In this document: positions 1 through 64,000 of the stretch, piece after piece
Position numbering within the stretch: position 1 is the first letter of the stretch
How the letters are laid out: the number at the start of each line of letters is the position of its first letter
Source of the DNA: Tricholomella constricta
Lineage: Eukaryota; Basidiomycota; Agaricomycetes; Agaricales; Lyophyllaceae
Direction of reading: 5' to 3'
Assembly (NCBI GenBank): GCA_013368375.1
Contig: JAACJP010000033.1
Location: 402,231 to 466,230, forward strand
Length of the DNA stretch: 64,000 nucleotides
Program-made: the position numbers and the translations under genes
Notes under the pieces: generated by a model
Database searches by the model: none
What the model was told of the DNA's origin: nothing
What the model saw: only the letters and a program-made list of their open reading frames with translations

Positions 1-1206
1 CGCCCGCCCTCCCAAAACATCACCATCTTCACCGACCACCTTGCCTCCGTCAAGACCATCACTTCCGCCCTTCACTCCCAACCCCACACCCTTCTTCGCA
101 AGCCTTCCCGATCCCTGTATCGCTGGACAGCCGACCTCCATGCCCGACTCCTTCAACTCGACACCCCCATCGACCTCCATCACGTTAAGGCCCACACTGC
201 TTCCTCCTCCGTCCCTGCCCAGCTCAACCGCCTCGCTGATCACGCCGCCACCTCCGCTCAAAAATCACTGATCCCCATTCCTCCTGCTCCCCTCCCCACG
301 TTCTACATGGATCAATTTTCCGTTTTCTCCCCTTACGACGGGTGGATCGAAACCGATCTTTCTCGGCACATTCAGCGCGTCCTTGCCATCTCCCTTTCTT
401 CCGTTAATCCTTTGCTTAATCATTACTCTTCTTTACTTTACGATCGTAGGGCTCCTCCGGACTTCCCATACACCCGATCCACATCCTCCTTTTCGGCCGT
501 CGTCCAGCTTTACCTCCGTGCACACCAGCTTGACACCGCGTCTCGCCTATCCGCCCGCCTACGATCAAGCGAACAGCCTTACTGCAGGTTCGGATGCACA
601 TCACTCGAAGATGCTCGCCACATCTTCGTTCGCTGCCCTCGGTTCGCGCCATTACGCGACGAAGCGAACAAAACCATCGTCTCGGCTACCTCCACGCTTC
701 TCGATGCCTTCGGTGTCCCCGCCCAATACCAAACTTGCACTCTTGAGCATGCGTGTACTATCTCGCACGACTCACAGAGTTGGCCCACGGGCTACGCCAT
801 GTACTACTATTATGGTGTCCTACCCGACATCGACGACATCACGCGTGATTTAAACCATGCATCCCTCCCCTCCCTTAAGGTCGAACGCTTGCGACTCCGT
901 ATTGCGGCAACCTGGCACACGGCCCTAATCCGTCTCGCTGGCCGAATCTGGGGTATCGTCAAACGCACGTCCTCAACCTCCTCTCCGAATTCTCCCGACA
1001 ATCGTCCCCGGAAACCCTTGATCACCTTGCCTCGTCATCTTTCCCATATTCCTTTACTTACAAAATCTCAAAGGTTTTCTATTATTATCTCGGATACTTA
1101 ACACCCCTCCACCTTTCTTCTCTCCCTCCCCCGACGAGTTGACGAGGTTTTCTTAAACCTGAGTTACTTACGTAACGTAGTCAACCAAATAAATCCTAAA
1201 TCCTAA
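1..1206 (+). mobile_element. LINE (non-LTR retrotransposon) 3' fragment: RNase H end plus zinc-knuckle tail
   Basis: Frame 1 is open from the first base to a stop at 1099-1101, so the coding region enters from outside the window. The first ~80 residues carry RNase H-like features: ITIFTDHLASV near the start, then HHVKAHT and NRLADHAA. Further on, around 585-650, is the cysteine-histidine pattern CRFGC...ARHIFVRCPRF, which is typical of the C-terminus of fungal LINE polyproteins. After the stop, the sequence ends in short AAATCCTAAATCCTAAA repeats (about 1190-1206), as expected for a simple-repeat LINE tail. The ATG at 307 lies inside this frame and is not a gene start. The 5' part lies outside the window, so it is not known whether the copy is full length. 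The family assignment rests on motif recognition and is fairly secure; the clade (Tad-like) is a guess. Confidence 0.75.
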
Positions 1207-1482
1207 AGCGCTCAGTTGGGTAATAATAATAATCTTGTCTCGGTGCATCCGATATCGATGCGAACTTGCTGTAAAACTTCTTGGCCTGTGTTCTTCCTGG
1301 GATTCAGACCGTGATGGTCGCCAAACTTGAACGCGTCCGAGTCTGGCACTATCATGTACTCTGCTACTAATTGCTCGTCGAACTATAGTGTATATCATAG
1401 CTTGTGTCTTCTGGGTTTCTGAAGGCGCGGACAACTTTTTAGTTTAGGAGACAAGGATATATATGCCCGACCTCTGAACCCA
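1207..1482. other. Intergenic stretch between LINE tail and Plavaka left end
   Basis: I see no supported gene here. The 88-codon minus-strand frame at 1168-1434 has no recognisable motif and overlaps the LINE tail. Confidence 0.5.
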
Positions 1483-1707
1483 CATCAGCATTTCGGCCAT
1501 TCTCGCTTTTGTATCTTGGTCTTTGATGCGGCTCTCTTATGTATCTTGATCTTCGCTACCACCTCCTTTGACATCTTCATCTTCTGCGCTCTATCTCAAC
1601 ACATCTTTGACTTCAGACATGTTTTCCGGTTCCCAGTGTTTGATTTGTCTTCCACATCATGGTCAAATATGCAATGTAGCTAGGCCTCGAATATAGTAAA
1701 ATGTTAA
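1483..1707. repeat. Left terminal inverted repeat and subterminal repeats of the Plavaka element
   Basis: It begins with CATCAGCATTTCG, followed by repeated words such as GTATCTTG, GTCTTTGATG, TTTGACATCTTC and CATCTTTGAC, up to the transposase stop codon. The inverted counterpart is at 7612-7872. Confidence 0.5.
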
Positions 1708-4700
1708 CTAGAATGCAATTTCGTGACTGTGGTGATCAATGTACTTGTTAATGTAGAATGCTGAGAAAGCATTGAGAGTGTCGGAGAATGTAAGACTTCG
1801 CGGGATTCGCTCACGTCCTGCTCGGCCCATTAAATGAGCCCCGCGAAGTATACTATCTAAGTGGATGACCGACATAATGCGATTCCCTGTCAGGTCAAAG
1901 TCCGGCTCAACCATCCACATGCCAGTGTCAGGGCATGGATCTTCTCCAATGGCAGAGAACCACGAGACGAGGGCACAAGGAAACATAACACCCTGATGGC
2001 GGATGGAGAAAAAAAGATGAACGCGCGCGGCATGCATGCCTCGAAAACCAGGCAAATCGGGGTCATTGTTGACGAATACACAGTCCCGCCGTTCAGGACC
2101 CCCTCTCCAAGAATCAGTCGACCTAATCCGCTCGCGGAGCATCCCTTTTGTCCCTGAAAGGTCGCTTGGGGCATAAAAAGTTGAGATGGCAGAGGGAAAA
2201 ACACGGACTTTTCCTTTGTATCGAGGGCATACATCAAGGGGGATATCATCCACAAGGACGTCGAGTTCAGGATGGGTTTGCTCATACAGGAAGCGGGACA
2301 CGAGAGCTGGAAGTTGGGGAAGATTGAGGTGTCGACTGAGTGCCGAAAGCTCACGAGGGAGGCCAGAGACTAGGAATGCACTTGAGTGAAGATACAAGAA
2401 CAAAAAGATGATCACGCACCAGCTTTGGAGGCTAGTTTGACCTCCGCTAAGACATGTCCGTCCACTGCCCCTCCGTCGTCATCCTCGGTGTCTCTGGCTC
2501 CGGCTCTCTGCGTCATGGCATCATCAACCACCACATCAGGTGGCCCAAAGAGTGAACCGGCCAGCATTCCGAGTGATTGAAAATTGACATGCGCTGCCGC
2601 AAGCTTGTCTTGGCGCTGGTTGATGACGAGCATCTGCCCGAGTGCCGTCTCCCGATCCCGATTAGTGCGTCGATAGGGTTTCTTCACAGCCTTGATGTGC
2701 TTGGATTCAGTGATCGATGAACAGAGTCCGTTTGGTGCTCCGAACTCCCGGATTAAAGTGGTGTAGTGAACCATCGAGTGTTGGCGGGGCAGAGAAAAGC
2801 CATCGGGTCGGACTCCCTCCTGCTCAAAAATTGTTCGCTCCTGGTGGAAGAGTTCGACAAGTTCATCCAGCTTCTGCAAGTCGTTCTCGTCAAGGACTTC
2901 GCGTCGGACCAGATAGCAGAATTCTGTGAATGTGCTCAAAGCACGGACCATTTGTGAAGGGACGTGTCCCGCAATTGCAGGCAGATAGACCTAAATTTAC
3001 TCTCCTTCAATACCTTCGAATGTTGTAATAAGGATGATAAATACCTTCATGAGCGCTTTCGAGTCGTCACCCGTCCATTGTTTAAACCCGCGGCCCTCTG
3101 GAAAGCGTCGAACACCAGGAAATGGCGGAGCGGCTGCGATTCTTAAAAAGACGTCAATTCTATGTCAAACATCAAACAAAGGTGCCCACCTGCGATCAAT
3201 GTCAGCTAGAATCTTCTTCGCTTCCGCTGCAGTGTGTGCAAGTTTGATGTAGTCTTCGACCCACGTTACAAGATGGTCTTTAAATATGCCTTTGATGATT
3301 TGATGGAGGAGGTCGAGAGCGATGAGCTCGTGAATGTCAGCAAAGGGAAAGGAGTGCGTGAACGGCTGCAGGACATACATGGTTCAGTTTATCTAGAAAA
3401 GCTCTGAAAAGATATCTTACCAGGAGATCGGAAACTATTCCATATTGCTCCCATAGCGTCTTCACATCGAGCGCAGCTATCACTGCAAGGGTAAGCTCAT
3501 GTGACCGTCGACCACCCTTACCGTCAAGGTTGTTGGACGGGGCTGTGCATCTACAAGCATAACGTCAATGAAATTCAAGGATAATGACAAGCCATGACTT
3601 ATACCGTGGACACCAGCCCTGCACAATGCAGGCAAGAAGAGCCTGTTCGGGATAATCAGCAATGTACGGGCCCAGCCCATAGATGGTGTTCCGATAGTAG
3701 CCATCGCCGTAACGCACAAGCTCAGGTTTCTCCATATATGGACGTAACGACCTGAAAATCTCGATGAGAGAAGCATGGAAGAGACTGCGTCGAAATTTGC
3801 GAAATTCGACGGAGTCTTGGTGCTCGCGGTCGGCTGTAAAAAATGATTCTCAGTAAGATCATATTGTAAATGAAGGGTACTAATAAAATACTTTTCGGTA
3901 TTGCCAGAAAGCCAATAAGTGTCAGAGCATTTCTATGTGCCCGTCGGACATTGTTATGGACTAGGCCATTGGACATGTAGAGGGGGTAGTATTCATTGTG
4001 CCCCGTGGCTACCGAAACTGTGGTCTTGTCACTACCTAATATAATGGGACAAAACGTTGCGTCATGATTGTCCGGGTCCTGGGCCAGCTTATCCTATTTC
4101 TTCTCTCGTAAATATATATCTGATTATGATGACATTGACTTACCGCATGACGCCATGCCCAATCACTCGACATGAGATTTTGGTAGCGCCGTGTTCCGTC
4201 CTTATCAAAGACCTTCTTCGGAGCATGGTCCATCTCGTCAACAAAGTCCGGATTCCCCAGCTGCTCGTGTAAAACTTCAAGAGGGTCGCGAAAATATACC
4301 GGATAAGCCTTTGCCTTCCATGGCACTGGCTCGCCTTCTCCAAGGTCACCAGAATACTGTACAGTAAACGAGGACCATCGCACTCCACCGAGCTCGATAC
4401 TGTCTATGGTTTCATTCATATCCTCGGCACTTGCAAATGGAGGATCCTGTCCAGTGATAGCAGCCCAGCACTGGAAAAGCTCGTCGAGTGCTCCCTGGCT
4501 CATCCCGCTACGTGTGTAGAGAAGTTGTGACAGTTTGAATGCGGCTCTGCTCGTAAAAGGTGTAAAGTCATCTGGATCATGTGGTGCAGCGGCTGGAGGT
4601 GGCTGATTCGGCATTAGAAGTGCCCCATTTGAATTGCGAGGGCAGCCTGGAGACATGTGGGTAAGCAGAAGGTCATCGAGTCTGTAACCAATTGAATTAT

Positions 4701-4995
4701 TACCATTAAGAAAGGGGTGAGTATATACTGTCTCCTCTCTTTGAGATGTTGCGCCATCTGTCCTTACTGCTGGCCGAGTGGAACGACGAGGAGAAGCAAA
4801 TTCAGAGTGAGATTCATCGAAAGGGGGCGGTGAAGGTGTTTGAGGGTGAGCTGAAGGAAACCGAAGTTGTCGCAGGTGCTCATTTTGACGGTGAATCCTG
4901 CGGTGGTTACTGAGGCCGGCACGCGAGCTGAAGCACTGGCGACATGTGGGGCAAAGGATGTTCTTCGGTTTGAATGACTTTGGAACGCGGGCCAT
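1708..4995 (-). CDS. Plavaka family transposase with N-terminal C2H2 zinc finger
   Basis: The start is ATG at 4993-4995. Residues ~10-35 form a C2H2 finger (CPTCRQCF...HRRIH). The conserved Plavaka blocks then follow in order: the WSSFTVQYSG / YFRDP region, MSSDWAWRHA, GSDKTTVSVATG, the VHNNVRRAHRNAL block, ADIHELIALDLLHQIIKG, RPDGFSLPRQHS, GLCSSITESKHIKAVK and the C-terminal HHSHEIAF. All blocks join in frame across about seven introns of 45-75 nt with GT...AG ends, for example 3837-3901, 3551-3604 and 2993-3045. The result is a protein of roughly 970 residues with no internal stop, so the copy may be functional. The last intron is best closed at an acceptor near 2373, which keeps the frame. 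Its product would cut and paste the surrounding element. Family identity is recalled from known fungal Plavaka proteins and should be confirmed by HMM search. Confidence 0.85.
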
Positions 4996-5138
4996 GGCGA
5001 GTGGAGTGATTCGGGATAAGAAATGGCGTAGTTCCGGTGGCTGCAATTCGAAATTTGAAAATTGAGCCCAAGTCGAACACAACAAACACACCTTGACAAC
5101 CAACGGCGACAGCCCCCCATCTCTATTTTTGCTCATCG
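4996..5138. promoter_or_regulatory. Shared divergent promoter region of the Plavaka gene pair
   Basis: Only 143 bp separates the two start codons, so both promoters must lie in or overlap this interval. No clear TATA box is visible. Confidence 0.5.
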
Positions 5139-7611
5139 ATGCCTCCTCGCAAGAAAGTCCACACTCCTGATACGGACTCTTCTGTCCCTACGATTGCTCC
5201 GATGCTGGTCATCAAAACACGTTCGAAAAACAAAAATGTTCGCCCAGGAGTTGCAGCAGGGGTTGCTCCAGGAAAACGTCGCTCTGCACAAGAAATGAAA
5301 TCAGCACGCGAGCAAGAAGCCCAGGAAAGGATGGAAGAGGACAAACAGCAAAGAGACCTGATTCAAAATGTTGCAGACATCGAGGACCACATGTATAAAG
5401 AAGACGAGGGGCGAAAGCGAGCTGCCCGTGCAGGTCCGCCGACGAGAAAAAAGGCCAGAAAAAATTCTACGGAGAGAAAAGGTCAAGGTAAGCACTGTGG
5501 AACCACTGTCCAACGATTGCTCTTACCAATATTCAGATACCCTTATGGCGGCTCGCGCTACAAATACACCAGAAGGTAAGAAACACAAAAAGCAAGGTTC
5601 ATAAATGAGCAACAAATATATACTCACTATCACTTCAGTGGTAGGTCAACAATTTGACGAGGCCGATAGCAACCGAGTGACCGACAACACTTCAAATTAC
5701 ACCTTCAACAAATGTTGGAGCCTTAAGTTTTTTTCTAAGCTGTTTGATAATTACTTACCACCATCCGTTTAGCTGGCCATGATACTGATGTTGCTGGTGC
5801 TTCAAGGCGTAGTAAGCAGTTGCGCGAGGTGACACCTGAATCAGAATGTGAGGAAGGTAAGTGATAGACCAATTTGTCCAATTGAATGAAAGGCTAACTT
5901 TCCATGGAAAGACGTACCAGATATGGACAATGAAGCCGCAGATAATATCAAGGACAAGGAATATGAAGAGAGCGAGGATGAAGACGACGATGAACAGGTG
6001 GACTACACAGTTGAGCGCGGGAAGAAGAAGCAGCCCAAAACCAAATTGGGACGTGCTGATATCACCGCCGTGCGGGAAACCATTCCTGCACTGGGCACAC
6101 CCGCCATTGGAAACAAGCGTAAGATCAGCACCTTGGACACACTCAGGTATGTACTTACAGTGTTATGTGTTCATTCATGCCTCCGCTCACAATTTCTGGA
6201 CAGTGAGAAGACAAAAAAGACAAAACCTGCAATTCCGTCTGGACTCTTGCACGCGAAGTACTGGAGTGCCGCCACTCCATCGAAGTCATCTCTATCCTTG
6301 CAAAGCGCTGTCAGCAACGAGTCCAGTGTTCAGTATGGCGGTATACTCAATGACGGGGTAGACGATGAACTTGAACGGCCAGTCAAACAGATGGCTGTGC
6401 CAGCGCGAAGTGGGGCTGCTTTTCCGGTACAGAATCATCTACAATTCATATAACCTCTGACTTCGACTCGTTTACAGCCAATGGTCAAGATAGAGCGGTT
6501 GAACACTACTTCAACCATCACCAAGAAGGCACAGCGTGGAGGCGCAGAAAAATGGACCCTCAAGCATCTGCCTTCAGGGACCGAAGCTGCCTTCAGTGCC
6601 CTCGTCGTTCCTTTGGCTCGCAAAAAGGTCGGTAGCCGTGAAGGAGATCCCTGGGAGACCCTTGCCGTGGAGGATGTGCGATACATCGTGGATACTGTCT
6701 TTGGAGTAGGCGAGCACGAGGTAGAGGATGACGATGTCTGGTGTGGCTTAGTGCGTGTCGCTTTTTGTTTACCCTACTCTGCTCTCAGTTATCTTTTCTC
6801 TAGGTCAGCTATCGGCTCAATAATTGGCGTCACGTCTTCGGCTCAACTGCTGCAAAGGTTGTCGAACAGTACATCAAAGGCAATCCGGACCATTTTCCTG
6901 ACGAGGACACTATCCAAGACACCGTGTTGTACATGCTTGAGGCGCCGGAAGGGGAGAAAACAAAGCCGTTTCACTGGAAGGTATGGGACCAAGACGAGGA
7001 TAGAGGGGTCCGTAAAAAGGTAAGTAGTATTCTCACTACTTCGTTCACATGTTTAACAACCCTTTTCTTTCTGTCAAAGGGTCTGTTCCAGTCATCACTT
7101 ATCCTTTGCACCCTCGCGCTCGCACACTATCAAGAGATCGACGAGTATCCAGAAATAGCAGATGATAAACCATCGGCAGCTTTGATTTTGGCCATTCAGG
7201 CGGTGAGCTTTCACATGAGCTACTCTATTTGATCTAATAACTAACACTGTTACCTATCTCAAGGTTGAACATGCACTCGGAGGTTGGAAAAGCGGTACAC
7301 TCATCAAGCTGGAACCGTTTTCTGGTGCAAAATATGGCGACAGCTTCGAACGCGGCGCTCCTTCAAGCTCCAAGAGCAAATCGAAGGCAAAATTCAACAA
7401 TCGGGCGACACAGTACCTGCCGACCATCAAGAATTTCGACGACAGAAAATGGGAAGACATTTTCTCGACTGTAACAGAATTCCTCGACAATCAGGCCTCG
7501 AAGAAGAAGAAAGGAAAGGTTGCTGAGCGCAAGCGCGCTGCATCGTCTGATGGTGATATAGATGGTTTCGAGGTTCCCGAAGAATATGTACTCGAGTCTG
7601 ATGAGGATTGA
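5139..7611 (+). CDS. Plavaka-associated second protein, basic/acidic low-complexity N-terminus and conserved helical C-domain
   Basis: The start is ATG at 5139. The N-terminal ~120 residues are lysine/arginine and glutamate rich (MPPRKKVHTP..., PPTRKKARK), followed by an acidic stretch (EESEDEDDDEQ). After several short exons a conserved-looking region begins around 6481: KWTLKHLPSGTEAAF, DPWETL, DDVWCGLVSYRLNNWR, VVEQYIKGNP, FHWKVWDQD, LFQSSLILCTLALAH and ALILAIQAVEHALGGWKSG. It ends in an acidic tail with a TGA stop at 7609-7611. Introns at 6751-6804, 7021-7080 and 7201-7263 restore the frame. I recognise this type of protein as common in mushroom genomes but know no proven function. Its place inside the inverted repeats suggests an element-encoded accessory factor, perhaps a DNA-binding partner comparable to TnpA of CACTA elements; that role is inference. 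Confidence 0.7.
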
Positions 7612-7872
7612 GGGTATGAGTTTTAATGGCGGGGTAGTCGAGTCAATTCTAATCGAGCATTTTCATTGATTCATATCACATTGCAAAGATGTTCATTGAG
7701 ACGGACATAAAGATCACGACCATCTTTAAAAGATGATTCATGTCTCTCAAAGATTTGTGACGCTGCGTTACAAAGACGAGGCAGCTTTTCCATCTTCTGC
7801 AGCTTCGGTATCTTTGACATCTTTCCAAAGACACCAAAGCGGTCCAAAGACGGACCTGTCGAAATGCTGATG
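7612..7872. repeat. Right subterminal repeats and terminal inverted repeat of the Plavaka element
   Basis: The stretch carries many CAAAGAT / CAAAGAC / ATCTTTG words (7683-7858) and ends in CGAAATGCTGATG at 7860-7872, the inverted match to 1483-1495. Confidence 0.5.
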
Positions 7873-8211
7873 CATTCTCGTGACAGCAGGCAGACTCCTC
7901 TCTCTCTCGGGTCTCGCGGAAAGCCTTCGCTATTTCTGTACACCATCTTTTGTGAGTCTCTTGCCCACCCCTTAAATGACCCCTCTCATCGTGTGCTTGC
8001 TAGGGTATTTCAGATCTGAACCTAGGCCTCGAGAAAAATGCGGCTCTCCTATTACATGGAAGCCATAGACGATCGCGAGTGGATCCGTAATCACAAGTTC
8101 AGAAGTTCTCGCTCTCAAAGCGGTTGTCGACCCTATTCTCCCTCTTTACTTTAAAAAGGCTTCGTCTCTGGAACCACAGACCACCCCTTCCCTCTTCTCA
8201 CCTCCACGATA
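7873..8211. other. Upstream region of the first metallophosphoesterase
   Basis: No gene is visible. The last ~100 bases are pyrimidine rich with CTCCCTCTTTAC- and CCCTTCCCTC-type tracts before the ATG, as is common in basidiomycete promoters. Confidence 0.4.
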
Positions 8212-11093
8212 ATGAAGACCGCCGCCGTCCTCTATTCCCTCTCCGCCATCTCTGCAGTTTACGCCTGCGGCGGCGATCCTACGCACAGCCACCGTCGCAG
8301 GGCACCAGCAGTCATCACACCCCCTTCACGTCCCTTGGAATGGGGAGACATCAACATCATCCACACCACCGACACGCATGGCTGGTTATTGGGCCACCAA
8401 AAGAAATCCGCTCCGGAACCCAACTACAGGTGAGTGTCTACATCCAAATGATAAGGTCATGGTGGCAGTTGGCAAGCGCTGACGCTATCGGGAAAGCGGT
8501 ACTCTTGGGGACTTCTCCTCTTTCGTGACCCACATGAAGGATGTTGCACTTGTAAGCTCGTCCCTATTCCGCCCTCTCCTCTTCCTCTTCTTCATGGCTA
8601 GAGTGACGTGTGCGGTGCCATCAGAAAAAGGATGTGGACTTGTTGTTGGTCGATACTGGAGATCTGCATGATGGTGAGTAGTCCATAGGAGATTGTCTAG
8701 CAGCCAACTCACCTAGTGGGTAGGCACTGGATTGACGGACGGGTACCCAGCCGGAGGCACAGATGCTCACGATGTAGGTATTTCCTAACCTATTACCAAG
8801 GCTCAAGCTTACCTGGAAGAATGGACCATCTAGTCGGACAAGTTTTTCGCCCAATTGCCATATGATTTGCTCGCGATTGGCAAGTAAATATCATATCACC
8901 TATCCACGCATCGCGGGCCCCACCTAATGTATTTCCTAGCCACGAGCTATACCATTATGAGGATACTCTGGACATGTGTGTTGTCCTCTCAGTTGTTCCA
9001 CCCGACAAGGCATTTACCAACTTTTCAGGTACAAGAACTTTATTCCAAAGTTCAAGGGGCGCTATCTGTCTTCTAATGCGAACATCACGATACCGGATTC
9101 GGGCGGCAAGCCCATAAGCGTTCCTGTTGGAAGTACGTCAATTGCTAGTCTCACTGAGGTGTTCATCCAGGCTCACCTTCTGTTATAGATCGCTACGCGA
9201 AGTTCAAGACCCGCAAGTAAGCCACATAAACATCTTTTCTCCTACAATAAGCTTACAAGTTTTTGCATAAGAGGACGCAAAGTGACGTCTCTGGGCGTTA
9301 TCTTCGATTTTACCGACAACGACAAGGGTACCACCGTACAAAAGGTGCAAGACATGGTCAAAGAAAAATGGGTAAGCATCTTCAAACAATCTCCGCGCTC
9401 CTTCTGCTCACCTTCACCCGTACCCGTACCTAGTTCCTCAACGCAATCAAGGACGAGCCGGACCTCTTTCTACTTGCTGGGTAAGCATCGCCTTTCACAT
9501 GCACATTTTCACGAGTCTAACAGTGCACAGACATATGCCCGTTCAGCGGAATGATTGTGGGTCTTACATGGCAGAACTCGTCATTCCTTGCCGCTGATCT
9601 GTGGCGCAGGGCCTCTCGTGTTTAATGCCATCCGAAAGATTCATCCTTTGACTCCTATCGTTATCCTCGGGGGTGCGTGGAACATCTTTCCTTTGTTCCC
9701 CGTGAACCTTACATTTGAACTCAGGCCATTCCCACGTCCGCGATTGCAGTATGTCTCCATTAATCATCTTCTTCTTCGTGGCGTTGCATAACATCAAACT
9801 TCAGCGCAGCTCGATGACCGGTCCATGTCCCTGGAAAGTGGGCGCTACATGGAGACTGTTGGTAAGTTCTTGTTCCACACATCCCTTAGTATATTATTGA
9901 CGCTACCACCACTCAGGCTGGCTCAGTAAGTGGACGCAGATCTGCAAGTTTGCATCTGCTAACCCTTGAAAATCGACAGGCACAAAGCTCGATGACAACA
10001 AGACCAAGAAGAAGATTGACTTTTCGAGGAGGTACCTGGATGCCAATCGCATCACTTATGAGGTGAGTGTTGCACGCAAGTGTGACAAGTGACGCTAGGA
10101 AACTCTGCTGAGAGGAAATCTAGTACCACACAGGTCTAAAGCAGACCAATTTCGATACGTCCCTCGGCAAGTCAATCACCGTTGGCCTCCTGGCGTTAGC
10201 GAAGAAGTTCAACTTGGGTTATTTCTATGGAACCGCTCCCCGTGATTATACTCTTACCCAGTGAGTTGAATATTCTTTTTGTGAACCTTTGGTGCTTAAG
10301 GCTTGGAGGACAGGGATCCTTATCCATCCACTGGCTCTGCGTTGTCTCTCTTCATTGCTAACGTGAGCTTTTCAAAATCCGTCTTATATTGCCGAGTTCA
10401 CACATCTGCCGTTCGCTTTAGGCCGTCCCATACGCACTCGCTCAAAACAACCCTCGGGCAAAGATACCCAATTTTATCATCGCCAACTCTGGATCCCAGA
10501 GATTTGACATCTACTCTGGCTCATTTACCAAGAACGACCTTCTTACGGCCTCCCCTTACGATGACCCTTTTCTCTACATCCCAGACATCCCCTTCTCTCT
10601 GGCAAAGGAGGTCCTCGCGGCTTTAAATAAGCCCAGCGTGAAGAGCGACCGGGCCGAACTTGCATCTGGGTCCGTGAATAAGATCTACACAGAATGGCTG
10701 CGCGATATGAGCAAAGTAAAGACGGGCAAGAAAAAAGGTGCCAGCGATACGCTTGGATACGTAACTCGAGACGTGAGTCTTCCATGTTACCTCGTTTTCA
10801 AGGCTCTTACCGAACTCGCAACTATCAAGTCTTGCCCTGGTGACGGCGATGACACGCCTCACACGCCGCTGCCCTACTTCCCTGTCCCGGAGTACATCAG
10901 CTCCAAGCCCCCCAAGGTCTCGGATAAGACGCCAGTTGACCTCGTCTTCGCTAATATCGCGAAAAAGCCGATCATCGCCAATTTGAACTTGCTCCAGAAG
11001 GTCAAAGTCTATACACCGTTGGATGCTCAGAAATACAGCCCAGTTCTCCTCAACGAGGCTATTGGAATCTACGCCAAGGCTGAATGGAAGTAG
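8212..11093 (+). CDS. Secreted metallophosphoesterase / 5'-nucleotidase-like protein, intact copy
   Basis: ATG at 8212 opens a signal peptide ([18 protein letters not shown]). All calcineurin-like phosphoesterase metal-binding motifs follow in order: [25 protein letters not shown] and GHSH. A 5'-nucleotidase-like C-terminal region continues to the TAG at 11091-11093. The coding sequence is split by more than a dozen short introns. I checked nearly all junctions by eye and they hold frame, including split codons at GNHE and at the [17 protein letters not shown] join. The mature enzyme would be exported and hydrolyse phosphate esters or nucleotides outside the cell or in the vacuole. The architecture recalls the yeast YHR202W-like group, but the substrate cannot be told. 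A tandem paralogue lies at 17846. Confidence 0.85.
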
Positions 11094-12399
11094 AAAAAAA
11101 TAGCGGGCATTTTCGCTTGGTGTATATCACCTAAATTTTATCTTTATTTTTCATTATAGATGTACCTTTTTCTATACGGCGATTTTTTCAGGTTTTTTTC
11201 TATTGCTTCCTTGGAGTGATGATTTCTGTTCGTTCCAATGTAGCTTAGCTTGACGTCAGCTTGTTGTGGAAGTTGACTGTTTTCTTTTCAAATCCCAACA
11301 CTGCCAACAATGCGCTTAATGGGGAAGACACTCACGTTTATATCAGAATGTCCTCCACTTAAGTGTATATTTATCAGTGGGATTGTAGCCATTAGCCCAA
11401 CATTAGTCTAGTCATATTACGGCGGCGACGACAATTGAAACGCGATTTCGGGCTGTATAGAGTTCTGTCATCGAGAAATGAGCTGGAACATTGTCATTAA
11501 AGGCATGATTCAGAACAAGTCGATGGTCCCGAAGAATTGTCGACGTGTGGCGTTGATACTCATCGCTGACGGCATGCCTTTCACAAGTGCATTGAGGACA
11601 ATTTGGATGCAATCGTATTCGATGTGTCTTTTGCGCCACTGTTACTGGTCAGCAGTTGCATGTGTGGCATTCAGGATGCCACTGACAAAGTCAAAGAGTG
11701 AGCAAGTCAAAAGCACTTAGAGAGGAGCGCTCACGTCCTAAATATAACATGGTAGGCGACATCATGGCATGAAATGTCCAGTCAAGTAATCTCCGACAGA
11801 GATGAAGTGCAGCAAAAGGGGGAAAGTTGTTCGCTGCGAGCGTCCCAAAGCTTGATCCATAATGACCAAATTGAACTCAGCTCTACGCCGAGTTATTTTC
11901 GTCACACCCGGGCCTAGTAGGCAGCCACCTCCTTGAGCAGAAGCATTCCAGTTTTGGATGCTCGGTGCTGTCTCGTCCCGGCGATGGGATTCACCTAAAG
12001 GCGTTGTAAATGATCCGAGTACAGACGCTATACATACGTCATCACGGTAAATACGGTCGCAGCGTGCAAGGTTGACCCATCAGCAAAAAAAACCCGCCGT
12101 AAGTAATCCATTTTGAGCAATTGTGATAGTTACAATGTTTCCAAAAATGGTAATTGGCTTATATTTGTATTCTAACCCCTTGCAGAAATTGCAATGTGAT
12201 TGCAATGTGTCCAACAGATTATGGTGATTGTGACCGGGTTGCGGTCAGCTGCACTTCGATTGTGGATTAACTATAGAAAGCATTTTCGGAAAATAATCCC
12301 AGAAGGCCTTTAAACCCCTGCTGATGAAAAATGAGCTAGGGAAACCGATCCTTTCAATGAAATCTATCGAACTCAGACTGCACTGTCAACGGAGCAACC
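11094..12399. other. Intergenic stretch before the hAT element
   Basis: A TAGAAAAAAATAG 3' end and AT-rich downstream region follow the phosphoesterase stop. No open frame here has family motifs. AT-rich, TTGCAATGTG-repeating sequence at 12150-12230 may be old transposon debris. The last eight bases are the left target duplication of the hAT element. Confidence 0.5.
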
Positions 12400-12419
12400 T
12401 AGTGTTGCCGCGAGGTGAG
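12400..12419 (+). repeat. hAT left terminal inverted repeat
   Basis: It pairs with 16486-16505 with a single mismatch (C at the left copy's complement, T at the right). Confidence 0.9.
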
Positions 12420-12838
12420 GTGCCTCAAGGTTGAGCTGACTTGAGGGCAAGCCTAACCGTATCGGGTGGCTCAAGGTGGCTTGAGTTGCAATCCCATCAA
12501 GTTCACCTTGAGCTGCCTGATGGCTTTCACCTTTCGATCATCGGGCCAAACACTGATTGATCATTAACTCAGTCTGTCTCCATCGCGCTCTCAGTTCTCG
12601 ACTTCTCACCAGCGCTGGTGTGCGCGAAAACTCCTGCTCCTCTGATTTCTTCAATTCTTCTGTCGGATGTGATATTTCAAATTGGCGGCCTTGGACGAGC
12701 TCATATATCAGGCGGTTTATTGGATGTCCTCGATTATACCTTGGATAGTTAGGACGTGTCTCGATGGAATCGAACGACTTTCGTATGTTTCTTGAAATAT
12801 AATTGTCTGTGTTCTCTTCAGTTCTCGCTGCTGTGCAA

Positions 12839-15800
12839 ATGAGTCGTTTCTCGCCGCCCGCGACGCCTTCTCAAAGGTCCGGTGAAGAAATCAATTTTCC
12901 TCAGCCTTCGATGTCGACAGGCTCCACCACAACACCATATCCATTGCAGGCATACCCTCCTCATCCTCATCAATACACACAGGCACCACCACAACAGCCA
13001 TCTTACTATACATACCAGCACCCAGGCCACTACCACTCCGGGACTGCATACTATCCCGCTCCAACACCAATCCCTCCATTGCGATTCTATTCGGCCACAG
13101 CTCCTCAAACCCCTGCCCCTCAGCCTCTTACTCAACAGCCAAACGGGACACGAAGAAAACGAGCGAACGGAAATGGCGACCGCCAATCACACTGCGAAGC
13201 GCCGCCGACCAAATCAAGAAAACTGTGCGCCAGCTGCGCACACCAATTCCTCGTCGGCTCCCAACAATCTCAGCTCATCTGCTCGGCCCCAGTATCCTGC
13301 CGTCTATGGTGTCGGTCCGATACCTCCAGTCGACGACCTACAAGAACCTAGAGTCAATGAATTTACTTTCGAAAGCTTCAGGTCTGTTGCAACCAAGTCC
13401 AAGAAGTCCTCTTCAGTTGCGAGTGACGTTTGGTACTGCACGATGCGTGCCATTTCTAAGGACAAGCCGAACACTGTGAATCGGCCTTCGCAGATGGAGC
13501 TTTACCGGGAGCGTCCTAAGGATGCATTGTATGTGGCTTGTCGCCTCTGCAAGTGAGTTTCTTTTCATCTCGAATAACTTTTCGGCTCTAACTCATCTAT
13601 TTTACAGAGACAGCAACTGGCATGCTTGGAAGTGTGTCGAGGGTCAGACAGCATCGATCCGCGATCATCTTCATATGAAACACTGGAAAGTCTACCGCGA
13701 GCTTGTCGTTGCAGAGAAACTCAAAGGCTGGGAGGAAACGGCACGTCTCGGCCCCGATTACCGGCCGAATGGAAGCGAGACGCACAACACTGCAGATCGT
13801 GAACCATTCACCCTTCAAGGCTTCTACTCGCGACTAGCAAAGTGGATTGCAGTTGACGATCAGGTAAGTACTACTCTGTTCGTTCGCTGAATGATACCTT
13901 TGACCAGCTTAACAATTTCAGTCCATCAATGTCATCGAATCGCCGGAACTAAGAGAGCTGCTTCTCTTTCTCGGGACTCAGTTGACCGATAGGGACATTC
14001 CGCACCGGACCAAGCTTACAGAAATAATCATCGACTGTTTCAAGACCGAGTACAAGGCCATGGTCAGCGACATTCAGGTAATGTTGAGTCACCTTGTGTC
14101 GGAACGTGAACTTACGATGATTCACTGCAGAATGCACTGGGCCGCGTCTCCCTTACTAGTGATGTCTGGTCACGGACTTCCCTTGCCGCTCATGTCGCCA
14201 TCACTGCCCATTATATGGCGATGTCGTCTGATGGGCATCTTGTTCTGAGAAGCCGTCTTGTCGCGTTTCGCCAACTCGAAGGTAGTCACACGGGAGAAAA
14301 CCTTGCAAAGGTACTTTGGAAAGTCATCAACGAGCTCCAGATAGTTGAACGGGTAAGTCTAATTTATTTCTACACTGACCTGGCAGGCGCCTCACATTAT
14401 TTCAGATTGGTATGATTACTCTCGACAATGCCTCCAACAACAACACATAGATGGAGGAATTGGAGTATCTCTTTCCCACTTTGCAAAGAATGCCTTCATC
14501 GTTCCTCATGTTCGACCGTGACGGCAATCGCATTCAGTATGTCTATCCCATTATCATATTTAGCATCTATATCAATTTGTTTTATCATATCCACAGGTGT
14601 TTCCCTCACGTCACCAACATCGCAGTCAAGACCGGCGTCAAACGCATCACTGAGCTCGCGGAGGAGGACGTCGAGGTCCTGCTTGAGGAGATTGAGGAGG
14701 TCACTGAGCACGAACCCACCTGTGATGATCTCGAATATCTTGATGCACTACAGAGCGATGTCATTGCTGCTGCATGAAAGCTCGTCTCAGCTTGCCGAAG
14801 CTCAGGCCAGCGGCGCGAAGACCTCAAGGACACCATTGAAACTGGTAATCTGACTGGAATTTTCAGTGCTAAAGGCATACGAGTTGTCGCCCTGTTGCGG
14901 GATGTTGACACCAGGTGGTCTTCAATGTTTCTCATGATTGATCGTGTTCTCGAACTGTATCCGGTTAGTTTTATTTACCTGCGCTCAGTGACACCATTAA
15001 ATTTTTATTTCTATCTAGGCAATCAAAATCATGCTCGAGAAGCCCAAGTATACCGAGCTACAGAATCTTCTGCTTGATGACATGCAACTACGTGTTCTGA
15101 ATGACATTCGGAGCTTTCTCTACGTATTCCATACTGTCCAGGAAGTTGTATCAGCCGACAAGACACCAACACTCTCCGTTGTCCTTCCTCTGTATGAACA
15201 GCTCATTTCGATGCTCCGTGACCTCAAACGTTCGATACCAAACCTTGCACATGTAATTTCGGCATCCCAGGATAAGCTTGAAGAATACTTGTCAAAGTCT
15301 CGCAAGACTCGTATCTATTCCCTCGCAATGTGTATGTTTACTTCTTTTCCTTTGGCCCGACAAATTTGTTGATACCTTTGCCACATTTGGTCAGTGATTA
15401 ACCCGACCATCAAGCTTCAATGGGCCGAAATGCACTGGTCATCATCCACGGATGATTTCACAAATGCAAAAATATCAATTCTCGATGCCGTCAGTAATTT
15501 TATTATATCACATCTCTTTTAAATGACCTAAAAATGACCGATTTTTTTTCGCCAGATGCTGGAGCACTACCAAGCAATGCGCACCATGCCAAACACCTCG
15601 TCTACGCTGCCTCGTACTGCAGGACGCCGCCCTATCACTGTCGGTTCTCATGCCTCTCGTGCGCAGTCTTCGGGGTTTGCGAGGTTCAACGCCCTTGCGA
15701 AGTCTCTTTCATCTGGCAGTGTTACTGAAACAGAGACCTCTGACTCCGTCGAAGCCCCTCCATCAGGCCTATCTTCTGAAGAGCAGGCAGCACATGACAA

Positions 15801-16271
15801 AGCCACTGTAAACGAAGAGTTTCGACGATGGCTAACCTCGGGTCTAATCACCGATGCTCGAGAACTTGAAGAGCTCGATCTCGTCAGGTTCTGGCAGGTA
15901 CATCTATTATTTTTGCACTCCTTCCAATGCTAACCTCAGTCATACAGAACAAGAAATTCGAGTTTCCAATTCTATATAGAATTGCACTCGATGTCCTTCC
16001 CGTACAGGCGTCGGCAGTTCCGTGTGAACGCGTCTTTTCCTCTAGCAAGGAAACTGATGCTCTTCGTCGATCAAACCTGTCACCCGAAATGATGGAAATC
16101 CTGCAGATCCTCAAGTACCTAATTCGCTGCGACAGGCTCAACTTTACGGAGGGATTGCTTGCAAAGGAGGAAGAGTGCATGGTGCTTGATGTTGAGCCTT
16201 CGGTACTCCGCAACTTCCTTACTTCGGGTGATATCGAGGGCTTGGAAGCTCTAGTTGGGTCATCTACCTAA
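12839..16271 (+). pseudogene. hAT transposase pseudogene (BED zinc finger, RNase H-like core, C-terminal dimerisation domain)
   Basis: The N-terminus is rich in Pro, Tyr and Gln. A BED-like finger follows near 13520-13690 (VACRLC...HLHMKHW), then hAT core blocks (TSDVWSRTSLAAH, TLDNASNNNT, DVDTRWSSMFLM). The C-terminal signature is FPILYRIALDVLPVQASAVPC...ERVFSSSKET, with stop TAA at 16269-16271. The frame is broken in three places. The N-terminal frame shifts near 13160-13190. TAG at 14448-14450 follows SNNNT and precedes MEELEYLFP. TGA at 14775-14777 sits where an Arg-like codon is expected before KLVSACRSSGQRRE. Introns at 13554-13607, 13864-13920 and 14354-14405 are canonical. The element cannot mobilise itself, although its ends remain good substrates. 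Confidence 0.88.
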
Positions 16272-16485
16272 CACTACAACAGACTACTTGGGATTACAAT
16301 ACTTATTGACTTAATGGATTGAGTTTCATCTGCACGAACCCAGAATAACTGAATAATGCGTGTGATGTGCTACAGCCGGCGCGTTATCTTGTTTTGGAGA
16401 CTTGTGTGCCTGGCAACTCAAGCCACCTCAAGTTTCGCTTGAGGCGCCTTGAGCCGAATTAGCCGACAGCTTGAGTTCGCCTCAG

Positions 16486-16505
16486 CTCACCTTGCGGCAA
16501 CACTA
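16486..16505 (-). repeat. hAT right terminal inverted repeat
   Basis: It is the complement of 12400-12419 and is immediately followed by the right target duplication. Confidence 0.9.
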
Positions 16506-16506
16506 G

Positions 16507-17845
16507 AGCAAACCAAAGTTATTTCAAGCTCCGCTTTAAATTCAGCACTTTTGCCACGTCACAAATTTGCGGGTCTCCCAGAGCACTTCGACTTTCCCCC
16601 CAACTCCAGTGCGGTGCAATGACAGTGTTTGTGTGGAGGCTGTTCTCCTCAGTGGATGCCTGTGGTATCTGTACCACTGCCTAGTCTGTGGGCACCCTAT
16701 GTTGGGCACAGGCACATATTTTGTCTTTCCTTGTCATGTCCCCCCATCTGTGTATCGTTATTGTTCATTTTCGCTGTGTGTCCAAGTCTTTGGCCCGACA
16801 TTGCGCTTCCCATCACTTGTTTGTGCGCTCGCATCCCTCACCTTTTGTTTGGCTGCGTGTCGTGGCCATGGTGCTTATGGCCGGTTTCTAGTTTACGGTT
16901 TCACCAGGCTGTCCCTTGTATTACTCTCAGCACTCAATATATTTTTCATGCTGCATCTCATCTTATGTGTTGAGTCTAGAGTCAAAAGGAAAAGTTACCT
17001 GTCCTATAGCTGTTGTAATGTGATCACAATCCCCTTGTATCCCACAATAAGGTCTACAATGGTTGCTTATATTGCAAGATTGAGTAATAATTGTTGTGGT
17101 TGTAGTCAAATTGCACTCGGACCGTAAGGACTGCTATCCAGCCATAATCACCTTTATTAGACTTTACATATTGTGAGCGGATTGCGATCAATTATATTGT
17201 TTGTAAGGCTATTTAAGGAAGTCATAGACCCCTCACAAGACCCAGGCCAATACGAATGGGCCATTCGTATTCTACAAAAAGTAAGAAATAGGAGCGTCTG
17301 ACCTATTCAAGCCTCTTTTCAAGTGGGAATCGGCGACCTGGATTAAACCCCTATGTAGAGCGAAGACTAAATGAAGACCTTAAGGAAGACCAGTTGACGA
17401 CCTCGTCATCATCAAGTTGTGTGGTTGTGCTTGGCTACGGCGCCTGAGTGTGGTGGAGCCGTGGCGCTCTCTGAATGAAGAAACAGGCTATACTTCTATT
17501 TCCCCTGCCACTGCTTCAAGCTTGTTCTCGAGTTATTCCTTAATTGCGTCCCCGGATCTCTCGCCAGACGTACTGATGTATCGATCTAAGGCTAAACGAA
17601 CACGTTACTTTTCCAGAAATTCAAAGATAACCATCATATCACATCGGAATCTCTCTCTTGCTTGAACGCGAGGTGCGTTGCACTCCTACACACGTACGAG
17701 CACGCATTTTCGAAGCTCTTGCTCGGTCAGACTCCGCATGGCCGGGAAGCGAGTAAGGATACCCGACAAAGGTCGACAACTCTAACATTCCCTGCTATAA
17801 AAGCTGCAAGCCGCCAACGCAAAAAAATCACTATTTCTCTCCGCG
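16507..17845. other. Intergenic stretch, pyrimidine-rich open frame and a palindrome
   Basis: A frame open at 16567-17127 encodes a Cys/Leu-rich hydrophobic string without family motifs, and I do not call it a gene. At 17249-17271 lies a perfect 23-bp palindrome, AATACGAATGG-G-CCATTCGTATT. The remainder is AT-rich and carries no motif I recognise. Confidence 0.45.
17249..17271. repeat. Perfect 11-bp inverted repeat with 1-nt centre
   Basis: AATACGAATGG is followed by G and then its exact complement. It lies 575 bp before the second phosphoesterase ATG. It could be an operator, a cruciform or the relic of a small element. Confidence 0.6.
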
Positions 17846-20685
17846 ATGAAGAAGACAATCGCTGTGATCTACTCTCTTGCCGTCATTTCTGCGGTCTACG
17901 CATGCGATGACGACCCTACTCACATTCATCGCAGAGCACCAGCCATAATCACCCCTCCCTCGCGTCAGCTGGATTGGGGTGATATCAACATCATCCATAC
18001 GACCGATACGCATGGCTGGTTGTTGGGTCACCAAAAGACATCTTCTCCGGAACCCAATTACAGGTGAGCGTCTGCGCATTTTGACAGCCTGGTGGTGACA
18101 GGGGAGGGCTAATTTTCGTTCAAGCGGCACTTTCGGAGACTTTTCGTCTTTTGTGAGCCACATGAAGGACATCGCAGACGTTAGCCCATAATGTCCTTTC
18201 CTTGTTGCAACGAGGCTAAAGCTGCATGAAACTTTTAGAAAAAGGGCGTAGATTTGTTACTGGTCGACTCTGGAGATCTTCATGACGGTGAGTATCTGAT
18301 AAAGGAGTCTTTGCCGCCCTTACCATAGTGTCGATTAGGAACCGGCTTGACGGATGGATTTCCCCCTGGTGGCATTGATGCGCATGACGTCAGTACATTA
18401 GATTTATTCTAGCGCCACACACAACTCACATAGATGATTCACGTAGTCAAACGAATTCTTTGCGAAGTTGCCCTATGATGTGCTCACCATTGGCAAGTAA
18501 GTGTCACATTGTCAGTTGATGCTTCGAAGGTACCCACTGATGTTCTCCAGCCACGAATTATATGTCTACAATAATACGCTGGACATGTGCGTCACCTACC
18601 CATGTATCTTTCTCCGAGAGATACCGACCAAATTCGCAGATACAACAACTTCATCCCCAAGTTCAATGGACGCTATCTCTCCTCCAACGCGAACATCACC
18701 CTTCCGGGTACAAGCGGAACCGTACCCATTGGCAGTATGTTTCTTTCCTTCCGCGGGGAATTTATGTATTCAATGAGACTTACTTCCACCACAGATCGCT
18801 GGGCAAAGTTCAAAACTCAGAAGTAAGTTACATTTGCCACGCTCATTGGGGCCGTCCCCCATTGTATTCATACTTCAAGGGGCCGAAACGTAACTGCACT
18901 TGGTGTCTTGTTCGATTTCACTGGCAACGATAAAGGCACGAGTGTACAGAAGGTTGAAGACTTGGTGAAGGAACCATGGGTAAGTTTTCAAAAACACGGT
19001 TCTGCGTCATCTACACTGAATGTACATAGTTTCTCGAAGTGATCAAGGAAGAACCGGCTCTCTTTTTACTCGCCGGGTAAGAACCATTTGAAAACCCGTG
19101 CGTGTTGGCGAAGCCTAAACACTCTGCAGACATATGCCCGTTCAAAAGGATAAATGTGCGTTTCTGGTTGATCCTGCTATCTCTCATCGCTTATCAGTGT
19201 TATAGGGCCTGTTGTATTCAATGCCATCCGTGCGGTACATCCCTTGACTCCTATTGTCATTCTCGGTGATGCGCATTCTAATTTTCTGATTATTATTCAT
19301 TCACACCTTGGATCAGGCCATTCCCACATTCGCGACTGCAGTTTGTCTATTTAACTCTTCCTGTAATGCCGTATAGCGACCCCCTTCCAGCGCAGCTCGA
19401 TGGTCGATCGATGTCCCTACAAAGTGGGCGCTACATGGAGACAGTTGGTAAGCCAGGAAAATGGAAACCAAATCTCCAGTAATTTACTGATACATGTCCC
19501 AATAGGCTGGTTGAGTATGTCATAGTTTTTATATATCGAATCCAGCCAACCTTTAAACCTTTGATAGGCGCTAAGCTCGATGATAACAAAGCCAATAAAA
19601 ACATCACCTTCACGAGAAGGTATCTGGATCCCAATCGCGTAACCTATGAGGTGAGTGCTGCGTATAGACCCATTGATCGATGCTAGGACCACCGATGCCA
19701 ACAAGGACTTGCCAGTACCACACAAACCTCACAGAAACTGACTTCGATACATCTATCGGAAAATCCATTACCACTGGCCTTTTGGCATTGGCGAAGAAAT
19801 TCAATCTGGATTTCATCTATGGAACCGCTCCCCGTGATTATACCCTTAATCAGTATGTGAAATTCCGTTTCAATCTTCATAATTTACACATGAGTCAACA
19901 GGGATCCTTATCCATCTGAAGGCTCTGCACTGACGCTCTTCATTGAGGATGTGGGTTGCAAATGTCCTTCCTGTGGTCAAACTCACTCAAATTATTCTTA
20001 TCATAGGCCGTCCCGTATGCACTCGCCCTCAGCAACCCTCGGAACAACACTCCCAATTTTATCATCGCCAACTCTGGATCTCAGCGATTCGACGTCTACT
20101 CAGGACCATTTTCAAAAAATGATCTGCTCACGGCCTCACCATACGCCGATCCTTTCTTCTACATCCCATCGGTTCCCCTCTCTCAAGCAAAACAGGTGCT
20201 TGCCGATTTAAACAAACCCAGCACGGCGAACGATCTGTCGGATTATGGAAATGGGTTCGTGCAAGCCTAGATCTACAGAAGCTGGCTCCGCGACATGAAC
20301 AGTGCAAGCCCTGTGAAAGCGGCTGACAGCAATGATACACTGGGGTATGTCACACATGACGTGAGTACTGGTTCTACCCTCTTCGCCACGAATATATTTC
20401 TGAGCATAATGCAAGTCCTGCCCTGGCGACGGCGATGACACGGTGCATAAGGCGCTGGCCCAATACAATCTCCCCCATTACATCAGTTCGAAACCCCCCA
20501 ACGTCTCAGAGCAGACTCCGATCGACCTTGTCTTCATCAATTTCATTGAACCGAGGGTCATCGCTAGTTTGAACTCGATCCAGAAGGTCAAGGTATATTC
20601 ATCGGCGGACGCCCATCAATACAGCCCTGTTGTCCTCAACCAGGCTCTTGGGTATTACGCCATAGGTCACTGGAACAAGGATTGA
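17846..20685 (+). pseudogene. Second metallophosphoesterase copy with in-frame nonsense codon
   Basis: This is a tandem paralogue of 8212-11093. It has the same signal peptide type ([19 protein letters not shown]), the same exon-intron pattern and the same motifs ([29 protein letters not shown]). All junctions I followed stay in frame until TAG at 20268-20270, inside VQA*IYRSWLRDM. The intact copy reads [12 protein letters not shown] there, so the Lys codon AAG has become TAG by one change. The sequence beyond still encodes a good C-terminus ([28 protein letters not shown]) to the ancestral stop at 20683-20685. The catalytic domain is untouched, so a product lacking roughly the last 130 residues could be made, unless nonsense decay removes the mRNA. 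No plausible intron skips the stop. Confidence 0.85.
20268..20270 (+). other. Premature TAG in second metallophosphoesterase
   Basis: The codon aligns with AAG (Lys) in the intact copy near 10680. The surrounding nucleotides ATCTAC are conserved, so the alignment is firm. Confidence 0.85.
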
Positions 20686-21486
20686 TCCGACGCTCTCGCT
20701 CGACGAGCAGGTGTATACTATGCCATACTTTTCACATCGATTTCTCGTTTGTTGTACTTTTGATCGACGCTATATGATATTACTTTGATTGTCCGTGTTC
20801 GAAGCACCTCCCAGTTGATAAACTCACGAAAATGACCCCGCATAAGCTATGGCTTCCAACACCCGAGGTTTTCGTGCTTCAAAACAAGAATACATGTCGG
20901 AGGGCAAGTACAAGACTTATTGCGCAGAAACGGAAGCGAGTCGTCAACTTTCCAACAATCATCCCGGAGTTCGAACCGCATTCGCGTGTCCTGTAGAAGA
21001 TGATCGCCGAAGATTCTTAGAAAAGGAAGTGAACATACATCGACCCGGTGTCATATCCACTGCTTAGAGGCGCCCTTCACCGATTTCGTCAAAAGAAAGC
21101 CTCAAGAGGCAGGAATGGAAAGCATTCTGCCTGATGCAGAAGTGGTGATGCTTTGTATGACCAGCATAATATACTACTGCCGTAGCTGGACAGCTCAGAA
21201 CAGTTCGACAGCCAGACAGAGTAAAAGGCCATTTTTCGGCCAGGTACTGTGTGGACAGCAGAAGCTCGCGTTGTATGGCGTCGGCGGCGCGTAGTAAATC
21301 GTATGACTAATGCTAGGTCCAGTGTCATGTGATGCGCCGAGCTCGGCTTGATCACTGCAGGCCCCCGTCTACGTCCACCTTTGGGAGACTGACTACCTTG
21401 AACCATTACCGTTGACGCGTTAACGAATAGCAGGGGGTTGCTTATGGTCCGTAATTTCTAATCCCTTCAAATTGTACAGTTCTCAT
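20686..21486. other. Intergenic stretch upstream of the sugar transporter
   Basis: I see no motif-bearing frame on either strand. Short frames at 20849-21067 and 21089-21406 lack support. Confidence 0.5.
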
Positions 21487-23960
21487 ATGGCTGTACAGAC
21501 AACTCGTGATGGTGGTTATGTAGCACTCGGAAGTGCGGGATCGCCCACCAACTCAGAAGACGAAGACCCTAACATCTGCACTGCACAGGAGCCCCTTCTC
21601 TCCTATCGAAACTCAAAGCTTAGAGGAACGTTCCAAATCCAACCTGACGGACACACTTACACGTACACTTATGGCCCGAAAGGGGTAGCGGGCCTTTTGC
21701 ATAATTACTATGCACTATTATGTGCTTTCTTCGCATCGATTGGTGGCTTGACCTTTGGATATGATCAAGGAGTGGTGCGTGTGTTTAGGTCTACCACCCT
21801 GTTTGCAACCGACACCCCCTAGATTGCCAACGTCTTGGTTATGTCCGACTTCATACGACGGTGGCCAATAACACCCCTGCAGAAAGGGAGCATGAGTAGG
21901 GCTCTCTTTTTTCAGTCATTCTTGGTTACTCACTCTCTCATCAAAGCCGCTGTGCTGGAGCTTGGCGCTCTGTTAGGAGCACTGGGGGCCGGGACTCTCG
22001 CTGATCGGTATTCGCGTCGGCATTCAATATTTGCTGCTTGCAGTACGAAAGAATCATCGTTACTCTCTATTTTCTTTTTTCGCTTACAGGTTCGATTCAT
22101 TAGTCGTCTTCTCTATTGGGTCCGCATTCCAATGTGGTGCACAATCTTTGAGCCATCTCTTCATTGGACGGGCCGTCGGTGGTATTGGTGTTGGGGCCCT
22201 GAGGTAACTTTAACATCTCCTGTTAGACCATTCAATGGTTTTTTTACCAGCTTTAAACCACGCAGTATGCTGTGCCCGCTCTACATGGCCGAAATCAGCC
22301 CTCCTGAAGTGCGGGGATCGCTGATGGCTCTCGAGCAATTCTCAATCGTCCTGGGAGTCGTATTTGGCTTTTGGACAGGCTTCCTTACACGCTCGAGTAG
22401 GTGATATTTCTATCAACGCAATAGAAAGCGTCATTCAGGTATGCTTTAGTCCCTTCGTCAGCTTCGTGGCGAATACCACTCGCAGTCCAGCTTATCCCGG
22501 GTGCAATACTTGGTCTCGGATGTTTCTTCCTTCCACCATCTCCGCGGTTGCTGGTCCTGCACCGGCGACACGAGGACGCACTGGAGAGTTTGGCGCGACT
22601 GAGGATGAGGACACCAGAAGAAGCGCAGGAGGATCCCTTATTACAGGTAAAAAATAGAGCTTCTATTCCGTTGGGCATTCGACACTTCTACCCTATTTGA
22701 CCCAACGAAACTCTCATTTCAGATAGAGCTTCTTGAAATGAGAGTGGAAACAACCCTGGTTAAACGTGTGATCGACGATGGCGTAGTCGATGATAATGAC
22801 CAACTCCAACCATGGAACCTGAAAGCGGAACTTTACGCCTGGCGGCGATTGTTCCAACGGAAGTACCGAGATAGAACAATGGTTGGTGTACTGATAATGG
22901 TCTTTCAACGTTAAGTTCATTTTTATGCATAACTAAGAAGCCTGAATGACAACCTTTTTTCTCAGAATGGAGTGGAATCAACGCCCTTCTTTATTACGGC
23001 CCGACCATTGTGAAGAGTGTGGGATTACGTGGTGATACGGTCACTTTACTGGTATCGGGAGGCATTGGAATAGTACAGTTCCTCGCAGTTATCCCTGCTA
23101 TCCTCTACATCGACCGCTTAGGTAGGTTGATACGATTTCATACGTCTACATTTCCGATTTATGCTCACGTTTCTAATCATCAGGGAGAAAACCACTTCTG
23201 AGGAGCGGTAGTGCCGTGATGGCATGCTCCCATCTTACCATCGCGCTTCTCGTATGACTTTCATTCACCATGGGTTTTCGTTTAACGTTCAACAATCGAT
23301 AGGTATCTCAATTCGAGTCTGACTGGGCGGCCCATTCCACGGCTGCCTGGGCAGCAGTCGCGTACGTCAGCTCTCCTTCACATTCCTTCCTTTCTCATCT
23401 TATACAGAGGCATATACACGTTCACGGCTGCGTATGGTGTGTCCTTCGGTCCAATTGGGTGGGTCCTCCCCAGCGAAGTGTTTCCTCTGTCGATGCGGAG
23501 TAAAGGCGTGGCCCTTTCAACTGCGTCGAATTGGTTCAATAACTGTATGTTCGCTCCTCGCGTATTCGTACTGCCGGAGAGTTTACGCTCGTATTCGCTT
23601 GTAGTTTTAATCGGCTTGGTTACGCCTGTCATCATAGAACTCTCACCGGCGTGAGTGGCTGTATCGATTTTCTTATTCCTCAAGTGCTGAGAAATTCGAC
23701 ACCTCTAGTGCGACCTTCATGATCTTCGCTGTCGCGTGTACTTTGGCTTACTTCTGGTCAACTTACCTGGTGCCAGAGACGGCCAATGTGTCACTGGAGG
23801 AAATCGATGCGGTGTTCAAGTCATCGGCTGGTCAAGAGGACGCTCAATTGAAGCGGCAGGTATGTGTACTTTAGTCGCCCCACTGCTGCTTCATGCTTAT
23901 CAGTGTCAGATCGAGGAAGACTTGGGTTTGAGGGATTTGATAAGGGAGTTATCTTCATAG
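21487..23960 (+). CDS. MFS sugar transporter (hexose/xylose permease type)
   Basis: The start is ATG at 21487. After a ~70-residue cytoplasmic N-terminus the usual twelve-helix sugar porter pattern appears: GGLTFGYDQGVIANVLVM, LGALGAGTLADRYSRR, FIGRAVGGIGVGAL, PLYMAEISPPEVRGSLM, QQWSGINALLYYGP, DRLGRKPLL, YGVSFGPIGWVLPSEVFPL, RSKGVALSTASNWFNNF, VPETANVSLEEID. The PESPR-like motif is PPSPR here. Introns are short. A difficult join near 22397-22449 gives TRSIPSSASWRIPLA in frame, so the gene is intact to the TAG at 23958-23960. It would sit in the plasma membrane and import monosaccharides with protons; the exact substrate cannot be read. It lies about 3 kb from a GH115 gene, which may be coincidence. 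Confidence 0.88.
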
Positions 23961-24219
23961 ATCTCGAGCATTGGATGCGCTCACTTCTAATATACCACGC
24001 ATAATATACCAACAATGGTACGACGGATTCATTTTAAAGCCCTATTACCATGCTCTATTTGTTGTTTCTGAAGAACTTGGGGCAGATTTTGCGAACGGAA
24101 GAATTAGCCGCTCGTATATTTGACCATTATGCCAGATTGGCACGTATACGCTATATTATATTGCATCCGCCAAGCCTCCGCAACTCCTCCAAAGTCCCAA
24201 TCACAGTCCAAGAACAGAA

Positions 24220-24597
24220 TCACAGCGCAACGGTCCACCCGTCCTCTCCCATCCCATAATCCCTTGCCCTTGCACTCTTTGCACCGGCCTTGCCCATGAC
24301 GAGATCGTACTCGAACACGGCAACAGGTGCGGGCAGCGCCCGTCGTCTTCGCGGTACGTTCAAGAAGTTGGGCTCTAAATGGCCCTTGGGTGAGATGATA
24401 TCGACAGAAGTCGGGATGCCGATGAAGGACAGTCGGAAGTTTACACCCCGGCGTTCGCGTAGTGAAGACCCGCCATTGGATGAGGTCGATGATAAACTCG
24501 AGGAAGTAGACGTTGTCGATGAAGAACGTTTATGTGCGGCCCGAGTGATGGGAGAACGTGGGGGGGCGGAATAATTGGAGTCGAGGGTAAGGGCCAT
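24220..24597 (-). CDS. Small hypothetical protein, 125 residues, single exon
   Basis: ATG at 24597 and TGA at 24220-24222 enclose an uninterrupted frame. The N-terminal half is serine/arginine rich (KRSSSTTSTSSSLSSTSS) and looks disordered. The middle reads LSFIGIPTSVDIISPKGHLEPNF and ends in VFEYDLVMGKAG. There is no signal peptide or membrane helix. I do not recognise a family. Codon choice is plausible for the genome, and a compact single-exon gene is possible, but it could also be a chance frame. Confidence 0.4.
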   Translation of the reverse strand: MALTLDSNYSAPPRSPITRAAHKRSSSTTSTSSSLSSTSSNGGSSLRERRGVNFRLSFIGIPTSVDIISPKGHLEPNFLNVPRRRRALPAPVAVFEYDLVMGKAGAKSARARDYGMGEDGWTVAL

Positions 24598-25270
24598 CTC
24601 TTTTGCGTTCTTATGTGAGGGATGGATAGTATCGGGTGGAGCGAGTTGTCGAAAGCGGATTATCGTAAGTAAATGAAGTGTCGTGAAAGGTCGTTATATA
24701 GCCAAGAAATCAGCGCCAGCACTGGGTCGGGATACTGTGGATCAAGACAACCTGCTGACTTTATATGTTTTTCATCTGTAGCATATTTTGATATCAATAG
24801 CAGACTTCCGCCTATCATTACAAGCCTGCACCAGAAATATCTGTCGTCAGTGGTCTGCACAGCTTGGACAAGCGAAAGGTCTGGCGGGACAAGGTCGTCA
24901 TGGGCGCCGCAAGATGGTAACATTTCGGCGTCTTGTGGCTTCTTTGTCCGCATCCCCATGGTGGTTACATAGAATCAATGCGTCATGATGATCTTGTAAA
25001 GGCTGGGCAAAATCCAAGTAGAACCACCAGAATAGTTGGATATCAGATACTTAGCACGCAGAGCAGAGCCATCGAAGCCAGAACAGGACAATTACATCGC
25101 GAGTGCCTTGTAAGTAATGTTGTGTCGCAACCCAAATATTTTCGAAGTTGAAAGGAAGATATTTTGCCTTAAATTGAACGTTAAGCAGTGCAAGAGGAAC
25201 ATTTCGAGGAGTTTCCAAGATTCGCCTACGCTTCATTAATAGTGTAGCCGAGGTCCGGAGTCAGATTTGA
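24598..25270. other. Intergenic stretch, nothing recognised
   Basis: Short frames on both strands carry no motif. The composition is balanced. Confidence 0.5.
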
Positions 25271-25274
25271 ATTA

Positions 25275-25304
25275 CGACGGTAGTAGTAGTAGTAGTAGTA
25301 TTAC
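25275..25304. repeat. (TAG)n/(TAC)n trinucleotide repeat at LINE 3' end
   Basis: Six or more TAG units stand at the position expected for the tail of the minus-strand LINE. Confidence 0.6.
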
Positions 25305-25502
25305 CGGCATGGTCCAATTCCTGAACGCCGGGGGCCGAGATTATCCCGATGTAATTTACAGGCAGGTATCTAGTTATTCTACATCTTCGTCTCGGGCCCC
25401 ACCTCACTACAATCTGTGAGCTAGGCCGTAGTTCAGGTTGATCGCAGGAAAGCAGTGGAGAGGGGCATGGGGCAGAGAAATGTCTGTTTTTTAGCGGCTG
25501 CA

Positions 25503-26177
25503 TCATTCCAGCACGGCAGTAATTGGGATGTACAGTGGGATGGTCTCATACAGTGTTAGCACTTCATAGGTGTATTTTGCCAGTAAACCGATTGTTTTTC
25601 TTTCACTGAGTATTGACTTTAGTAGCTCAGTGGAGGTCACTGTAGGGCGTCGGTGTAGGCGCGGTACATCAGCATACATTTTGGTCATGAATACATTGCG
25701 TAATGCTATCAGTTCATCTGACATGTTGCATTCAAGTAGTGCATGTTCCGGGCTCTCAACAGCATTTTCACACAGGCGGCATAGGCGCCATTGACGATTT
25801 ATCCGTGGCCTGCGGTGCTCTGCCCACCTCAGACGTTCGATTGCCAGTGGGTGGGCAGAGAGTAGTAGCCTTGTCAATGATTTTCTGTGTTTGCTGTTTG
25901 GTACGCTAAGGTAGTGTCTGAAGTGTAATATTTTCTGCTTTGGGGGACCATCCTTGTTTGGTTCCAATCTGTTTTGCAGGAGGTACAATTTGGGGGAGAG
26001 ATCAAGCTCAGATTGCAGGTGGAGTTCCAATTTAGATTTGAACAGTTTGATAATATCATTTACTTGTAGTGGTGACGTTGGCATGATTCGGCAACATGAC
26101 GGGTATGTAATATGTATAGGTTTATTTGTAGTTGGTGGCTGTGGTAAGTACTGATGAAACGCATGGGCAGTCGTCAA
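25503..26177 (-). pseudogene. Truncated LINE polyprotein C-terminus
   Basis: About 224 codons are open. The zinc-knuckle-like C-x2-C...H...C block at 25720-25830 identifies it. The apparent start is probably arbitrary, because the true protein would extend much farther upstream; it is listed as a remnant. Confidence 0.65.
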
Positions 26178-26642
26178 ATCAAACCTAATGCAGACCTACC
26201 TAGCAACAAGTTCTCCTCTTCAATGCGAAAATGAGGTTCGGAATTTGACTGGGACTGCAAATGTTATGCTACACTCCTAAGATCAAGATAAAACTCGCTG
26301 TTGGACTGCGGCGAACATCAATGTTCAGGCAACGTTGTGGGTGCCCGAAACCTTTTTCGTTCGTAGCCCAGTCCCTTTGCGACTGGGGCGCATGTCCGTC
26401 GAATTGCGTGGGATCCGAAAAATATAGTGACCGTCTACAAGAGGCATCGAAACCTTAAGAAACACTGAGATAGTTGTGCAATTTCAACCAAGTTCTTGTT
26501 GTTTGAGGCGAGGTATATTTTCTGCCAGCATCAGTTGCGAGTCCCACACTTGATTGGTCCTCACTAATCATTCAACGCTGGATAGCATTTTTCGTCTGCA
26601 CACTCAAGACTCCCACCCCCCAAAAATGAGTAAAAGGCAGTA

Positions 26643-29600
26643 TCACGAAGCGAGATGAACAATACTCTCAGGAGGCCCAAGGTAGCTTGGCTTCAAGCCA
26701 CCAGCATCTACAGCACAGCGGATCAGTATAAGACGCGCCTCGTAAGGTAGAAACTGCACTGCTCACCGATTACTATTTTTTGGACAACCACGGCGGGTTC
26801 AATCATCGATATCTATACGGAATGTCAATCAAGCGCAGCACAATGATGATACGTATATTTAGATACCTTGAGAGTATGCGGCCCTGGGACAACACCTGTG
26901 ACTTTTGCAACAGCGCTGATAATCCCATTGGCAGCGAACCCGCCGTTACCGCCCCACGCAGCCGGGAAACCGCCCGGCGCTGCAGGAGGGAAGAAATACA
27001 GGGCCTGGGCAGCTTGTGAATCGAGTTGGACAGCTAGTCCTATGGGACGATCCTTCTCGCCTGCGTTGAAAGAAGGCGAAACGAATGTTGTGATGGTCAG
27101 ATTGCCGCTGCCGCCGATGGTGTTAAAGTTGTAGAAGTCATACTCCCTGTCAGGTGCCTCAGTAAGTGGGAGAAGAGGCCAGCGAAGGCCAATGCTTACA
27201 ATGCGGGGCCGGCTCCCGCAGTGAAGTTTGCCTCATTGTTTGCGAGATGTGGCCAAGGAGTGACAGCAGAGTCGGTGCGTCCATAGCGTGGAAGTACCTT
27301 CCAAGACACCCCCGAGATGGACGTGGTGCGAGTTGTATGAGCAGCCTCGATAGATACACTTCCTCCGCCTTCGACAAATCCTGTAATCCATGTCAGCAGA
27401 CAAAGACTCGCCATGAAGAGGATTAGTCTACCTTCGAACGTAGCCGGAACGGTATACTTATCAGCAGTGAATAACACGCTGACAACGAGTGGCTGTTGTT
27501 TTGAGGCAGAAGCTGTGAATGTCAGAACAGCCGTATTCGACCCGGCCTGTAGCTGACTCCAATTCTTCACACCGACAAAGACGCGCTGTTCCGGCGCAGT
27601 GGGAGAAACTGACCCTTTCGTCTGGGAAAGAGAAACCCACGAGGCGTTGCTTGAGACAGTGAGCGTGAATGGATTGGGTCCACCTGCGCCGACATCGATG
27701 TAGCGATTCCCGATGGGGTCGAAGTTGTCCAAGAATATGGAAGGCGGAGGACAATTGTATCCTTGAGCACATTGGCTAGGGTTGTCTCCAGGCCTAACAA
27801 GAACACGAGTCAGAGAATTGTCGGAGATGAGTCGTAGCAGCGTGTTGTTTTTCACCATGCACCGAGGGTGCCTTCTGGCGCTATCCTCATAACCCCGGCG
27901 AGGGCTTGCTTTTTAGTTTGCAGGCGTGAAACCGGCGGCATCCTATAGATCGCCACATGAGCAAGGACGTCAAAATCGAAGGTAAAAGATGCAATCGTAC
28001 GAGTTCGCCATTGGTTGCTGCCAGTAGAAGTACCCGATGTCTTAAAATGAATGTTCAAAGGAGAAAACATGGATGAAGTCATTCATCCCACTCACGAGTT
28101 TGATCCATCATGCTGAAAGGCGTTGGGGTTTAGTTGTCACAATCTGAATAGAGAAATCACAGCTTACTGGTTCCATTTTCCTAAAAACAAGAAGAAGTTA
28201 AAACGTTGTAACCTAATTAATTAAACATTGAGCTCGCCGTCAAGTAGAGAGTGATATTGCTCTTCAAAGGTATAATCGTGTTCAAAGTAACGCTCTACGT
28301 CGTCAGCGAGGTTGTTTGCGCTCAACTATCGACATATGCCCGTCAGCATGGGCCGAGCAGAAACCTAGAACATAAGAGGACGTACCCTGGCCTGCGAAAC
28401 TCGAAGGTTATTAAGGCCGCCAGAGATTAGCTGAGATTCCGGTAAACTTCACATTTTTCGACCCACAATGTGGAACGCACCAGCTTAGCCAGATTGGCGC
28501 TTGCAGCGACAGGATGTTGAACAAGCTGGAAGAATGCAGGTTTCATGGTGGAAGAAAGGCTGTTATATATCTTCGTGGAAGCTTGCTCCAACTTTGCCCA
28601 TCCATCGAGGACGCGTTCTGCCCTGGAGACATACATATGAGTTGGTCAAAACACACGGTAGAAAATGTCTCGCACATACTCCCGATAGTTAATCAGGCTG
28701 AAGGTCGTCGAGTTGAGCAACTCGGGCTTCCTTCGCGAATTGAATCGCGTCAGATTCCCCACAATATCAGTTATTGTTTCTGCGATCGCAGGGGACACGT
28801 CGAACTCGCGCTGGGCCCAGCTTGAGATGAAAGTGTCGAGGTTATCCGGGTTCCAGCGAGTAGCGTTCCAGCCGTACGAGATGAAGAACTCGATTTCCCG
28901 CTCATAGGGTTTTAGATCACCGACGTTGAGGACCCATACGCGCGTTGCTTCGCGATCGACTGCGATTGACATCTGCTCGTAGATCTGGATGGGATGTTAG
29001 GAGGCGTAGTTTCGCCATGGGAGCGGATAAACCACCTTCGGAAGTTGACTGGACTGCGGTATCAAAGAACATTGCCGATTTGAGCTAGAGATATGAAGAA
29101 TAATGCTTAAATTTACCGTAACCCATTTATAATCCCGAGGTGGTCCAACCTAGCCCAGACATGATTGAATGAAAAATCGCTGGTCATGGCCTTGACTTAC
29201 AAAGTCAACCTGGAGCAAAGAGTCAGCGGACGACTCAAAGGAGAATTGCCTCAAAACAAACATGATAATAAACACCAGCTCCTCCAGTTCTGTTACGTTC
29301 TGATTGGGTTGGGAAGCGGCGGATATTGCCCCAGCTAAAGCGAGTGTTATTTGCCTTGCGCCAAGCTTAAATTGAACAGACAAACATACTTGTCATCAGT
29401 CCAAAGGAGGGTGACGTAGTCTGGCACTTTCATTCCATCGTCGTAATAACCCTCGACCTCTTGATCTGTCCGAAAGCCTCTTGAGCAAAAGACCTTGAGA
29501 ATCGGGAAGAAGGATCCTACAAAGCGTCCATATTTGCGGAATTTCTTCGATGTTCTCCTTGAAAACACTCGTCAGAATGCCAGCTTGCGTATCAACGATC

Positions 29601-31029
29601 TGCTGGAGGAGTGCTATATTGGTCGTTTCAGACAGAGGCACTATCCAGGAATAATTCACTCGATATGCACCCAAGGCTGAAGAAAATGCATGATACGCAC
29701 GATCTCCGAAGCCTCTCATTCCGATGGTGATTACTGATTCAAAGGGCTTTGCTCGCTTGATACCCTCCAACCAGTACTCGTTGATATTGTCGGCATTGGT
29801 GGTGTAGTCCCAAGTCCCCTTACCATAGAGGCTGAATTCATTGGGCGTGGAGCGCGTCATGGGCTCCTGGTGGCTATCAGGGCGATGCGGTCATTTTCGC
29901 CCCGTAAAGAAGGACACCACTTACCTAGTGCCCATGACGACTCCGTACATATCGGCAAGGAACTGGTTTTGATCGTCGTCAACGGCAAATGCACTGATAA
30001 GAAGTGAGACTATGATCGAAATCATCATGAAAGCGAAGAGTATGCAGTACCTGCCCCACATCGCTAACCATGATCAATAAGTATGTTTGTACTGGTGGGA
30101 GGATAAAATACCTGGCCAGAGATAATTCGCTTTGAGGCGAAGGATAAGCTCGAATCTGGATGGTAAATCCTTGGATCAAGGCTGTCGAACACGAACCAAG
30201 ACGTAAGCGAACTTACAGTTTAGTGTAGAAGAAACGATTGAACGGGGACCCTGTAGGCGCGGAGCTTGTTCCATTGGTGAACTTTTCCGCTGCCCAATTC
30301 TGCAAGGCAGGCTGTTCATCGTTCAGGAAAATACCACGGTATTTGACGGTGGGTGAACCATGTGAACAGCCCTTCGCGTCCACGAATAGATCGGAATGTG
30401 TCGTAATCGGGACATCTGCCCACCTTTTTCCAGCGGTGGGAACTTTGTAAATATGGAGCAAACGCAGAAAAGGTGAACCTACCAGTACCAAGGAGAGACG
30501 CCTGGCGATGTACGTGAATAATGTGAGCACTGCTGGAACAAAAGAACGAACCAAATTGTTCTGAGTGGTCGTAAAGAGCGAAAATTGTGCCCCGTTTGTC
30601 AGCTCCAATAATGACATAGGCACTGTCGATGCCTGGCAAAGGCTGCTTGACCTCGAGTGCCATGAAAGATTCCCAGCGGCCTCGGATGGAAGAAACATCC
30701 AACTTGGTTGCGTTTATTATCTGGTCAATGAGAGATGATTTCCCAAGGGTCCCGATAATAATTGAGGTCGACGATTTGAAGGTGCTTGAAGACGTGACAT
30801 TCGACAAAGATGGCTTTATCCCAGTGACCCTTTGAATGTCAATTGCAAAGTCTGTGGCCGCACGCTGGACGCCCGGCCATTCATCGGGTGAAATCAAAAT
30901 GGGCGAAGCGACGCCCTTGCTGACGATTGGCACGACCGAGAAGGAGGACTTGAATACGACACATGTGTTCTGGCCGATGCCATGGACCACGGCGAGGAAT
31001 GCGCTCGCGAGGACGAAGCGTCGCAGCAT
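26643..31029 (-). CDS. GH115 xylan alpha-1,2-glucuronidase, secreted, apparently intact
   Basis: ATG at 31027-31029 opens a signal peptide (MLRRFVLASAFLAVVHG). Family landmarks follow in order: FALYDHSEQFGVSPWYWWADVP, VKYRGIFLNDEQPAL, LILRLKANYLWPAMWG, MYGVVMGTSHQEPMTRS, MRGFGD, EGYYDDGMKVPDYVTLLWTDD, NWGNIRRFP, RTGGAGVYYHVDFVG, WVLNVGDLKPYE, LLNSTTFSLINYRE, GKWNHMMDQT, a beta-rich C-terminal part (VEGGGSVSIEAAHTTR) and YLGPPES. The stop is TGA at 26643-26645. About 20 introns of 45-70 nt restore one frame. One of them, 28181-28237, has a GC donor. The protein is roughly 950-1000 residues, the usual family length. The enzyme removes (4-O-methyl)glucuronic acid from xylan side chains outside the cell. 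It is divergent from SPT7 over a 530-bp spacer. Confidence 0.9.
28181..28237 (-). other. Non-canonical GC-AG intron in GH115
   Basis: The coding sequence needs GGA-AAA-TGG (GKWNHMMDQT). The donor side reads GACG|GCGAGC and the acceptor TTTTTAG|GAAAATGG. No GT donor at this point keeps the frame, giving a 57-nt GC-AG intron. Confidence 0.6.
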
Positions 31030-31559
31030 CTCTAGAAACAGTAGGGTTAGTCTGGACAAGAGCGATTTCTAGCGAGAGTGGGTTCTTAAAGTGTGATCCA
31101 TGTTAACATGGAAGAATTTCGGGACGCGGTCAGAGAGTGGAGATTTTTGCGTCCCGTGTATCGGTACGAAGAAGCATTCCGCTTAAATAGAGAAGCCGTT
31201 GGGAGATGCAGCCGAAGGAAATTTTGAGAAGTTCAATGCCAAACGGCTTCCGTTGGGAGTTTAAAGTACTGAAAGATACATTCAAATCAAGAGAGCTAAT
31301 CTTTTCCATCACCTGTATTCCAAAGCGTGGCTGGCATCGTCGACCATGAGAACCATTCCTGATGGATTAGATAGACAAGGGTTATTCTCAAAGAAAACAA
31401 GTCGGCATGCCTTCCGAATTTCCGACGGGGGACAATGGGGGAAGGTTGGCGGCCAGATGATAGCTGGCCTTATATAGCCGGATAATGCCGAGGTGCAGGG
31501 CGGAGCCCGAAGCACTCATCCGCCTTCCACGCCAAACATCGAATGCGGAGGTCGAGAGG
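31030..31559. promoter_or_regulatory. Divergent promoter interval between GH115 and SPT7
   Basis: This 530-bp spacer lies between two start codons. Minus-strand frames at 31130-31576 have no motif. No CreA-type or TATA element stands out strongly enough to name. Confidence 0.4.
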
Positions 31560-34500
31560 ATGAATGTGAGTTCCATGTCGCGAATCCACCCGACTTTCTA
31601 CTGAATTGTCTTTAGAATCTCCTCAGAACGTTAGCGGAGAGCCAGGTCAAGTCAATACACCCTGACTCAGACCTCAGACTACTGTTAACGACTGTTAAGG
31701 AGGGCCGGGTAAGTCATCTTAACCTCGTCCGTGATTCGAGGCCTGAATACTCCAAACAGCGTCACAGTTATGATGCCAAGGTGTCGGCGTCGGACGCCTT
31801 TTACGACTCCCTCGAGGGGCTTTTGCTTGACCTGAAAACAATCACGATCGTGTGTCTTCCTGATCTACCGTGTTATGACGCGTTGAGTGACCATGTGCCA
31901 AGGATAACCACGACGCTGAAGCATTCTTGAAGCCCGTTTCCAAAGCTGAAGCGCCAGACTACTATGATGGTCAGTTAGTGTATCCAGCGTCAAAGTCACG
32001 CGCTGAATCCTTAACAGTTATTTCGAACCCCATGGACTTTGCCACCATGCTAAAGAAGGTCAAGTCAAAGCAATACAAGTCTAAGCGCGAGTTTAAGGAT
32101 GATTTGGAGCTCATTTGGTCGAACTGTTTGACATATAATGCGGCGGAGGTGCGTGCGTTGGCCAATGACGTTCTGAGCCACTCTCACAGATTTTCTAGAA
32201 CCACCCCCTCCGGCCATGCGTCAAACGTCTCAAACTGAAGGCGGACCGACTACTAAAGTACATCACGGATCGAAAGGAACGCGCTGACCCTCCCATTCCC
32301 TCTGACATCTCAACCACTCACATCGCCCGGCCAAAGATAAATGGAAACGGAACGACGAACGGCCGTTTATACTCCCACCACCGGTCTCCCTCAATCACAA
32401 CTCTCTCTAAATCCGCTACCCCGATCATCAAGCACTCCCCATCTCATTCCACCAAACCTATCCCACGTCGAGATGTCCCATTCCCCGATACCCCTGCTAT
32501 CATCCGCACGCCGGCCGGCATGGCCCTCTTCTCCCGCCTCGACAGCGAAATCACAGAGGGTCCTGTTGCATCCACCAGCAAGCCCAGCGATACTCCTTCG
32601 CTTCTGGAGAAGCTCCAGGAACTCGCAGCCCCCATCGAACTCCCCTCCGGATCCGACTCACCGCACCCTCCGACGCCCGAGAATGCCATGGTCGTCGACG
32701 AGGCATCTGGCGATAAACGCAAGCTGTCCGTACAGTTCATCCCTTCGCAACTCTTCTACCCAAACTCACCTGCTTTCGTTCAGAAACGGCGTCGTGGACG
32801 CTCGGCCCCGAAAACGTGCGCGTTTCAGCTCACAGTACGCCACGCCAGTCGCGTTCGAGAAGGACGAGGTCTCAGAGCTCTGGTGGGGTGCTGTGCAATC
32901 CGACTCTCTACTCGGAAACGGCCTCCCGCACATCCCCTTCGCCTCTTCTTCATCCACCACCATCTCCCGATCAGCACCTGTGCCTAAACTGAGGCCAAAG
33001 CGACGCAAGAAGCAGACGGAAACCACACCGAAGTCGCTTCTGGCGTTGATGAACAACAACATCAAGACGATGAAGCGGCTACGGCATACGCATGCGAAGT
33101 TCGCGGCGCTGAACGCGAATACGGTGGGTGCGGAGGATGGGGAGGGCGGGGGTGGGGTCGATGGTGTGCCGTACAACGCGCAGGGTGCGTCGCTGACAAC
33201 GGGTGCGGGCGCGGGCGAGGAGGACGGGATTGAGGTGGTAGATGACAAGGTGGATGACCGCCCGTGGAGTGCGACGGTGAAGGGGAAGCGGCGGTTACGC
33301 GGCGTGGAGATCGGGGAGGATAATGCGGGGGATTGCGTGAGGTGGATGAGTGGGAAGATGTTGGAGCATGCGGGGTTTCAAGGTGTGTTGCGTTGCTTGA
33401 GGCTTGTCCATGTCATGGATAGGTGTCTAAGATGTGGTGGTGCCTTCCAGGAACTTCGAAGATCGCTTTGGAGGTGCTCGCTGGTGTCACGTCGGAGTAC
33501 CTGTTCAATGTTGGGCGGACCATCAAGTTTCTGTGCGACAAGTATTCTACTACAATGACACCCGAGGTTGGCGACATCATCATCTGCAGCTATGCCTGGT
33601 CGTCTGACGTTTCCTTCTTTCAGGAAATTATTCTTCACACATTGTTCGAGAGTGGAACTTCTAAGATACAAGACCTCGAGCGCTACATATCTGACGACGT
33701 GTCGCGATATGGCGCACGATTGCTTGACTTGGAAAAGAAACTCGTTTCTGCCTACCGGGAATCCGTACGTGTTTCTCGATAGCGATCACCCTCGTTGACT
33801 AATTTTACGTTCTTCAGACTGCAGTCGAAGTATTGGAAGACGAAGGGCTCTTCGAAGAGGAGGATGAAGAGGAGACCGGTGCGCTTGCCATGTACGATTT
33901 CTTCCCTGTTCTTCCGCGCATGTCTGACTCTTGTTGTATCACAGGGGCGACTTCGCCGATGCTCTTGGAGAGGACTACCTTGGCCTCCGAGAACTGGGTA
34001 TCGCTGCTGAATTTGGCATGTCCAGCCTCAGCATCCCCAAGAAACTTCTCAAGGGGAAGAAAGCGCAGAAACTATCCTCAGCAGCGTGCGTGCTATGACC
34101 TCATTATGCTCACCAAACATCATTGACCTTGCCACCGTAGTGCGAAGCCGACCGAACCGCCTCCACCATACCCACCCCCGCCTCCATTCGTCGCCTTCAC
34201 AGCAAACAAAGCCGATGACCAGATCGGACTCCTCAAGCCATACTACCGGCACCGCTTCGAAGCGCTCGCAGCGGCGTCACATCCTCCCGCGCCCACGAAT
34301 CTCCCGGGGCCGGTCATGGGCCCGGGACACTTGCCCGGGCCTGTCCTGCCTCCCCCTGCGCCCCCGCCTCAGGCGTATGGCCTGCCACCGTACCCGCCCG
34401 TCACGCAAGACATCAAGCCTCCCCCACTCGCTTCACCTGCCCCTCCAGCGACGCTGGTGCTCCCCGACGATGTGCCAAACCCGACGCAAGTGAAGATCGG

Positions 34501-34810
34501 CCCTCTGGGGCAGATCATCAAGGGCGGACCTTCAGCCGCCACGTCGAAGAAGAAGAAAGCTGCTGCTGCTGCTGCGATGGCCGGGAGCGGGATGGGCACG
34601 GACGTTGGGGTACCCCCGCCGCCCAAGAAGAAGAAGCAGGGGATGGTCGGGGTCGGGACGGGGAATGGGAGGAAGAAGAAGGCGGCGGAGGAGGCGCTTG
34701 CCATGCAGCAGCAGCAGCATCCTGCTCCGCCGCCGCCTGTGGCTGCAGCTGCGTATACGCTGCCGAGTCCTGTTCCTCCGCGGGTACAGCCAACTGCTGT
34801 GGGGCAGTGA
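31560..34810 (+). CDS. SPT7: SAGA complex subunit Spt7 (bromodomain plus histone fold)
   Basis: ATG at 31560 begins a short exon (MN), spliced to [25 protein letters not shown] bromodomain follows (residues ~70-150: [46 protein letters not shown]). The linker is Ser/Pro rich and leads to a conserved [18 protein letters not shown] and ELWWGAV block. The histone-fold (Bromo_TP) domain is [18 protein letters not shown]...[24 protein letters not shown]. The C-terminus is Pro/Lys/Ala rich and ends with TGA at 34808-34810. Around eight short introns join the frame; the one at 32724-32778 has an uncommon GTCCGT donor. Spt7 scaffolds the SAGA histone acetyltransferase complex in the nucleus. The order bromodomain then histone fold is that of Spt7, which is why I prefer it to other bromodomain proteins. 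About 920 residues. Confidence 0.88.
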
Positions 34811-35224
34811 GGCTTGGGTGCCTGGCGCCTCCTCTCCTTGTCTTGTTTTGTGGTTGGTTACGTTTGTCTCGTCCTCGTCGCGTTTTGAGTTTGCACAATG
34901 TGTTGTTTCGTGGATTGCATATGTATCGCTACGCATTATATTCTACAGTATCATTATCCACCTCTTTTGCGTTGTTATCTTGCTACATCATCTGTGATCG
35001 CGTCATCAGCGCCCAGAAAGCGCGCACCGCATGTGAGGCTGCTGCGGTGCCACAGTCAGAAACAACAGATGACGGCAATAGCCGAGACGACACCTGTGGC
35101 ACAGATAATTCGATTTACCGAATCCGGGCTGTGCAGCTCCATTTGCTACAAAACCCCTTGACGTGAACCATCAGGTGTACACACCCCACTTCTTCCCTAA
35201 ATTTCTATCTCGCATCCCCAGAAT
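34811..35224. other. Intergenic stretch between SPT7 and the penta-EF-hand gene
   Basis: No gene is seen. The last 60 bases before the next ATG are pyrimidine rich. Confidence 0.5.
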
Positions 35225-36513
35225 ATGTCCTACGGCGGCGTACGTCGTGAATAGCACACAGTCACATTTAGTTTGCTGATCTAGATCGATCATCTCTCAA
35301 TAGTACGGAGCACCCCCCGGCGGCGGATACGGCGCACCTCCTCCCCAAGGCGGCTATGGCGCGCCCCCAGGTGGTTACGGCGCACCTCCAGGCGGACCCG
35401 TGAGCCACTCTCACCTCTTCGATGTTGTTGTTCCTCGTCTCAGCCTTACTGGCTGTTGTTCTCCGAATGTAGCCCGGCTACGGAGGCGGATTCGCGCCCC
35501 CCGGAGGAAATCGCGGGCCTCCCCCCGGCGCTGACCCCCAGTACGTGATTGTGTCGGCGTAGAAGGTGTGGGATCGCGGTGCTGATTGTATGCATGTCGT
35601 GTGTGTAGATTGTGGAATTGGTTCACGACCGTTGACACGGATCGGTCGGGCGCGATCACTGCGACTGAGCTGGGTAAGTGAGCTCGGGCTCCTGCGCGTG
35701 TGGGACTTGCGAGCTGATTGTGGGGGGTGTTATAGAGCGGGCGCTCATTAACGGCGACTGGACTCGTGAGTTCGTGAATTTTTGGCCATGGATGAGGGTG
35801 CTGATTGTTGTTGTAGCCTTCGACCTTGATACAGTCAAGCTTTTGATGACTATCTTCGTGTGTATGCCAACTGTCTTGGAAAGCCTTCGCCTCACTTTGT
35901 ATCCAGGACACTGACCGCAGCGGGACCATTGGCTTCAATGAGGTATGTTTTCCGTGATTATAACTGGAATGACGTCATTGACTATGTTTCATCAAGTTCT
36001 CTGGACTGTGGAAGTACATCAAGGCAAGTCTATACCTTTATCGTTGACCGAATAACACATTTATAAATCACTACAGGATTGGCAAAACGTCTTCAAACAC
36101 TTTGATCGCGACCGCTCCGGCTCCATCGACGGCCAAGAGCTCCGTGATGCTCTCGCCCAGTTTGGGTGAGTTCCAGAAGTGGTTGGCGCTTAGCCAGGAA
36201 CTTATCTGCGTACGCAGGTACAACCTCTCGCCTCCTCTGCTCGACCTCGTGCAGAAGAAATATGGTGACTCCCTTTTCGTACACGCTACTCGTTCCTCAC
36301 TAATCATACTACCCCTTCGGGGTAGACGTTAAAGCATCCTCCACGGCGAGTCGCGGAGGCCCCGCCCCCGGTATCTCATTCGACCGCTTCGTGCGCGCGT
36401 GCGTTGTCGTCAAGCAGCTCAGCGAGGCCTTCGGCAAGCTCGATACGGATCGCGATGGGTGGATCCAGATCAACTATGATCAGTTCATGCAGACCGTTCT
36501 TAGCCTTCCTTGA
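35225..36513 (+). CDS. Penta-EF-hand calcium-binding protein (ALG-2/peflin/Pef1 type)
   Basis: ATG at 35225 gives MSYGG, then a spliced Gly/Pro/Tyr-rich tail of repeated GYGAPPGG units. Five EF-hand loops follow: DTDRSGAITATE, DTDRSGTIGFNE, DRDRSGSIDGQE, a degenerate fourth hand and DTDRDGWIQINY. The stop is TGA at 36511-36513. Eight or so introns are used, several cutting inside EF-hands. This layout is that of PEF proteins such as ALG-2 and yeast Pef1, which dimerise through the fifth hand and act as calcium-dependent adaptors in membrane traffic and repair, in the cytosol or at membranes. Loops 1-3 and 5 keep acidic residues at the calcium positions, although loop 5 ends in a less usual residue at position 12. 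It is probably the single PEF gene of the fungus. Confidence 0.88.
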
Positions 36514-36715
36514 TTCACATAAAATATGCATCTGCCCTTGCGTATTGTAAATAATAATTGTACAATGTGTAGTACACCGCCGACTTTTGACTGATGTACG
36601 GAAAGACGCTTTCGCCGGATGGTTACTTTTTGATGCAATGGCTCAATATTACGTAGATCAATCAGTGCGCGCCTCCAGATCATTCTGATCAACCACAGCA
36701 TCACCTCATCTTACG

Positions 36716-38607
36716 ATGCACATAGCTTCGACTCTCAATCCGCTCACAAAATCCACCAGCGATGTTCCCGTTCTCGTGTTGGGTCCGCGCAACCCCAACG
36801 GCGCGGTCGAGTTGAGAAAATTCGTCGCGCGACCAACACACTACGTGGTAAAACCCACTTCATTTCATTCCTGCGCCCACAAGCAATGAACTGAGGTGAC
36901 TCTCGTGGTTCTTGATAGGATCTCGTGTCTATGGCACGGCGCGCTTTCCCGCTGGCGCGTGGCACGAGGCCTGTGTTTGGGACTTCGACACTTGACGCGT
37001 GCCGCGGACAATGGGTCGAGATCGACGAGAGCGCCTACGCGTCTCTCTCCGCGTTTCTGGACGAGGTGACTTTTGACATCGTGACGGATGTACGGGAAGG
37101 GTCGGAGGATGAGGTGGGACTCAGTTCTCTTCGTGCGTCACGGTGCTGTTTCTTTACCTGTGTTCAGCAACTGACGGCATTTACATACTACTAGCGGTGG
37201 CCCAACCAAGAAACGCGGCCGAAACTGATACTGAGGGCGTTGAGAAGCCCGAAGGGTACAGTGACACACGACACGATTCACACCAGGACAAAGCCAAGCG
37301 CGCCGACGAGGACCGCACTAGTTCTACTTCTACTTCTATTGCACCACAAAGACGGCTGGCACCTTCTGCACAACCGAAGCCCAAGCAGGAGAGGCCCGTT
37401 GCACCCCACCCCAAGCAGGAAAAACCCGTTCCAGCCCCTACGCCCGCTGCACCCGCCTCGAAACCCAACGCACCAAAGTCCAAAGCTCATCTTCGAGAAC
37501 CCGACCATGAACAACCCAAGCCCAGGCCGACGCCCAAATCCAAGTCCAAATCCGGTTCCAAGCCTGAGCCCGTACCCAAATCGCAAGAGAAGGACAAAGA
37601 AGGAGGACTCGAGATGTCTATGTTTGATGAAGGGCCTCTCTACGACGACGATGTAGGGAGCGATAATCATGATTTGAAGGGCGGAGCCGAGGGCAGACGG
37701 AAAGAGGATGGTGACTTTTGGCGGTTTGGGAGCGACGAGCCTGCACCAGCCTCGACCTCGTCGTCGTTGGGGGGCGCCGCTAAAGGGCAAAGTGCCAGTG
37801 TCGTGAAACCGGAACCTGAGGTTGAGCCCGAGTCCGAGCCTGTGAATGCGAGTGCAAAGGTTAAGGGCAATGGAAAGGTGTTGCGTGCACGGTGTACGTT
37901 GTCTCCAACTCTTTTTATCCTTGTTTCGATTAGGAGAGTAATGCTGATGAAACGCGCAGTATCCGGGATCGACGCGTCCAATCTACCCGTCGCCTCAACG
38001 CGGCCCTCACTTCTACTCAACGGTACGTAGTTATATCCACCACACAATGGACAGATTTTGGCACTAAACCCGCTCACCATTCCCGTCTCTTCTTTACCAC
38101 GCAGATACCCCGCGCAACACCACCACCACCGCCAACGCCTCCCGATCTCACAACACGTCCCGCGTCTTCAACACCACCAGCACAACCTACAGCGACCCCT
38201 CGCAGCCGGACGAACGCTTCGCAGTGACGATCCACGGGCCGCGCGCAGGCCAAGCCGCGGAGTTCAAGACGCGCGGCAAGCACTCGGTGCGCAAGGTGCT
38301 CGGGAGCGTGTGCAAGACGTTCGAGGTGGACTGTGATCGGTGCGTATCGTTCCTTCTCTCTTCCTTCTTCTCTTTCTTCTTTTGGTTCTCTTACCATTGT
38401 TGTTTAACGCTAACCTGTTGGATGTATAGCTCGCGCTTAGTGCTGCTCGTGAAGGAGGACGGAGAGATGAAGATGTACGTCTGTGACCCCGAGGAGACGA
38501 TGAAGATGTGTGGAGTCCGCCCGGACTCGCACCTGTTGCTCCAGATTGAGGGCGAGCATGACTATGAAGAGGAAGAGGAGGAGGAGGATGAGGATGAGGA
38601 GGAGTGA
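36716..38607 (+). CDS. Uncharacterised protein with Pro/Lys-rich middle and ubiquitin/SUMO-like C-terminal domain
   Basis: ATG at 36716. Exon 1 (MHIASTLNPLTKSTSDVPVLVLGPRNPNG) is spliced near 36850-36920 to LVSMARRAFPLARGTRP and ends in an acidic DEVTFDIVTDVREGSEDE. A long low-complexity exon rich in Pro, Lys, Ser and Glu follows (PKPKQERPVAP..., KSKSKSGSKPEP). The last two exons encode a compact domain: ERFAVTIHGPRAGQAAEF, KHSVRKVLGSVCKTFEVD, SRLVLLVKEDGEMKMYVCDPEETMKMCGV, DSHLLLQIEGEHD. The spacing of strands and helix resembles a ubiquitin-like or Rad60-SLD fold. It ends in an all-acidic tail with TGA at 38605-38607. The fold is inferred from pattern only and I know no named homologue. It is probably nuclear, given its charge and composition. 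Confidence 0.65.
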
Positions 38608-39269
38608 TGATGTCTTTATGCTCTGCTTTGTGGATTTATATACCCTTCTGGGATCGCTTGTGGCGCAGCGGTCACGGATAGAGCATGGTATGTGTTGTTG
38701 ATTACATTAGTGCTGAGGCTCTAGTTTACTACGTACTGTATGTAATATAATGTCGAAGGAAGGAAGAAATTGCATGCCACTACTACTTAGTGCCTCCTTT
38801 CTGGGCCTGCCCGCGCAAAAAGTCACCATCCGGCTGTACATGTCGGCGTTGGGCACCATCCACGTAAGACTCACTTAGATGGCAATGCCACTGGCTTACC
38901 CGTTCTAGCTAATGTGAGCTCGTTAGTGCAGAAAGTAGTCATGCATCATCATATAGTGCATAACAGCGGTGATTTGATGTCGCTGCAAAATTTTGCGGGC
39001 GTCGTAAACTGGTTCTGAGTGTAGCCGCCGTACTTTAACAGGACCTTGAATTGAGAGTTGGAATTTTGACGCCCACGGGTAACGCCGATCCAAGTTCCCA
39101 CCAATTATCATCATCCAATTATCGCCACATCCGAGTCTGTCATACAAACGATACGTACACTGAATGCAAAGAATGCAAAGCGAACAGTAAGTCTTGCGCT
39201 ATTTCATTATCTTGATCATGTACTGAAATACCAACAGTCTCAGAAAGATCAATATAAAGGGTAAGAGCC
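38608..39269. other. Intergenic stretch before the NLR gene
   Basis: Short frames only. There is no sign of a transposon end or RNA gene. Confidence 0.5.
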
Positions 39270-42200
39270 ATGTCATCCACAAGCACTTTATCGATCTTGA
39301 ACATTCAACCAGTCATCAAGGCCTCCGACGTTCAGTCCAAGTTTCATGATGTGAAGTGTTATGTGTCCATCACCATTGGGTCGGGACCAGCGCAGACAAC
39401 GAAGGCAGTGAGAAGCGCGCATCCGATCTGGAACGAAATCCTCAGCTTGTAAGTCTTTTCCTGCCGTGCATGGACTCTCCACTCGGACTTATACACATAT
39501 AGCGAGGCGCACCCTTCTTCAGCCGTCACGATTGAAATAATCCGCCGATCCAAATTCTTCGGGACGCACGTAATTGCGAAACTCGCGGACTCAGACGTTT
39601 CCATCCCGCCCGAGTGTTTCGAACGGGATCTCGGTGCGTCCGGCCTGTCACTGCCTTCCTCTTCTCCAAATAACACTTCCTCACTCAGAACAAACATATA
39701 ACCTCAAATCCTCGGCCAATCGGACGCAGCTCGTCGTCCTTTGGTCTGCCGCTGGCACGGACGCTGCGAGTCCAGGGGCGGGGGCTACTACTGACACTGA
39801 AGTAACTCCAGATGTTAAGGCGTCGCCAGTTGAATCATCACTCATGCCCACTGAGGAGAAGTCTATGACTGCTCAGGATACTGTGTCCACCCTTCAGGGC
39901 CTCGACACGATGGTGGGACATGCTCATCCTGGAGCTTTTCGTGATAGTGGTACGCACACCCGTTTGGCCACCGTCATCGGATATGTCGGGATTCTGGTCA
40001 ATCTCGGTGACGCAATTGCTGAAGTATGTGACGACGTCATTGTAAATCAAGAGCGTGTTGCTGAGGCCTTCTTAGGCCCACCCGATCGCGAACGCAGCGT
40101 GGAAGGTATTGACAGCCTCGCAGAAGGTAGCGTCAGCACTAGACCTCAAGTCACTCCGTTGCCTACGTGTTTTACAGATCCTTCAAGGCCAAATCGAACG
40201 TGACGAAAAGGTCCAGCAGCTTTGGGGCACCATTGTCGACACGCTGGACTTCATGAAAGACGCCGAGCCCTTAGACAAGATTCGAGGGCTCGAGAAGACG
40301 ACAGAGGCCATCGTGTCACAGCTGTATAACTGTGTCCTGCACCTCAAGAAGTATGAAGAGAGGGGTTTCTTGTGTGCGTATTATCCATCTCGCCAGCCAT
40401 GAATAACCTGACGGTGAGTCTCGCAGTGAGAACCGTCGCTGGTGCATTGAACCCAACTGCCGATGCGGCGCTGGAAGAGTTCATCACCTCTTTTACTGAC
40501 CTCAGGGTCAAATTTGACCAACGCGTCTCCATCGACCACTGGAAACTAACTTGGTCCATTAAAGGTGACATATCCAGACTCCTTGATTCCCAAGGCTGGA
40601 CGAGGCGTCAAGGTAATGAGTTTTCGCTGTTCTAGATCATCATGCTAACTTTGAATTCAGAGGAGCTTAAGAGTCTCAGAGAGATCCCCGGTGCTAAGAT
40701 ACGCAACATTGAGTGGTCTCCTGAGTATGTTTGCCTTCCTGCAACTCGGGAGCGGCTTCTTGAGGATATTGTGGACTGGGTCCTCACTGGGTCTGAGAAA
40801 CTCTACTGGCTCTCTGGAGCTGCTGGGACTGGCAAATCTAGTGTTGCAAACACTGTTGCCCAACATTTTAAGCAACTTGGTCTTCTTGGTGCTTCGTTCA
40901 GGTTCCGTCGCGATGAGATATCTCTCAGATCTCCGTATGAGTTGTTTGGGAACCTTGCCTACCAGCTTACATTCTATGATGAGGGGATTCGACAAGCTAT
41001 TGTAGACGTTACATCAGAACGGCCTCTAGAATCTATGGCAGAGACAAATATGCCGAGGCAGCTCATGTTAGAGCCATTGCAGCAAGTGCAACTTGTCCAA
41101 CCATTGGTCATTGTGATTGATGCTCTGGATGAATGTGTGACTTCCAATTCACTGCGGGGCTATGATTCCATTACTACAATGCTGGAAAGGTTCTTGCCAG
41201 AACTGCCGTTGTTTACAAAGATCCTTGTTACTTCTCGTTATGAGTGCACCTTTGCCCCAAAATACCAGGGTCAATCACTAGTCTATCAGCAAGACCTTAC
41301 CACTCTTGCACATACCAGAGAGGATATTCAAACCTATTTCCATTCTAGGCTTGCTCAGATTGCATTCAATAACAAGCTTCGTGAATGGCCTACTCTCAAT
41401 GCTAAGAAACAACTTGTGGAGCATGCCGATAATCTGTTCATCTGGGCATCTGTCGCTTGCAGCGCTATTGAAATCAGTCATAATCCCCCGTCAGAGCTCT
41501 CAAAGTTGTTGACACAGTCAGAGCAGACTTTTGGAAACAAATCAAAATTAGATGAGCTGTATCACAGAGTGCTCACACTGAATCTTGAAGACAAGTCTGA
41601 CGTTCAGCTTGTTAATCAGTGTTATGTACTTCATGCACTTATCACACTCAGAAGGCCACTTACAATAAAGGCTTTGGATCAACTGCTGCTGCCAGCTGAT
41701 AATCAGTCACTTGTTGACGGAACTCAGATTGATCTTCTAAGTTGCAACAAAGTGTTACCATCTCTTCGGCCCATTTTGAACTATGGGGACAATCAGGCTG
41801 TGAGATTACTTCACAAGTCAGTCTATGACTTCCTTGTTGAGAGTGCAGAAGCTCCTTTCAGAGTCAACTTGACAAAGTCCAATGCAATCTTGGCTCTGCG
41901 ATGTCTTGTTCTAATGAACTCTATGCTTAAACAGAATATCTGTTGCCTTGCTAATCTGTCAATAAAGACTAGAGACATTCCTGATCTATCTGGTGTAATT
42001 GACCAGCATATCTCGGAATCACTTAAATATGCTTGTTTATACTTCTGGGATCATCTCTTAAAAGCGGGAGATCATGAATATGAGATGTTAAATCATGAGT
42101 TAACAAATCTACTTAAAGACAAAGTCCTCTTCTGGATTGAAGTCATGATATTGCTAGAGAAGATGCCAGAAGCAGAGGAGATTCTACAAAATATCAGTCT

Positions 42201-44660
42201 TTATTCAAAGGTATGTTACTTTAAACCACTGCTATGTTTACACTAACATAACATGTAGAATCAGGACATGAGCAAAGTTGCAGAAGACGCAGCATCGATG
42301 TTACAGCATTATGGAAGCATACTTGGAATCAGGCCTGGGCAACTATATGGCTCTGTGCTTGCTCTGATGCCTAAAGATTGCAAGTTATATGAGAGATACA
42401 TTGATCGATTTACAGTCAATCGAATTGAGTCTAATTATCCCTTGACAAGTGGGGTAGCTCTGAGAACACTTGTTGGCCATACAGATAGTGTAAAAACAGC
42501 AGTTTTTGCCCCAGATGGAAGTCAGTTGGCTTCAGCATCTGCTGACTACACTATTCGCCTCTGGGATATCCACACAGGAAAAACCATAGGCTCTGCCTTA
42601 GGGGGCCATAGTAAAGAGATTCAGACAGTTGTGTTTTCTCCAGATGGGAAAAAATTAGCCTCAGCATCAGATGATAAAACTGTATGCCTCTGGAATGCCC
42701 TCACAGGAACAATGATTGGCTCTCCACTGGAGGGTCATACAAATTCTGTTTGCTCAGTTGTATTTTCTCCAGATGGAACTAAACTAGCCTCAGCATCTGC
42801 TGACAATACTGTCTGTCTCTGGGATGTTAATGAAGGAACAGCTATAGGCTTTGCACTAGAGGGCCATAGTGACTGGGTTCGATCAGTGGTGTTCTCTCCA
42901 GATGGAACAAAATTGGCCTCAGCATCAGATGATAATACTGTACGTCTTTGGGATGCTCAAACAGGGGCAGCTATAGGCCCTGCACTACATAACCATAGTG
43001 GTTGGGTTTTCTCAGTCGTGTTCTCTCCAGATGGGACATGGCTAGCCTCAGCATCAGCTGATAATACTGTTCACCTCTGGAATGCTCAGAGAGAAGCAGA
43101 TGCTGGCTTGACATTTAAGGGCCATCTCGATCGGGTGTTTTCAGTTGTATTCTCTCCTGATGGAGCAAGATTAGCCTCTGTATCTGCTGATTACACAATT
43201 AGAATCTGGGATGTTTATACAGGACTTGGTATCACCTTAACGGGTCATAAAGATGAGGTTACCTCAGCTGTATTCTCACCTGATGGAAGCATCTTAGCTT
43301 CAGCTTCATTTGACCATACTGTCCGTGTCTGGAATGCTTATACTGGTGCTGATATGGGCTCTGCATTAGAGGGTCATGAAAGTCGAGTTTTGTCAGTTGC
43401 ATTTTCTCCAGATGGGACAACACTTGCCTCAGCATCACAGGACACCACAGTTCGCTTTTGGAATACAAAAAAAGTCATCAACTCAGTGTTAGATGGTGAT
43501 AGGCATCAGATTTCCTCAGTTGTATTTTCTCCAGATGGAACAAAAATGGCCTCAATATTATCAAATTTCACCATCTGCCTCTGGAATGCACAAACAGGAA
43601 CCATGATATGTCCTCTATCGGAAGGCTACAGTAATTCAGTTGCATCAGTTGTGTTCTCTCCAGATGGAAGAATACTAGCCTCAGCATCATATGACAATAA
43701 CATATGCCTCTGGGATGCACACACAGGCATTGCTATTGGCTCTCCACTCAAAGGCCACAGTGAAACAGTTTTCTTCATGGCATTTTCTCCTAATGGAGAA
43801 AATCTAGTCTCATTATCATTTGAAAACACTATGTACCTCTGGAATGTGCACACAGCTATTGGTTTTGCACTAAAGGGACATAGTGAATGGCCTAGGGGAG
43901 CTGTGTTCTCACCAGATGGAACAAAGCTAGCCTCAACATCAGAAGATAATACTGTCCGACTTTGGAATACTCAAATAGGGACAGCCATTGGCTCTGCACT
44001 AGAGGGACATGATAGCAAGATTTTTTCAGTAGTGTTCTCTCCAGATGGAACAATAATAGCCTCAACATCAGACGACAACACTGTGCGCCTCTGGGATGCA
44101 CATACAGGAACTGCCATTGGCTCTGCCCTACAAGGCCACAGAAGGCAAGTCTATACATCAGTGTTCTCTCCAGATGGAAGTACCCTAGCATCATTGTCAG
44201 ATGATACCACTGTTTGCCTTTGGGATGTTCATACAGGAACAGCTATTGGCTCTGTGCTTGAGGGACATAGGCAATCAGTTCAGAAAGCTGCATTCTCACC
44301 AGATGGAACAAAACTGGCCTCTGCATCAGATGATAATACTATCCGGCTCTGGGATACTTGCACTGGGACTTGCATCAAAGTATACAATAGTGTTGAACAT
44401 CAACATTTCCCACTGTTGATAGGTCTTTCATTCGACAATCATGGCTTTCTTGTGAACCATATATCTGAGGTCATAGCATGGCTGCCTCACCGCCACCGGG
44501 GTACCATTGTTGTTGGGTCTTCGGGTGTCATAGCTGTCTATTCAAAGAAAGGGATCATCACATTTATTAACTATGCACAAAGTATGTCTATATTCCTTTA
44601 CATCTTTCTAATTTACTCACTTCATTGTCAGAGATACTTACAGTTGAAGATTTATTTTAA
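39270..44660 (+). CDS. NLR-type STAND protein: C2-like N-terminus, NACHT ATPase, 15 WD40 repeats
   Basis: ATG at 39270. Exons 1-3 encode a C2-like beta domain (LSILNIQPVIKASDV...SAHPIWNEILSFEAHPSSAVTIEIIRRSKFFG). A helical linker follows (LGDAIAEAHPIANAAW, LQGQIERDEKVQQLW). NACHT motifs start near 40,800: Walker A GAAGTGKSSVA, Walker B PLVIVIDALDEC, and KILVTSRYE. From 42,463 there are fifteen WD40 units of 126-129 bp with FSPDGT.LASAS.D.TV.LW cores. The final intron (44,582-44,630, strong GTATGT donor) gives a stop at 44658-44660; read unspliced, the frame runs to 44742. Such proteins are fungal STAND receptors related to HET-E, thought to detect non-self and trigger incompatibility or cell death through their N-terminal domain. 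No effector domain is seen beyond the C2-like part. The 5' third has many introns; the NACHT-WD40 part has few and is visibly more AT-rich. Confidence 0.88.
42463..44385 (+). repeat. Tandem array of 15 WD40-coding units
   Basis: The unit length is ~126-129 bp. The nucleotide core TTCTCTCCAGATGGAAC...CTAGCCTCAGCATC recurs in nearly every unit. Units 9-11 are the most diverged (for example the SNFTICLW and FENTMYLW cores). High internal similarity implies recent expansion or gene conversion. Confidence 0.9.
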
Positions 44661-44742
44661 CCACAACAATTCTGTAATAGTCACAAGTAGGCATGTCAAG
44701 AAATCTGATGTATCAAAGCAGAGCACACAAGCTAGCGGTTAG

Positions 44743-46148
44743 TAAACCTGGTTATATCATGGGTATCAAAAATTTCATAGCATTAGTCAGTTCAAACAAT
44801 GTAGAAGAAAAGTTGTACCACAGTAAATTAAGAGTATCTTGGAATTGGATGTAGGGTATGAAGGCCGAGGACTAATATCAGAGAGTGCAAGGATTGGACA
44901 AGCAAACTTAAAAGAAAATAAACTAGTAATAGCATGAGTTGGGATAGATGTGCGGGAAGAAGCTAGCTGATCACTGGGATTTAGAGATGTCACACAGCAT
45001 GGCAATGAGGACTTGGACACAGGACATAAGGGTAATGTAGGGGAAGGCTCAGAATACTCCATAGCCGGTAAAACCCCTCTGGATTTGTGCAACTGTTACA
45101 TCGCGACTTATGAAAGATTGAAGGTGTGAAACGCCAAAGGAAGGGCAAAGAGGTATTAGATTGTATGAATCAGTAGATATTTCAGAACGGTCAGCAAGTG
45201 CCTGTTGGTGATAACAAAGATTAAATATAAGGGTATACAGTTGAGCAGGAGGAGATGATTAGTTTTGTTTGTCTTCCAACTCCCAGTCATCATTTACAAC
45301 CTCAAGTCGGTCTTCGTCGTTAGTGAGTGTGGTCGCTTCTAGCTCTCTGAGTCACTGGGTGTTAATATCGAGAGCCACTTAATATGTGTTAGCCATGAAA
45401 CCCATAAAAGAAGCATGGTTTGCCAGTTGCTTGGTGCCTTACAAGCCAGTGGCTTTCACATGTGCCTCAGGTTTGCGCAGGTCCCAAGTCAGGCTTGAGT
45501 CAGGCAAACAGCTCCGATATGAGCTACATATTAATGATTTGGAATGAGTGCCGATGTAGGCGTCAAAAGTAGATAGTATCAGAAATTGGTAAATCAATAT
45601 ACAAGATGGAGCTAAATACCTGACAACAACTCGTTCATTCTTGAAGAACACCTTTGACCAACTTCTAACTCTAAATTGTTTAAACCATTTATGACTTCAC
45701 TTAAAATTCCTGCCCCTCATCCAAACCCCTTGATATATATATGTGTATTCAAGTTCCCTGGCAAATTTTGTTCATGCTATACACTTGGGATGGGGTCAAG
45801 AGGCCGGGCCGAAGACCCGCGTCCGCAATTGATGGCCACGGTTGGTGGGTAAGCCATGTGGCGAGCCATGTGGCGAGCCATGTTTTGTGTTGCGTGGCCA
45901 TGCAACAACAACAACAACAACAACAACAACCACCACCACCGCCCTGCCCCACCGCAGCCTCATCTCATTTTAAACTCTCATACTACATTTTTTCATACGT
46001 ATAAATCACTATTAACAGCCCCCTGACTTACGGCTACCCATACGTACCAAAGAGACACGTTTTCCGTTGATTTTGGGCCTCGTGGCTCAGGCTATCATAT
46101 TTTTGAACCCTCCACCCGACATCACTCCGTTTCCCCTTTCAGACCAAT
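44743..46148. other. Intergenic stretch with simple repeats
   Basis: No supported gene. At about 45851-45890 there are nearly three copies of a 12-bp unit, GCCATGTGGCGA. At 45902-45930 there is a (CAA)n tract followed by CCACCACC. Both small frames across these repeats look artefactual. Confidence 0.5.
45851..45940. repeat. 12-bp tandem repeat and (CAA)n/(CCA)n microsatellite
   Basis: GCCATGTGGCGA is repeated in tandem, then about nine CAA units and four CCA units follow. Confidence 0.7.
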
Positions 46149-47116
46149 ATGTCCTCTACGTCACCTGTACCTTCATTCTCCCCACCCAAAACTCCTCCAC
46201 CTCCTCCCCGTGATCAGGTTCCCCTTTTCTCCCCTCGTACTCCTCATCCAGCTGCTCGTGCAAACTCTCCTGTTGATTCTGATGACGCGGATGACGATTT
46301 ACCTATCTTATCTCTCGACAATCTGCCCAAAGGACACCAGCTGGTTGTACGTGGCTGCATTTCAGACATCGCTGGCGACACGCCCGTCTCTCTAGTAACG
46401 GAATTGCTGGACCAACTTGGCGCGGATTCACGCTTCGCTTTCTTTTCCAAGCTCGACTTTCTTGTCACTCCATTCAGCAATCGGACTTCGACCGTGTCCT
46501 CGGCTTGCTACATCGAGCTTCGCTCCGACTCATCATCTGCAGAGCCCCGCATAGATCTGCTCGAGATCGTAAAGGATGCCATAGGAGAAGCTAAGCCGGG
46601 CTGGGAAGTCAGATGGAGCGCTGGGAAGAAAGGATCGACCGACAAACGTATGTCCGCCCGCCTGCTGAATCTCTATCCGGGCACTGTCGACCCAAAGTCC
46701 ATCCCCTCCGAACATCTCCCCCTCATCTCTGCCTACATTGAGAAGAAGGGCTTCAAGGTCGCAGGCATCTTTGCGTCCTACGGCGGCCCCCAGATATCCT
46801 TCCTTCTCCCTCACGATGCCGATCGCTTTGTTGCGCTTAAAACGATTGAGGTGCCCGCGAAGGTCTCGAAGCATCGCGCCACCATTGAACCGGTCAGGGA
46901 AATCAAGATCGAACACCCGTTCGAGATCGTAATCCAAGGAGCGGGCCAGTATGACGGAGCTGGACAACTTATCACGAAGTGGGCGGAGAGAACGGTTCGA
47001 GAGCCCACGATGAGTGCTCGGTCGCCTGTTGCCAACCCGGATCTCGTCATTTTCCATGTGTCGACGTGGGCTGCGACCCTCAAGGTTCTACAGGCTGTCG
47101 AATCGTTCAGACGCGT
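46149..47116 (+). CDS. Hypothetical protein, possible LINE ORF1-like, cut at its 3' end by the LTR element
   Basis: ATG at 46149 starts a Pro/Ser-rich leader (MSSTSPVPSFSPPKTPPPPP), an acidic stretch (SDDADDDLPILSLD), then a folded-looking region: LVVRGCISDIAGDTPV, FAFFSKLDFLVTPFSNRTST, GWEVRWSAGKKGSTDKRM, KKGFKVAGIFASYGGPQISFLLP, FEIVIQGAGQYDGAGQLI. The frame runs on into the 5' LTR to 47294, but host sequence ends at 47116 (VESFRR). Joined to the right flank at 59829 it would stop two codons later. The pattern of alternating strands and the presence of LINEs nearby make a LINE ORF1 (RRM-like nucleic-acid binding) possible. I have no firm family match, and a host gene is equally allowed. Confidence 0.45.
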
Positions 47117-48152
47117 TGATGAGCACCGTCCAACGCTGTACACGGAACCAACCCATTCTACGGATATCAACCGTTGCGCCACGACGAACACGGTCCCAAA
47201 TGCGACCAAAGCGCTAAACCGGCCGACCGACAATACGACCGACCGACCGACAATACGACCAAACGACCAACGCACCGACCAAGAGACAAAGTAACTTGGA
47301 ACGCCAGTTCTCCTCTCTGGGCGCGCGGAGCACGGAACGCCGTATAACCTGTCAACGACCGCGCACGTTTGTATGCCAAGGTCTCAACCCGGCAACAACC
47401 AAACCCGATTTGAAATAATCCTAGGAAACGCCGTTGCCTAGCTAGCCGCAAGAAGGATCCGGCCGTACCACGGAGCTCCGCACCCAAGAGCCACTACCGA
47501 TCGCAAAGCCATCACCGATCATACATCCGACCCGACGCCTCGAGCCGATCAAAAGCCCCTTTGCCGAGCCAAAGAGCGCCACACTCTCTAAAAAGCGTCG
47601 CGCGGTACCAAGCTTGGCGGCGCTTCCCCCAAATAAACCAGTAAAACACCTGCCTCGCCGGCTCGCGCGAGGCAAGTCGGTCGTATTGTATAAAAACATA
47701 CCCATGTATTACCTACTTGCCCCAGTGAATTACAGCCCGTATTTTCCCTCACTCTCAGAGTTAATAGCTCAAAACCGTCGTCTCTGTCGTCTCCGCATCG
47801 TTCTCATCGTATAAACCGTCGCCACCGTCGTAAACCTCGTAACCGCCGTCTCCGTCGCCTCGTAACCGTCGCCCGAACCCGTGAGTTCTCCGTATTCGTC
47901 TCGTTCGTCTCGTTGTCGCACAACCAACACGAAAGTCGTGTTGCCGACCCGTTCCACCTGTGAACGATCGTATTCTATCGCGCCGCCGTCGGTTCGACTA
48001 ATTACAAGTCGGATCGTCTTTACTTTCGCCGAACCACCACTTTCAAACCCTGCACACTCGCGTGTTTGGGAACTTTTAACACTTCTCGCCCCCCATAGTT
48101 GTTAGTTGTTTTGTTGTTGTGTACAGCACCTACAGGCCTTCTAGCTCTATCA
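47117..48152 (+). repeat. 5' LTR
   Basis: TG...CA boundaries were set by comparison with the 3' copy. It contains GACCGACCGACC-type repeats near 47225, a TATA box at 47689-47696 and a CGTC-rich stretch at 47780-47890. Confidence 0.93.
47652..47696 (+). promoter_or_regulatory. LTR core promoter: inverted repeat and TATA box
   Basis: A 7-bp inverted repeat, GCCTCGC/GCGAGGC (47652-47658 and 47667-47673), lies just upstream of TATAAAAA (47689-47696). Both are kept in the 3' LTR, suggesting a constrained promoter. Confidence 0.6.
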
Positions 48153-48155
48153 TTC

Positions 48156-48171
48156 TGGAGCCCACCGCGAG
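48156..48171 (+). other. Candidate tRNA primer-binding site
   Basis: TGGAGCCCACCGCGAG starts three bases after the 5' LTR. TGG is the complement of a tRNA CCA end. I could not match the priming tRNA with confidence. Confidence 0.5.
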
Positions 48172-48637
48172 GGTTTTAAAAGCCACCGCCGAACACGCAA
48201 CCTCATTCCTCTTGTTCATAAAAACCTACGACTCGTCGACCATTCCGCCCGCAACCCGACAAGAAGCTAAAGCCCGAACCCTCCGTGCCGAAATTCGCGC
48301 TGCTCTCGGACAAGTCGACACCGACTCAGAATCGCTCTCCCCGTTCTTCCGCTCAGTAACCCCACACCGCGCGATCCATAACAACCTCAGCCCGCTCTTC
48401 TATAGCCCTTCGTCGACACTACCGTCGCCTACCCCGACCGATCAAACACCACTCCCCGAACCAACCGCGCAACCCGACCTAGCTTTCGACCCCTTTGCGT
48501 CGGAACCTCCTACCACCGATCAAGGAGTTGAATTTAGACTCCCCTATCTATCGCCCGCGACCCCAGAAATCTCAGATTCTTCTTCACCGTCGTATTCCCC
48601 CTCCCCGTCCCCTATCCCGAAACCAATACCATCTATC

Positions 48638-50941
48638 ATGGCACAACCACCAATCATTATAAAGCCGATGCCCGCACGCGGACAAAGCTCGGCGCCGACG
48701 TTCGTACCCGAACGCGCGCGTGAACTGCGCCGATATTTTTCGGACTTAAATCATCTCTTCATCGAGTGTAACGTCGTAGATGAGCAAGAAAAGAAAACGC
48801 ACACTACGCGATACACCGACATCGATACCGCGGATCTGTGGGAGCAACTTGACGAATTCGCAGTCGGTACCACATACGACGACTGGCGAAAAGCGATAAT
48901 GGCGCTTTACCCAGGCGCAAGCGAAGAAAGAAAGTATTCAATGGCCGACCTCGACTACCTGATCAGGGAACGACACCGACTCGGGATCCAGTCGAATAGT
49001 GACCTCGGGGAATATTACCGACAGTTCCTTTCTGTTACCCAGTTCCTTGTCAGCAAAAACCGACTTTCGATAAACGAACGCGACCGCCAATTCCGTCGCG
49101 CGTTCCAGTCCGATCTATGGTCAAAGATCCATCGCAGGCTCGAGATCCTAAACCCGAACCACCATCCCGACGACCCCTACGCCACGGAAACCGTTCGCGC
49201 TGCGGCGGAACATATCCTCCACGGAACAAACGCCGGCCAACGGCAGGAAGCGCCATCGAGCGCGCCCCCACAAATTACGATCGCGCCAAGCGGGTCGTTA
49301 ACGGGCGCGACCAAGTCGCCTAACACGGGACAGCCCCTCAAGTTGGAAGAGCTCTACGAAAGAATCAACCTGTTGGAACAACATATCCAACGCTTAGGAC
49401 AAGACAAAGGAGGCGACGGCGGCCGACCGAATCAGTCACCTAATGACAACTGCCACTTCTGCGGTGGTGAAGGACATTATATTCCTAACTGTCCCATACA
49501 TCAAACATACGCGACCGAAGGACGCTGCCGACGAACCGACGACAACAAGATAGGCCTACCAAGCGGCGCGCGCATACCGGCGGGAACTCCAGGCCGATAC
49601 ATAAAGGACAAGTTAGACGAGTGGCACAGACGCAACCCCGGCCAAATGGCGACAGGACAGCTATCAGCGAACGCGAACCCGACCGAGAGCATGATGTTGG
49701 AAATACTACAGTTTAACGACGTCACCGACCATAACTTGAAAATCGAGGATCGCATGATCGTGTTAGAACGAGAACTCAACACCCTGCGCGCAAGGAAAGA
49801 GGTGTTCGACGGCGTAGAACTTATTAGCCGCGCACCGCAAAAGCGACCCGTCACGGTCGAAACCGTTCAAGACGCCGACCAACCAAGGATCGCACCAGTC
49901 AACAAATCAGCGCCCGCGTCGCAGCCCGTCTCGGACGCGACGAAAAGCCAGGCCAAGGCTCCCCCGCCGCCGTCCAACATACCTCTGATCCCCAGTACCA
50001 CGACCGACGCCACAGGCAATGCCCACGACCAGACTCCAGTACACCCTTTCTCTAACATTCCTGAGAACCGATACATCCCCCCTACCACGCGAAACTTAGC
50101 CGCCACGGAGAAGGCGAAAGCCGACAGCGCGTATCGCACACAAGCGCCCATTACAGATCCGACCAAATCAACGACTCTATTCGAACGCGCACTCGACGCC
50201 ACCATACCGGTCACAGTTCGAGAACTCTGCGGGGTAGCGCCAGAGGTTCGCGGAAAGTTTAGGGAAGCTAATACACCGAAGCGTATCGTCGCCGGCAACC
50301 TCACAACGGTATACCAAGAAGTCCCCACGTCGGCGTTCATTGAGGAACTCGACGCACTACCTTGCGAATCCAACAGCGACAACGCGACGCCACCGCCCGG
50401 AGCGCTAGTCACCGGCGACATCTACGACACGTACTACCAGACACTACTACCCGGCGAGCATCCGGACCGACTGATCGTCGCAATGGAATCGCACGCACTC
50501 AGGTCGATCATGATAATGGTCGACGCGAGAGAACAGATAGAAAGCATCGTCGACAGCGGGTGCCAGATCATAGCCATGTCGGAAGAAGTTTGCCATGGAC
50601 TAGGGGTCAAATACGACCCAACTATAGTGCTGCAGATGCAATCAGCGAATGGAACAACCGACCCGTCGCTCGGTCTAGCACGAAACGTACCTTGTACGAT
50701 AGGAGAGGTCACGCTCTACCTCCAAATGCACGTCATTCGCAATCCCGCATACGATATACTCCTCGGCCGCCCGTTCGACGTACTTACTTGCTCTAACGTG
50801 AAAACGAGATCCGCCGACGATACGATCATAACCATCACCGACCCGAACACTCGAGAGGTCATCGCGATACCGACCTTCGCGCGCGGACAACGTCGCCGCC
50901 CCAAGACCGACGTAAATTTTCGTATACTCTCGAGGAAATAA
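48638..50941 (+). CDS. Gag-protease polyprotein of the Ty3-type element
   Basis: The frame is open from inside the LTR end, but its first ATG is at 48638 (MAQPPIIIKPMPARG), a start that resembles gag of related mushroom elements. The capsid-like region includes ARELRRYFSDLNHLF, YPGASEERKYSMADLD and LGEYYRQFL. A CCHC knuckle, CHFCGGEGHYIPNC, lies at 49451-49492. The C-terminal part holds an aspartic protease with DSG at 50552-50560 and a LLGRPFD motif near 50760. The stop is TAA at 50939-50941. No break is seen, so particles could in principle still be made. The 170 codons open upstream of the ATG may be leader, or may be read from a non-AUG start. Confidence 0.85.
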   Translation: MAQPPIIIKPMPARGQSSAPTFVPERARELRRYFSDLNHLFIECNVVDEQEKKTHTTRYTDIDTADLWEQLDEFAVGTTYDDWRKAIMALYPGASEERKYSMADLDYLIRERHRLGIQSNSDLGEYYRQFLSVTQFLVSKNRLSINERDRQFRRAFQSDLWSKIHRRLEILNPNHHPDDPYATETVRAAAEHILHGTNAGQRQEAPSSAPPQITIAPSGSLTGATKSPNTGQPLKLEELYERINLLEQHIQRLGQDKGGDGGRPNQSPNDNCHFCGGEGHYIPNCPIHQTYATEGRCRRTDDNKIGLPSGARIPAGTPGRYIKDKLDEWHRRNPGQMATGQLSANANPTESMMLEILQFNDVTDHNLKIEDRMIVLERELNTLRARKEVFDGVELISRAPQKRPVTVETVQDADQPRIAPVNKSAPASQPVSDATKSQAKAPPPPSNIPLIPSTTTDATGNAHDQTPVHPFSNIPENRYIPPTTRNLAATEKAKADSAYRTQAPITDPTKSTTLFERALDATIPVTVRELCGVAPEVRGKFREANTPKRIVAGNLTTVYQEVPTSAFIEELDALPCESNSDNATPPPGALVTGDIYDTYYQTLLPGEHPDRLIVAMESHALRSIMIMVDAREQIESIVDSGCQIIAMSEEVCHGLGVKYDPTIVLQMQSANGTTDPSLGLARNVPCTIGEVTLYLQMHVIRNPAYDILLGRPFDVLTCSNVKTRSADDTIITITDPNTREVIAIPTFARGQRRRPKTDVNFRILSRK

Positions 50942-50962
50942 GTCGAGATCACGGCGATCTCG
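50914..50962 (+). promoter_or_regulatory. Candidate -1 ribosomal frameshift signal joining gag to pol
   Basis: In the gag frame, A AAT TTT (50914-50920) fits X XXY YYZ. A -1 slip leads into the frame that stays open past the gag stop (TLEEISRDHGDLALLLEYD) toward pol. A 7-bp perfect stem, CGAGATC/GATCTCG with a 5-nt loop, lies at 50944-50962, somewhat farther away than usual. Confidence 0.6.
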
Positions 50963-53098
50963 CACTCCTCCTCGAGTACGACCCACTAAGCTATACCCCG
51001 ACTGTCCTTTCTTTCTGTGAACTACCGACCGAATTTAATAGCGACGCCACCTACGACGCGCAACTAGCCTCACTCTACGTCGCGGCATCCGAACTAACCG
51101 CACCAGCAATCGCCGACCAATCCGATAATACCAACTCTAACCCTCAAAAACGAACGACCCTCTGCACTATTTTACCGCACAAAGAGCGCCATAGTGGACG
51201 CCACACCCAATCCCTGACCAACGCCGCCACCGACGCCTTCGTGGTGAAAATCAAAGGCGTACAAACCAAAAAGAAGTACAAACCAGTAGCGCAAAAAGTG
51301 CGATCGATCATAGCAAGTTGTCCCGACCACTTCCGCATCGAGCGCAAAATATTGGGCGACCCTCTCGCCAACATGCCGACTCTGCTCCCCAACCCGCCAC
51401 CTTTCCAACCCACCGGCCGCTACACTCTAGAGCGAAAAGACGACTTAGACCGTGAACACCCAGACTTCTTAACGCCCTCCGAACGAGCAATTATGCACGA
51501 CCTCATGTGTAAGCAGAACCTCGCTTTCGCATGGGACGACTCCGAACGCGGTAGTTTTCGATCGGATTTCTTTCCCCCTATCGATATCCCGGTCGTCGCA
51601 CACACACCCTGGATCGAACGAAATATCCCCATACCGCCTGGCATCTACGATGAAGTTTGCGACATTATCAAAACCAAACTCGCCGCTGGCGTTTACGAAC
51701 CGTCCAACTCCAGCTACCGATCGCCGTTGGTTTTGCACTCTAAAGAAAAATGGCAAGTTCCGCCTCGTCCACAGCCTCGAACCGCTCAACCGAGTAACTA
51801 TCCGACACTCGGGGGTCACTCCGATACCAGACCATGTCGCCGAACAATTCGCCGGTCGCATTTGTGGCGCAATGTTGGACCTGTTTGTCGGCTACGACGA
51901 ACGGCTAATCGCACCATCGTCGCGCGACCTTACCACTTTCCAAACACCTTTCGGCGCGTTACGCCTAGTCACCTTACCTATGGGCTGGACCAACTCCGTC
52001 CCAATCTTCCACGACGACGTCACTCACATCCTACAACCGGAGATCCCGGACTATACACTACCTTATATCGACGACGCTGCTATAAAGGGACCAGCAACTT
52101 GGTACCCCGACCCGGACACAGGATTGCCGAAAACACACCCCGACAATGCCGATGTGCGTTCGCGATCTGGGAGTTCTTCAACAACGTCAACCGAATCCTC
52201 CAGCGCATGAAGTACTGCGGCGGCACCTTCTCCGGAAGAAGCTGATTTTATGCGCACCACAATTTAAAGTCCTCGGACACGTCTGCACGCCCAATGGTCG
52301 CATACCCGACGTGACCGACTTCGCTTTACTGCGTAATTGGAAGTCGTGCGCCACCCTATCAGAGTTACGCGCGTTTTAGGAACAGTCGGAGTACTAAGGA
52401 TATTCGTCAAAAACTTTGCTCATCGCGCACACCACCTCGTAAACTAACTCGCAAGGATGCCAGTCTTTCGAGTTCGGCCCCGACCAGATCGCAGCACAGC
52501 GTGACATCGTCGAGGCGATCGCAGAAGCGAAACCCCTCGTACCATCGACTACGCCTCGGACGACCCCGTCATCCTGGCCGTCGACACTTCCCACATAGCA
52601 GTCGGATTCTACCTCTGTCAAGCCGACCCCGTCGATCGGAAACGACGCAGATACAATCGGTTCGGTTCCATTACACTGAACGACCGCGAATCACGGTTCT
52701 CTCAACCAAAACTCGAATTTTACGGCCTATTTCGGGCGCTTGGCGCTTTACGCTGTACGTTATAGGCGTCCGCAACCTAGTCGTCGAAGTCGACGCGCGC
52801 TACATTAAAGGAATGCTCTCCAACCCCGACATTCAAGCCGTCAGCTTCCATAAACAGGTGGATCGTATCTGTCCTCATGTTCCACTTCGAACTCGTCCAT
52901 GTTAAAGGCACGTTCCATGGACCCGACGGTTATCTCGTCGCCCACGACAACCCGACGATCCAGCCGACAACTACGACGCAGAAGAAGCCGACTTTGAAGA
53001 TTGGGTCGATCGAATGCAAGGACTCATGCACATTATCCAACCGCTGCCACAACCGCCGTCGCCATTACACATATGCAGATCTTCGCTATGGCACAGTC
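50914..53098 (+). pseudogene. Reverse transcriptase-RNase H region, multiply frameshifted
   Basis: The linker and N-terminal RT run in frame 1 to about 51725 (YRSPLVL). RT then continues in frame 2 (WFCTLKKNGKFRLVHSLEPLNRV, LVTLPMGWTNSV, catalytic YIDD at about 52066). It moves back to frame 1 near 52150 (FAIWEFFNNVNRILQRMKYCGG), to frame 3 near 52237 (KKLILCAPQFKVLGHV) and has further breaks near 52376 and 52435. RNase H pieces (ILAVDTSHIAVGFYLCQ, LNDRESRFSQPKLEFYGLFRALGALR) lie in different frames to ~52915. A one-base insertion near 51722 (TCG-C-CGT) explains the first break. The protein order and motifs are those of Ty3. The copy cannot produce an active RT. Confidence 0.8.
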
Positions 53099-54680
53099 TC
53101 AAGTAAGGAGGAGATGGTGGCAGTATACACCGACGTGGTGCCACCAAACTCCAACGACTCACGAACTCGCAACCGACTCCCCACGACAACCCAGAATCCG
53201 TACCGACGATGATACAGGAATAACCGACCCAAATGCGAATTTGACCGACATGTCATACGACGACGTGCCCAGAACCGACGCCGCTAAAGCCCAAGACCAA
53301 CGCATAGATGCCGTTAGACAATGGTTGGCCGACCTCGAACGACCAGAAGGCATGTCCGACGATCAGTACGCCACTTTCATTCGATACGCCACCGGGTTCT
53401 TCCTAGACGGAACACGACTCTGGAGGAGAGACAGCCAAGGCGCACATAAACTAGTCGCTCGCCCCAGCGCGCGGTTAGAGATTCTGCGATTGGTCCACGA
53501 CAACCTCGGACACAAACGCTTCTACGCGACACGCGCAACCTTGCTCGAACGCTTCTGGTGGCCTAATGTTCGGGCCGACGTCGTGTGGTTCGTACAGACG
53601 TGTCACATATGCCAAATCCAGCAAACGACCAAGGTCCTGATTCCCCCGGTCGTTGCGACACCTGCGCCACTGTTTGCAAAAATGTACATCGACACTATGC
53701 ACCTACCGCCGTCGAATGGTTTCAAATACATTGTACAAGGTCGTTGCTCCTTGATTCACTTTCCTGAATGGCGCGCGCTCCGAAAGGAAAACAGTCGCAC
53801 CCTCGGCGATTGGATGTATGAAGACATCATCTGCCGGTGGGGCGGACTGCGCGAAATCGTAACCGACAACGGTCCAGCCTTCATCAAAGCCGCCGAACAC
53901 CTCACAAAGAAATACCACATACACAATATTCGAATCTCAGGCTATAACTCTAGAGCCAACGGACTCGTCGAGCGATCCCATTTCGACGTCCGACAATCCC
54001 TTTTCAAAGCCGCCGACGGAAACGAAAGCAAATGGTCGCAATCCGCTTATTCAGTCTTCTGGGCGGAACGCGTCACGGTCCGCAAGCGAATGGGATGTTC
54101 ACCCTATTACGCCGCAACAGGAACCCAACCCCTTCTCCCTCTTGATATCGTCGAGGCCACATACCTACAACCGCCGCCCGACTCTATCCTGTCCTCCACC
54201 GACCTCTTGACACGTCGCGCGATCGCCCTACAGAAACGAGCGGCCGATCTAGAGCGACTGCATTCAGACGTATACGCGGCACGACGACAGGCGGCGGTTC
54301 GCTTTGAACTTAAACACGCCAGAACCTTACGCGACTATAACTTTAAACGCGGAGACCTCATCCTCATGCGCAACACGAAAATCGAAAAGTCGCTCAACCG
54401 CAAAATGCGATCTAGATACCTAGGACCGCTCGTCGTGATATCATGCAACCGCGGAGGCGCCTACATCCTCTGCGAACTGGATGGCACCGTCTTACACCGG
54501 CCTGTAGCAGCATTCCGACTCACCCCCTACTTCGCACGAAACAATATCCTCCTATCCGATAGTGCTCTGGACATAGACACCAAACGACTCAGAGAACTAG
54601 AGGCGACGACGATAACCGACGACGAAGACCGACCCGAAGTCGGGAGCGATGGTTCTGAGTCGGAAGAAGAACCGAACTAA
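53001..54680 (+). CDS. Integrase domain of the Ty3-type element, open
   Basis: One uninterrupted frame ends in TAA at 54678-54680. The part before ~53250 is linker and may not be translated as shown. The HHCC zinc-binding block is VHDNLGHKRF...CHICQ (53492-53615). The catalytic triad is Asp in MYIDTMHLP (~53688), Asp in VTDNGPAF (~53867) and Glu in ANGLVERSHFD (~53968). A C-terminal GPLVVIS...YILCELDG block resembles the GPY/F module. There is no chromodomain; the tail is acidic (ESEEEPN). As part of pol it would depend on the upstream frame, which is broken here, so it is probably not expressed from this copy despite being intact. Confidence 0.85.
   Translation: MGRSNARTHAHYPTAATTAVAITHMQIFAMAQSQVRRRWWQYTPTWCHQTPTTHELATDSPRQPRIRTDDDTGITDPNANLTDMSYDDVPRTDAAKAQDQRIDAVRQWLADLERPEGMSDDQYATFIRYATGFFLDGTRLWRRDSQGAHKLVARPSARLEILRLVHDNLGHKRFYATRATLLERFWWPNVRADVVWFVQTCHICQIQQTTKVLIPPVVATPAPLFAKMYIDTMHLPPSNGFKYIVQGRCSLIHFPEWRALRKENSRTLGDWMYEDIICRWGGLREIVTDNGPAFIKAAEHLTKKYHIHNIRISGYNSRANGLVERSHFDVRQSLFKAADGNESKWSQSAYSVFWAERVTVRKRMGCSPYYAATGTQPLLPLDIVEATYLQPPPDSILSSTDLLTRRAIALQKRAADLERLHSDVYAARRQAAVRFELKHARTLRDYNFKRGDLILMRNTKIEKSLNRKMRSRYLGPLVVISCNRGGAYILCELDGTVLHRPVAAFRLTPYFARNNILLSDSALDIDTKRLRELEATTITDDEDRPEVGSDGSESEEEPN
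53099..53116 (+). other. Candidate central polypurine tract
   Basis: TCAAGTAAGGAGGAGATG is identical over 18 nt to the tract adjoining the 3' LTR (58773-58790). It lies between RNase H and integrase. Confidence 0.5.
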
Positions 54681-54682
54681 TC

Positions 54683-55070
54683 GCCATCCCGCGAACCCGT
54701 ATACCCTTTCTTTATGCAACACCTTTTTCACCGACACACACCGTTCGGCCGACCGAATATACCGACGACCTATGCCTCTCATTCTCTCAGTTCCGACCCA
54801 AACCGACCATATCCCCGATTCGCTATCTCACTCTTACCAAAACTCCACTCAATCTCACTTCCACCAAATCTTTCGTCACTTAATCGCCTCCAAAAAAAAA
54901 AAAGAAAATCAACACCGGACGTTATGTATATTATATAGCGGTTCCACTAAAGAACCGCCCAGACGCAGACCACCAAGAAAAAACAAAAATGTACCAAAGG
55001 CCGAGCGAGCGACCAAGACCCCAAGCGCGCCCCGACCGACCGACACCCGACGACGCGACCACCGCCTTGC
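54683..55070. other. Region between pol and the antisense genes
   Basis: It is the 3' side of both convergent transcription units. An (A)12 run lies near 54892-54903. No further gene is seen. Confidence 0.5.
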
Positions 55071-56912
55071 TCACCCCATCACGACGTCGCCACTCCCAAT
55101 CTCGTCACCACCCTCCGCGATTCCGTCGTCCTCGCCGTCGCCCTCAGCATCTTCATCGTCGGTGCTCACAGCGCTTCCTTCGCTCGAGCCAGACTCGCCC
55201 AGCCCGTTCCCGAGCAACTCCGAACGACGTTCATGGAGCGCTCTCAAGGCATCCAGCGTACCGGTGACTTGCTGGTAGGACAGGCGCAGCTGCCGCCGAA
55301 TCAGCTCCTGACGGGACTCCAGAACCTGCGTCTCCTGCACCAGTGTCCGAAGGAAAGAGTTGCGCGCGAAGAGGGCGCGATCCACGTCGTTAAGACCGAA
55401 CTTCTCCACGATCGACGTCGGCACCAAGTACCCCAGACCCTCCAAGTCCTCGTTGTAGAGCGGAGCCTCCGCGTTAGGTAACTCTCCCTGCGACAAGAAG
55501 TCCAGCCCCATACCTGCAGAACCGTCGGACTGGACCATCAGGAGGTGATGGACGGCGGCCGCTAGTTGGCGTTCGCGGGCCCGAACCTCTGCCACGGACG
55601 GAGGCGGCGGGTGGCGCACCACGAGCGAGGGTGCGACCACAGGCTTTTGCTCCTCGGCCTCCTCGACTGTGGGGCGCGACAAAGGGCGACGCCGCGACCG
55701 CGAACCTGAAGCCACTGGGACGCCGGCCGGCGCACTGTCGCGGACTGTCTCGCACTTCTTGGCATGTATCTTGCAGAGCGCGCAGATACCACCGTCCGGC
55801 TTCTGAAGGCAATCGACGCCGGCGTCCATGCAACGGTCGCACTTGGAAAGAAGTGAGTGCAAAAAAGAAAAAGACAAGACACGATTAAAGACCTACGGGC
55901 ACGTCGCGCACGAAGTGATTGGGGCACTTCTTCTTGAAGTCCTCCAGACGCGAAAGCCATTTATCGCCGGTCGCGCGCCGCTTCCCCTTTGCCTTCACCG
56001 GTTCCTCCTCGAAGACGTCCCCGACCGACACTTCTCCGTCGTCCGCGACGTCGCGCTTGCGCTTGCGAACCGGAGACGCGACCTCGTTCCCGTCGTTGGC
56101 GGCAGGCGTCGTTTCTGCCAAACTTGTTAGTGGCAGACCACTGACGGGGCTGAAAACGAGCCCCGATCGATGAGCGGACTCACGCGCGCGACGAGACCGC
56201 GGTGTCGGGAGTACAGACTGCGGAACGTTAGTGATTCAACCACGATAAACTAAGTACACAAGACCCACTTCCAAAACACCGTCGCTAACGGCCTGCGACC
56301 CACCACCGACCGACCTACGGGGCATGTAGACGAAGGGACGAGGAGGTTTGCCTTTTCCTTTGGCCTTCGGTGCTACGGAAACGCCGGGTAAAGACCCACC
56401 CATGACCAACGGCGGGGTCGCCCCCTCGCTACCGCGCACCGGCGCCGCCCCCTTCGCCGCCGCAACCGGCTCGGCGGACAACCCTCCCTCAAGCCCCACA
56501 GTCACGGCCGGTGGCGCTGGCCCAGCGCTTCGTGCAGCGTCCGACAGGAGGCGTCGCTCGCGACGCCGGCGGGTGTATTCGTCCTGAGGGATGACCACCA
56601 CAAGTCAGTTACCCGCGCACCAACGAACAGGAACGAACACACCTCGGGCTCTAAAGCTGCAAAATTTTTCTTCCACTCCTCATCGTCCTTAATGCGCGAC
56701 CATATCAGGGTCAGCGCTTCCTGCTCCTCCCGCCATTCCACCCGTCCAGGACCCGCCCCTTGGTTGCGCAGCGCGGCCAGGCCGTCCCGGATATCTTCGA
56801 GCGCCTCAGTGCGCTGTTCGCGAGTAGCGTCGACGGGCAGTTGACACCACCGGACGTAGTCCGTGCTCAGATAACGAAGGACGCGCTTGAAGTCCGAAAT
56901 GGCAGCAGTCAT
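55071..56912 (-). CDS. Antisense accessory protein A with Zn2Cys6-like cluster
   Basis: ATG at 56912 on the strand opposite to gag-pol. Exon 1 is helical (MTAAISDFKRVLRYLSTDY ... LIWSRIKDDEEWKKNF). A GT...AG intron follows at 56588-56643. Exon 2 is low-complexity and basic/Gly rich. Two short joins lead to KRKRDVADD... and WLSRLEDFKKKCPNHFVRDVP. An intron then precedes the cysteine block CDRCMDAGVDC...CALCKIHAKKC (55752-55841), spaced C-x2-C-x6-C-x8-C-x2-C-x6-C as in fungal zinc clusters. The C-terminal part is helical and conserved in gene B (LYNEDLEGLGY, DVDRALFARNSFLRTLVQETQVLESRQEL), with an acidic tail and TGA at 55071. About 550 residues. Being on the antisense strand, its introns would survive in genomic RNA. 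Function unknown; a nucleic-acid-binding regulator is the natural guess. Confidence 0.75.
55752..55841 (-). other. Zn2Cys6-like cysteine cluster in antisense gene A
   Basis: Six cysteines in C-x2-C-x6-C-x8-C-x2-C-x6-C spacing start right after an intron. The basic residues usual between Cys2 and Cys3 of DNA-binding zinc clusters are mostly missing, so DNA binding is not assured. Confidence 0.6.
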
Positions 56913-57056
56913 GGTGGTTGAAAAAGACAGGGAACCGAAAAAGGGAGGCGTCACTTTAAACAAGCTGGGATGCGCCATCAAAATTCAGTTGCACCGCCAC
57001 CGCCGTCTCACGCCACACACGCGTCCGTTCTAGAATTCTCTCGACCGGCCTCCGGA

Positions 57057-57094
57057 CCGACTGAGGGCAGTCGGCATTTCAAGTCAGGAGGAGA
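57057..57094 (+). repeat. Internal copy of hairpin plus polypurine tract
   Basis: CCGACT-GAGGGC-AGTCGG can fold into a 6-bp stem and is followed by ATTTCAAGTCAGGAGGAGA. The same arrangement with few differences precedes the 3' LTR at 58751-58788. It marks the end of a duplicated module. Confidence 0.75.
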
Positions 57095-57311
57095 CATGAC
57101 CGGCAGATTGAGAGGTGGCCGACGCCAGTGACAGACACCGCCGATGATAAAACCGACCGACACGACGAACCGACCTGCGCCACTAAAAACACGAAAAGTT
57201 TGAACTATAAAGAACGACCCGATTTTAGGGCCCGCACGACAAAACAGGTATATACGGAATACGCGACCGACAACGAGCGCAACCCGACCGCACAACACGC
57301 CAGACCCGGAG

Positions 57312-58608
57312 TCAAGACGACGAACCTTCGCCACAACCTTCGCCACCATTGTCGCGGACGCCACCGCCGACACCGCTACCCCCACTTCGCGCGTTATCCG
57401 TCGCAGACACACCGATTAACTCTGCGCGACGGGCCTGAAGCAAATCAAGGGCCGTCGACGTAGATGCGACCTGCTGGTAAAGCTGACGAGCCGACGAACG
57501 CATGATCTCTTGGCGCGATTCGAGGACTTGAGCTTCCTGGACCAAAGTGCGCAGGAAAACGGTACGCGCCGATAGCGCCCGATCTACATCCGCAAGATCG
57601 AACCGCGAAATAACCGACAACGGCTGGGTGAAGCCCAAGCCACGCAAATCTTCGTTATGGAGAAGGTCATCGAGGCGAAGCAACGGACCCTGATAAAAGA
57701 AACCCGCGTCCCGGTCCGCCGAACTCGCGGAACGAGTCGCGACAAGGCGCTGGGCGACCCTCGCCAGATCGGGCGAACGAACCTCGTCAAACAACGGAGG
57801 TGTGCACACATCGCAAGAGTGTTCCTCTACTGAGCACGACACAAACTGGTGCGGAGCCTGCAGAAACGACCCCACCTCGTTCGTCTCACATTGCCTGGAT
57901 TGGAGTTCGCAAACCGCGCAAGCGTCATTTCCGATACGCTGAACGCAGTCCAAACCGTAGCTCACGCAGCGATCGCACTAGCCAACGAATGAGCAGAAGA
58001 ACGAAGCCACACGAGAACCGACGACTTACCGCTTCACTACGAGTGTAATGCTCGGGGTATTCCTTCCTAAATTCCTCGAGACGCTCCAGCCACGAATCGT
58101 GTCGCCTCCCTTGCGCCGCCAATACCGACTCCCCAGAAATCTCGACTACGGACTCTTCCTCGTCCGCGTCCCCAACAGAGGGAGCGCACGTACATTCCCG
58201 AACGACAGGCTCGGCCCCTTCTCCAACAGAGGCGGCGCGCGCAGGCTCCCGAACGACCGACCGACGATGGGGGTAATCAGACTGTAAACCAGCACGTCAG
58301 TCACCAAAAACGACCGAACCACCAAAGGGTGAACACACATCCGGTTGCAGATCCGCAAACCGCTCGGACCATTCCGGGTCGGACGCGATCGTAGACCATA
58401 TGGCGAGCAATGCCTCTCCCTCGTCGCGCCACATCCAACGCCAGGGGCTAGCTGCCGGCGACCTAAGCACTCCGACGCTGTTTGACAAGTACTGCAGCAC
58501 GCGGGTGCGCGCGTAACGAGGCGAGTCGGCCGACAGCGATTGCCATTCGTCCCAGTCTCGTTCCAAGAAGCGGAGAGTACGCTGAAGATCGACAGGAGGT
58601 CTCGACAT
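57312..58608 (-). CDS. Antisense accessory protein B with Zn2Cys6-like cluster
   Basis: ATG at 58608, with a 24-nt T run (minus strand) starting about 19 bases upstream. Exon 1 (MSRPPVDLQRTLRFLERDWDEW ... AIWSTIASDPEWSERFADLQPD) aligns with exon 1 of gene A and ends at the same intron position. Exon 2 is shorter than in A. It ends WLERLEEFRKEYPEHYTRSEA, again directly before an intron and the cysteine block CDRCVSYGLDC...CAVCELQSRQC (57888-57977). The C-terminal helical region (LHNEDLRGLGF, DVDRALSARTVFLRTLVQEAQVLESRQEI) is about half identical to A. TGA at 57312-57314. About 370 residues. Open frame and splice signals are kept although A and B differ far more than the two LTRs do, so the pair was already diverged when this copy inserted. 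Confidence 0.75.
57888..57977 (-). other. Zn2Cys6-like cysteine cluster in antisense gene B
   Basis: All six cysteines and their spacing match gene A, while most intervening residues differ. This argues for selection on metal binding. Confidence 0.6.
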
Positions 58609-58627
58609 AAAGATGGATAAACCAAAC

Positions 58628-58651
58628 AAAAAAAAAAAAAAAAAAAAAAAA
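58628..58651 (+). repeat. (A)24 homopolymer upstream of antisense gene B
   Basis: It reads as poly(T) on the coding strand of gene B, 19 nt before its ATG, so it lies in the 5' UTR or core promoter. Slippage in sequencing may affect its length. Confidence 0.7.
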
Positions 58652-58750
58652 CCCTGGATATATATACGTCGCCAGCACGTCGGCACCGCCACCTCCTCCT
58701 ATCCCTACCCTTCTTTTCCAAGACGTACGCCCCCTGACCGATGCACGAGA

Positions 58751-58788
58751 CCGACTGAGGACAGTCGGTATTTCAAGTAAGGAGGAGA
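58751..58788 (+). other. Hairpin and 3' polypurine tract
   Basis: CCGACT-GAGGAC-AGTCGG stem-loop, then TCAAGTAAGGAGGAGATG running into the first bases of the 3' LTR. It is the expected plus-strand primer site. Confidence 0.75.
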
Positions 58789-59824
58789 TGATGAACACCG
58801 TCCCGCGCTGTACACCGAACCTACCCATAATACGGACATCAACCGCTGCGCCACGACGAACACGGCCCCGAATACGATCAAAGCGCTAAACGGACCGACT
58901 GACAATACGACCGACCGACCGACAATACGACCAAATGACCGACGCACCGACCAAGAGACAAAGTAACTTGAAACGCCAGTTCTCTTCTCTGGGCGCACGG
59001 AGCACGGAACGCCGTATAACCTGTCAACGACCGCGCACGTTTGTATGCCAAGGTCTCAACCCGGCGACAACCAAACCCGATTTGAAATGATCTTAGGAAA
59101 CGCCGTTGCCCAGCCAGTCGCAGGAAGGATCCGGCCGTACCACGGAGTTCCGCACCCAAGAGCCACTACCGATCGCAAAGCCACCACCGATCATACATCC
59201 GACCCGACGCCTCGAGCCGATCAACAGCCCCTTTGCCGAGCCGAAGAGCGCCACACTCTCTAAAAAGCATCGCGCGGGTACCAAGCTTGGCAGCGCTTCT
59301 CCCAATAAACCAGTAAAACACCTGCCTCGCCGGCTCGCGCGAGGCGAGTCGGTCGTATAGTATAAAAACATACCCGTGTATTACCTACTTCGCCCAGTGA
59401 ATTACAGCCCGTATTTTCCCTCACTCTCAGAGTTAATAGCTCAAAGCCGTCGTCTCTGTCGTCTCCGCATCGTTCTCATCGTATAACCCGTCGCCACCGT
59501 CGTAAACCTCGTAACCGTCGTCTCTGTCGTCTCGTAACCGTCGCCCGAACCCGTGAGTTCTTCGTATTCGTCTCGTTCGTCTCGTTGTCGCACAACCGAC
59601 ACAAAGGTCGTGTTACCGACCCGTTCCGCCTGGGAACAATCGTATTCTATCGCGTCGCCGTCGGCTCGACTAATTACGAGTCGGATCGTCTTTACTCTCA
59701 TCCCACCACCACTTTCAAACCCTGCACACTCGCGTGTTTGGGAACTTTTAACATTTCTCGCCCCCCATAGTTGTTAGTTGTTTTGTTGTTGTGCACAGCA
59801 CCTACAGGCCTTCTAGCTCTATCA
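58789..59824 (+). repeat. 3' LTR
   Basis: The second copy of the LTR, directly preceded by a polypurine tract. Its TATA box is at 59361-59368. Confidence 0.93.
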
Positions 59825-60372
59825 GCGTGCATTGATAGTAGCTCCAGGCTACTTACCGCTGTTGGTCCCTCTGCTGCTGCTACACCTTGCCCGACTTCGT
59901 CCGAACGACGTTGAGGCGGCACATAGGCTATAGGAGGTCGCGGTACCGGCGGATCGACGATAGATTGTATCGTTGGTGTGTTTTCAGAGCTGGTAGCGCT
60001 CGGTGGCGCTCGGTTTGGATCCATCGCAGATAGATCTTCGTTTCAGGGTTGTGGTGATGGTGATGGCGCTGATAAGCGAGTCGACGTCGACGATAGAGAG
60101 CAGTTAAGCAGATAGCAAAGCTGGGTAGCTTAAAAAAGTGTAACGGTTGTACGGGGTTGGGGGATCCTTGCGAGACACCAGACACGTTAAGCTAGACCAA
60201 TCTGTGGGATTCTGCTAAGTACGTGTACAGGGTGAAGGTGCAAAGGATTATCTAAGCATAAACTGTACAGGACATTTATATACGCATAACAAAGATGGTC
60301 GTGCATTACCAGAAGGTAATGCCAAACAGGTCGCTTCTCAATATAGACGTATTGTAACGCGCCGTCGTTACA
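59825..60372 (-). mobile_element. Fragment of a second, minus-strand LTR element (LTR, leader, gag-like stub)
   Basis: Read on the minus strand, 60372-60139 starts TGTAACG and ends CGTTACA, a 7-bp terminal inverted repeat typical of an LTR, with TATATAAA at about 60276-60283 as promoter. A ~115-nt leader follows, then ATG at 60024 opens MDPNRAPPSATSSENTPT, a Pro/Ser-rich gag-like start. It is cut after ~67 codons where the big Ty3 element begins. The remainder is not found on the left side of that element. No PBS was recognised. Confidence 0.5.
60139..60372 (-). repeat. Putative 234-bp LTR
   Basis: TGTAACG...CGTTACA ends with a TATA box inside, read on the minus strand. No second copy is in the window, so LTR status is inferred. 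Confidence 0.5.
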
Positions 60373-62156
60373 GATATGTTGTAGACGCGGTTCTACGCTA
60401 TGACGGTCACTCCGAACGGGTGCTGTTCGCAGTCGCAGGCATCGGGAAGCAGGATCTCATCCTCGGATTCACCTGGCTTCGAGACCACAACCCCGACATT
60501 GATTGGGCGACGAAGAGGGTGAAAATGAGTCGGGCGCCGTCGCGTTGCGACACCTGCAAGGTTGAGGCCAAGGAAGAGCGGCGCTCGCGCACCAAACTGC
60601 GACCTGCCATTCGGGCCTGTCGGGCGGAAGGATTTCCGACCACAGAGCCGGATCTGCGTGCCCCGACCAGCCCCTACGTCGAGGACGACTCTGACATGGA
60701 TGAATTCCTCCCCTACACCCCAGTCATGGAGGAACCCGATCCAGAGTCGGACGACTTCCTTGCGGAGACCTTCCTGAACGGCGACCGCATCTTTGCGACT
60801 GCGATCCACCCTCCTCCGACTGTGGCGCACATCCGTGCCAGTTAAACGACATCGCAGCGACTCGCGGAAGCGCATGCCGCGAACTCTGTGCCCAAGTCGT
60901 TCCGCGACGCCGTTCCGACCCACCTCCATGACTTTGAGGACGTTTTCTCCAAGGTCGCGTTTGACGAACTCCCCGATCGCAAACAGTGGGATCACGCGAT
61001 TGAGTTGGAGCCGGGCGCTTCGCCGTCCGGCACCAAAGTCTACCCACTGTCGCCGGCGGAGCAAGTCGAGCTCGATGCGTTCCTCAAGGAGAACCTCGAG
61101 TCGGGTCGGATCCGTCCGTCGAAGTCACCCATGGCTTCGCCAGTGTTCTTCATCAAGAAGAAGGATGGTGCGCTCCGGCTGGTGCAGGACTATCGGACGC
61201 TCAACGCGCTTACGGTGAAGAACCGGTACCCACTACCACTCATTAGCGAACTGGTGAACAACCTCCGCGGCGCGCGGTACTTCACCAAGCTGGACGTCCG
61301 ATGGGGGTACAACAACGTTCGGATCAAGGAAGGCGACGAGTGGAAGGCAGCGTTTCGGACGAACCGCGGTCTCTTTGAGCCGCTCGTCATGTTCTTCGGC
61401 CTCACGAACAGCCCCGCCACATTCCAGACCATGATGAATGACATCTTCCGCGATCTGATCGCCGAGGGTGTTGTTTGCGTGTACCTCGACGATATCTTGA
61501 TTTACACCAAGACTCTCGAGGAACACCGTCGGGTCGCGCGACTCGTACTGGACCGACTCCGCGAACATAAGTTGTTCTTAAAACCCGAGAAATGCGAGTT
61601 CGAACAGACCAAGGTCGAGTATCTTGGGCTGATCATCTCGCACGGGCAAGCGGAAATGGATCCGGTCAAGGTCGCTGGAGTGTCGGAGTGGCCGGCGCCG
61701 AGGAACAAGAAGGAGGTGCAAGCGTTCTTGGGCTTCACCAATTTCTACCGACGGTTCATCCAGGACTTCTCGCACCACGCCCGACCCCTGTTCGATCTGA
61801 CGGGCAAGGATGTTGCCTGGCGCTGGGAAGCGTCGGAACAGTCGGCCTTTGACCTCCTGAAGTCTGCGATCACGTCGCGACCAGTGCTTGCATTCCCCGA
61901 CGACGACCGACCGTACCGCATCGAAGCTGATTCGTCCGACTTTGCGACGGGCACGGTCCTGTCACAAGAGTCGCCATCTGATGGCAAGTGGCACCCGGTC
62001 GCGTTCTACTCGAAGAGCTTGAACGCAGTCGAGCGGAACTACGAGATCCATGACAAGGAGATGCTGGCGATCATCCGGTCTCTGGAGGAGTGGCGACATT
62101 TTGTGGAAGGCGCAAAGCACAAGGTAGTGATCTTGACGCGACCACAAAAACCTTGA
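60373..62156 (+). pseudogene. Chromovirus protease end, RT and RNase H with nonsense and frameshift
   Basis: Frame 3 is open except for TAA at 60843-60845, within HIRAS*TTSQRLAEAHA. CAA (Gln) is the natural ancestor, one C-to-T change. RT motifs follow: SPMASPVFFIKKKDGALRLVQDYR, TKLDVRWGYNN, FGLTNSPATFQTMMND and catalytic VYLDDIL (~61480), then LGFTNFYRRFI and RNase H (IEADSSDFATGTVLSQ, FYSKSLNAVERNYEIHDKEML). After HKVVILT an extra base near 62140 shifts the frame away from the expected DHKNLEYF. Not functional. Confidence 0.85.
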
Positions 62157-63670
62157 GTACTTCCTCACCGCGAAGAAACTCAATCGGCGGCAAGCCCGCT
62201 GGTCGCTCTACCTCGCCAACTTCGACTTCACCCTCCACCACCGTCCGGGACGCAGCATGGGCAAACCCGACGCCCTGTCGCGTCGCGCTGACCACGGCGA
62301 CGGAAGTGGCGACAATGCTGACATTGTGCTCCTCAAACCCGAGTTCTTCGCGATCCGCGCGACCGAAGGTCTGGTACTGGTCGGAGAAGAAGACGATGTG
62401 CTGAAGGCGATTCGCAAGGGCAATCGCGACGGCGCACAGGAGGACGCGGTCGCGAAAGCAGCGCAACTGGTCAAGGCATCCAAGAACTGCCGGTCGCTCC
62501 CTACGCTTCGGCGAGTGGGGGGAGGAAGGCGGTCTGCTCACGTTCCGTGGACGGATCTATGTCCCAAACGTTCCTGACCTTCGCCACGCATTGTGAACAA
62601 CACCACGACTCCAAGATCGCCGGTCACCCGGGGTCGCTGGAAGACGTTAGAGCTGGTGTCGCGCAGACTACTGGTGGCCTCAGATGTCGCGCTTTGTCGG
62701 TTCCTACACCAGCACCTGCGACATGTGCTTGCGCACGAAACCCCCGCCGCCAACTCCCCGTCGGACAGCTGCAGCCGCTCCCAATCCCCGAAGGTCGATG
62801 GAACGTCGTATCGGTGGACTTCATCACTGAGCTCCCTGAGTCCAACGGCCACGACGCGATCCATGAACGTCGTGGATTCGGTCGGAAAGCGAGCGCACTT
62901 CATTGCATCGCACACAACCTGTTCGGCCTTGGGAGCTGCCAACCTCTACCGTCGTCACGTCTGGAAGCTGCACGGTCTCCCCGACGCATTCGTCTCCGAT
63001 CGAGGTCCACAGTTCGTAGCGAGTTCACGCGCGAGCTGTACCGACTCCTGCGTATCAAGCTGTCAGCTTCGACGGCGTACCACCCGCAGACCGACGGGCA
63101 GACTGAGCGCGTCAACCAGGAGCTGGAACAATTCCTGCGGGTCTTCTGCAACGAGCGCCAGAACAACTGGGAGGACCTGTTGCCCGACGCCGAATTCAGT
63201 TACAACAACCATGTACACTCGGCGACGCAACAGACCCCCTTCCTGCTCGACACTGGTCGCATCCGCGCATGGGCTTTGAGCCGCGTCAGGGCGCTTCCAA
63301 GAATGAGTCAGCCGAAGAGTTCGTGGAGCGCATGAAGGAAGCCCAGGAGGAAGCCAAGGCGGCGCTTGCAAAGGCAAAGGACGACATGGAGCGGTATTAC
63401 AACCAGCGACACACCCCCGCGCCCGACTACCAGCCTGGCGACAAGGTGTACTTGGACGCGACCGACATTTCTACGACCCGACCATCTAAGAAGTTGTCGC
63501 ATTGCTACCTCGGCCCTTTCGTCGTGCAAAGGCGAGTCGGCCCGCTCGCATATCGCCTTCTGTTGCCTCAGTCCATGAAGCGCATCCATCCGGTCTTCCA
63601 CGTCGTAAAGCTTGTCCCCGCCGTCGCGGACCCCATCGAAGGTCAGCAGTCTGATCCACCGCCCGCCCCC
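62140..63670 (+). pseudogene. Chromovirus RNase H end and integrase in several frames
   Basis: [49 protein letters not shown] continues RNase H in frame 1. The frame breaks near 62490. Integrase pieces follow in alternating frames: ISKIAGHPG..., [78 protein letters not shown]. The GPY/F module is LSHCYLGPFVVQRRVGPLAYRL. At least five frame changes are needed to read it, so the copy is dead. Confidence 0.8.
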
Positions 63671-63671
63671 A

Positions 63672-63949
63672 GATATCATCAACGACGAGCCCCACTACGA
63701 AGTCCACAAAATCCTCGACAGCCGCATCTTTCGCAAGAAACTCCAGTACAAGATCTTGTGGAAAGGCTACGGCTACGAAGAAGCTTCGTGGGAGCCCCGG
63801 GAGAATGTCGTCGCCCCCGACCTGTTGCGCAAATTCCACCGCGACAATCCCGATGCTGCGCGCCACATCCGTGGCATCTTCACTCTGTCCCCCGCCGTCT
63901 TCGCCACCGTCACCCCGCACCGAGCCGTTGCGATTCAAGAGGGGGGGGA
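63672..63949 (+). pseudogene. Integrase C-terminal chromodomain
   Basis: In frame 3: HYEVHKILDSRIFRKKLQYKILWKGYGYEEASWEPRENV. It has the aromatic and WKGY / SWEP signatures of a chromodomain, which guides chromovirus integrases to modified histones. It lies one frame away from the preceding integrase segment. Confidence 0.85.
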
Positions 63950-64000
63950 TGTTAGGGGAACTCCCTTTCGCGCCCTCCGACGCTCACCGATCGTCCCCCC
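63938..64000 (+). repeat. Polypurine tract and start of chromovirus 3' LTR
   Basis: AAGAGGGGGGGGA is followed by TGTTAGGGG at 63950. The rest lies beyond the window. Confidence 0.7.

Follow-up and report, generated by a model that had tools for sequence, protein, structure and literature searches.

A Ty3-like LTR retrotransposon in the window (the whole stretch of 64,000 nucleotides analysed here) carries two tandem genes, A and B, antisense to its integrase and located between the integrase and the 3' LTR. These are ancient paralogues, predicted by their gene models to be spliced. Comparison among copies of the element shows gene A to be a hypervariable cassette, bounded by a palindrome/PPT module on one side and by the integrase stop on the other, and A appears to have been exchanged between element copies. 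We give a probability of about 0.58 to the reading that A and B are element-encoded, trans-acting DNA-binding regulators, of which A would be exchangeable and type-specific. In one genome the family numbers dozens of copies, the LTRs being identical in several of them. Its antisense genes are duplicated and conserved, have conserved introns and a DNA-binding look, and one of the two bears the marks of a specificity module that has been exchanged. Because a defined protein pair, a candidate binding site and natural A types are available, the role of antisense genes in LTR elements becomes directly testable. Beyond the earlier note on this DNA, we add the exact LTR and TSD limits, the copy census, the conserved upstream module and the hypervariability of A.

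The element spans positions 47117-59824, with the TSD GCGT on both sides (Table 1). The window element has paired LTRs with TG..CA ends and a short TSD, as expected of a Ty3/Gypsy LTR retrotransposon. Such elements also carry an H2C2 integrase at the end of pol with the reverse transcriptase upstream; here the integrase domain and an upstream YIDD were seen, and we call the element Ty3-like. A 4-bp TSD was present in seven of 11 copies examined, including that of the window; the remaining copies are L026, the recombinants L019 and L022, and L018 (5' LTR outside the stretch). The candidate primer-binding site is unchanged in eight other copies with a readable 5' LTR end. The gag-protease frame matches Pfam Asp_protease_2 (PF13650) above the cutoff and zinc knuckles only below it, and the two pieces scanned of the broken frames of the window copy gave no Pfam reverse-transcriptase match. 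The integrase has at least 83 scored matches in its own genome (83 scored among 727 candidates). Neither Rfam (gathering threshold) nor a tRNA search gave a hit in the 64-kb window. Dating the window copy from its LTR difference was rejected as unsafe, since L019 and L022 have 3' LTRs with 99.9% identity to that of the window copy, and the downstream flank is common to all three. The joined flanks, considered as an empty site, were uninformative; the upstream frame stops at the junction.

Table 1 Positions in the window of the element, its sense-strand frames, the modelled exons of genes A and B and the upstream modules.
Feature	Position	Strand	Remark
TSD GCGT, left copy	47113..47116	.	LTR/TSD limits read
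5' LTR, TG...CA	47117..48152	+	93.7% identical to 3' LTR, K2P 0.064
gag-protease open frame	48119..50941	+	putative start: first codon inside LTR
Candidate primer-binding site TGGAGCCCACCGCGAGG	48156..48172	+	just past 5' LTR
Reverse-transcriptase region, split into several frames in window copy	51241..52905	+	YIDD, which we take to be the reverse-transcriptase motif, at 52064
Integrase frame	53001..54680	+	Integrase_H2C2 E 7.5e-16, Pfam
Gene A exon 4	55071..55841	-	six-Cys block, linker, long helix, stop
Gene A exon 3	55897..56217	-	GT-AG gene model
Gene A exon 2	56269..56583	-	begins DEYTRRRRERR, basic stretch
Gene A exon 1	56643..56912	-	270 nt; helical fold predicted
Module upstream of A	57057..57094	-	palindrome CCGACTG-N4-CAGTCGG + PPT-like AAGTCAGGAGGAGA (+ strand reading)
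Gene B exon 3	57312..57977	-	six-Cys block, long helix, stop
Gene B exon 2	58030..58281	-	frame open without extra intron
Gene B exon 1	58339..58608	-	270 nt
Module upstream of B	58751..58788	-	same palindrome + polypurine tract AAGTAAGGAGGAGA abutting 3' LTR
3' LTR	58789..59824	+	LTR comparison
TSD GCGT, right copy	59825..59828	.	LTR/TSD limits read

Gene A is modelled with four exons (558 aa; predicted introns of 59, 51 and 55 nt) and gene B with three (395 aa; predicted introns of 57 and 52 nt), using GT-AG introns that give clean frames; for B of the window, the model script favoured an extra intron within exon 2. The earlier note had described two paralogous, intron-containing antisense genes on a Ty3-type element, and this description holds: its coordinates are correct, the frames are clean, and A, B and the LTR follow one another in the window order in 19 of the first 20 large loci retrieved from this genome (the exception, L015, contains part of A only, then a second integrase). 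The likenesses it listed were also recovered, namely the length of exon 1, two intron positions (between exons 1 and 2, and immediately ahead of CDRC), a six-cysteine block (C-x2-C-x6-C-x8-C-x2-C-x6-C) and a long C-terminal helix; A has one intron more than B. Among 33 loci examined, the exon-1 donor follows 270 nt in 24 of 28 A genes (273 nt in three more, 267 nt in one) and in 25/25 B genes, the acceptor AG precedes the Cys block in 33/33 A and 29/29 B last exons (62 in all), and the exact Cys6 spacing is found in 33/33 and 26/29 of them, counts that are not independent because several loci are near-identical copies. The splice-site counts rest on exon 1, the first donor and the last acceptor only, the middle introns being ambiguous among many allowed models. 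By comparison with these loci, the gene structure common to A and B is more than chance would be expected to give. As for the earlier suggestion that antisense introns survive in the sense genomic RNA, a first donor is kept in all 28 A and 25 B readable first exons, in agreement with it; the passage itself we infer.

The Zn(II)2Cys6 consensus is C-x2-C-x6-C-x5-12-C-x2-C-x6-8-C, and the spacing counted above fits it in both genes. The six cysteines are invariant across 29 aligned last exons, and a 66-residue helix lies C-terminal to the cluster. Fold matches were weak and mixed (Gal4 or Put3 in three of five Foldseek PDB matches; Put3, Pho7 or Gal4 in five of 13 VIA rows), and the gathering score of PF00172 was not reached (one of the 29 last exons at E <=1, with 14.4 bits vs 21). 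The zinc-cluster identity first proposed thus stands on cysteine spacing and weak fold matches and falls short of the curated Pfam threshold, and we call the block Zn2Cys6-like. A and B resemble the fungal Zn2Cys6 regulators Gal4, Put3 and Pho7 in these respects and in the long helix behind the cluster, but differ in scoring under the PF00172 cutoff, in having most basic residues in the second half of the cluster, and in placing the cluster mid-protein, behind a conserved N-terminal helical domain. For exon 1, the best Foldseek match had E 0.69, and PDB sequence searches returned no convincing match. Pfam scans of A and B found neither TRP28 (PF04195) nor bZIP; matches of Lentiviral_Tat to B and to exon 1 (best E 0.013 and 0.0047), below the cutoff in one of the scans, were taken as chance.

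Antisense accessory frames are described in plant Ty3 elements, including Retand with TRP28, Grande gene23 and RIRE2, in the available parts of two reports (PMC11963269, PMC7264820). Their products are predicted there to be DNA-binding or nuclear, an own promoter is reported for Grande gene23 (PMC11963269, PMC7264820), and the function of such plant genes is given as unknown in the portion available of one of them (PMC7264820). In contrast to these, A and B gave no TRP28 match, are tandem paralogues with two to three introns each, are Zn2Cys6-like, and include one member that is hypervariable and appears exchanged; in the main texts as available, neither 'intron' nor 'fung'/'fungi' occurs (PMC11963269, PMC7264820). 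A further likeness is to HBZ of HTLV-1, an antisense gene on the 3' LTR side that is spliced (as predicted here) and that regulates sense transcription of the virus, according to the sections available (PMC12313066). HBZ, however, belongs to the bZIP proteins and is retroviral, and the element here has two genes. Among the entries listed from the open-licence PMC literature (titles and abstract openings), none described spliced antisense genes in an LTR element of a fungus, and a precedent in print is possible.

Divergence between copies is concentrated in A. Between A types, 46-47% of A nucleotides differ, compared to 8-13% in the flanking U3, B and integrase (medians in 13 of 33 loci: A exon 1, 46.9%; U3, 8.7%; B last exon, 12.7%; integrase end, 8.0%). 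Raw synonymous difference was higher in A exon 1 than in integrase in 136/136 between-type and 53/53 within-type pairs, using pairs with integrase dS > 0.05 and leaving out L019 and L022. Of the noncoding stretches that were compared, two vary with A type, one separating the module from A and the other being the tail between A and integrase, and the others do not. In our preferred reading, the A and B proteins would be nuclear, dimeric, Zn2Cys6-like DNA-binding factors (as the Cys6 cluster, basic stretch and coiled coil suggest), transcribed from putative antisense promoters, one close to the 3' LTR and one in the interval separating B from A. They would act in trans on element copies, probably via CGG-type sites such as the shared palindrome, and their binding would set the level of element transcription or silencing. 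The A cassette would pass between elements, and its diversity may be maintained because a rare A type escapes whatever targets the common types, be it silencing by the host or control by the element itself. B, whose Cys block is missing from the one sister-clade copy read, may dimerise with A or modulate it. More speculatively, and by analogy with lambdoid phages, A with its promoter and 3' flank could form an exchangeable 'immunity type' cassette swapped at the duplicated palindrome/polypurine module, with several incompatible control types in one genome, each antisense-encoded protein governing its own type only.

The module pattern has 131 genome matches at <=2 mismatches, and the reversed pattern has none. 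The palindrome was rejected as a type-specific target of A, as it recurs across A types. Compared to dinucleotide shuffles, the 5-mer TCGGT is enriched in 3/3 LTRs (12-17 vs 3.4-4.1) and 4/4 intergenic stretches (6-11 vs 1.9-2.8), and is not enriched within gene A (6 vs 5.4). The TCGGTCGG 8-mers are clearly enriched only in three LTRs and the L009 tail, with one or two copies elsewhere and none in the L010 tail. VANDALs, which encode VANC in Arabidopsis, are DNA transposons. A distribution like that of TCGGT recalls VANC, an element-encoded non-mobility protein that diverges fast between related elements and whose targets are tandem motifs in noncoding DNA, as far as the accessible text describes it (PMC5735166). 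By this analogy A and B would bind to DNA of the element and either remove the silencing marks of the host or keep them from being set, A co-diversifying with its targets so as to act on its own subfamily only; that a non-mobility protein diverges fast while the mobility proteins next to it are conserved is consistent with this. However, TCGGT repeats occur in copies of every A type tested (T1-T4), show no type specificity and may be no more than simple repeats, and we regard this account as possible while leaning against it. VANC binding and demethylation were, moreover, demonstrated by experiment in the part available (PMC5735166), whereas for A and B such an activity would be proposed from sequence.

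Type-specific self-limitation, in which a resident A would repress incoming elements of the same type and rare types would gain, is a doubtful alternative drawn from Ty1 copy-number control and phage immunity. It would account for hypervariability confined to A, with exchange, and for three A types with open A on near-identical-LTR copies in one genome. In Ty1, whose self-encoded control factor is p22/p18, a divergent gag decides self-restriction and has been moved by recombination, as far as the available text goes; as proposed for A, a specificity module was thereby replaced in an otherwise related element (PMC7055915). The Ty1 factor, though, is a product of gag on the sense strand and has virus-like particles as its target in that account, whereas A and B are antisense, predicted to be spliced and of the cluster type (PMC7055915). 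Against self-limitation, no type-specific cis target was found, only the two noncoding stretches beside A varying with type.

Alternatively, no cassette may have been exchanged: A would be merely fast-evolving or old, the rest of the element being homogenised or more constrained. Recombination could homogenise B and integrase, and on the integrase tree the A types are strongly clustered (five label changes vs a minimum of four), a single T2 clade not being rejected there. On the B tree, however, monophyly of A types is rejected (AU p 2.6e-5 and 1.4e-7). The sites that flank A, synonymous and noncoding alike, are young but A synonymous sites near saturation, and the borders are abrupt. In L026 the border module stands twice upstream of A, as an insertion or exchange at this module would produce. 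We therefore consider this explanation unlikely, and exchange of A, as in our preferred reading, fits better.

That A and B are genes of the host which some copies picked up by chance is very unlikely. The earlier note had tied both genes to the element, and among the matches listed in this one genome homologues are not mainly free-standing: an antisense integrase lies within 1.5 kb of 44/49 A last exons and within 6 kb of 46/54 B last exons. For the remaining five A and eight B matches, no integrase is listed in the vicinity (of 727 integrase candidates, 83 were scored), but two of the five A matches are at contig starts, and the A/B pair is placed and oriented alike in two clades of the element. 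In the one sister-clade (clade-2) copy read, the Cys block is absent from B. LTR K2P is 0 to 0.008 in seven of ten copies measured; all seven have an open model of B and six of A, with A types 1, 2 and 3 represented.

Comparison across copies, as proposed earlier, gave dN/dS (omega) of about 0.2-0.3, well below 1, and by this estimate A and B are under purifying selection. Median omega was 0.205 for A exon 1 (258/378 pairs usable), 0.295 for the A last exon (278/300), 0.319 for B exon 1 (286/300), 0.285 for the B last exon (390/406) and 0.050 for integrase (273/300). Indels that are a multiple of three outnumber others in predicted exons (B: 55 vs 10 in 36 pairs of 9 copies; A: 49 vs 9 in 22 pairs of 12 copies) and not in predicted introns (B: 7 vs 23; A: 1 vs 37), a contrast favoured by design, as the models had to keep frame. 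In the frame control, the '0 stops' of the annotated frame are by selection, because rows containing a stop had been dropped beforehand (A last exons kept, 25/33). Antisense lncRNAs reportedly arise from transposons in a powdery mildew. That the antisense RNA matters (as dsRNA or antisense interference) and the frames are incidental, some retroelement antisense transcripts being noncoding and perhaps regulatory according to the sections available (PMC7264820), is scarcely credible here, since omega, frame-preserving indels, conserved splice sites and invariant cysteines argue for selection on the protein.

Among viral contigs, ten pattern matches yielded no confirmed relative. Two more distant integrase relatives (47-48%), L047 and L048, have no recognisable A or B, except that L047 shows a weak B match (E 0.06), collinear and on the strand opposite to the integrase; in L048 another element begins after a short distance.

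All copies compared here come from one genome (44.09 Mb, 118 contigs; window at G000:C33:402231-466230), which by its size and short introns is probably fungal. Searched exon by exon, it yielded at least 36 matches to the DNA query, at least 142 and 153 to the A and B proteins, respectively, and at least 83 to integrase, all lower bounds that count scored candidates only. Among the matches listed, an antisense integrase lay within 1.5 kb of 44 of 49 A last exons and within 6 kb of 46 of 54 B last exons; homologues in this genome are thus not mainly free-standing host genes, in agreement with the earlier note, which had assigned the pair to the element. All but one of the 20 large loci fetched first have the order integrase (plus), A (minus), B (minus), LTR; the exception, L015, has only part of A, followed by a second integrase. 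The working set comprised 33 loci (L004–L036), several near-identical to one another, with L001–L003 dropped as repeats of longer loci. Pol is broken in the window copy (L009), and open 1295-aa frames including integrase exist in many other copies. LTR divergence was 0 to 0.008 in seven of the ten copies with both LTRs measured (window copy: 0.064; L019: 0.045; L022: 0.108), and models in these seven were open for B in all cases and for A in six. Four-bp target-site duplications were seen in 7 copies (CCGT in three, CCGC in two, ACGG, and GCGT), each containing CG, a possible target preference.

Element and gene features in the window
Feature	Position	Strand	Remarks
LTR element	47117-59824	plus	paired LTRs, TG...CA ends, GCGT duplication on both sides
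5' LTR	47117-48152	plus	TG...CA ends
3' LTR	58789-59824	plus	TG...CA ends
Polypurine tract AAGTAAGGAGGAGA	adjoins 3' LTR		
Gene A	between integrase and 3' LTR	minus	558 aa, four exons, GT-AG joining
Gene B	between integrase and 3' LTR	minus	395 aa, three exons, GT-AG joining

The first exon measures 270 nt in both genes of the window copy, and an intron directly precedes the CDRC block (the six-cysteine, Zn2Cys6-like stretch) in each. The two shared intron positions named in the earlier note hold, with the refinement that A carries a third intron absent from B. Across copies, the exon-1 donor falls exactly after 270 nt (A: 24/28; B: 25/25), an AG acceptor precedes the Cys block (A: 33/33; B: 29/29), and the spacing C-x2-C-x6-C-x8-C-x2-C-x6-C is exact in 33/33 A and 26/29 B genes. 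Scripted spliced models, excluding L019 and L022, were open in 24/24 B and 27/29 A genes tried; six of these 27 A models are cut short within the last exon (L005, L007, L008, L013, L026, and L033, of which the L033 model is doubtful).

Median omega (pairwise Nei-Gojobori, stop-containing rows removed first, leaving 25/33 A last exons) was 0.205 for A exon 1, 0.295 for A last exon, 0.319 for B exon 1, and 0.285 for B last exon, all well below 1, where values near 1 would have counted against the earlier note; integrase gave 0.050 by the same method. Indels in multiples of three versus others numbered 55:10 (B) and 49:9 (A) in exons, whereas introns had 7:23 and 1:37 (Fisher p 1e-8 for B, 7e-17 for A, with non-independent pairs and frame-keeping imposed on the gene models). 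The other five frames of each exon set contain many stops. Given the conserved splice sites and Cys spacing, low omega, frame-preserving indels, and this frame control, the A and B proteins are under purifying selection.

Five sequence types of A (T1–T5) were assigned from its exons before any tree was built. Between types, identity is about 78–98% in the LTR and B, 48–65% in A, and 87–99% in integrase and pol. The segment differences within and between types (see table below) therefore place the borders of a cassette at the module, a palindrome with a polypurine-tract-like stretch upstream of each gene, and at the integrase stop.

Median nucleotide difference by segment in 13 of the 33 copies, some segments being missing from some copies
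Segment	Within A types	Between A types
U3	0.072	0.087
B last exon	0.131	0.127
Upstream intergenic part	0.189	0.198
Module	0.087	0.109
Stretch between module and A	0.160	0.274
A exon 1	0.180	0.469
A last exon (600 nt)	0.183	0.464
A-integrase tail	0.191	0.499
Integrase end	0.057	0.080

Raw synonymous difference was greater in A exon 1 than in integrase in all 136 between-type and all 53 within-type pairs (integrase dS over 0.05; L019 and L022 left out). Using quick trees without the same two loci, a single clade was rejected in the B tree for T1 and T2 (AU p 2.6e-5 and 1.4e-7); the integrase tree weakly rejected a one-clade T1 (p 0.040) and did not reject a one-clade T2 (p 0.20). By these comparisons, A has diverged as a cassette. 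The clearest recombinants, L019 and L022, nevertheless count against a simple swap story. They match L009 at 99–100% in the downstream flank (GCGTGCATTGAT) as well as in the 3' LTR, in B, and over most of A, differing in pol and the upstream flank; for two of the three loci a contig end is no more than about 10 kb away. Because the downstream flank is common to them in addition to the 3' half, the event was a large ectopic exchange with its junction inside gene A.

The sequence CTCCTCCTTACTTGAAATRCCGACTGYCCYCAGTCGG (gene strand), which consists of a polypurine tract and the palindrome CCGACTG-N4-CAGTCGG, occurs about 140–170 nt upstream of both start codons. Among the copies compared, palindrome arms are perfect upstream of 13/17 A and 14/14 B genes, with imperfect arms upstream of A in L014, L027, L026, and L029. 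Allowing up to two mismatches, the core pattern matched 131 times in the genome, and its reversed control 0 times. The module copy before the 3' LTR occupies the position of a polypurine tract, and the internal copy upstream of A points to an origin of the A/B pair by a duplication that included the module stretch; resemblance between the remaining intergenic DNA and U3 is weak. The palindrome has the spacing CCG-N12-CGG, similar to that of sites to which Zn2Cys6 dimers bind, and is therefore the first candidate binding site. In L026 (type T4), A is preceded by two successive modules (gene orientation, 2780 and 3091). The surroundings of the second resemble those in the sister clade (clade 2), and the arrangement is possibly a relic of exchange.

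Clade 2 integrases are 88–90% identical in the genome search (L029: 92% over the part read). Both genes are present and antisense in L029, where B (1877-2886) runs from exon 1 through the helical part without the six-Cys block; exon 1, the helical end, and a DDYTRRRRERR stretch are retained. Should L029 be representative, B can work without its own cluster, e.g., as a partner of A. Another clade 2 copy, L030, has only the last exon of A, then unrelated DNA. In two more distant relatives neither A nor B is recognisable, the one exception being a weak hit in L047 (E 0.06).

At the sequence level, A and B are antisense protein genes under selection; their introns are conserved, and both genes travel with the element. 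We favour element-encoded regulators in general (probability about 0.58): antisense transcription would start from the module regions, and the proteins would bind DNA as dimers and act in trans on element copies, with diversity of A favoured by evasion of host silencing or of self-control. A specifically anti-silencing role is unlikely, and self-limitation is less likely still; these variants and general regulation overlap and are not mutually exclusive. Plant antisense accessory ORFs have a proposed DNA-binding, regulatory role (PMC11963269, PMC7264820), HBZ of HTLV-1 is a spliced antisense regulator driven from the 3' LTR (PMC12313066), VANC is a non-mobility protein able to diversify together with its targets (PMC5735166), and self-control specificity in Ty1 is replaceable through recombination (PMC7055915). 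None of the four, as far as these sources describe them, is at once tandem, spliced, Zn2Cys6-like, and cassette-exchanged.

The stops of A and integrase, which converge, flank a hairpin (window 54937-54960), found at a similar place in many copies, whose stems differ among copies yet stay complementary (GGTGGTCC-TAAT-GGACCACC, GGCGGTTCC-TAAAT-GGGACCGCC, and AGCCCGTAAAATGGGCT). An AATATA-like sequence often follows, and the hairpin is possibly a terminator or RNA signal. Downstream of the element, window 60393-62156 holds pieces of another Ty3-like pol, with RT and RNase H Pfam matches at 60888-62153. Elsewhere in the window are a tandem-repeat array (42504-44355; unit about 129 nt, 71–91% alike) and two diverged collinear stretches (8202-11089 and 17839-20675; pieces 72–81% identical), which are probably a duplication.
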